From NCBI GenBank assembly GCA_014189685.1, contig DVAB01000042.1, positions 1 to 28,365 on the forward strand: a DNA stretch of 28,365 nt, in the 5' to 3' direction. Shown here piece by piece: positions 1 through 28,365 of the stretch. Under the pieces are notes generated by a model. That model was not told the DNA's origin. It saw only the letters and a list, made by a program, of their open reading frames with translations, and searched no databases. The first letter of the stretch is position 1, and the number at the start of each line of letters is the position of its first letter. The DNA comes from Candidatus Naiadarchaeum limnaeum (GTDB taxonomy: Archaea > Undinarchaeota > Undinarchaeia > Undinarchaeales > Naiadarchaeaceae). The translations under genes were made by a program, and so were the position numbers.

Positions 1-195
1 ACTTGTAACGTTTTTTCTTGAACCCTTAGATTTAATATTATCCGCAGTACCCTGCTCTAAACCCAGGCGCGAAATTGTTTTATTCAAGTCATAGTCACCA
101 GGAACATACACACTAATTAACTCAGTGTGCTTTCCGCGCTTGTCCTCAAGCAATTCAATTTTCTTTTTCAACAAATAAAGGGATTCTTCGGCCAT
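1..195 (-). CDS. prf1: Peptide chain release factor aRF1, N-terminal fragment
   Basis: This is the first 65 codons of archaeal release factor 1, running off the left edge. aRF1 reads stop codons in the ribosomal A site and triggers peptide release. The visible part is the start of the stop-codon-recognition domain: a Lys-rich first helix (LLKKKIELLEDKRGKHTELI, residues 8-27), the strand SVYVPGDYDL, and EQGTADNIKSKGSRKNVT, which matches the family's EQGTA-NIKS-K-T-R-KNV pattern. The NIKS motif (residues 53-56), which contacts the stop codon in aRF1/eRF1, is intact. The ATG at 195 lies about 27 nt from a TATA-like box at 218-227, so a leaderless mRNA is likely. The GGQ hydrolysis domain lies outside the window. 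Confidence 0.93.
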   Translation of the reverse strand, partial: MAEESLYLLKKKIELLEDKRGKHTELISVYVPGDYDLNKTISRLGLEQGTADNIKSKGSRKNVTS

Positions 196-217
196 CTTGG
201 AATAAATTAAATTAATT

Positions 218-227
218 CTATAAATAG
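218..227 (-). promoter_or_regulatory. TATA-like box for prf1
   Basis: On the minus strand this reads CTATTTATAG. Its centre is about 27 nt upstream of the prf1 ATG, the archaeal TBP spacing for a transcript starting at the start codon. It lies between the preceding gene's stop (235-237) and prf1. Confidence 0.55.
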
Positions 228-234
228 TTGGTGT

Positions 235-825
235 CTAGCGCTTCTTTAACAGAAAATATGCCACTCCGACTATGACTATAAAGAGTATGATAAGCAAATC
301 AATTCTAAACTGTTCAGTTTCATTAGCCGGTGTAATTGGCCCCCCAATATCTTTTTCCTCTTCTGCTGCCGGAACTGGAATAGATGGCTGCTCTTCAACA
401 GATGGCTCTTTTAATCTTATTTCTACCGCATGCTTTTCAAATCCACCCTCATTCGTTTTAATGAAATACTGCCCTTTATATGTCTGATTTCCTAATTTTC
501 CATCTGCAAAAAATGTCAAATTAAAAAACGCGCTTTTATTTGGAGGGATGGAAGTATAGAATTCAGGTGTTGATGTAAAATTAAGTGGTAACCTTTCAAT
601 ATCAATTCTTACATGAGAAATTATACAGCGCAAACTTTTAACCTGTGCTTGAACAGTTGTTTCCTCCCCAATTGTAAGATTTATTTTTTCAGGCGCAATT
701 AAATCAAGTTTTGGAACACATCCAAAGACTTGCGGAGTAGTTTGCGGTACAACGCGTACCCCTTGTGCAAAAACCCCCCCTACTAATGCTAATGTGATGA
801 TAAGAATAAAAATTGTTTTTTTCAT
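235..825 (-). CDS. Signal-peptide protein with C-terminal membrane anchor, unknown function
   Basis: This is a 196-residue protein of unrecognised family. Residues 1-20 form a Sec signal peptide (MKKT, a hydrophobic core, then VFAQ as likely cleavage site). Residues 35-140 look all-beta, alternating hydrophobic and polar residues, with phrases such as LNFTSTPEFYTSIPPNKSAFFNLTFFADG that resemble the Ig-like domains of archaeal surface proteins. A Pro/Glu-rich linker (143-172) precedes one transmembrane helix (175-191) ending LLKKR. The mature protein should therefore sit outside the membrane with a short basic tail inside. It contains several N-x-S/T sites. Its ATG overlaps the stop of the MBL hydrolase gene by 4 bp (ATGA), so the two are probably co-translated. 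Function is unknown. Confidence 0.8.
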   Translation of the reverse strand: MKKTIFILIITLALVGGVFAQGVRVVPQTTPQVFGCVPKLDLIAPEKINLTIGEETTVQAQVKSLRCIISHVRIDIERLPLNFTSTPEFYTSIPPNKSAFFNLTFFADGKLGNQTYKGQYFIKTNEGGFEKHAVEIRLKEPSVEEQPSIPVPAAEEEKDIGGPITPANETEQFRIDLLIILFIVIVGVAYFLLKKR

Positions 826-1652
826 TTCTTTTCAAAGCTTTTTAATGATGCTTGTTGTATTTGTGTTAAACTTTCTTCTATATTTACTTTCATCCCATCC
901 TCAGCGGCTAAGGTAACAACCCCTGTTTCACGCTCAATACTCTGCGCTTCGCTTATCGGACTTCCAGTAATCATCTTCATACCTAAATGGGTTAGAATTG
1001 CCAGTTTAGGCTTAGCTACTTTTAAGATTTTAATTGTGTCCTCTGTGCATAAATGATATGGAATTCTTTGATTCCCCGGGCGTGTATTATCAAGAATTAA
1101 AATATCGCAGTTCTTGTAAAGCATTTTTAGCTTTTCAAAATAAGCTGTATCTCCTGTATAGCCCACAACTTTCTTATCAAAGTAGAACTTAACCCCAAAG
1201 CTTGTAGGATCAGAATGCTGCGCTTCTATTATTTCAACTGAAATTTTACTCCCATTTTCTTCTAGCTCAATTCTATCGCCAGCTTTTGGGGTAAGAAATT
1301 TTTTCGGTCTTTCATAGTGGTATTTCCCTAAAACAGGGCCAATCTCCTTTGCTCCTGCAATCACAGATTTTGAAACAATCAAATAGCCGCGCTCTTTTAA
1401 CATTCCTCTGCACATTGCTTCGATTAAAGGCGCAGTATCAGTTGCATGATCAGGATGCGCATGTGTAACAATTATACAATTTAAATTCTGCGGGTTTTGT
1501 TTATTCTGAATACTGCGAACAATTGCCCCTGGGCCCGGGTCAACATGTATTTTAAACTTATCTAAATTTAATCTAAAACCTCCTGTGGCGCGCTTTTGAG
1601 TAATCATTGCAAATCTTCCGCCACCTGTTCCAAGAAAAATTAGCTCTGTCAT
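822..1652 (-). CDS. MBL-fold metallo-hydrolase, RNase Z-like metal site
   Basis: A 276-residue metallo-beta-lactamase-fold hydrolase. The N-terminus MTELIFLGTGGGRFA is the usual first strand. The HxHxDH zinc motif is THAHPDH (residues 63-69); further likely ligands are His146 (AQHSDPT), Asp168 (YTGDT) and His222 (LTHLG), as in RNase Z and phosphodiesterase-like members. The RNase Z exosite arm is not evident, so I call the fold and not a specific tRNA-processing role. The open frame extends upstream to 1769, but those 39 codons would run antisense through tRNA-Ala. The ATG at 1652 fits the family N-terminus and has a TATA-like box about 27 nt before it. It is the first gene of a two-gene unit with the anchored protein downstream. 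Confidence 0.88.
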   Translation of the reverse strand: MTELIFLGTGGGRFAMITQKRATGGFRLNLDKFKIHVDPGPGAIVRSIQNKQNPQNLNCIIVTHAHPDHATDTAPLIEAMCRGMLKERGYLIVSKSVIAGAKEIGPVLGKYHYERPKKFLTPKAGDRIELEENGSKISVEIIEAQHSDPTSFGVKFYFDKKVVGYTGDTAYFEKLKMLYKNCDILILDNTRPGNQRIPYHLCTEDTIKILKVAKPKLAILTHLGMKMITGSPISEAQSIERETGVVTLAAEDGMKVNIEESLTQIQQASLKSFEKK

Positions 1653-1658
1653 AGGCGG

Positions 1659-1686
1659 ATTTAAATGTGAAAATGTATATAATACT
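1659..1686. promoter_or_regulatory. Back-to-back promoters for tRNA-Ala and the MBL gene
   Basis: Two TATA-like elements overlap tightly. ATTTAAAT near 1660-1667 is about 27 nt upstream of a plausible start just before the tRNA at 1695. TATTATATAC read on the minus strand (about 1675-1684) is about 27 nt upstream of the MBL ATG at 1652. Each box thus lies on the far side of the other, and the two initiation complexes may compete. Confidence 0.45.
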
Positions 1687-1694
1687 TTACGCTT

Positions 1695-1766
1695 GGGCCC
1701 GTAGCTCAGCAGCAGAGCGCCTGTTTCGCATACAGGAGGCCGCGAGTGCGATTCTCGCCGGGTCCA
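1695..1766 (+). tRNA. tRNA-Ala (anticodon CGC), noncanonical elbow
   Basis: A full cloverleaf of 72 nt. The acceptor stem GGGCCCG/CGGGTCC has the G3.U70 wobble that marks alanine tRNAs. The D stem is GCTC/GAGC, the anticodon stem CCTGT/ACAGG has loop TTCGCAT (anticodon CGC at 1727-1729), and the T stem is GCGAG/CTCGC. The discriminator is A and CCA is not encoded. Two oddities: the D loop is only 7 nt (AGCAGCA) and lacks the adjacent G18-G19 pair, and the T loop is TGCGATT, with G in place of the near-universal U55. All stems are intact, so it is probably functional. It reads codon GCG. Confidence 0.92.
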
Positions 1767-1815
1767 CATTTAATATCGGCTTGAAAGGTGCAGTTATAAA
1801 TTGCAAGGGAACATT

Positions 1816-1858
1816 GCGGAACGAAGTTCCGCGATGCGTGCGAAACCTTTGGTTTCGC
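1816..1858. repeat. Two tandem perfect hairpins with 3-nt loops
   Basis: Hairpin A (1816-1832) is GCGGAAC-GAA-GTTCCGC, a 7-bp stem. Hairpin B (1840-1858) is GCGAAACC-TTT-GGTTTCGC, an 8-bp stem. They lie between tRNA-Ala and the secreted protease gene, upstream of that gene's TATA-like box, so they are probably not in its mRNA. Neither has a following T run. They could be tRNA 3'-trailer structures, binding sites, or remnants of a dispersed palindromic repeat; a similar 3-nt-loop hairpin occurs at 11501-11515. Confidence 0.6.
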
Positions 1859-1887
1859 TACGTTGACAAACCGACATTAAATGGATT

Positions 1888-1898
1888 AAAAATATTTA
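1888..1898 (+). promoter_or_regulatory. TATA-like box for the S16 protease gene
   Basis: The sequence AAAAATATTTA is centred about 29 nt before the ATG at 1923, consistent with leaderless transcription. Confidence 0.45.
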
Positions 1899-1922
1899 AG
1901 CTGTCTTAGTAAAACGTAAGCA

Positions 1923-3785
1923 ATGAAAAAATTAGCTGCCGTCATCATGGTGTTTATTGTACTTTTACTGACTTTAGGCACAGTGCAAGCGGACAGACAC
2001 AGTACTGCATCCATAAAAGTTCCAGCAGTATCAAGTGAAGGAAAAGGAGTTCTAACAGAAGTCGAAGTAGAAATAATTCCGGGTAAAGGGCGTATTCTTC
2101 TAAATACAGAGCCATTTGGGGGAGTTCAACTACAAAATTCTGAAAGAGTAGCTGCGACTGTTGCCCAGAATTTTACAGACAAAAATCTTTCTGATAAAGA
2201 TATGATAATCACCTTCAAAGCAGAGGCATTTGTTGTAGATGGACCATCAGCCGGTGGTGCCATTACAATTGCTGTTATTTCGGCTATAGAAAATGAGCTA
2301 ATACGAAATGATACCTCAATGAGCGGGACAATTCAGCCAGATGGTTCGATAGGCCCGGTGAGTTCAATTTTTGATAAGGCAAAAGCAGCGCATGAACAAG
2401 GATTTAAAGTATTTCTAATTCCAAAAGGACAAGAACTCCAGGCATTTACTGTTGAAAGAGTGGAAACCCCAGCACCCGGCTTTACTTTTGTGCGGAGCTC
2501 AGTCCAATATAGGAATATTACTAGATATGCAGCAGAAAATTGGAATTTGACTGTAATTCAAATTTCTGATATTAAAGATGTTTATGATATAATGATTAAG
2601 GGAAAAAATGCAACAATTCCCAATAAAATAATAAGTACTGACGAGACCGTTCTAGAAGAGGCTGCGCTTACTCAAGTTGTCAGCCCGATGTTTAGACTTG
2701 CGAAGAGCCAGATTTTATCTGCAGAAGCTGAATTGGCTCAGGCAAAAGAAGGATTACTCAAATCAAAACTTGATTCAAAAACATTAGAGGATGCTCTCGA
2801 TCTCCTGAAAATTAGCGAATCAGAGGTGAGTGATGCAAAGGCTGCTTTGAATTCGAATTATTTATATGGGGCGGCAAATCATGGTTTTAAGGCAGCGGTG
2901 CTATCCAAATCTGCTAATGACATTATAAAATTTAATTCACTAAGTAGCGCAGAACAAAAATCCTTCCTAAACAAGCGCAAATCCGAAGCTTCAGTAATTC
3001 TTAGAAAGGCTCAGCAAAAACTTTCAGATATTTCAATTTATGAAACTGATACCGGAAGCTATGAATGGGCTGTAGCAGCTCAGAACAGACTTGCTCAGGC
3101 AGAGCAGCAATTTGATCAGTTAGAGGGGGCTGACAATCCCTTAAATGCACTTGCACTTGTGGAAGGGTGGAACGATATATCAGTTTCTTTGTACGAAATT
3201 GCAAAAGAAAGCGTATCAGAAAAAAACTTTAATAAAAAAATGTTTGCAAATTCAAGTGCGCAAACAATTGTAAAAGTTGCCAATGAAGTGCAGAGATTTA
3301 CACTTCCACCCTCAGGAGTTGTTTGGCTCTTGCAAGTTTCAGAGCGTGAATATAACAAACAATGGTATTTGGCAGCATATGTTGATAGCAATACTGCGCT
3401 GTCAAGAATTGATGCGCAGCGTGCTTTAAATGTGCGAAGTTTTGAGGATTTGACAAATTATGCTGAAGCGCAAATTGATTCTGTTGATGATAAAAACTCA
3501 GCTTGGGCAAAATTATACAAGGAGCAGGCAAAATTAAATCTATTTTATGCGCAGCGCGATCAGGACGCTGAACTTATAGATGATGCACTCATGTTCGCAA
3601 GCCAAGCAAAGATTTATGCTGATTTGGCTGAAAAAGTAAGTGCTGCCCCTAGAGCTACAAAAATCCAGCCTGCCGAAGTTCCTTCTCTGTTGTTAATCGC
3701 CTTGATTGGAATATTTGCAGCTGGATATTTTATATTTCGCTTTCTGAACGAACCCGATCTAAAACCGAAAAAGAGAAGGCTTTAA
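1923..3785 (+). CDS. Secreted, membrane-anchored S16 (Lon-like) serine protease
   Basis: A 620-residue exported protease. Residues 1-23 are a signal peptide (MKK, hydrophobic core, VQAD). Residues 26-200 are a Lon-type proteolytic domain: DGPSAGG (106-112) holds the nucleophile Ser109, and DKAKAAHEQG (151-160) places Lys152 where the archaeal LonB lysine lies, completing the Ser-Lys dyad. No AAA+ domain is present, so it cannot unfold substrates as cytoplasmic Lon does. Residues 245-590 are mainly helical, Ala/Glu/Gln-rich and probably coiled coil. One transmembrane helix (about 593-613) precedes a basic tail (LKPKKRRL). This matches the archaeal 'predicted serine protease' group related to S16. 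It likely acts on exported proteins outside the membrane; its substrate is unknown. It ends convergently 10 bp from metK. Confidence 0.85.
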   Translation: MKKLAAVIMVFIVLLLTLGTVQADRHSTASIKVPAVSSEGKGVLTEVEVEIIPGKGRILLNTEPFGGVQLQNSERVAATVAQNFTDKNLSDKDMIITFKAEAFVVDGPSAGGAITIAVISAIENELIRNDTSMSGTIQPDGSIGPVSSIFDKAKAAHEQGFKVFLIPKGQELQAFTVERVETPAPGFTFVRSSVQYRNITRYAAENWNLTVIQISDIKDVYDIMIKGKNATIPNKIISTDETVLEEAALTQVVSPMFRLAKSQILSAEAELAQAKEGLLKSKLDSKTLEDALDLLKISESEVSDAKAALNSNYLYGAANHGFKAAVLSKSANDIIKFNSLSSAEQKSFLNKRKSEASVILRKAQQKLSDISIYETDTGSYEWAVAAQNRLAQAEQQFDQLEGADNPLNALALVEGWNDISVSLYEIAKESVSEKNFNKKMFANSSAQTIVKVANEVQRFTLPPSGVVWLLQVSEREYNKQWYLAAYVDSNTALSRIDAQRALNVRSFEDLTNYAEAQIDSVDDKNSAWAKLYKEQAKLNLFYAQRDQDAELIDDALMFASQAKIYADLAEKVSAAPRATKIQPAEVPSLLLIALIGIFAAGYFIFRFLNEPDLKPKKRRL

Positions 3786-3795
3786 GCCCTCGCAG

Positions 3796-4959
3796 CTACT
3801 TTACCCCTGCTTCTTTAGCAAGAGTTTCTGCTAAATCCGTTTTTTCCCATGTAAATTCTGGTTCGTTTCTTCCGAAATGTCCATAGGCTGCTGTTTTTCT
3901 GTAAATTGGCCTTAACAAATCAAGTTGTTGAATTATTAGTCCTGGGTTCCAGTTAAAATGCTTTATAACAAGTTCCCTTATTTTATCATTTGGAACCTTC
4001 CCTGTATGATGTGTATTAATGTTTACAGAAAGGGGATCCTTTGCTGCGATGGAATAAGCAATTTGTACTTCACATCTGTCTGCAAGTCCGGCTGCAACTA
4101 CATTCTTTGCCGCATATCTTGCCATATAACTTGCTGCGCGGTCAACTTTTGTAGGATCTTTTCCACTAAATGCTCCGCCACCATGTCCTCCTATGCCACC
4201 ATATGTATCAACTATAACTTTTCGGCCAGTGCACCCTGAATCTGCTACCGGCCCTCCGTTTACAAATCTGCCTGTGTAATTTATGAAGTACTGTGTTTTT
4301 GGGTTAAGGTAATCTCCGCAAACTGGCTCAATAACATATTTCTTTATATCTTCTCTTAATTTATCAAGTTCCACATCCGGATCGTGCTGGGCTGCAACAA
4401 CAACCGCATCAATTGATTCTGGCTGTCCATCTTTATAGTGCCCTGTAACCTGTGATTTTCCATCAGGCCTTAGATATGATAGCACTTTCTTTTTTCTGAC
4501 TTCAGCAAGCTTCAACACAAGCTTTGTTGCCATTGAGTGTGAAAATGGCATAAACTCCGGGGTCTCATTTGTTGCATAACCAGTCATCATTCCCTGGTCT
4601 CCTGCTCCTTGCTCCTTAGTTCCTGTTACGCGGACTCCCTGTGCTATGTCTGGGGACTGCTCGTGGATTGATGTTAAAACACCGACAGTATTTGCATCAA
4701 ATCCATATTCAGGCCTGTCATAACCAATCTGTTTTATAACATCTCGGACTAATTTATCAATATTAACATAGCCTTTTGTAGTAATTTCTCCTGTAACAAT
4801 TACAAATCCCATTCCAACCATGCATTCGCAGGCGACTCTTGAGTATTTATCCTGCCTTAAGAGTTCGTCTAAAACACTATCAGAAAGCTGGTCGCAAACT
4901 TTATCTGGATGACCTTCTGTAACAGATTCGCTTGTATAATGAAACTTTTTTTCAGCCAT
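3796..4959 (-). CDS. metK: S-adenosylmethionine synthetase, bacterial-type MetK
   Basis: This 387-residue enzyme makes S-adenosylmethionine from ATP and methionine. Hallmarks are [20 protein letters not shown] near residue 8, the central [24 protein letters not shown] block (P-loop-like, substrate binding) and a C-terminus with FTWEKTD. These are features of bacterial/eukaryotic MetK. The divergent archaeal MAT family, usual in archaea, lacks them, so the gene was probably acquired by transfer. The ATG at 4959 is chosen over an upstream in-frame ATG at 5022 because it matches the family N-terminus and follows a GGGGGT ribosome-binding site (4966-4971, six bases before ATG). The upstream start would also lie beyond the probable transcription start. 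Its promoter region is shared with an HTH-CBS regulator. Confidence 0.96.
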
Positions 4960-4965
4960 GTATTT

Positions 4966-5058
4966 ACCCCCATAAAGCTTTCTTTTTGTTTGAGAAATAA
5001 GGTTTAAATACCTTTTTGGCACTAATATTCCTATTAGAATAAAAGTATTTAAATTTAT
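4966..5058. promoter_or_regulatory. metK: Divergent metK / HTH-CBS promoter region
   Basis: On the minus strand GGTATTTAAACC (5001-5012) is a TATA-like box predicting a start near 4980 and a leader of about 20 nt containing the GGGGGT site (4966-4971) of metK. On the plus strand TATTTAAATTTAT (5046-5058) is centred 27 nt before the ATG at 5079, so the regulator mRNA is probably leaderless. Between them 5025-5040 holds CTAATATTCCTATTAG, a near-palindrome (CTAATA/TATTAG arms) that could be an operator. Confidence 0.5.
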
Positions 5059-5078
5059 TACTAGATTATTTGAACAGA

Positions 5079-5621
5079 ATGATTGAATTAAAGGAAATTC
5101 AAAGAAGGAGACGAAATCTCAATCTAACCCAGTCAAAACTAGCTAAGCTTTCAGGCATATCTCAATCTGCCCTAGCTAAAATCGAGTCTGGAAGGATGAA
5201 TCCAAGTTTTGAGATTGCGAAAAGGATTTTTGATACACTAGAGCAGTTGGAGCATACAGAGGCTGTAAAAGCAGTGGATATTATGACAAAGCGCCTTTTT
5301 ACTGTTGATATAAATGATAGGGTTGAGGAAGCCATTAGCTTGCTAAAAAGACATAATATTTCCCAGCTTCCTGTGTTAAAAAAAGGCATAATTATTGGAT
5401 TATTTTCTGAGGGGGTCTTGCTCGACCGTGTTGGAGAAAAAAACTTAGGACACAGAAAAGTAAGCGAAATAATGGCAGAAGCTCCTCCGCAAATACCAGA
5501 AGGAACTCCGATTAAAAGTGTTTCAGAACTTTTAAAACATACTCCAATAGTTGTTGTTACAAAAAAAGGAGCGCCTGCAGGTGTAATTACAAAAACGGAT
5601 TTGTTTAAGGTTGTGCAGTGA
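5079..5621 (+). CDS. HTH-XRE plus CBS-pair transcriptional regulator
   Basis: A 180-residue cytoplasmic protein. Residues 2-55 are an XRE/Cro-type helix-turn-helix ([20 protein letters not shown], then [22 protein letters not shown]). Residues 66-118 and 125-180 are two CBS motifs ([33 protein letters not shown]), which form a Bateman module. CBS pairs bind adenosyl ligands such as ATP, AMP and, in some archaeal proteins, S-adenosylmethionine. The gene is divergent from metK across a 119-bp region with a near-palindrome, so it may sense SAM and control metK; this is inference. The ATG at 5079 is preferred to a TTG at 5070 because of the TATA spacing and the HTH start. The next gene starts 1 bp after its stop. 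Confidence 0.88.
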
Positions 5622-5622
5622 C

Positions 5623-5886
5623 ATGACTCTAAAAAAATGGGTGGTTGCATTTATATGTGATGCATGCCATGTTATAGAGGAGGGTGATAAGAGGCTTAGT
5701 TTTTTTACAAAAGCAGGAGCAACAAAATTTCAAAAACGCTGGAATTTGAAATATTATCCGCATCTTATATGCTTAAATTTGGACCGTACTGGACATTTTG
5801 AGGCTCATGTCTATGAAGCAAATGATATTGGTCCATTCCCAGGGATACCACTTGTAAAACGTCCAGCTGCGAAGTATTTTAAATAA
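5623..5886 (+). CDS. Small conserved-looking protein with CxxC, unknown function
   Basis: An 87-residue protein of unknown family, starting 1 bp after the HTH-CBS gene and almost certainly co-transcribed with it. It is rich in aromatic and basic residues. A CDACH segment near residues 12-16 (Cys-x-x-Cys-His) could bind metal, although only one such pair plus an isolated later Cys is visible, so a full zinc site would need a dimer or His ligands. No signal peptide or transmembrane helix is present. Its pairing with a ligand-sensing repressor suggests a role in the same regulatory circuit, but no function can be assigned. The start ATG at 5623 is preferred to a TTG at 5611 inside the upstream gene. 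Confidence 0.75.
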   Translation: MTLKKWVVAFICDACHVIEEGDKRLSFFTKAGATKFQKRWNLKYYPHLICLNLDRTGHFEAHVYEANDIGPFPGIPLVKRPAAKYFK

Positions 5887-5926
5887 AATATAAATGCTAA
5901 TTCTTCCAAGCTTATTGACACAAAAC

Positions 5927-6000
5927 GGGCCTGTAGCTTAGCTTGGTGGAGCGTTCGGCTGATAACCGGAAGGTCCTCGGTTCAAATCCGAGCAGGCCCA
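5927..6000 (+). tRNA. tRNA-Ile (anticodon GAT)
   Basis: A canonical 74-nt cloverleaf. Acceptor stem is GGGCCTG/CAGGCCC, D stem GCTT/GAGC with loop AGCTTGGTG, anticodon loop CTGATAA (anticodon GAT at 5961-5963), T stem CTCGG/CCGAG with loop TTCAAAT, discriminator A. CCA is not encoded. It reads ATT and ATC. A run AAATAAAATATAAAT (5881-5895) upstream is a plausible TATA region. Confidence 0.96.
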
Positions 6001-6026
6001 CTCATTAAAAAACAATATTAAATGAT

Positions 6027-6431
6027 TTAATCAATAGCAAGTCGAATTATTGCAGGGAGAACTTTTTTAATGTACTCTCTGTGAAGAGGTACCTTTCTTA
6101 AATTCTGATAAGTCTCTTTGAGCAATTCAATAATAACCATTTTATGCAATGAACTTGCTATTTGAGTGGGGTGCATATTCCTGTCTATTCTCTTATTAGG
6201 AGAATCAGGATCGTAGAAGATTTCTGCGATCTTTGCATCAATGCTGCTAGATATAGTAATAAAAATACCACTATAGGAAAAACGTGGCCCTTTCACTCCT
6301 TCATAATTGCGTATACAATAAGGTAAAATTTCAACTTTATACCTGATAGGAGTAGTTTTGGGTACTATCGTTTCTATAACAAAAATTATTTTATCCCCCT
6401 CTGCTCCTATGCTCTCTACAATGTAAGCCAT
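6027..6431 (-). CDS. Hypothetical protein, 134 residues
   Basis: I do not recognise this family. The protein has no signal peptide or clear membrane segment. The first 70 residues look like beta strands (IVESIGAEGDKIIFVIETIVP; YKVEILPYC), and the rest is helical and basic (HPTQIASSLHKMVIIELLKETYQNLRKVP). A TATA-like box read on the minus strand at 6451-6464 lies about 27 nt from the ATG at 6431, which supports real expression. It is a single gene between tRNA-Ile and divergently transcribed NAD kinase. Codon use resembles that of neighbouring genes. Confidence 0.65.
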   Translation of the reverse strand: MAYIVESIGAEGDKIIFVIETIVPKTTPIRYKVEILPYCIRNYEGVKGPRFSYSGIFITISSSIDAKIAEIFYDPDSPNKRIDRNMHPTQIASSLHKMVIIELLKETYQNLRKVPLHREYIKKVLPAIIRLAID

Positions 6432-6450
6432 TAAAGATTATTTTATCTGA

Positions 6451-6476
6451 GCACATAAATAACCTTTTATATAATA
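6451..6476. promoter_or_regulatory. Divergent promoters for the 134-residue gene and nadK
   Basis: GGTTATTTATGTGC on the minus strand (6451-6464) is centred about 27 nt from the ATG at 6431. TTTTATATAATA on the plus strand (6465-6476) is centred about 25 nt from the nadK ATG at 6494. The two boxes abut, and both genes look leaderless. Confidence 0.5.
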
Positions 6477-6493
6477 AGCACAATGAAACCAAT

Positions 6494-7336
6494 ATGAAAA
6501 GTAAAAAACCCCGCTGTGTTTGTGTTGTAAGCAGGTACCTTACGCCGGAAATTTTAGGTGTTGCAAATGAAATAAAGAATTATTTTTCGCGTGGCCGCTG
6601 CAAAGTTTGCTATGAAAAAAGTTTGGGCCGCAGATTGAGTGTTAAGAATTTGTTTAGACTTGAGCGCCTTCCTGTAAATTGCGATTTAATTATTACTATA
6701 GGTGGGGATGGCACCCTTTTAAGAACAGTGATGGCAGTCAAGGGAAAGAAAATTCCAGTTGTTGGGATCAGAAAGGGGACAATGGGATTTCTTGCCGAAA
6801 TTGAGGCAGATGAAAATTTGGATTATTACCTCGGGAGAATAGAAAATGGAAAATTTGATGTTGAGGAGCGCACGAAATTAGAAGTGCGCTTAAATGGAAG
6901 AAGGGTTGGGGAGGTTTTAAACGATGCTGTAATAACAACAGCGCAGCCTGGGAAAATACAAAAATTCTCAATTGAGATTCATGGGGATAAAATAGATGAA
7001 ATAGCTGCTGATGGAGTAATTGTATCAACACCAACAGGCTCAACCGCATATGCTTTAAGTTCAGGCGGGCCGATAATTGACCCCTTATTGGATGCATATG
7101 AAATAGTTCCAATTTCTCCGTTTAGATTAAGTACACGGCCAATAGCAGTTCCACCGTGGGCGAAAACAACTATCCGGATTATAACAGAGCGCCGCGGATT
7201 TTTAGTTTTAGATGGGTACAAAACTTTCTCACTTACAAAGCGCGATCGCATTCAGATAACAAAATCAAAAACAAAGGCATATCTTGTTAAGTTTGAGCGA
7301 AGTTTCTATAAAAAAGTGAAGGAAAAATTAATCTAA
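6494..7336 (+). CDS. nadK: NAD kinase
   Basis: A 280-residue enzyme that phosphorylates NAD to NADP. The family GGDG motif lies in LIITIGGDGTLLRTV (GGDG 70-73), followed by the GIRKGTMGFL nucleotide-binding loop (91-100) and the conserved block TPTGSTAYALSSGGP (179-193). Length matches archaeal and bacterial NAD kinases, and no inositol-phosphatase fusion is present. It is expressed from its own promoter, divergent from the 134-residue gene. Its last 9 bp overlap the 3' end of a convergent hypothetical gene. NAD(P)HX dehydratase, which repairs damaged NAD(P)H, is encoded about 640 bp downstream, so two genes for NADP supply and upkeep are near each other. Confidence 0.95.
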   Translation: MKSKKPRCVCVVSRYLTPEILGVANEIKNYFSRGRCKVCYEKSLGRRLSVKNLFRLERLPVNCDLIITIGGDGTLLRTVMAVKGKKIPVVGIRKGTMGFLAEIEADENLDYYLGRIENGKFDVEERTKLEVRLNGRRVGEVLNDAVITTAQPGKIQKFSIEIHGDKIDEIAADGVIVSTPTGSTAYALSSGGPIIDPLLDAYEIVPISPFRLSTRPIAVPPWAKTTIRIITERRGFLVLDGYKTFSLTKRDRIQITKSKTKAYLVKFERSFYKKVKEKLI

Positions 7337-7939
7337 CTTTTCATGTGATGCCTTTAGAGCGCTTTGAAGTAATTCTTGTAGATTTCTATCCTCAAAAACA
7401 CGCCTGTAATCTTCTTCTATTTTAAGTAAGGCAGAAACAATATGAACTGCTTTTTCACCATGTTCTTGAACAATTTTTTCAAACTCTGTTAACTGTTCTT
7501 TTGCATCCTCAATCCATTTCGTTATAATGGATTTGATTTTATTGAAGTCATCCGGATATGTTAAATCGGAGATTCTGTATTTTCCGACTTCTGAGGCAAG
7601 CATCTTTGGAATAAAAAGTGATCCCATAAACCCAATTTCTCCGTGTTCATGATAAGCTACAAGTGCTATCTCAATCCTATCCATAATGATAAAAATTTCG
7701 CCCACCCTATTTACTATTAGATCAAACCCTTCAGGGCGCCCAAGTCTCAGAAGAAGCTTAACAGGAGGGCTTTCCAGCGGAACTTTTCTTCCAGTATAGT
7801 CAGCGAGCATTGCTCTTTTTAGTGCCGCAGCCTTTCTTTCCGCTTCCTCAAAATTTCTCCAGTCCTTTCCTCTTTGGTCCTCGCTTTTTCTTTTTTTAAA
7901 TCTTCTTAATGCATCTTTTATCTTTTTTGGAACACTCAT
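7328..7939 (-). CDS. Hypothetical protein, 203 residues
   Basis: Unrecognised. The N-terminus (residues 1-45) is highly basic and probably helical (KDALRRFKKRKSEDQRGKDW), resembling a nucleic-acid or ribosome-binding tail. The centre (55-110) looks mixed alpha/beta (PPVKLLLRLGRPEGFDLIVN, then EIFIIMDRIEIALVAY). The C-terminal 90 residues are long helices rich in Glu and Lys (WIEDAKEQLTEFEKIVQEHG; LLKIEEDYRRVFEDRNLQEL), probably a coiled coil. No signal or membrane segment is present. Its ATG at 7939 is about 28 nt from a minus-strand TATA-like box, and the gene is divergent from nnrD. The 3' end overlaps nadK by 9 bp. Confidence 0.72.
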   Translation of the reverse strand: MSVPKKIKDALRRFKKRKSEDQRGKDWRNFEEAERKAAALKRAMLADYTGRKVPLESPPVKLLLRLGRPEGFDLIVNRVGEIFIIMDRIEIALVAYHEHGEIGFMGSLFIPKMLASEVGKYRISDLTYPDDFNKIKSIITKWIEDAKEQLTEFEKIVQEHGEKAVHIVSALLKIEEDYRRVFEDRNLQELLQSALKASHEKLD

Positions 7940-7943
7940 GAGT

Positions 7944-7970
7944 GTATTTATATTAGTTTAGCTCTATAAA
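7944..7970. promoter_or_regulatory. Divergent leaderless promoters for nnrD and the 203-residue gene
   Basis: GTATTTATATTAG (7944-7956) is centred about 28 nt before the nnrD ATG at 7978. TTTTATAG on the minus strand (about 7965-7971) is centred about 28 nt from the ATG at 7939. The whole intergenic space is only 38 bp, so each box lies close to the opposite gene's transcription start. Confidence 0.5.
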
Positions 7971-7977
7971 ATTTCCT

Positions 7978-8787
7978 ATGGCTCTTTTAAAAAGGCACAA
8001 AGATTCCCACAAAGGCGATAATGGAGTTGTTCTAGTTGTTGGCGGGAGCGAGATTTATTCAGGAGCGCCAGCTTTTACAAGTTTGGCAGCTTATAGAACA
8101 GGGGTTGATATTGTTTACACAGCCACGCCGCGCAGGGCAGCAGATATTGTTGCAACTTTTTCTCCGGAAATGATTACCATTCCCTTACTGGGGAAATTCC
8201 TGGATAAGATGCACATTCCTGTAATTGAGGAATATTTGGAAAAAGTAGATGTTCTGGCAATAGGGCCTGGACTGGGAACTGAAAAATATACAATGCAAGC
8301 CTGCCGCGATATTATATCAAAGTGCAATGTTCCTATGGTCATAGATGCAGATGCACTGAAAGCTCTTGCAGGGAATTTAAAAATTTTAAAAAACAAGGAA
8401 TGCGTTTTAACCCCGCACAGAGGGGAATTTGAAATAATTTCAGGCGGGCAAAAAGCTGTTGAGGAAAACGTGCGCAAATTTACAGCAGGGTTAAGCGAGA
8501 AAAATATTGTAACTGTTTTAAAAGCGCCTGTTGATATAATAACAGACGGCCATAGAATAAAAAAGAATACAACAGGAAATCCGGGAATGACAATTGGCGG
8601 AACAGGAGATACCTTAACTGGAATTGTTGCTGCTTTAATTGCACAGAAAGTCAATTTGTTTGATGCTGCTTGTAATGCTGCTTTCATAAATGGCAAGGCT
8701 GGCGATCTTTGCTTTTCGGAAAAAGGCTGTGGCTTGATAACATCTGATATTATAGAAAAGATTCCGGAAATAATAAAGAATCTATAA
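7978..8787 (+). CDS. nnrD: ADP-dependent NAD(P)H-hydrate dehydratase, single-domain
   Basis: A 269-residue enzyme of the ribokinase-like YjeF C-terminal family. It repairs hydrated NADH/NADPH (NADHX), in archaea and bacteria using ADP. Family signatures are HKGDNGVVLVVGGSEIYSGA at the N-terminus (residues 11-30), AIGPGLGT (94-101), VIDADALKAL (121-130), LTPHRGEF (144-151) and NPGMTIGGTGDTLTG (201-215) with the catalytic-type Asp211. Many homologues are fused to the NnrE epimerase domain; here the kinase-like half stands alone and no epimerase gene is in the window. It is convergent with the glycosyltransferase gene, with 1 bp between stops. Confidence 0.93.
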   Translation: MALLKRHKDSHKGDNGVVLVVGGSEIYSGAPAFTSLAAYRTGVDIVYTATPRRAADIVATFSPEMITIPLLGKFLDKMHIPVIEEYLEKVDVLAIGPGLGTEKYTMQACRDIISKCNVPMVIDADALKALAGNLKILKNKECVLTPHRGEFEIISGGQKAVEENVRKFTAGLSEKNIVTVLKAPVDIITDGHRIKKNTTGNPGMTIGGTGDTLTGIVAALIAQKVNLFDAACNAAFINGKAGDLCFSEKGCGLITSDIIEKIPEIIKNL

Positions 8788-8788
8788 T

Positions 8789-9940
8789 TTATCGTGTGCC
8801 CCATTCAGTATTATTTAGTGTCAGAATAGCTGCTGGTAATGACCAGAACACAAAAAGTTCGTATAGATATGCGTAGAGTATGCTTTGCAATCCAAATTTT
8901 ACACCACGCTCAACAAACAGAGCAATATTGTGCACAAATGCCATTATGGTAACAATAATAAAGTAAGGCAAAATTAATATCGGGTAGAGAAAGATAAATG
9001 CCCAAGCCATCAGGCGCATGACTATGGAATTATAAGTCATGTAAGCTGTGTAGAGAGTATCAAAAGTGAGCATTTTTGAAATTTTCCACATAAACTTTGC
9101 GGCATAAAGAGTTTCTCGAATGTAGGATTTGCGCCATCTCATCTGCTGCTTAAATAACTGAAAAAGTTTTTCAGGAGCATGAGTTAGTGCAACAGCACTA
9201 TCGACATAAAAAACTTTATATCCCTGCTCTAAAACAAGATTTGTCAAATGCCTATCATCGCCATACTGCTGAACCTTTCCTAAAAATTTTTGGTTTAAGA
9301 AACTTTCAATTTTTGGAAGTATTATTGATTTTCTAAAAGCTGCCAAAACACCGCTTGCAACAGGCACAACACCAGTATAATTCATGCTCCTGCGTTCAAC
9401 ATTGAAAGCATAGTAATATCTTGCAGCTATGAGTTTGCCAAGCCACTTGCCCTGATTTAAAACTGTTGCATTCCCCGTAGTTGCTCCCATTTTGGGATTT
9501 GAAAATGGCTTGATTAACTCCTCGATTGCATTTGGTTTAAGCACTGTATCGCTATCAACAAAAGCAATAATATCGCCGCTTGCCCGCTTAACCCCTGTGG
9601 CCATTGCCACTCTTTTTCCCATATTTTTCTTAAACTTAACATATGAAAATTTATAAGCGTGCTGGAGTTGCTCTAAAATATCTGCGGTTCTCCTATTGCT
9701 GCCGTCGTTTATGACCAGCAGCTCTATATTCCTAGTCTGCCTTAAAATAGATTCTATGGATTGCTTTAAGAGCTTTGGAATTTCATTATAAACAGGGACA
9801 ATAACTGAAACATTTTGATCCTTAGGAAAGTTTTTTTTATATTTCTTTTGTCTAGAAAGGAAATTAAAGAAGTACCTATACCACACATAGCCGATTGCTG
9901 CAAATGTATATATGGTAATATAGAGCGCTACCGCATTCAT
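8789..9940 (-). CDS. Membrane glycosyltransferase family 2, processive synthase type
   Basis: A 383-residue membrane enzyme resembling hyaluronan and chitin synthases (NodC/HAS group). Residues 1-24 form a first membrane helix. The GT-A domain carries SVIVPVYNE (45-53), VINDGSNRRTADIL, the metal-binding DSD (129-131), GDDRHLTN (227-234) with the acid/base region, and QQMRW (265-269), the Q-x-x-R-W motif of processive enzymes. Several hydrophobic helices follow (about 295-375), and the chain ends in WGTR. It likely polymerises and exports a polysaccharide from nucleotide sugars at the cytoplasmic membrane; the sugar cannot be read from sequence. It is the last gene of a minus-strand cluster, 5 bp after the small Gly-rich protein, so co-expression is likely. 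Confidence 0.9.
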   Translation of the reverse strand: MNAVALYITIYTFAAIGYVWYRYFFNFLSRQKKYKKNFPKDQNVSVIVPVYNEIPKLLKQSIESILRQTRNIELLVINDGSNRRTADILEQLQHAYKFSYVKFKKNMGKRVAMATGVKRASGDIIAFVDSDTVLKPNAIEELIKPFSNPKMGATTGNATVLNQGKWLGKLIAARYYYAFNVERRSMNYTGVVPVASGVLAAFRKSIILPKIESFLNQKFLGKVQQYGDDRHLTNLVLEQGYKVFYVDSAVALTHAPEKLFQLFKQQMRWRKSYIRETLYAAKFMWKISKMLTFDTLYTAYMTYNSIVMRLMAWAFIFLYPILILPYFIIVTIMAFVHNIALFVERGVKFGLQSILYAYLYELFVFWSLPAAILTLNNTEWGTR

Positions 9941-9945
9941 ATAAT

Positions 9946-10287
9946 TTAACTAACAGAGCCGCCTCCGCCTCCCCCGCCTATTGCACCGCCTAGAATAAAG
10001 TTTGGAATTAGACTTACCGAAGATAGTGTTTTATTTGAAGGCTGTGTTGCTGGAGCAGGGGTAGATACTGGCAAAGTTGGTGTTGCTGGAGTTGCAGGGG
10101 TTCCAGTAATTTCTGGAGTAGGTGCTGGGGCTGCTATTAGCGCACCGGTTGGAGCGGCACTAAATTTATTTGTTGTTGCAAAGATCACTATTAGAAGTAT
10201 TACTGCTACCGTTACTGCTCCAAACGTAACATATTTCCCATATTTCGGCTTGATCAAAGTTGTTTTTTGTTCTTCTGCGTAGTCCAT
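9946..10287 (-). CDS. Small single-pass surface protein with Pro/Thr stalk and Gly-rich end
   Basis: A 113-residue protein of no known family. A short basic cytoplasmic N-terminus (residues 1-18) is followed by one membrane helix (about 20-40), then an Ala/Pro/Thr-rich stalk (45-85, repeats such as GTPATPATPTLPVSTPAPAT) suited to O-glycosylation. It ends in a hydrophobic SVSLIPNFILGGAIGG segment and a run of seven Gly before SVS. There is no signal peptidase site, so it should be a type II membrane protein with the stalk outside. The glycosyltransferase gene follows after 5 bp, and the cupredoxin gene precedes it by 50 bp. It could be an acceptor or anchor for the polysaccharide; this is speculation. 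Confidence 0.75.
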   Translation of the reverse strand: MDYAEEQKTTLIKPKYGKYVTFGAVTVAVILLIVIFATTNKFSAAPTGALIAAPAPTPEITGTPATPATPTLPVSTPAPATQPSNKTLSSVSLIPNFILGGAIGGGGGGGSVS

Positions 10288-10324
10288 TTTAGTTTTTTTA
10301 ATCTCCTTAAAAGAGGCGTAACCA

Positions 10325-10335
10325 CTTATTTAAAC
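10325..10335 (-). promoter_or_regulatory. Possible internal TATA-like box ahead of the Gly-rich gene
   Basis: On the minus strand this reads GTTTAAATAAG, predicting a start near 10303 and a short leader before the ATG at 10287. It overlaps the end of the spacer after the cupredoxin gene, so the last two genes may have their own transcript in addition to read-through. Confidence 0.35.
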
Positions 10336-10337
10336 AT

Positions 10338-11474
10338 TCAGTAAGGAATTTCTCCCCCTGTTTGAATAACAATTCCAGCTGTTGCGCTGGTATTCTTTAA
10401 CAGATCCTTTACAAGCTTAGTTGCCTGCTCAATCTGCTCCTTGCTTGCAACTGTGATTTTTCCATCCATAGAGGGCTGGTGCAGTGTGCATTCATATTCT
10501 ATAATTCCCGGGTTCGATGTTACTGTCCATTCAAAAGTCTGTCCTGCCTCAAGCCTTCTGTCAATTCCTAGTGATTTTAAGGTTACAGTATGCGCCCAGT
10601 TATCCTTATTAGCCCATACGATTTTATCCCCTTTTGAAACCGCAAGTATGCTCGGTACAAAGTTGTTGTTCCTTAGCTCAATAGTTTTTACAGAAGCTTT
10701 CACAGCTTGCTCTGCTTTCTCAATTGCTTTTCCAATTATTGCTTTTGAAGCAGCAAGCGCCTTTATAGCATCCCCGTGCGTTTTCACAATTTCAGAGACT
10801 TTCTGCCCTATAGCATAGCCTTGAGTGCCTTCAACATTTTTGTATTCTTGGATAAGTGATTTTACTTCAGCAACCATTTCTTTTGTGACTATTAATTTTG
10901 GATTAACCCCAGTTGCCTTTACATCTGCTTGATCAGTTGCATCGGCATTTTCTTTCTGCGCAAATTTTTTTATCTCTGAACTATCATCATAAGCATATAC
11001 AGGTATTGTATCGCTAGTAGTTATTGGCTCTTTTCCACTTGCAACTAATGCTTTCTTTTTCAACTGTGTTTTAAACTTCTCATAAACTTGGATTGAGGTT
11101 TGTTGTCTTGTTTTTCCTCCAACAATAGTTACTTTTAATCCAGCAGCTTCTAAATCGGATTTGTATTTCTCAGGAACAGCAGAGTTTCCTCCAACAACAA
11201 TTACTTCTGTTGGAGAAAGAGCTTTTATTCTATCAAAAACAACTTTCTGGAATTGCCCCCAGTTTGTGCTTATAACGGCCAAATTAATATCAGAAGCAAC
11301 AGAGAGAGCTAGTGCCAAATCTGCTTCATTATTTGAAACTAAAATTAGTTTGTCAACCTCAGTAGGAGTTGATGTTGGCTTCTTTATTGTACTCGGAGAT
11401 TGAGCAAATGCTGCGACGCTTCCAACTATAAGGAAAGCCAGTGCAAATTTTATTATTGTTTCAGTTATTTTCAT
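10338..11474 (-). CDS. Exported cupredoxin with a cell-wall-binding-like domain
   Basis: A 378-residue exported protein with two modules. Residues 1-24 are a signal peptide ending AAFAQ. Residues 40-165 resemble one or two cell-wall-binding repeat 2 units (VDKLILVSNNEADLALALSV; EVIVVGGNSAVPEKYKSDLE; VTIVGG), the repeat also found on archaeal surface proteins. A helical stretch (195-262) links to a plastocyanin-like domain (263-344) with an intact type 1 copper site: His295 (NWAHTV), then Cys329, His332 and Met336 in CTLHQPSM. It should therefore bind copper and carry electrons or handle copper outside the cell, tethered by the wall-binding module. A minus-strand TATA-like box at 11551-11560 predicts a leader of about 55 nt that contains a hairpin. 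It begins the cupredoxin / Gly-rich / glycosyltransferase cluster. Confidence 0.86.
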   Translation of the reverse strand: MKITETIIKFALAFLIVGSVAAFAQSPSTIKKPTSTPTEVDKLILVSNNEADLALALSVASDINLAVISTNWGQFQKVVFDRIKALSPTEVIVVGGNSAVPEKYKSDLEAAGLKVTIVGGKTRQQTSIQVYEKFKTQLKKKALVASGKEPITTSDTIPVYAYDDSSEIKKFAQKENADATDQADVKATGVNPKLIVTKEMVAEVKSLIQEYKNVEGTQGYAIGQKVSEIVKTHGDAIKALAASKAIIGKAIEKAEQAVKASVKTIELRNNNFVPSILAVSKGDKIVWANKDNWAHTVTLKSLGIDRRLEAGQTFEWTVTSNPGIIEYECTLHQPSMDGKITVASKEQIEQATKLVKDLLKNTSATAGIVIQTGGEIPY

Positions 11475-11500
11475 CTTTGAGCGTTAGCGAGAAGATGAGA

Positions 11501-11515
11501 GGAAGCTATGCTTCC
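11501..11515. repeat. Perfect hairpin in the cupredoxin leader
   Basis: GGAAGC-TAT-GCTTCC, a 6-bp stem with a 3-nt loop, lies in the predicted 5' leader of the cupredoxin mRNA (minus strand), about 27 nt before the ATG. It is of the same design as the paired hairpins at 1816-1858 and could affect translation or mRNA stability. Confidence 0.55.
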
Positions 11516-11550
11516 GAATCATTTTCCTGACATTTTATCTAGAATGAACA

Positions 11551-11560
11551 CTATAAAAGA
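11551..11560 (-). promoter_or_regulatory. TATA-like box for the cupredoxin cluster
   Basis: TCTTTTATAG on the minus strand predicts a start near 11529 and hence an untranslated leader of about 55 nt. This is unlike most genes here, which look leaderless. Confidence 0.4.
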
Positions 11561-11584
11561 TTTGCGGTGAACAGAATTGAACAA

Positions 11585-11596
11585 CTATTAAATATA
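11585..11596 (+). promoter_or_regulatory. TATA-like box for the 237-residue membrane gene
   Basis: CTATTAAATATA is centred about 29 nt before the ATG at 11620, consistent with a leaderless mRNA. Confidence 0.45.
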
Positions 11597-11619
11597 CCTG
11601 CGAACTTATAAACATTAAT

Positions 11620-12333
11620 ATGGGCGTTCCAATCCCGAAATTTGTAAAGCAAATTTATTGGAGATTCAAGGAAAAGTTTCAAGCTGACCCGAGAAGGCTC
11701 GAAACACTAAAAAAGCTTGATCTCATAGCTGTTGGTTTTGCAAAACGATTAGAAAAGGGAGATATAAAAAGCGCATTTAGGATTTTAGAGAATCAACTAG
11801 GTGAGCCAGCAGCTGCTTTTTTGCATATCTACGAATTAAGGGTGGCAGCAGCCAAAAATGATGGTGAGGGGATGCTAGAGGCACTTGCGAAAAACTTAGA
11901 ACAGGCTGGCGCGCACGAAGAAGCAAGATTTTTGCGCAACAGACGTATTTCGCCAGAGGAAAGGCTTAAGAAAGTGGCTGAACGGGCAGAACAAATTAGA
12001 AAACAGTTAAAAAAAATTCCAGAGTACTCAGAAATTTTTCAAGAGCATATATCTTACGAAGTCGAATCTTTTCAGAGAGCAGGACATATAGGATTTTCTG
12101 TACTTACGATAAGCTATATAAGTGGTATTTTTTATGCGTCTTTTGCTAAATTGCAATCTGTTACCTCGGGACGCATAGTTAAATCTACCGAAGAGCTTAA
12201 CAGAATTTTAGAAGGGAAACTAGCGGAAGCAGATCCGACCGGCGGAGTTGTAATTGCGCTTACATTAATAACAGTCGCAGTTGTTGGATTACTATATTTT
12301 AAATCAAGAAAAATTTCAAAGCGATGGGGCTAG
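11620..12333 (+). CDS. Membrane protein with helical cytoplasmic domain, unknown function
   Basis: A 237-residue protein I do not recognise. Residues 1-145 are basic and helical, with a possible helical-repeat feel (LEKGDIKSAFRILENQLGEP; LHIYELRVAAAKNDGEGMLE; LAKNLEQAGAHEEARFLRNR), as in TPR-like folds. A moderately hydrophobic stretch (about 153-172) and a clear transmembrane helix (208-226, VVIALTLITVAVVGLLYF) follow, ending in a basic tail KSRKISKRWG. With both spans in the membrane, the N-terminal domain and tail would both be cytoplasmic. It is convergent with metG, overlapping it by 4 bp. The neighbourhood gives no firm clue to function. Confidence 0.75.
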   Translation: MGVPIPKFVKQIYWRFKEKFQADPRRLETLKKLDLIAVGFAKRLEKGDIKSAFRILENQLGEPAAAFLHIYELRVAAAKNDGEGMLEALAKNLEQAGAHEEARFLRNRRISPEERLKKVAERAEQIRKQLKKIPEYSEIFQEHISYEVESFQRAGHIGFSVLTISYISGIFYASFAKLQSVTSGRIVKSTEELNRILEGKLAEADPTGGVVIALTLITVAVVGLLYFKSRKISKRWG

Positions 12334-13934
12334 GTACTTTTGATTTCTATCTTTTGTATAATCGGCTTAATATGCAAAGCAATTTTCTGTCCAGCTTTTA
12401 CTTTTTCCTTTGCGCACTCCCATTTAAGCTCATCAAAAGCTCCTTTGTGCCCGAGTTGTGAATGAATTTTTAAAGCTGTCTCAGGCAGGAATGGGAGAAG
12501 CAAAATTGCTATCGCATGAACAAGATTTGCAGTAACATAGATTGTTGTTGCCTGAGTTTCCTTATTTTTCCACGGCTCCTTTTCGTTAAAATAAACGTTT
12601 CCTGCGCGTGCTAATTCCATTATTGCCTTTAAACCTTCCAAAAAGTTAAATTCCTCAATTTTTTGAGCAACTATTTTTTGCGTTTCTGCTATTTTTGCAA
12701 AAATTTTTTTGTCCTTTTCATCTAATTTTCTGGGTTTAGGAATAGTTTTGTAGAAAAATCTTTGAATAAAAGTCAAAGTTCTATGCACAAAATTCCCCAG
12801 AACATCTGAGAGCTCATTGTTTATGCGTGCCTCAAATTCTTTCCAGGAAAAATCCATGTCTGTCGCAAGAGGAGAGGTTATTGTTAAATAATATCTCAAA
12901 TAATCCGCAGGGTATTTCTTTAAAAAATCTGAGACCCATACAACCCAACCGCGCGAAGTACTCATCTTTTCCTTTTCCAAAGTAAGATACTCACCAGCGA
13001 TTATTGTATAAGGCAATTTGTATTTTCCATGCGCAATCAGCATTGCAGGCCAAAAGAGTGCGTGGTGGTAAATAATGTCTTTTCCAATAAAGTGAATTAT
13101 ATTTCCGTTTTTCCAATAGCTTAATCCATTTTTCTTATCCCACTCCTGTGTTGCGCTTATGTATCCAATCGGCGCATCCCACCAGACATACAAAACTTTG
13201 TTCTCTGCTTCAGGAAGAGGTACTTTCACCCCCCACTCCAAATCTCGAGTTATACACCAGTTTTGCAAATTTTCTGTCCAGCTAAGAGCATAATTTTTTA
13301 CATTGGTTGGCAGTTCTTTCCTGCTTAAAAATTTCTTTAGCTGCTCCTTAAACACTGTTAGCTTGAAAAACCAGTGCTTTGTACTTTTTAACTCAGGAAT
13401 GCTCCCGCATATTATACAATGTGGATTATCTAAAGTTCTTAAAGCCTGTGCACATTTTTCACAGTGATCCCCGCGCGCACCTTCAAAGCCGCAATTAGGG
13501 CAATTGCCTTCAACATATCTATCTGGCAAAAATCTTTTGTTGGTATTGCAGTAATACTGGTCAACATCCTGCGCATAGATATAGCCTTTTTTATGCGCCT
13601 CCAAAAAGAATTCCTGTGCGTTCTTATGATTTAATTTAGTTGAAGTCCGCGAAAAAATATCAAAATCAATTTCTAAATCCTTTAACTCCTGTTTCATTAT
13701 CTTATGATATTTTGTAGCAACTTCTAAAGGAGTGGTTTTTTCTTTCTCTGCTGTTAAAGTAATTGGGGTTCCATGCTCATCCGAACCGCAAATAAATGCA
13801 ACATCCTTTCCGTTCATCCGCAGATAGCGTACATAGATATCAGCTGGCAAGTAAGTTGACCTTATGTGGCCTGCATGCAAAGGCCCGTTTGCATAGGGCA
13901 GAGCACATGTAACAAGAATTTTTTCTTTTGGCAT
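12330..13934 (-). CDS. metG: Methionyl-tRNA synthetase
   Basis: A 534-residue class I aminoacyl-tRNA synthetase that charges tRNA-Met. It shows the HIGH-type motif HAGH (20-23, in PLHAGHIRS), the zinc knuckle region with Cys pairs at 145/148, 158/161 and 173/176, the active-site YVWWDAPIGYISATQEW region (249-265) and KMSTS (323-327). The helical anticodon-binding domain follows. The separate C-terminal EMAP/Trbp111-type tRNA-binding domain present in many longer MetRS proteins is absent, which is common for shorter archaeal forms. A TATA-like box at 13954-13962 gives a leaderless transcript. The 3' end overlaps the preceding convergent gene by 4 bp. Confidence 0.97.
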   Translation of the reverse strand: MPKEKILVTCALPYANGPLHAGHIRSTYLPADIYVRYLRMNGKDVAFICGSDEHGTPITLTAEKEKTTPLEVATKYHKIMKQELKDLEIDFDIFSRTSTKLNHKNAQEFFLEAHKKGYIYAQDVDQYYCNTNKRFLPDRYVEGNCPNCGFEGARGDHCEKCAQALRTLDNPHCIICGSIPELKSTKHWFFKLTVFKEQLKKFLSRKELPTNVKNYALSWTENLQNWCITRDLEWGVKVPLPEAENKVLYVWWDAPIGYISATQEWDKKNGLSYWKNGNIIHFIGKDIIYHHALFWPAMLIAHGKYKLPYTIIAGEYLTLEKEKMSTSRGWVVWVSDFLKKYPADYLRYYLTITSPLATDMDFSWKEFEARINNELSDVLGNFVHRTLTFIQRFFYKTIPKPRKLDEKDKKIFAKIAETQKIVAQKIEEFNFLEGLKAIMELARAGNVYFNEKEPWKNKETQATTIYVTANLVHAIAILLLPFLPETALKIHSQLGHKGAFDELKWECAKEKVKAGQKIALHIKPIIQKIEIKST

Positions 13935-13953
13935 AGCGGCTTTTTGCTCTCTG

Positions 13954-13962
13954 CTATATTAA
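13954..13962 (-). promoter_or_regulatory. metG: TATA-like box for metG
   Basis: TTAATATAG on the minus strand is centred about 24-25 nt from the metG ATG at 13934. It directly abuts the 17-bp element at 13964-13980 that serves, or marks, the divergent gene at 14045. Confidence 0.45.
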
Positions 13963-13963
13963 T

Positions 13964-14044
13964 TGTTTTTGATTTTGAAAATCCCCTCCGAAGCAAATTA
14001 TAAGCTATATTTTTATATCACTGCGACCACTTAATAGTTCTAGA
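13964..14044 (+). promoter_or_regulatory. Duplicated upstream region, copy 1
   Basis: The 17-mer TGTTTTTGATTTTGAAA (13964-13980) starts 81 bp before the ATG at 14045. A TATA-like box TTTTTATATC (14010-14019) and the 18 bp directly before the ATG (14027-14044) follow. The same 17-mer occurs at 16414-16430, 88 bp before the next paralogous gene, and the last 18 bp agree at 14 positions. Confidence 0.6.
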
Positions 14045-16411
14045 ATGACTGAAGAAGGTGGTTGGGTAAAATATGCAGTAATTGGGATAATTGGAATAAT
14101 TGGTATTGTTGCTGTTCTGGTTTTAACAGGTATAATTGAGATCGAAGCTCCTTCTGCTCCGTCCACTGGGCCAAGCCAGGGTGGGAGCGCGTTTGGGGGA
14201 CTTGGAGGATTAATTCTTATTCCAATTGTTATTATACCAATTTTTATTATTTCTAAATTATTAAGCGGGATATTAAAAAAGCCAGAGAAACCCTTACCGC
14301 AACCGAGAGCAGAGATGGCAATGGCGCATATAGAAGTGAAACAATTTGAGGAAGACCCACAGACAAAAGAAAAGCCTCCTCTGGTAGGTGCTAAGATTCA
14401 CTATAAAAATTTAGATGATCCTAGATTAGAGGGGCGCGGAACTAGTAAAGAAGGCGGTAAATGCATCCTTGAGTTTCCTTCTGGAAAGTATAGACTGAAT
14501 GTTGGGCATGATGACTATCACCCTGATACACTAGTAACCTATTTCAGAGCAGGGGAAAATCCTGGGCTTCACTTCTTCTTAAAAAGCAAAACACCTCCAG
14601 CAGTAGTTGCAGCACCTCCTCCGGCTCCAACACCTGCGCCACCTCCAGTAGTTACCGCACCTACCCCAGCTCCGGCGCCAGCCACAACTGCACCAGCAGC
14701 AGTGCCTCCTTCACCACCAACGCCCGAGGAATTTGAGATACAAATTTTAGAGCCAAAGAACCGAAAGATAGAGAGGAAATTATTTTCGGGAGAAATGCTG
14801 CCGCCAGGTGAAAGTGTAAAGGTAAGAGTATATGCTAAGGTGAAAAAGGAGGGGGTTAAAGATGCTTCTGTTACATTTACTGCTTCAGGGGATGCAACAA
14901 TAGGTGGTGAGGTAGTTGTTAAGAAGCTCACTGATGAGGAAGGAGTAGCTATAATAGAAAATCTAACACTGGGAATAGCAGAAAAGAAGAGACTGGACAT
15001 AGAGGCGGAGGTAGAGGGGCGAAGATTAGTGCCAGAAACCATTCCAATAATTGTTGATGTAAAAATACCAACAATTGAAATAGTACGCACAGATGCTAAA
15101 AAAGATAGCGAAATCGATCTGAGGGATCCAGCTCAACAAGTGGAGGTAACTATTACTGTTAAAGATGGAAAAGGCGAACCAGTTCTCAATAAAAGTTTAG
15201 AAATAACTTACCAGAAATTTGCGGAATTTGGAAAGGCTGGAGAAAAAATTGCAACAGAAGAAACAACTAATTCGAATGGTAACCTTGAGATTTCATATAG
15301 GCCAGGGCCGCAATCTGAAAAAATGCTTGGAAATAGCATTCTGAAAGTTCACTACGAACCGCTATTTGGGGTAGATGTGTCTAAAAAATTGCAAATAAAA
15401 CTCGTGAAGCCAGAAAAGCCCCCTGAGCTTAAATTAATTGAATTGAAGGAAGCGAAAACAGAGGCCAAGCGCTCATTTACTGAAGAGGACCCAGAAATAT
15501 TATTTCTCTTTAGGAGAATTTACCAGGGCCGAGATCTAAAGGGTAGACTTAAAAGGGTTCCATCAAAAGACTTTGAAAAAAAGATTGAGGATTACGAAAA
15601 AATATTTGATGAAATTTCTAAATTTTCTGTTACGAAAATTGCAGACGAAAAATGGAAGCTGGCATACAAATATGAAGCACTAGAATATCTAGTTAATGAG
15701 TATATAGAGAATGGCATTAAAGTAAAAATTGAAAATGAGGGCAGAAATATACTCTCATATGAGATTTCTGTAAACTTTGCTCAACTCCTAGAGATGGATG
15801 AATTGAAGAGCGTTGTGATAGGAGCTGATAAAGAACTTGGGTTTGAAAGCTTACAAACTCAAAATAAAGTAAGTTTTTTAGAAGATTTCTTTAGTATGGT
15901 TAGTGATTATTTATCAAAAAGCGGAATTAAGATTGTGGACAAGGAGTTAATTCCTGTTATTGCTGCGTATTTTGTAATTATTCTGAGGGAGGACATAATT
16001 AAAGGAGACGGTGGCAAATATAAGAATATTAAGGATAGTATAGAAAAAGGGGGGAATATCTTTACTGCTTTAAGCCGGCTTGAAACTGGCTTTCTACTAG
16101 ATTTTTTAAAAAACATTGAAAGAAAAAAGGATAAAGTTAGCGGAATGATAAAAGAGCAACAAAACATTTTAACAGACGCACTTAAGACTATAGCTGAAAT
16201 TTATAACCGCAATACTATTCATAGCGAAATTAAAGCCCTTGATATGCCAGGTGTTAAGAAAAGTGAGCAAAAAATAATAAAGGAATTCCTTCAGAGAGCT
16301 TTTGATGCTATATTTTTCTGTAGTTTGGAGGCGCATATTGCAAACCTAAAAGTTCTGCTTGCAATAATTTACACTCTGTATGAACCGCGGGGATTGATGG
16401 TGGTTGATTAA
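14045..16411 (+). CDS. Membrane-hairpin protein with Ig-like domains and long helical C-terminus
   Basis: A 788-residue protein of unknown function. Two hydrophobic helices (about 9-32 and 54-74) flank a short Pro/Ser/Gly loop with APSTGP; the basic stretch after the second helix (KLLSGILKKPEKPLPQPR) implies that the large remainder is cytoplasmic. Residues 95-180 resemble a carboxypeptidase-regulatory-like beta domain (VGAKIHYKNLDDPRLEGRGT, SGKYRLNVGHDDY). A Pro/Ala-rich linker (183-228) follows, then two Ig-like segments (about 229-340 and 345-455). The last 310 residues are helical, with no recognised domain. It is the first member of a three-gene set; residues 1-45 closely match the next gene's product and even the promoter is similar. 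With the KaiC-like gene downstream, a scaffold or sensor role is possible; this is inference. Confidence 0.82.
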   Translation: MTEEGGWVKYAVIGIIGIIGIVAVLVLTGIIEIEAPSAPSTGPSQGGSAFGGLGGLILIPIVIIPIFIISKLLSGILKKPEKPLPQPRAEMAMAHIEVKQFEEDPQTKEKPPLVGAKIHYKNLDDPRLEGRGTSKEGGKCILEFPSGKYRLNVGHDDYHPDTLVTYFRAGENPGLHFFLKSKTPPAVVAAPPPAPTPAPPPVVTAPTPAPAPATTAPAAVPPSPPTPEEFEIQILEPKNRKIERKLFSGEMLPPGESVKVRVYAKVKKEGVKDASVTFTASGDATIGGEVVVKKLTDEEGVAIIENLTLGIAEKKRLDIEAEVEGRRLVPETIPIIVDVKIPTIEIVRTDAKKDSEIDLRDPAQQVEVTITVKDGKGEPVLNKSLEITYQKFAEFGKAGEKIATEETTNSNGNLEISYRPGPQSEKMLGNSILKVHYEPLFGVDVSKKLQIKLVKPEKPPELKLIELKEAKTEAKRSFTEEDPEILFLFRRIYQGRDLKGRLKRVPSKDFEKKIEDYEKIFDEISKFSVTKIADEKWKLAYKYEALEYLVNEYIENGIKVKIENEGRNILSYEISVNFAQLLEMDELKSVVIGADKELGFESLQTQNKVSFLEDFFSMVSDYLSKSGIKIVDKELIPVIAAYFVIILREDIIKGDGGKYKNIKDSIEKGGNIFTALSRLETGFLLDFLKNIERKKDKVSGMIKEQQNILTDALKTIAEIYNRNTIHSEIKALDMPGVKKSEQKIIKEFLQRAFDAIFFCSLEAHIANLKVLLAIIYTLYEPRGLMVVD

Positions 16412-16413
16412 AA

Positions 16414-16501
16414 TGTTTTTGATTTTGAAATTCTTTTCAGAATAGACCTATCAAAGCTTAAAAATCTTTAAATATGTTCACGCCCACTATATAGTTGTAA
16501 A
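16414..16501 (+). promoter_or_regulatory. Duplicated upstream region, copy 2
   Basis: TGTTTTTGATTTTGAAA (16414-16430) begins 3 bp after the preceding stop and 88 bp before the ATG at 16502. A TATA-like box CTTTAAATAT (about 16466-16475) follows, and the last 18 bp (16484-16501) match copy 1 at 14 positions. An own promoter for this gene is therefore likely. Confidence 0.6.
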
Positions 16502-18535
16502 ATGGCTGAAGGCAGTTGGGCAAAATACGCTGTAATTGGGATACTTGCTATAATAGGTATTGTTGCTGCTTTGGTTTTGTTTGGCGTTGTTGAATTGCCC
16601 GCTACAACTGCTCCGTCCACTGGACCAGGTGATGGGGGATTTCAGGAAGAGCCTGGGGATTTATCATGGATTTTTGTTCTGATATTTGTTGTTCTATTAA
16701 TTGGAGGTTTGTGGAAAGGTGGAAGAGCAATTGCAACTTGGCTAAGAAGGCGCAGGGGTGAGGCAAGAAGAGTTAAAGAAGAGGTTGCTGCAAAAGTTTC
16801 TTCAAAAGATTATGGTCGAGTGAGCGGAACTGTTCTCTCATCCAATATGCAAAAAACTGGAAACCCATTTCCACCTGATGGAGCAAAAGTTATTTTTAAA
16901 AATAAAGTAACAGGCGAAGAGTCGTTTGCTATGGTTAATAAAAAAGGAGAATATACAAAACCGCTCCCGCCCGGCTCTTATGATGCGTTTGTTGCTGATA
17001 TGAATATTTCTATAGGCCCAGAAAACTATAGAATTCATAAAACTTCTGGGGTGGATGTTGAAAAGTTGGATGTAGAGGTACTTAAAAGAAGAGAGACAGT
17101 AGCTAATTTTACAGTAACAACAGACGCGGTTTCTGCTCAAGCACAGGCTGCAACAGCTCCAGTAGCTGCCCCTCTAGCTGCTTATAGTATTACAGCAGAA
17201 ACAACCCCTCCTGACCTCACAAATATCAATGCAGGAAGCCAGGTTTCGATAAAATATATTGTGCTCAAAGGCGACGATCCTGCAGATGGGATAAAAATAG
17301 ATTTCACAAAAAGTGGCCCAACAGGAATAGCTCTGAATAGAACAAATACAGACACAAATCCTAGTGGAGAGGCAGGCGTCCAATTAACAACCTCAAAAAC
17401 GCCAGGGGAAATCATAGTTGAAGCCCGTGCAAAAGATCCAACAGGAAAGGAAATAAGCCCATATCCATTAGCTGTGAGAGTTGCAACAAGAGGAGCTCTA
17501 ATTTTAAATATTAAAATTACGGATAATGATAGGCCTGCAAATGTGATAAAGCCAAAGGATCCTGTTTACGAAGACATGAGATTAAAAGTCATAGTTTGGG
17601 TTAGTGATGAGAAAAACAATAAGGTTGCTCAAAAAGTTCGTATAAAAACAGATGACACTGAGCACTCAATTTCTGATCACGATATTTGGAACATCCCAGA
17701 TAATGGCCAATTGGAAATTCCCTCTGTCACAAGCCTTCCAGATCCTTTTAAGCCAAAAAATGTTAAGACTCCACAGCTGCTGATAAAAGCTGTTTATGAA
17801 GGGACAAATCATCCACTCCCTGCAAGAAGATGGGTAAGCGATGATATTAATGAAGCACAGCCACTTGCTCCAGAGAATGGGGTATACAAACTCAGCTTTA
17901 AGATTGAAAAAATAAAAGCAAAAGGAAGGCCAAAAACTTTTGAGAAAGCAGAAGAAGCTATAATACCTGCGCATTTACAAGACCCACCATTGAAAATAGT
18001 TATATTTGAAAAATTTAAAAGACGAGGAAGCCCACCACATCACTCAGGCAGATTTTACCTTTCAAGTTATCTGAGGAAGAGACATATTAGTGGAGAAAAT
18101 GTAATGATTGCGCTCTTAACAAACCCTGACCCTGGCTTAATTGGTCCTCCTGAGAAAGGCGGTTATCGGCTTCCAGCAGGAAACGAAGCGAAGTATTTAT
18201 GGATAACTGATAAAGCAAGACGCCGCCCAGAATACGTTGATCCAGACGATATAATTAATGAAGATGATATTGAAAAACTCAGGGACAAAATAAATGCATT
18301 TTTCACTGAAAAAGGAGAAAACGCTGTTGTTTATATTGAAACTTTTAAAACAGTTGAAAAAAAGGGCGATGGCCCAGTAATTAGAATGCTCAAAGATATA
18401 GTTGGTCAAAGCGCCATTTTTAAGGGGATCTTTTTAATTAATTATGGCAAACAAGCAGGAGAAATTACCTTAGCATATGAAAAGGAATTGCGAGAGTTGG
18501 CTACAAATGATAAGTGCATAGTTGAGTGGTATTAA
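16502..18535 (+). CDS. Membrane-hairpin Ig-like protein with DUF835-like C-terminal domain
   Basis: A 677-residue paralogue of the preceding protein at its N-terminus (GSWAKYAVIGILAIIGIVAA, loop APSTGP). Two membrane helices (about 8-31 and 55-71) are followed by KGGRAIATWLRRRRGEARR, so the bulk should be cytoplasmic. Residues 105-205 are a carboxypeptidase-regulatory-like beta domain; 228-328 and 332-440 look Ig-like, the second sharing a pattern with the repeats of the next protein. Residues 515-665 (GRFYLSSYLRKR, VMIALLTNPDPGL, KYLWITDKARRRPEYVDPDD, AVVYIETFKTV, FKGIFLINYG) resemble the archaeal DUF835 domain, thought to be related to KaiC-type ATPases without catalysis. I rate that match moderate. 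The next gene follows directly, so the two are probably one transcript. Confidence 0.82.
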   Translation: MAEGSWAKYAVIGILAIIGIVAALVLFGVVELPATTAPSTGPGDGGFQEEPGDLSWIFVLIFVVLLIGGLWKGGRAIATWLRRRRGEARRVKEEVAAKVSSKDYGRVSGTVLSSNMQKTGNPFPPDGAKVIFKNKVTGEESFAMVNKKGEYTKPLPPGSYDAFVADMNISIGPENYRIHKTSGVDVEKLDVEVLKRRETVANFTVTTDAVSAQAQAATAPVAAPLAAYSITAETTPPDLTNINAGSQVSIKYIVLKGDDPADGIKIDFTKSGPTGIALNRTNTDTNPSGEAGVQLTTSKTPGEIIVEARAKDPTGKEISPYPLAVRVATRGALILNIKITDNDRPANVIKPKDPVYEDMRLKVIVWVSDEKNNKVAQKVRIKTDDTEHSISDHDIWNIPDNGQLEIPSVTSLPDPFKPKNVKTPQLLIKAVYEGTNHPLPARRWVSDDINEAQPLAPENGVYKLSFKIEKIKAKGRPKTFEKAEEAIIPAHLQDPPLKIVIFEKFKRRGSPPHHSGRFYLSSYLRKRHISGENVMIALLTNPDPGLIGPPEKGGYRLPAGNEAKYLWITDKARRRPEYVDPDDIINEDDIEKLRDKINAFFTEKGENAVVYIETFKTVEKKGDGPVIRMLKDIVGQSAIFKGIFLINYGKQAGEITLAYEKELRELATNDKCIVEWY

Positions 18536-18545
18536 TTTTAAAAAA

Positions 18546-20300
18546 ATGGCAACTGAATTTGGAAAAATAGTTTACCAAGCTTATATAATTAACTTGGGGG
18601 ACATTGAGGTAAAAAACCTGATTTTAAAGATTAGAAATCAGGAAACGGGTAAATTCATAACAGAAAGAGTGAGTGAGGATGGAATTGCGGTTCTACCTGG
18701 TAAATATGAGGTATTCATTCCTACTGACCAAACGGTTATCGATCCGCCTATTAAGGAAAGTGAAATTGCAATCGAAGAGAGTCCTAAAAAAAGTTTTACT
18801 GTTGAAGCCGAAGAGCAAGTTAATCTTTTATTCAGAATAAATGTAAAGCAAGAGCGTTCAAAAGGAGTGCCACCTGAGAGTTTCACTGAAAGAAGAGAAG
18901 CAAGTGCTGAAATCATAGCTAGGGGAAAGTTGACAGCGGCTCCCCTTGTTGAAACAAGAAAGGTTGCACGGAAAAAATTAACAATGCTAGTTAGAGTATC
19001 ATATCAAGAAACTGGGAAAAAGATTGAGCCTGAAGAGGATATCGAAGAGGGTACAAAATTAGTAATTCATGTTATAATTTTCGATGAGCTGTCACGGAAA
19101 GTTGATCATCCTGCTAGATATAAATTATTAGACCAGGAAAATGAAGGTTGGGAAGGTGAAGTAAACACCGAAGGCAAAACAGCAGAGATACAAGATTTTA
19201 TTCCTAGTGCTTCAGATGATCCTCAGATAAAAATAGTTTCTTACTACCCAGGGACAAAAGAACCAATAGTAAGTGGCGAATTGTCATTCCATGTAAATAT
19301 TATCAAGAAAAAACTAAGATTAAGCGTCGATATACTAAATGCTGTTACAAATGAGGGAATTAATGCTGAGAAAGACATTCTTAAAGAGGGGCAGAAGATA
19401 AAGGCTACAATTGGGACATTTGATGAAGACGGCACCCCTGTTGACCATATTGTAAATTATACTATAATCGATGCAAAAGCAGAGCCAATTAAAAGGAAAG
19501 ATAGCACTTTTGTAGACAATAGGCCCCTTGTAATAGAATTCATTCCATCGCCAGTAAAGTCTGGACATCAGCTTATCGTAGAAGCTTCGTATAAAGATGG
19601 AAAACCGTTAGAAAATAGTCCTGTTAGAATTCATTTTCAAATAGAGGCAGCTAAAGGGGAAGCTGAAATAGTTGCTATGCTGGAGAAGAAAGAACAAGTT
19701 ATTACAAGAAAAACACCCGATACTCTCGGCGATGCAATGATAGAGGTTTTTCAACCTGAGCATCTTAAACCTCCGATGAGGATAGCTATTTTTGAGGAAA
19801 AGACGCTCCGTGCTCCATATAAAGGTGGAAGACTTTATCTTTCAGCCTTTTATAAGTCAGGTGTTTTAAGTAAGCTAATAGCTAAAGCTCCGCGAAACAT
19901 GATGATTGCTTTAACATCTCCTCCAATACGTGAAGTGTTGTATGGAAAATATGGCCTGCCCGAAGCTGGTCCAAGAAATAATATATTAATATGTAATACA
20001 AACAATACTTTTGCTGATTATGCTGTTGTTCGTCCATCAGAACGAGATATAGTGGTGTCAAGAATTAAAGGATTTATTAACTTCCATAAAGAAAAAGCAA
20101 TAATATACCTTGAATCTTATGAGTATATTAATAAAAATGGTTTGCCTTCGATAGTGCAATTAATAGAAAAAGTTGCAGGAGAAGATTTTAAGGGAATCTT
20201 TATGTTGAATATAGGATTCAGCCTTAAAGATATAGAAAAACAGCCAGGAATTGCTGATAGAATAAAAAAATGGGCAAATTATATTATTGATTTACGATAA
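18546..20300 (+). CDS. Soluble tandem Ig-like protein with DUF835-like C-terminal domain
   Basis: A 584-residue protein without signal or membrane segments, so cytoplasmic. Residues 1-95 resemble the carboxypeptidase-regulatory-like domain of its neighbours (LKIRNQETGKFITERVSEDG, LPGKYEVFIP). Two homologous repeats follow, near 143-196 and 256-309: KLTMLVRVSYQETG...DIEEGTKL...FDELSRKVDHPARYKLLD and KLRLSVDILNAVTN...DILKEGQK...FDEDGTPVDHIVNYTIID. Residues 427-575 look DUF835-like, with MMIALTSPPIREVLYGKYGL, AIIYLESYEYINKNG and FKGIFMLNIG in family order. I chose ATG 18546, 10 bp after the upstream stop; a TTG at 18522 inside that gene would add eight residues. It probably partners the membrane-bound paralogues. 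Confidence 0.82.
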   Translation: MATEFGKIVYQAYIINLGDIEVKNLILKIRNQETGKFITERVSEDGIAVLPGKYEVFIPTDQTVIDPPIKESEIAIEESPKKSFTVEAEEQVNLLFRINVKQERSKGVPPESFTERREASAEIIARGKLTAAPLVETRKVARKKLTMLVRVSYQETGKKIEPEEDIEEGTKLVIHVIIFDELSRKVDHPARYKLLDQENEGWEGEVNTEGKTAEIQDFIPSASDDPQIKIVSYYPGTKEPIVSGELSFHVNIIKKKLRLSVDILNAVTNEGINAEKDILKEGQKIKATIGTFDEDGTPVDHIVNYTIIDAKAEPIKRKDSTFVDNRPLVIEFIPSPVKSGHQLIVEASYKDGKPLENSPVRIHFQIEAAKGEAEIVAMLEKKEQVITRKTPDTLGDAMIEVFQPEHLKPPMRIAIFEEKTLRAPYKGGRLYLSAFYKSGVLSKLIAKAPRNMMIALTSPPIREVLYGKYGLPEAGPRNNILICNTNNTFADYAVVRPSERDIVVSRIKGFINFHKEKAIIYLESYEYINKNGLPSIVQLIEKVAGEDFKGIFMLNIGFSLKDIEKQPGIADRIKKWANYIIDLR

Positions 20301-20367
20301 TTGTTAGGGTCCAGTTAATTCCTTGCGCAATCCAACTGTTTTTAAGTAAGCTTTTAAATTGCTTATC

Positions 20368-22230
20368 TTACAATTGCCCATGTTTCTTTAAATTTTTCAG
20401 CAACTCTTTGTATAATTCTTCCGTCTCAAGCTTTGCCCTTAGCTGCCAGAATTTTTTTGGCCTAAACAAATAAACATCTTTTACCCCTAGATCCCAGAGC
20501 CAGCCATAGAGTATGTACAATGTGCTAATTGCATATGCTAAGATACTTCTTAAAAATTCCATTCTTGTTTTGATCAAATTATCCGCACTATTTTTTAACA
20601 CTTCTACAGCTTTTTTAGCTTTTTTAAGAGCTGCTTCTGCCCTTGAAGCATTTCCTTTCATTTGAGTAAGGTTTCTTTCTGCATTTTGAATTTCTAGTTG
20701 TGCATTTCCAACACTTTTTTTTGCAGCTGTAAGCTCTAACTGAGTATGGGGCTTGTTCTCTGTAATCTTCAATTTCTTCTTATTTGTAGAATGAGTAACT
20801 TTTGCGCGATCCAAGCGTATCTTGGCTGCTGCTAAATTATTATTAGTCGTATCTAAATTTCTTTGTGCGTTACTCCTCACCGATTTAGCATCCTCCGTAG
20901 CAGCATCATTATTTTCCCTATCCGTCTCAACATTTTTGAGACCATTAACTGATCTTGCTAACTCGCTTAATCGCCCAATCTGTTTTTCCGAGCCCTTAAG
21001 ATATACATAATACCATGCTATCTTTTTAAACTTGATATTAGGATCTGATTCAAGTCTATTAGCCAACTTTATTATGGCAGCGTTTATTTCCCGAATAAGC
21101 TTACTCCCAAGCTCATTTAACTTCTTGACATCCTCTGTCAAGCTTTTGAGCGCGCTTATAGCTCCGTTCCTTTCCGCAAGTAATCTCTCACGTTCTAGAC
21201 CTTTGCTCTCCATATCCTTTGCAGTTTTGAATACATCCCCAATTTCGTGTATTAATTTATCAACATCTCCAATGTCATGAACTCCACTCAGTGTTCTTAG
21301 GCTTAACTCAATACTGAGCAATCTTTCTGCAAAAGTTCTTTGATCGCTCAAGCTTAAACGTAATTTTTTAATTGCTTCTGTATATTTCTTTATCAATTCA
21401 ACTGCCTTTGGTATGCCAAGCAAAATTTCAAATTCAACTAAAGTTATTGTCATAATTATTAGTTTTTTATTTTCAGGTGCATCTGGCATATCCAGTAGGC
21501 CAAGTAAAGCATCCTTTAAACCCTTTTTTGCATCACGATCAAGATATTTAAAAGGGATAAGCTCTTTTCTTATAAGGTCGTCAATCTTTTGTTTCAAAAA
21601 TGGTATGCCAAGTATCTCAAGCTGTCTAAGCCTATCTACTATTTCAGGAGTTTCCACTACTACCTTTGGTGCAAGCAAAACAGGTGGAGGTGGCAGAGGA
21701 GATGGCGGAGCAGGAGCAGCCTCAATTGGAACAGCTTCAAGAAGTGGTGCAATTATATACTCTAAATCAGAGAGAACTTGTTCTGTTGCTTGCTCTGGGT
21801 CTATTGTTACGAGCAAGATAACTGGTGCTTTTTTAACTTTGCCACTTAAGTAGTCAATATGCGATACTAATTCATCTGGTGCGCGATCATATGCATTATA
21901 AATTAAATTCAAATCTATTAAAATAATCGTATTTTCTTGCGAGCGCATTACACTTAAAGAAATATCTCCAAACTCGCCAGGAGTCATTTCGCCTTCGGCT
22001 TTCTTTTCTCTAGTGAAAAGAACGAATGTAATTCTCTCTTTATGCTTATTTAACTCGCGAAACTCCTTCAAAAGATCTGTGCGATTTTTATTGCTATAGA
22101 TAACTGCTTTAAATCCCTTCTCTAAAAGCTTTATTAGAATAGTTATTGCGCCTTTAAGCGTTTTGTCTTTTTTAAGATAAGTGCCACCAATTTCTACTTG
22201 TCCATTAACATCTATTTTTTCAGGACTCAT
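20368..22230 (-). CDS. DUF835-like / coiled-coil protein with C-terminal hydrophobic helix
   Basis: A 620-residue protein of unrecognised family. Residues 1-165 are alpha/beta and resemble DUF835 or a degenerate KaiC fold (VEIGGTYLKKDKTLKGAITI, FKAVIYSNKNR, NTIILIDLNLIYNAYDRAPD, PVILLVTIDPE) with no Walker A loop. A Pro-rich linker (169-190, including LPPPPVLLAPK) leads to helical segments (195-425), then a long Ala/Lys/Asn-rich coiled coil (about 435-556). A hydrophobic helix (561-582, SILAYAISTLYILYGWLW) and a basic tail follow. If that helix spans or lies on the membrane, the coiled coil would stand at its inner face. It is convergent with the Ig-like genes and divergent from the KaiC-like gene, sharing an 87-bp promoter region with it. 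Confidence 0.8.
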   Translation of the reverse strand: MSPEKIDVNGQVEIGGTYLKKDKTLKGAITILIKLLEKGFKAVIYSNKNRTDLLKEFRELNKHKERITFVLFTREKKAEGEMTPGEFGDISLSVMRSQENTIILIDLNLIYNAYDRAPDELVSHIDYLSGKVKKAPVILLVTIDPEQATEQVLSDLEYIIAPLLEAVPIEAAPAPPSPLPPPPVLLAPKVVVETPEIVDRLRQLEILGIPFLKQKIDDLIRKELIPFKYLDRDAKKGLKDALLGLLDMPDAPENKKLIIMTITLVEFEILLGIPKAVELIKKYTEAIKKLRLSLSDQRTFAERLLSIELSLRTLSGVHDIGDVDKLIHEIGDVFKTAKDMESKGLERERLLAERNGAISALKSLTEDVKKLNELGSKLIREINAAIIKLANRLESDPNIKFKKIAWYYVYLKGSEKQIGRLSELARSVNGLKNVETDRENNDAATEDAKSVRSNAQRNLDTTNNNLAAAKIRLDRAKVTHSTNKKKLKITENKPHTQLELTAAKKSVGNAQLEIQNAERNLTQMKGNASRAEAALKKAKKAVEVLKNSADNLIKTRMEFLRSILAYAISTLYILYGWLWDLGVKDVYLFRPKKFWQLRAKLETEELYKELLKNLKKHGQL

Positions 22231-22253
22231 TACATTAATTAATGTACAAAGTA

Positions 22254-22295
22254 GTATAAAAGTAATTTCCTCATGCGAAAAAAGATATAAATATA
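22254..22295. promoter_or_regulatory. Divergent promoters: coiled-coil gene and KaiC-like gene
   Basis: TTTTATAC on the minus strand (22254-22261) is centred about 27 nt from the ATG at 22230. ATATAAATATA on the plus strand (22285-22295) is centred about 28 nt from the ATG at 22318. Both transcripts look leaderless, and the shared region suggests coordinated expression. Confidence 0.5.
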
Positions 22296-22317
22296 ATGAT
22301 ATCTATATTAAAAAACG

Positions 22318-23583
22318 ATGGCGTTTGAAAAAGACCTGTTCCATGTACAAAAAGATGAGGTAGCTGCTAAAGAACTTGTAGGTGGAAAAGAAGAAAAAAA
22401 TGTCCCAACTGTTTATATAATTTGTGGGTCGCCTGGAAATTGGAAATCTACTTTTACTCTCAGTCTTATGGTGAACTACTTGAAAGAGGCTAAAGGTGAA
22501 TATGGCCTTTATTTCACATTTGAACAACGAACCAAATCTCTGCGATCCTCTTTTGGAGAAATTACAGAGATTAATTTAGATAAGATAAACAACTTTAAAA
22601 TGATAGATATAGCTCGAGGAAGGGAAGAGAGACAAACTACGATAATTAGAGATGCTATGGAAAAAATTAATGCAATTGATGAAGAACTTGCAGTTCTTAG
22701 TGATGTTTTTTCACGATTAGTGGAAGGTGTAAAAGAACTCCCTGTTGAGGAGAGAAAAGAGATTGAGCCGAAAGTCCCGGATGAGTTCCTTCAAGAATTG
22801 AGAAAAGAAGGTATTCCACCAGAACTTCTGCAACAATTCACAAAAGGGGCATTAGTCGATGTTACAGAAGAGCAGGTTGACAAGCTCAACAGAATAGTGC
22901 GCGATGTATTCAATAAAAGGCTTGATAAAGATAGGAGCAGGATGGAAAAAATAGATGGGCTTATTGAAACAGCCAATGAAGGATTAAAGAAATTAAAGGC
23001 AGATGCAGATGGTGCTAAAAAAGCAAAAGATGAAGTGCAATATAAGATGTTGAGCAAATTGCATGAGGGTCTTAAAGTTAGAATAGCAAGAGCGAAGGAG
23101 TTGAGGAAAGAGAGAGAAGGTCTTGTGAAAAAAGCAGAGGACGGCTTAGAAGAAGTGGAATTCAATTGGCCTGAACTAATTTATGGGATGATATCAAAAT
23201 TCAGGGGTTATGGAAAAAACGTTACTCTAATAGCTGTTGACTCATTGGCAGGCCTTTATACAGCAACTGGAATGTTCCCAGCGCCAAACACTAGAGCAGT
23301 CGTGCATAAAATTTTCGACAGATTAAGAGAGCTTGAGGTAAGAGCACTTCTTGTTGCAGATATACCTAAGTGGGAAAACGAGCCGGCAAACCTATATGAT
23401 GATGAGGACTTTCTTGCTGATGCAGTAATGGGGGTTGGGTTAAATATATTAAAAAAGGAGAAACAAAGGTATGTTCGTATTAAGAAGCATAGATTTTATG
23501 ATCACTCACATGATCGATATAGACTTGAAATTATGAAAAAGTATGGGGTTGTTATAAAGGGCTATTTGCCGCCCGTTGCATAA
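22318..23583 (+). CDS. KaiC-family ATPase with coiled-coil insertion and atypical Walker A
   Basis: A 421-residue RecA-superfamily protein of the archaeal KaiC/RAD55 group. Residues 31-75 give the P-loop strand and IICGSPGNWKST, then GLYFTFEQR, where Glu69 corresponds to the catalytic Glu region of KaiC. The Walker A Gly before Lys43 is replaced by Trp42. The core is then interrupted by about 180 residues (roughly 103-283) of charged helix with strong coiled-coil character. It resumes at WPELIYGMISKFRGYGKNVT with Walker B LIAVDSLAGLYT (Asp308), VRALLVADIPKWE and FLADAVMGVGLNILKKEKQR, then IKKHRFYDHSHDRYRLEI as in KaiC ends. Lys43, Ser44 and Thr45 remain, so ATP binding is plausible but hydrolysis uncertain. 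nurA follows after 32 bp, the coiled-coil gene is divergent. Confidence 0.85.
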   Translation: MAFEKDLFHVQKDEVAAKELVGGKEEKNVPTVYIICGSPGNWKSTFTLSLMVNYLKEAKGEYGLYFTFEQRTKSLRSSFGEITEINLDKINNFKMIDIARGREERQTTIIRDAMEKINAIDEELAVLSDVFSRLVEGVKELPVEERKEIEPKVPDEFLQELRKEGIPPELLQQFTKGALVDVTEEQVDKLNRIVRDVFNKRLDKDRSRMEKIDGLIETANEGLKKLKADADGAKKAKDEVQYKMLSKLHEGLKVRIARAKELRKEREGLVKKAEDGLEEVEFNWPELIYGMISKFRGYGKNVTLIAVDSLAGLYTATGMFPAPNTRAVVHKIFDRLRELEVRALLVADIPKWENEPANLYDDEDFLADAVMGVGLNILKKEKQRYVRIKKHRFYDHSHDRYRLEIMKKYGVVIKGYLPPVA

Positions 23584-23615
23584 AACTTAATTACTATAAA
23601 ACACTAATTTTCTTT

Positions 23616-24764
23616 ATGGAACTTGAAACAGAACTAAACAAACTAGCCCAAAATATAAAGGCCCTAGAGCATCAGCGCTCTTCATTAGGAGAGGCGCTTA
23701 AAAAAATTAAGGCACAAATAGAATTCCCAAAAAGAGATTCGGATATTATTGAGGATAAGTTTGTTACAAAAGTTAAGCCAGATGAATTAAAAAATTTAAA
23801 AGTAGCAGCTGTAGATGGCGGAATTGTCCAGACAAAATTGCACGGAGTAAACTTGGTTGTTGGCCGCGCAGCCGCGGTTGTTTTTGATTTTAAAAATGGA
23901 GTTCTTTTTAACACGAATTATTATCCGGATGCTTTTCCAAGTCACCAGCTGCTTTCATTTAATGCACCAATAACAGATAGAGATTACGCTATTTCGATTT
24001 CATTAAACAGGCAAATAATGGAAATATCTACTGCAGAAAAAGTTGTTTCTAATTTCTCCCCAGAATTAATGCTCTTGGACGGGAGTGTTTTGCCATTGGC
24101 TATGGACAAGCCTGAAAAAAATTCACCAGAATTTAAGAGATATGAAAATTTGATTCAAACCTACTTGAGCTTATACAGAACTTGCTCGAAAAAGAAAACC
24201 CAGCTTGCAGGCGTAATAGAGGATTCAGGCGGGTTAAGGCTTACAACTTTGCTGAAAGAAAAAGTAGTTCCGGGGGTAATCCAAAGCTCTGAGTTTGACG
24301 GCGGAATTGTTGATGTTCTGGAACAAAATAAGAGTATTTTAGAAAATACAAACGATAGCAATGTAATATTTTACATTTTAGATGTTGGCGAGCGCACTTG
24401 TGTCTATTCTTATTCTGCAGATCCTGAAAAACACCAAGTCTTAAAGGATTTAGAGGATTACGGTGGAAAAATTTTCTCGTTTTACTTAAAAACAGTTCCA
24501 TTTGATCGGCCGATTAGAATTGATTTCGTTTCAGAATCTGATATGCAGGAAAAGATTACAAAAATCGCAAATGATATTGCTTCAAAAGTTCTGGCAATGA
24601 GCATGCACAATGAGACTTATGGATTCCCAAGCATCTTAATTGAGGCAGACGGTCGCGCAAGGCTTTCTGAGCGCGATTTGGATTTGATTTATCATAGATT
24701 AAAGGATAAGGTCGGGGATTTGCCGAGTTTGTTTAAATTGCGCCGAGAGTTAAGACCATTTTAA
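23616..24764 (+). CDS. nurA: NurA 5'-3' nuclease
   Basis: A 382-residue member of the NurA family, the nuclease that works with the HerA translocase to resect DNA ends in archaeal double-strand-break repair. It shows the catalytic AAVDGG motif (Asp67 in LKVAAVDGGIVQTKLHG), a second acidic motif ELMLLDGSVLPLAM (Asp154), and IEDSGGLRL and C-terminal YGFPSILIEADGRARLS, the conserved late block. It starts with a helical stretch (1-60). herA follows 47 bp downstream with its own TATA-like box, the usual archaeal pairing; mre11 and rad50 are not in the window. The KaiC-like gene ends 32 bp upstream and may be co-transcribed. Confidence 0.88.
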   Translation: MELETELNKLAQNIKALEHQRSSLGEALKKIKAQIEFPKRDSDIIEDKFVTKVKPDELKNLKVAAVDGGIVQTKLHGVNLVVGRAAAVVFDFKNGVLFNTNYYPDAFPSHQLLSFNAPITDRDYAISISLNRQIMEISTAEKVVSNFSPELMLLDGSVLPLAMDKPEKNSPEFKRYENLIQTYLSLYRTCSKKKTQLAGVIEDSGGLRLTTLLKEKVVPGVIQSSEFDGGIVDVLEQNKSILENTNDSNVIFYILDVGERTCVYSYSADPEKHQVLKDLEDYGGKIFSFYLKTVPFDRPIRIDFVSESDMQEKITKIANDIASKVLAMSMHNETYGFPSILIEADGRARLSERDLDLIYHRLKDKVGDLPSLFKLRRELRPF

Positions 24765-24779
24765 CTATCTAGGAAGGTT

Positions 24780-24790
24780 CAAATATTAGC
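24780..24790 (+). promoter_or_regulatory. herA: TATA-like box for herA
   Basis: CAAATATTAGC is centred 27 nt before the ATG at 24812, supporting that start over the in-frame TTG (24806) and GTG (24809) just upstream. Confidence 0.4.
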
Positions 24791-24811
24791 AAATACTAGT
24801 TATTTTTGGTG

Positions 24812-26359
24812 ATGGAATTCGTAGAAATAGGAACTGTAGTAAGCAACACAGAAGGCCCGACACCCTCACAATTTGATTTTGTTGTAAAGGATAATGGCGC
24901 AAAAGTTAGAAAGGGGCAATTTGTTGAACTAGAAACAGACGAGGGCCGCTTAGTAGGCAGAATCGAAGATATTTTCAAGGCAAACAGATATTTTGAGCGA
25001 GCTGAAAGTGTAAGGGAATATGAAAAAAACAAAGATATGAGTTCTATTTTTCCAGTGGACAGATGGGAATTTACAGTTGCGCGTGCAAAACCATTGGGAA
25101 TTATGGCAAATCCAGGAACACTCAAGCCAAGTTTTCCGCCTTCTCCTGGAGAAAAAGTTTTTTTAGCAAGCGAAGATGTGCTTCCAAAATTTCTTGGACT
25201 GGATGAAAACGGAATTAACCTTGGAACAATAGAGCATCATGATATTGAAGTAAAAATTAATTTAACAAAGCTTTTGCAGAAACATCTTGCAATCCTTGCT
25301 ATGAGCGGCGCAGGAAAATCATACTTTACTAGCATTTTAATTGAAGAGCTTTTGGAACGGCAGAAAAAATACGGAAGAGTTGGAGTTGTTCTAATAGATG
25401 TACACGGAGAATACACTAGTTTTGCAGAGCCTGTGAAAGCTGGCGATAAATGTATAGATTACAGCAAAAAGTGCGCGCATATAAATGGGGTTAATATCCG
25501 AATTGGAATCTCAAATATGAGCGCCGAGCAATTAATGTATTATATGCCAAACATGAGCGCCATACAGAGGAGAGAATTGGCAAAAGTTTTCGATTCATTT
25601 AAAAGAAAAATGAAAAAAGGCGAGGGAACTTTTAATTTAGATGATATAATTAAGGAAGTTGAAGAAACAGATTTGATAAAAAAACAGGCAACTAAAGAAA
25701 GCCTGATTGGATGGCTTTATGATGCGAACAAAGACACTATTTTTTCAGATACTGATTATCCGAATTTGCGAACTCTTGTTAAGCCGGGGCATCTCTCAAT
25801 AATTGATTTAAGCGGAATTCTTGGGAGCAGGAGAAAACAAATAATAGTTTCGCATCTTGCACGCGAACTTTTCAACATGCGCCGCAACAATCAAATTCCA
25901 CCATTTTTATTGGTTATCGAGGAGGCGCATCAGTTTGTTCCAGAAGGAGTTAAAAGCGAGTATGCGCTTGCAAAAAGCATAGTTGAACAAGTAGCCCGCG
26001 AAGGAAGAAAGTTTCATGCTTCTGTCTGTTTAATATCTCAAAGGCCAAAAAGATTGAGCACAACTGTTCTCTCGCAATGCAATACGCACATAATAATGCG
26101 TGTAACTAATCCTTATGATTTAGACCATATAAAACAGAGCTCAGAGGGAATTACACAGAGTGCATTGGATTCAATAAGCACCTTGCCAGTTGGGGAAGGT
26201 TTAATTGTTGGCGAGGCAGTTAATCATCCGATTTTTGTAAAAATTAGAAAAAGAAAATCCCAAGAAAGTACAAAAGGAATTGATTTGGAAAAAGCTGCTC
26301 AAAAATTTGAGGAAAAAATGGAAGCGCGCTCAAAAGATGCAGAGGCGTTTTTCGGATGA
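24812..26359 (+). CDS. herA: HerA-type DNA translocase/helicase
   Basis: A 515-residue hexameric FtsK/HerA-type ATPase that pumps DNA to NurA during end resection. The N-terminal HAS-barrel (residues 1-95) is followed by Walker A AMSGAGKS (163-170), VVLIDVHGEY (192-201), the inserted helical region (235-310), Walker B LLVIEEAH (366-373), and the arginine-finger region VAREGRKFHASVCLISQRP (394-412) with HIIMRVTNP after it. Length is typical. It lies directly after nurA and overlaps the next gene by 4 bp (ATGA), so translation of the two is probably coupled. Confidence 0.95.
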   Translation: MEFVEIGTVVSNTEGPTPSQFDFVVKDNGAKVRKGQFVELETDEGRLVGRIEDIFKANRYFERAESVREYEKNKDMSSIFPVDRWEFTVARAKPLGIMANPGTLKPSFPPSPGEKVFLASEDVLPKFLGLDENGINLGTIEHHDIEVKINLTKLLQKHLAILAMSGAGKSYFTSILIEELLERQKKYGRVGVVLIDVHGEYTSFAEPVKAGDKCIDYSKKCAHINGVNIRIGISNMSAEQLMYYMPNMSAIQRRELAKVFDSFKRKMKKGEGTFNLDDIIKEVEETDLIKKQATKESLIGWLYDANKDTIFSDTDYPNLRTLVKPGHLSIIDLSGILGSRRKQIIVSHLARELFNMRRNNQIPPFLLVIEEAHQFVPEGVKSEYALAKSIVEQVAREGRKFHASVCLISQRPKRLSTTVLSQCNTHIIMRVTNPYDLDHIKQSSEGITQSALDSISTLPVGEGLIVGEAVNHPIFVKIRKRKSQESTKGIDLEKAAQKFEEKMEARSKDAEAFFG

Positions 26360-26886
26360 AAATAGAAGTTCTTCAGGATGAAAACATTCCAAGAGCCATA
26401 GGGATAAAACTTGATCAAGGCGATGAACCACATCGTTATTATGAGGAACTTAAGGAAAAAATTGGCGATATTAAGCTTGATTATATAATTGGTATTGGTG
26501 TAGAAAAGCGTGAAAAGAATGAAGTAATTAACGATCCAGATGCAGAGATCAAATTAATATTGAACTGCATTTTGGGTTTTAGTGGTGCACGAAAAATTAA
26601 AGTTATAGTAAGTGACCCGCGTAAACTTTCGAATTGGAGTTTTTTGATAAAAGACTTAAAAGATGTTATTGGCGGGAGGGTACTCTTGATAATGGAAAAA
26701 GAGTATGTACAACAGGGTTATCTGTTGCGGATTGTAAAACTTCTTGGGCAGACGCCGATTAGAATGGAAGTAGATTCTTATGCTTTACGGCATAGATTGG
26801 ATTCAGTTGAAGCGGCGATGGAATCGTTAAGAAAAATCATACACAATTTCCCTCTTGTGATAGTTTACGAGCCTGTAAAAGATTAA
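26356..26886 (+). CDS. Hypothetical protein coupled to herA, 176 residues
   Basis: I do not recognise this protein. Its ATG overlaps the herA stop by 4 bp, the tightest coupling in the operon, which suggests work with HerA-NurA. It is mixed alpha/beta without signal or membrane segments. It has strands KIEVLQDENI, LDYIIGIGVEK, KIKVIVSDP, VLLIMEKEY and PLVIVYEP, and helices between them, in a pattern like a Rossmann-type or nuclease-like fold. Acidic candidates (Asp60, Asp62 and Glu64 in NDPDAEIKLILN; Asp86 in VSDPRK) are visible, but I cannot show a catalytic site. It could be a regulatory subunit, an additional nuclease or unrelated. Confidence 0.75.
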   Translation: MKIEVLQDENIPRAIGIKLDQGDEPHRYYEELKEKIGDIKLDYIIGIGVEKREKNEVINDPDAEIKLILNCILGFSGARKIKVIVSDPRKLSNWSFLIKDLKDVIGGRVLLIMEKEYVQQGYLLRIVKLLGQTPIRMEVDSYALRHRLDSVEAAMESLRKIIHNFPLVIVYEPVKD

Positions 26887-27310
26887 ACACCCATGGTCCG
26901 AAACTTTTAATAAAAAGGGAGCAGAGTGGATTATTCCATTGGTCATGCAAACATTGGATAGCCGCAAACAAAGACATTATGTAGGATTAATAACTTTATA
27001 GTGAGTAAAATGAGGATAGGAAGAGGAAACATCACCATAGTCCCTATTCATATTCATATAAAGCTTGAGCCTACCGATACACACGAAAATTCTGCTTTCC
27101 TGCTCAAGCGCGCTCTTGCATTGACAGGGTTTGATTATGTTGTTGGGATTATACATTTTACTTCTTTTTACTTTGACTTTCATTATCAGACCATCTGGGT
27201 GCAGCACGACGTCGTGTTGCGTGCATTCATTTGCTGATTAAATATGTTGGAGTAGAATCTATAATTTTCACCATTTACATAAGCTAAGTTATTAGAAAAA
27301 CATTATTAGA
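26887..27310. other. Long intergenic stretch without a convincing gene
   Basis: About 420 bp with no gene I can support. It contains an inverted repeat GCTTGAGC/GCTCAAGC (27063-27070 and 27102-27109, 31-nt loop) and a near-palindrome GCAGCACGACGTCGTGTTGC (27201-27220) with a perfect CACGACGTCGTG core, which looks like an operator or cruciform site. A reading frame from about 27010 to 27237 (75 residues) has no recognisable features. An RNA gene cannot be excluded. Confidence 0.5.
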
Positions 27311-27335
27311 AATAAAAAATGCGGCAAGCGCCGCA
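27311..27335 (-). terminator. Intrinsic terminator after the 29-residue gene
   Basis: On the minus strand TGCGGC-GCTT-GCCGCA (27335-27320) is followed by TTTTTTATT. The GC-rich 6-bp stem plus T run begins 6 bp after the stop codon at 27342-27344. This form is typical of bacterial intrinsic termination; archaeal termination mostly needs only the T run. Confidence 0.65.
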
Positions 27336-27341
27336 ATAAAA

Positions 27342-27431
27342 TTATCGCTTCTTAGGTTTTGATTTTTTACCTTTGCCTGATTTGGATACTCGCTTCTTTG
27401 CGTTTCGCCTCGTCTTGCTTGATATTGCCAT
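27342..27431 (-). CDS. Very basic 29-residue protein
   Basis: A short gene of 29 codons plus stop, with 14 Lys/Arg and no acidic residue (starts MAISSKTRRNAKKR, ends KKSKPKKR). It has a strong ribosome-binding site GGAGGT (27435-27440) just before the ATG, a TATA-like box at 27493-27504 giving a leader of about 40 nt, and an intrinsic terminator after its stop. This complete set of signals argues that it is real despite its size. The Ser/Lys/Gly-rich tail resembles tails of histones or ribosomal proteins, so it probably binds nucleic acid; no family is recognised. Confidence 0.6.
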   Translation of the reverse strand: MAISSKTRRNAKKRVSKSGKGKKSKPKKR

Positions 27432-27492
27432 GTGACCTCCAGAATCGTTATCAGTTCACCTGAGTAAAAATCCTATACCATACTATGTTGTA

Positions 27493-27504
27493 GTTGTATA
27501 TAAG
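27493..27504 (-). promoter_or_regulatory. TATA-like box for the 29-residue gene
   Basis: CTTATATACAAC on the minus strand predicts a start near 27472 and a leader of about 40 nt carrying GGAGGT at 27435-27440. Confidence 0.4.
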
Positions 27505-27583
27505 TGTGTGTATATATGGTGTACATTATTATAAAATGTTTAATTTGGAGATGGTTGTCGTAATTAGTCTGATTTCTTTACTG

Positions 27584-27677
27584 CACTATTATCCTCCTCC
27601 TTGGCGGCAGTCGGTCACACTACTGTGTGCCCTCCGCTCGCCATTCGGCTCGCTCTGCGCCACGGAGGATAATAGTG
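27584..27677. repeat. 94-bp element with 14-bp perfect terminal inverted repeats
   Basis: CACTATTATCCTCC (27584-27597) and GGAGGATAATAGTG (27664-27677) are exact inverted repeats around a GC-rich centre. Inside are CACAC-TACT-GTGTG (27616-27629) and CCTCCG (27631-27636), which can pair alternatively with CGGAGG (27663-27668); GCTCGC also occurs twice. The element could be a MITE-like insertion or a structured RNA with two alternative folds. It sits in the 307-bp gap between the 29-residue gene and the S2P gene, upstream of the latter's TATA-like box; the rest of that gap (27432-27583) has only the promoter and leader of the 29-residue gene. Confidence 0.65.
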
Positions 27678-27708
27678 TACGTCACAAACGATTATGTACT
27701 CCCAAACC

Positions 27709-27718
27709 CTTAAATATT
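27709..27718 (+). promoter_or_regulatory. TATA-like box for the S2P gene
   Basis: CTTAAATATT is centred about 26 nt before the ATG at 27739, consistent with leaderless transcription. Confidence 0.5.
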
Positions 27719-27738
27719 CCAAAATAATCATTGTTTTC

Positions 27739-28365
27739 ATGGGTAAAAGTGGTCATCGTATTTTCCGGGTGTTTGGTATAGATGTGTATCTGCACTATTC
27801 TTGGTGGTTCATCTTTATACTCGTTGCATATCAACTCGCTACTGATTATTTTCCTACGTATTACGGTGGATTTAGTTCGAATGGTTATTGGTTATTAGGA
27901 GTAGGAGCAGCGGTATTACTGTTTGTTTCTATTTTGCTTCATGAATTATCACATTCGCTTGTGGCGAACATGCGCAAACTGAAAGTTGAGAAGATCATGC
28001 TGTTCTTTTTTGGGGGAGTTGCAAGTATTCCGCAGGAAGATGTTGAGCCTGTTACTGAGTTCTGGATGGCGCTGGCAGGACCGTTGTTTAGTTTAGCGTT
28101 TGGTGGATTCCTTTATTTGATTCATGTGACGGCGACGTCGGTTCCGGTGATTGCGATTACGGGCTACTTGTGGACGTTGAACGTTGGTGTTGCGCTGTTT
28201 AACTTGGTTCCTGCATATCCACTGGATGGTGGGCGCGTGTTTCGCGCGCTGTTAATGTTCTATTATAAAGATATCACTGTTGCAACGCGCATTGCAAGCA
28301 AGGGCGGACGAGGATTTGGGGGAGCGCTTGCCATCATGGGCGTACTTACGCTGTTTGCAGGTGCA
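27739..28365 (+). CDS. Site-2-type intramembrane zinc protease (M50), 3'-truncated
   Basis: The first 209 residues of an S2P/SpoIVFB-like rhomboid-unrelated membrane metalloprotease, cut by the window edge. It begins with a strand RIFRVFGIDVYLHYSWW, then helices; HELSH (68-72) gives the zinc ligands His68/His72 and catalytic Glu69, and LVPAYPLDGGRV (156-167) gives the third ligand Asp163. At least five membrane helices are visible. Such proteases cut substrates within the membrane, often anti-sigma or regulatory factors; archaeal versions frequently carry C-terminal CBS domains, which could lie beyond the edge. Codons here (GCG, CGC, CTG, GTG) are more GC-rich than elsewhere in the window, which may mean recent transfer. 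Confidence 0.93.
   Translation, partial: MGKSGHRIFRVFGIDVYLHYSWWFIFILVAYQLATDYFPTYYGGFSSNGYWLLGVGAAVLLFVSILLHELSHSLVANMRKLKVEKIMLFFFGGVASIPQEDVEPVTEFWMALAGPLFSLAFGGFLYLIHVTATSVPVIAITGYLWTLNVGVALFNLVPAYPLDGGRVFRALLMFYYKDITVATRIASKGGRGFGGALAIMGVLTLFAGA

Follow-up and report, generated by a model that had tools for sequence, protein, structure and literature searches.

What is the function of five adjacent genes in Candidatus Naiadarchaeum limnaeum that combine membrane hairpins, Ig-like modules, DUF835-like domains and a KaiC-family ATPase directly beside a DNA-end-processing machine? The window, by which we mean the whole stretch of 28,365 nucleotides that was analyzed, carries these genes (products P1 to P5) between metG and nurA-herA. 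A first-pass annotation had read them as a KaiC-centred system, and all five are confirmed at 14045-23583, although the gene cluster runs beyond these limits, with NurA and then HerA lying 3' of P5. The features are the following.

12330..13934, minus: metG (methionyl-tRNA synthetase), constant left border, 63-69% identical in the phylum's other five genomes, with a hairpin gene adjoining each time
13961..13992, plus: P1 upstream repeat (family D2), matching 16411-16442 upstream of P2 at 81%
14045..16411, plus: P1, 788 aa, with membrane hairpin, CarboxypepD_reg-like, Ig-like (Big_1) and helical C-terminal domains
14045..14269, plus: P1 membrane hairpin, aa 1-75, TM 13-31 and 55-73
15452..16408, plus: P1 C-terminal helical domain, aa 470-788, without a family match
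16502..18535, plus: P2, 677 aa, with membrane hairpin, CarboxypepD_reg-like, Ig-like and DUF835-like C-terminal domains
17939..18532, plus: P2 DUF835-like (inactivated KaiC) domain, by profile-profile comparison within a 3-sequence profile
18546..20300, plus: P3, 584 aa, soluble, a paralog of the P2 Ig-like part with a DUF835-like C terminus
19719..20297, plus: P3 DUF835-like domain, by profile-profile comparison
20368..22230, minus: P4, 620 aa, N-terminal DUF835-like domain, then a helical and coiled-coil region
21721..22230, minus: P4 DUF835-like domain, aa 1-170, by profile-profile comparison
22318..23583, plus: P5, 421 aa, KaiC-family ATPase by sequence, with a helical insert
22426..22449, plus: P5 Walker A motif GSPGNWKS, with W in place of the canonical G
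22654..23121, plus: P5 charged helical/coiled-coil insert, about aa 113-268, by alignment and heptad scan
23616..24764, plus: NurA nuclease, PF09376 E=2.4e-15
24806..26359, plus: HerA translocase (HAS barrel and DUF87), DUF87 E=1.8e-33, with a further in-frame ATG at 24812

Membrane anchors, DUF835-like domains and a KaiC-family ATPase

The hairpins of P1 and P2 are paralogous, as first proposed (51% identity over 72 aa, E=7e-16), and at the DNA level share a 131-nt repeat (14054-14184 and 16508-16638, 74% identity). Their loops carry charges of −2 and −4, and the segments after TM2 +3 and +6, so the positive-inside rule orients both proteins N-in/C-in and the Ig-like parts are predicted to be cytoplasmic, in agreement with the earlier reading. 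The Ig-like and carboxypeptidase-regulatory assignments come from sub-threshold Pfam matches, in P1 to Big_1 (E=1.9e-6) and CarboxypepD_reg (3e-4) and in P2 to CarboxypepD_reg (4e-4) and Big_1 (2.6e-3). It is a well-supported prediction that paralogous two-helix hairpins anchor P1 and P2, both of which then face the cytoplasm. P3 had been described as a soluble tandem Ig-like protein; it is soluble and paralogous to P2 over about 360 aa (E=6e-17), but a Pfam search found no Ig-like or CarboxypepD_reg match in it. P3 is counted here from an ATG, and a TTG start at 18522 would lengthen it to 592 aa. A C5 match of P1 was dismissed as proline-rich low complexity, and homology of its helical domain to a domain in genomes G003 and G004 was rejected (E about 0.04, non-significant).

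Three of the five proteins had been called DUF835-like, and this is borne out by profile-profile comparison. No DUF835 (PF05763) match exceeded the Pfam gathering score, the best being P2 561-616 (E=0.016, 17.4 bits vs 33.1). A profile of the P2 and P3 C-terminal domains and a paralog, C39, matched archaeal DUF835 domains over the whole domain with a probability of 95.6%, as did P4 residues 1-170 (95.6%). Reversed controls gave 0.2% or less (0.1% for P4), and the P4 of G001, a genome of the same order and another family, reached 73.6%. Stand-alone DUF835-like proteins occur elsewhere in the genome, C39 carrying a zinc ribbon. Close homologs of the DUF835 proteins were absent from 84,980 GTDB genomes and from IMG/VR, and the A2 profile recovered from 394 genomes its three own copies and two weak matches. 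Since AlphaFold2 models of the P2/P3 domain (pLDDT 46) and of the nearly all-helical P1 C terminus (mean pLDDT 39) were too poor and Foldseek returned no match, our statements about fold are drawn from profiles. P4 does contain a coiled-coil region, but the terminal hydrophobic helix earlier ascribed to it falls below the transmembrane score.

P5 matches KaiC (PF06745) in two pieces with E=2.8e-20 (73.1 bits, gathering score 26.6), confirming the family. Its Walker A departs from the canonical GxxxxGK[ST] at a position where relatives have M or L. P5 retains the EQ pair and, in Walker B, VDSL, and a helical insert of about 155 residues separates the Walker A and Walker B halves. On sequence grounds P5 is well supported as a member of the KaiC ATPase family and, within it, of a clade that lacks glycine at this Walker A position, the closest clade found being the archaeal xMKS KaiC group, one member of which (in G028) lies upstream of mre11-rad50. 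The closest solved relatives of P5 are the KaiC-like RadA paralogs (aRadC) PH0186 and SSO2452, the latter presumably being the RadA paralog with antirecombinase activity in the list of RadC structures. That list includes PH0186 as well as the antirecombinase paralog, and Sulfolobus RadC proteins have been linked to recombination (PMC4080772). The helical insert and the missing glycine distinguish P5 from these proteins. No close homologs of P5 or P4 were found in IMG/VR.

DUF835 has been named an inactivated KaiC domain that occurs fused to receiver domains (PMC5847659), and a complex of KaiC with inactive KaiC partners in the window may therefore be fairly inferred. As far as they are described through that source, the archaeal KaiC/DUF835 hubs of Makarova, Galperin and Koonin (2017) likewise unite a KaiC ATPase with DUF835 domains; the window differs from them in lacking receiver, PAS or HTH domains, in carrying DUF835 on membrane-hairpin and Ig-like proteins, and in a slot that adjoins nurA-herA and varies in its cassettes.

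A constant slot with replaceable contents

Our comparison covers six genomes of a sparsely sampled phylum, that of the window and G001-G005, and in all six a hairpin-protein gene adjoins metG; charges place the large domain inside in G002-G005. The slot of G001 reads metG, hairpin, hairpin, X, DUF835 protein, KaiC, nurA-herA, the link from KaiC to nurA-herA being inferred because KaiC is split over two contigs. Similarity to DUF835 and KaiC, and co-occurrence in another genome, were what the first-pass annotation had made its reading depend on, and both are found, the latter in a second family of the order. Most G001 slot proteins can no longer be aligned by BLAST to their window counterparts, so the equivalence of P1, P2 and P3 with G001 genes is one of position and architecture.

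G003-G005 have no DUF835 match and no KaiC beyond RadA/RadB-like proteins. Here hairpin, X, nurA and herA form a tight run; in G003 they are co-directional and 33-44 nt apart, and in G004 31-38 nt separate hairpin, X and nurA. The recurring element is the slot itself, metG, a hairpin protein and then nurA-herA, and KaiC is not constant in it; the three DUF835 domains, the KaiC-family ATPase and the predicted cytoplasmic Ig-like modules on hairpins were rightly recognized, and the set recurs in G001, but the KaiC-centred label does not extend to G003-G005.

The replacement of contents can be seen between G003 and G004, in one genus only. DNA identity is about 90% up to approximately codon 128 of the hairpin gene and resumes at 94% some 30 nt before nurA, and between these flanks (89-94% identical) lies a sharp block of about 2.4 kb without full-length similarity, just short patches of about 60%, which takes in the portion of the hairpin protein placed in the cytoplasm together with the whole of X. 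MetG (93%), NurA (96%) and HerA (94%) are conserved between the two, as against 41% for the hairpin protein and 27% for X; the cytoplasmic part of the former shares 30% with G005. At 47%, the hairpin protein and X of G003 are more alike than their counterparts in G004 and G005 (26-30%). Cassettes are AT-richer than their flanks in G003, G004 and G001 and not in the window, where a horizontal origin argued from GC was dropped for want of contrast. There is good support for a slot that persists throughout the phylum and whose contents have been replaced.

What the slot may do

We consider it most likely, with a probability of roughly one in three, that the genes between metG and nurA-herA encode a membrane-tethered cytoplasmic complex in a hypervariable slot tied to NurA-HerA and acting as a guard or conflict module. 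In this view the DUF835 domains, being inactive relatives of KaiC, would dock on or co-assemble with a P5 ring, the paired hairpins would keep this assembly under the membrane, and the complex would work with the neighboring NurA-HerA, a DNA-end-processing machine, most likely to monitor DNA-end processing or to guard it against viruses or plasmids. One version of the slot's contents would be the KaiC/DUF835 set of the window, and another the hairpin and X set of G003-G005, with its paired helical proteins. A conflict module is favored because cassette swapping and co-varying partners are typical of conflict loci, and the swapped cassettes seem to resemble such a locus more than a plain signaling switch. 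More doubtful is the wider claim that the locus is polymorphic across the phylum, a constant cytoplasm-facing hairpin with interchangeable cassettes coupled to NurA-HerA, and constitutes an unrecognized archaeal guard or defence system. A guard over DNA-end processing is exemplified by retron Ec48 and RecBCD (PMC8791490, PMC12904381), which the slot may parallel in placing membrane proteins beside an end-processing nuclease and in its variable cassettes; having no reverse transcriptase, msDNA or homology, the window is comparable by analogy alone. Searches for known anti-phage defence signatures (PADLOC-DB 2.0.0) returned just generic HerA models and weak coiled-coil matches, and PHROGs gave no specific match.

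The tie to NurA-HerA has evidence on both sides. The gaps between P5 and nurA (32 nt) and nurA and herA (41 nt) are short, NurA and HerA being adjacent as in the NurA-HerA repair cluster, and this NurA is the sole NurA match in its genome. Co-transcription of P5 and nurA stays putative because of a TATA-like stretch before nurA; sigma-70 promoter and terminator scans gave no excess over shuffles. Against the guard module count the different NurA-HerA subfamilies, the window's HerA sharing 22% identity with those of G001 and G003 and its NurA being hardly alignable, and the occurrence of the G003-type NurA-HerA in another family (f12) with no hairpin genes in the neighborhoods read.

One unlikely alternative is a signaling hub, in which a KaiC ATPase relays a signal under the control of membrane-tethered DUF835 receivers and NurA-HerA is a mere neighbor. 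It would account for three DUF835 domains and one KaiC at a single locus, for the stand-alone DUF835-like proteins and for the published fusions to receiver domains, but no sensor, receiver or HTH domain was found in the five proteins, and KaiC and DUF835 are absent from three genomes that retain the hairpin gene in the slot. Nor would one expect the swap between G003 and G004 in a sensor hub or motor with a housekeeping role.

Just as improbable, in our estimate, is membrane-tethered DNA processing, with the hairpin complex holding NurA-HerA and an aRadC-like P5 for break repair or DNA exchange. In the window, as in G001 and G003-G005, nurA-herA lies close by, which would suit it, as would the solved relatives of P5 with their RadC link. 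As in the NurA-HerA(-Rad50-Mre11) end-resection cluster, nurA-herA forms the right border, followed after DUF63 by rad50 in G004 and rad50-mre11 in G005, but that cluster as described has no membrane-hairpin, Ig-like, DUF835 or KaiC genes. Ted DNA-import loci include HerA and Rad50 genes, and it has been suggested that NurA-HerA produces the strand that is transferred (PMC9905601); small membrane hairpins are a further likeness to Ced/Ted. Yet no CedA/TedA-like channel, pilin or second VirB4-like ATPase was recognized in the slot, which has large cytoplasmic domains instead: topology scores found no 6-7-TM protein among P1-P5, and Pfam showed no DUF87-type ATPase there other than HerA. Fast cassette exchange would also be odd for housekeeping repair, and P5 lacks the Walker A glycine.

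Least probable is co-location only, a recombination-prone slot that gathers rapidly evolving membrane proteins of the envelope or cytoskeleton with no relation to NurA-HerA, and KaiC as passenger. In its favor, metG and nurA-herA are conserved in their own right, P4 on the minus strand interrupts the co-directional run of the window, and the orientation of P4 and P5 differs between window and G001. It leaves aside the tight co-directional run of G003 and the position of P5, which immediately precedes nurA in the window and is divergent from it in G001, when no convincing KaiC (one marginal match, E=6e-4) was seen in the flanks examined of 39 other archaeal NurA neighborhoods.

Archaea encode many KaiC-family ATPases and DUF835 proteins, most of which have no known function. 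Here three DUF835 domains, a KaiC and predicted cytoplasmic Ig-like rods on hairpins come together at one locus, with a positional tie to DNA-end processing. If that tie is functional, it would give a KaiC/DUF835 assembly a concrete, testable job and would suggest that small-genome archaea place an exchangeable, membrane-bound module over the machinery that repairs their DNA breaks.

Domain architecture of the five slot genes

Of the genes between metG and nurA-herA, the five that the first-pass annotation had described (14045-23583) were all recovered where it had placed them, and its view of the first two, P1 and P2, as paralogous hairpin proteins held. They have in common an N-terminal two-helix membrane segment (51% identity over 72 aa) and a 131-nt DNA repeat of 74% identity, and a second repeat of 32 nt lies upstream of each start. 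Since charges place both hairpin termini inside, their large domains are predicted to be cytoplasmic. Both match Big_1 and CarboxypepD_reg consistently, if below threshold; in G001, a genome from another family of the phylum, the corresponding protein matches CarboxypepD_reg at E=1.9e-27. P3 is a paralogue of P2 with zero TM segments. In P4, reported as a coiled-coil protein with a terminal hydrophobic helix, helical, partly heptad-patterned sequence does follow the DUF835-like domain, but the last hydrophobic stretch receives no TM-helix score. Two structure predictions (the P2/P3 C-terminal domain and the P1 C terminus) were too poor for use.

Pfam alone gives a DUF835 fragment in P2 only, under the cut-off. 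In profile-profile comparison with aligned DUF835 domains of other archaea, the full domain was matched at 95.6% probability both by a profile of the C-terminal domains of P2, P3 and a paralogue on contig C39 of the same genome, and by residues 1-170 of P4; with reversed controls at ≤1%, the three DUF835 calls (P2, P3 and P4) were right. The G001 counterpart reached 73.6% and a protein on G001 contig C154 98.7%. DUF835 is described as an inactivated KaiC domain (PMC5847659); the same method gave zero direct matches between these domains and a KaiC alignment.

DUF835-like proteins outside the window
C39 (L025), 8496-9305, + strand: stand-alone protein with N-terminal zinc-ribbon-like CxxC...CxxC; its DUF835-like domain and that of P2 share 57% identity
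C39 (L025), 3227-3787, - strand: 186-aa protein, weak DUF835 similarity (profile probability 77%)
G086 (L083), 11274-14717, - strand: ATPase of 1147 aa that matches DUF835 twice and carries TPR-like repeats; its gene converges with that of an xMKS-type KaiC

The zinc-ribbon protein may be a soluble partner of P2, or else a decoy for it.

The KaiC-family ATPase and its relatives

The PF06745 match of P5 is split in two by a charged helical insert, and its Walker A reads GSPGNWKS. P5 retains Walker B and the EQ pair, along with much of the C-terminal pattern, which makes nucleotide binding plausible. In a tree, P5 and the G001 C115 KaiC group with a clade whose other members show GxxGxMKS (support 98/93, or 91/93 without C115), but on long branches. 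Judged by sequence, the solved relatives are PH0186, SSO2452 (which we take to be the RadA paralogue named next) and a KaiC. RadC structures cited in PMC4080772 include PH0186 and a paralogue of RadA that has antirecombinase activity.

Neighbourhoods of related KaiC genes
G001 C115 (L088), 8140-9444, - strand: second KaiC carrying an insert (434 aa; Walker A GKKGTLKT), next to genes for isoprenoid lipids and one resembling glycerol-1-phosphate dehydrogenase
G028 C51 (L084), 5228-11301, - strand, other archaeal family: KaiC, xMKS-type KaiC, OB-fold-like protein, Mre11, Rad50
L085, 8679-10212, and L086, 4039-5584 (G068 and G088): DUF63 membrane protein directly beside xMKS-type (P5-clade) KaiC

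The links in G028, where the P5-clade KaiC is upstream of the OB-fold-like protein, Mre11 and Rad50, and in G068 and G088 are few and were noted in passing rather than sampled; they point towards an association of the clade with break-repair genes.

The metG-nurA slot across the phylum

The window genome is 0.98 Mb and 98% complete. Our phylum sample comprises six genomes (four families, one order), five of them 75-86% complete, so that absences in those five are weak. The best MetRS relatives among named genomes are ≤48% identical. The window also holds an S-adenosylmethionine synthetase (3799-5022, - strand) that matches the three-domain S-AdoMet_synt Pfam models, usually of bacterial/eukaryotic type, in an archaeal genome.

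Slot of G001
C162: metG (- strand), two hairpin genes, helical protein, protein ending in a DUF835-like domain, KaiC C-terminal half running off the contig
C111 start: N-terminal half of an inserted-type KaiC (matching strand), then nurA, herA

From type and orientation we infer that the two halves are one gene, whose Walker B stretch falls in the gap between contigs. MetG is 69% identical between G001 and the window, and the KaiC halves and HerA still align; the G001 slot proteins give no BLAST alignment with P1-P3.

KaiC adjoins NurA in both the window and G001. Of 40 NurA regions from other archaea, 39 contained NurA by profile; their flanks (mostly ~9 kb, down to 1-2 kb on contig-limited sides) held no convincing KaiC, with one marginal match (E=6e-4). 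Five genomes of family f12 likewise carry NurA of the G001/G003 type, and no hairpin-plus-large-domain gene stands beside it among the neighbourhoods listed (L240 and L242 in full, L241 shorter).

A hairpin-protein gene adjoins metG in each of G002-G005, the sequence of G002 breaking off there. The hairpin gene (H) of G003 is followed by a gene X, NurA, HerA and DUF63, with gaps of 34, 44 and 33 nt from H to HerA; a Rad50-like gene follows DUF63 in G004 and G005, with an Mre11-like gene also in G005. DUF63 adjoins HerA in G003-G005, as does a DUF63-like end in G001 (L090). Searches of G003-G005 found no KaiC beyond RadA/RadB-like proteins and zero DUF835 matches, although tblastn and profiles can miss proteins of such fast divergence.

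The congeners G003 and G004 are ~90% identical in DNA across metG and the hairpin-coding part up to segment position 2744, retain just short ~60% patches to ~5175 (the nurA start lies 28 nt further on), and return to 89-94% identity thereafter. AT content is higher in the swapped block than in the flanking DNA. Flanking proteins are 93% (MetG), 96% (NurA), 94% (HerA) and 91% (DUF63) identical, against 41% overall for H and 27% for X. G004 and G005 have one allele in common (~94% DNA identity). Within one genome, H and X are themselves 47% (G003), 31% (G004) and 34% (G005) identical.

Possible roles beside NurA-HerA

Exchanged cassettes with co-varying paralogues typify conflict or recognition loci, and housekeeping hubs less so. 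A KaiC signalling hub, for which the P5 ATPase and the DUF835 domains speak, is doubtful. Processing of DNA, by analogy with Ced/Ted (PMC9905601), would be about as improbable, and we consider it similarly unlikely that the slot genes and NurA-HerA are merely co-located. We tentatively favour, at roughly one chance in three (0.35), a membrane-tethered cytoplasmic complex of the slot proteins that would work with NurA-HerA or guard it; all such assembly hypotheses take domain identity as their sole basis. NurA-HerA acts in end resection and is essential in Sulfolobus (PMC4351679). The putative guard role is modelled on retron Ec48 and RecBCD (PMC8791490, PMC12904381), and the cassette exchange seen in one genus may, by analogy, extend to the hypervariable slot of the window.
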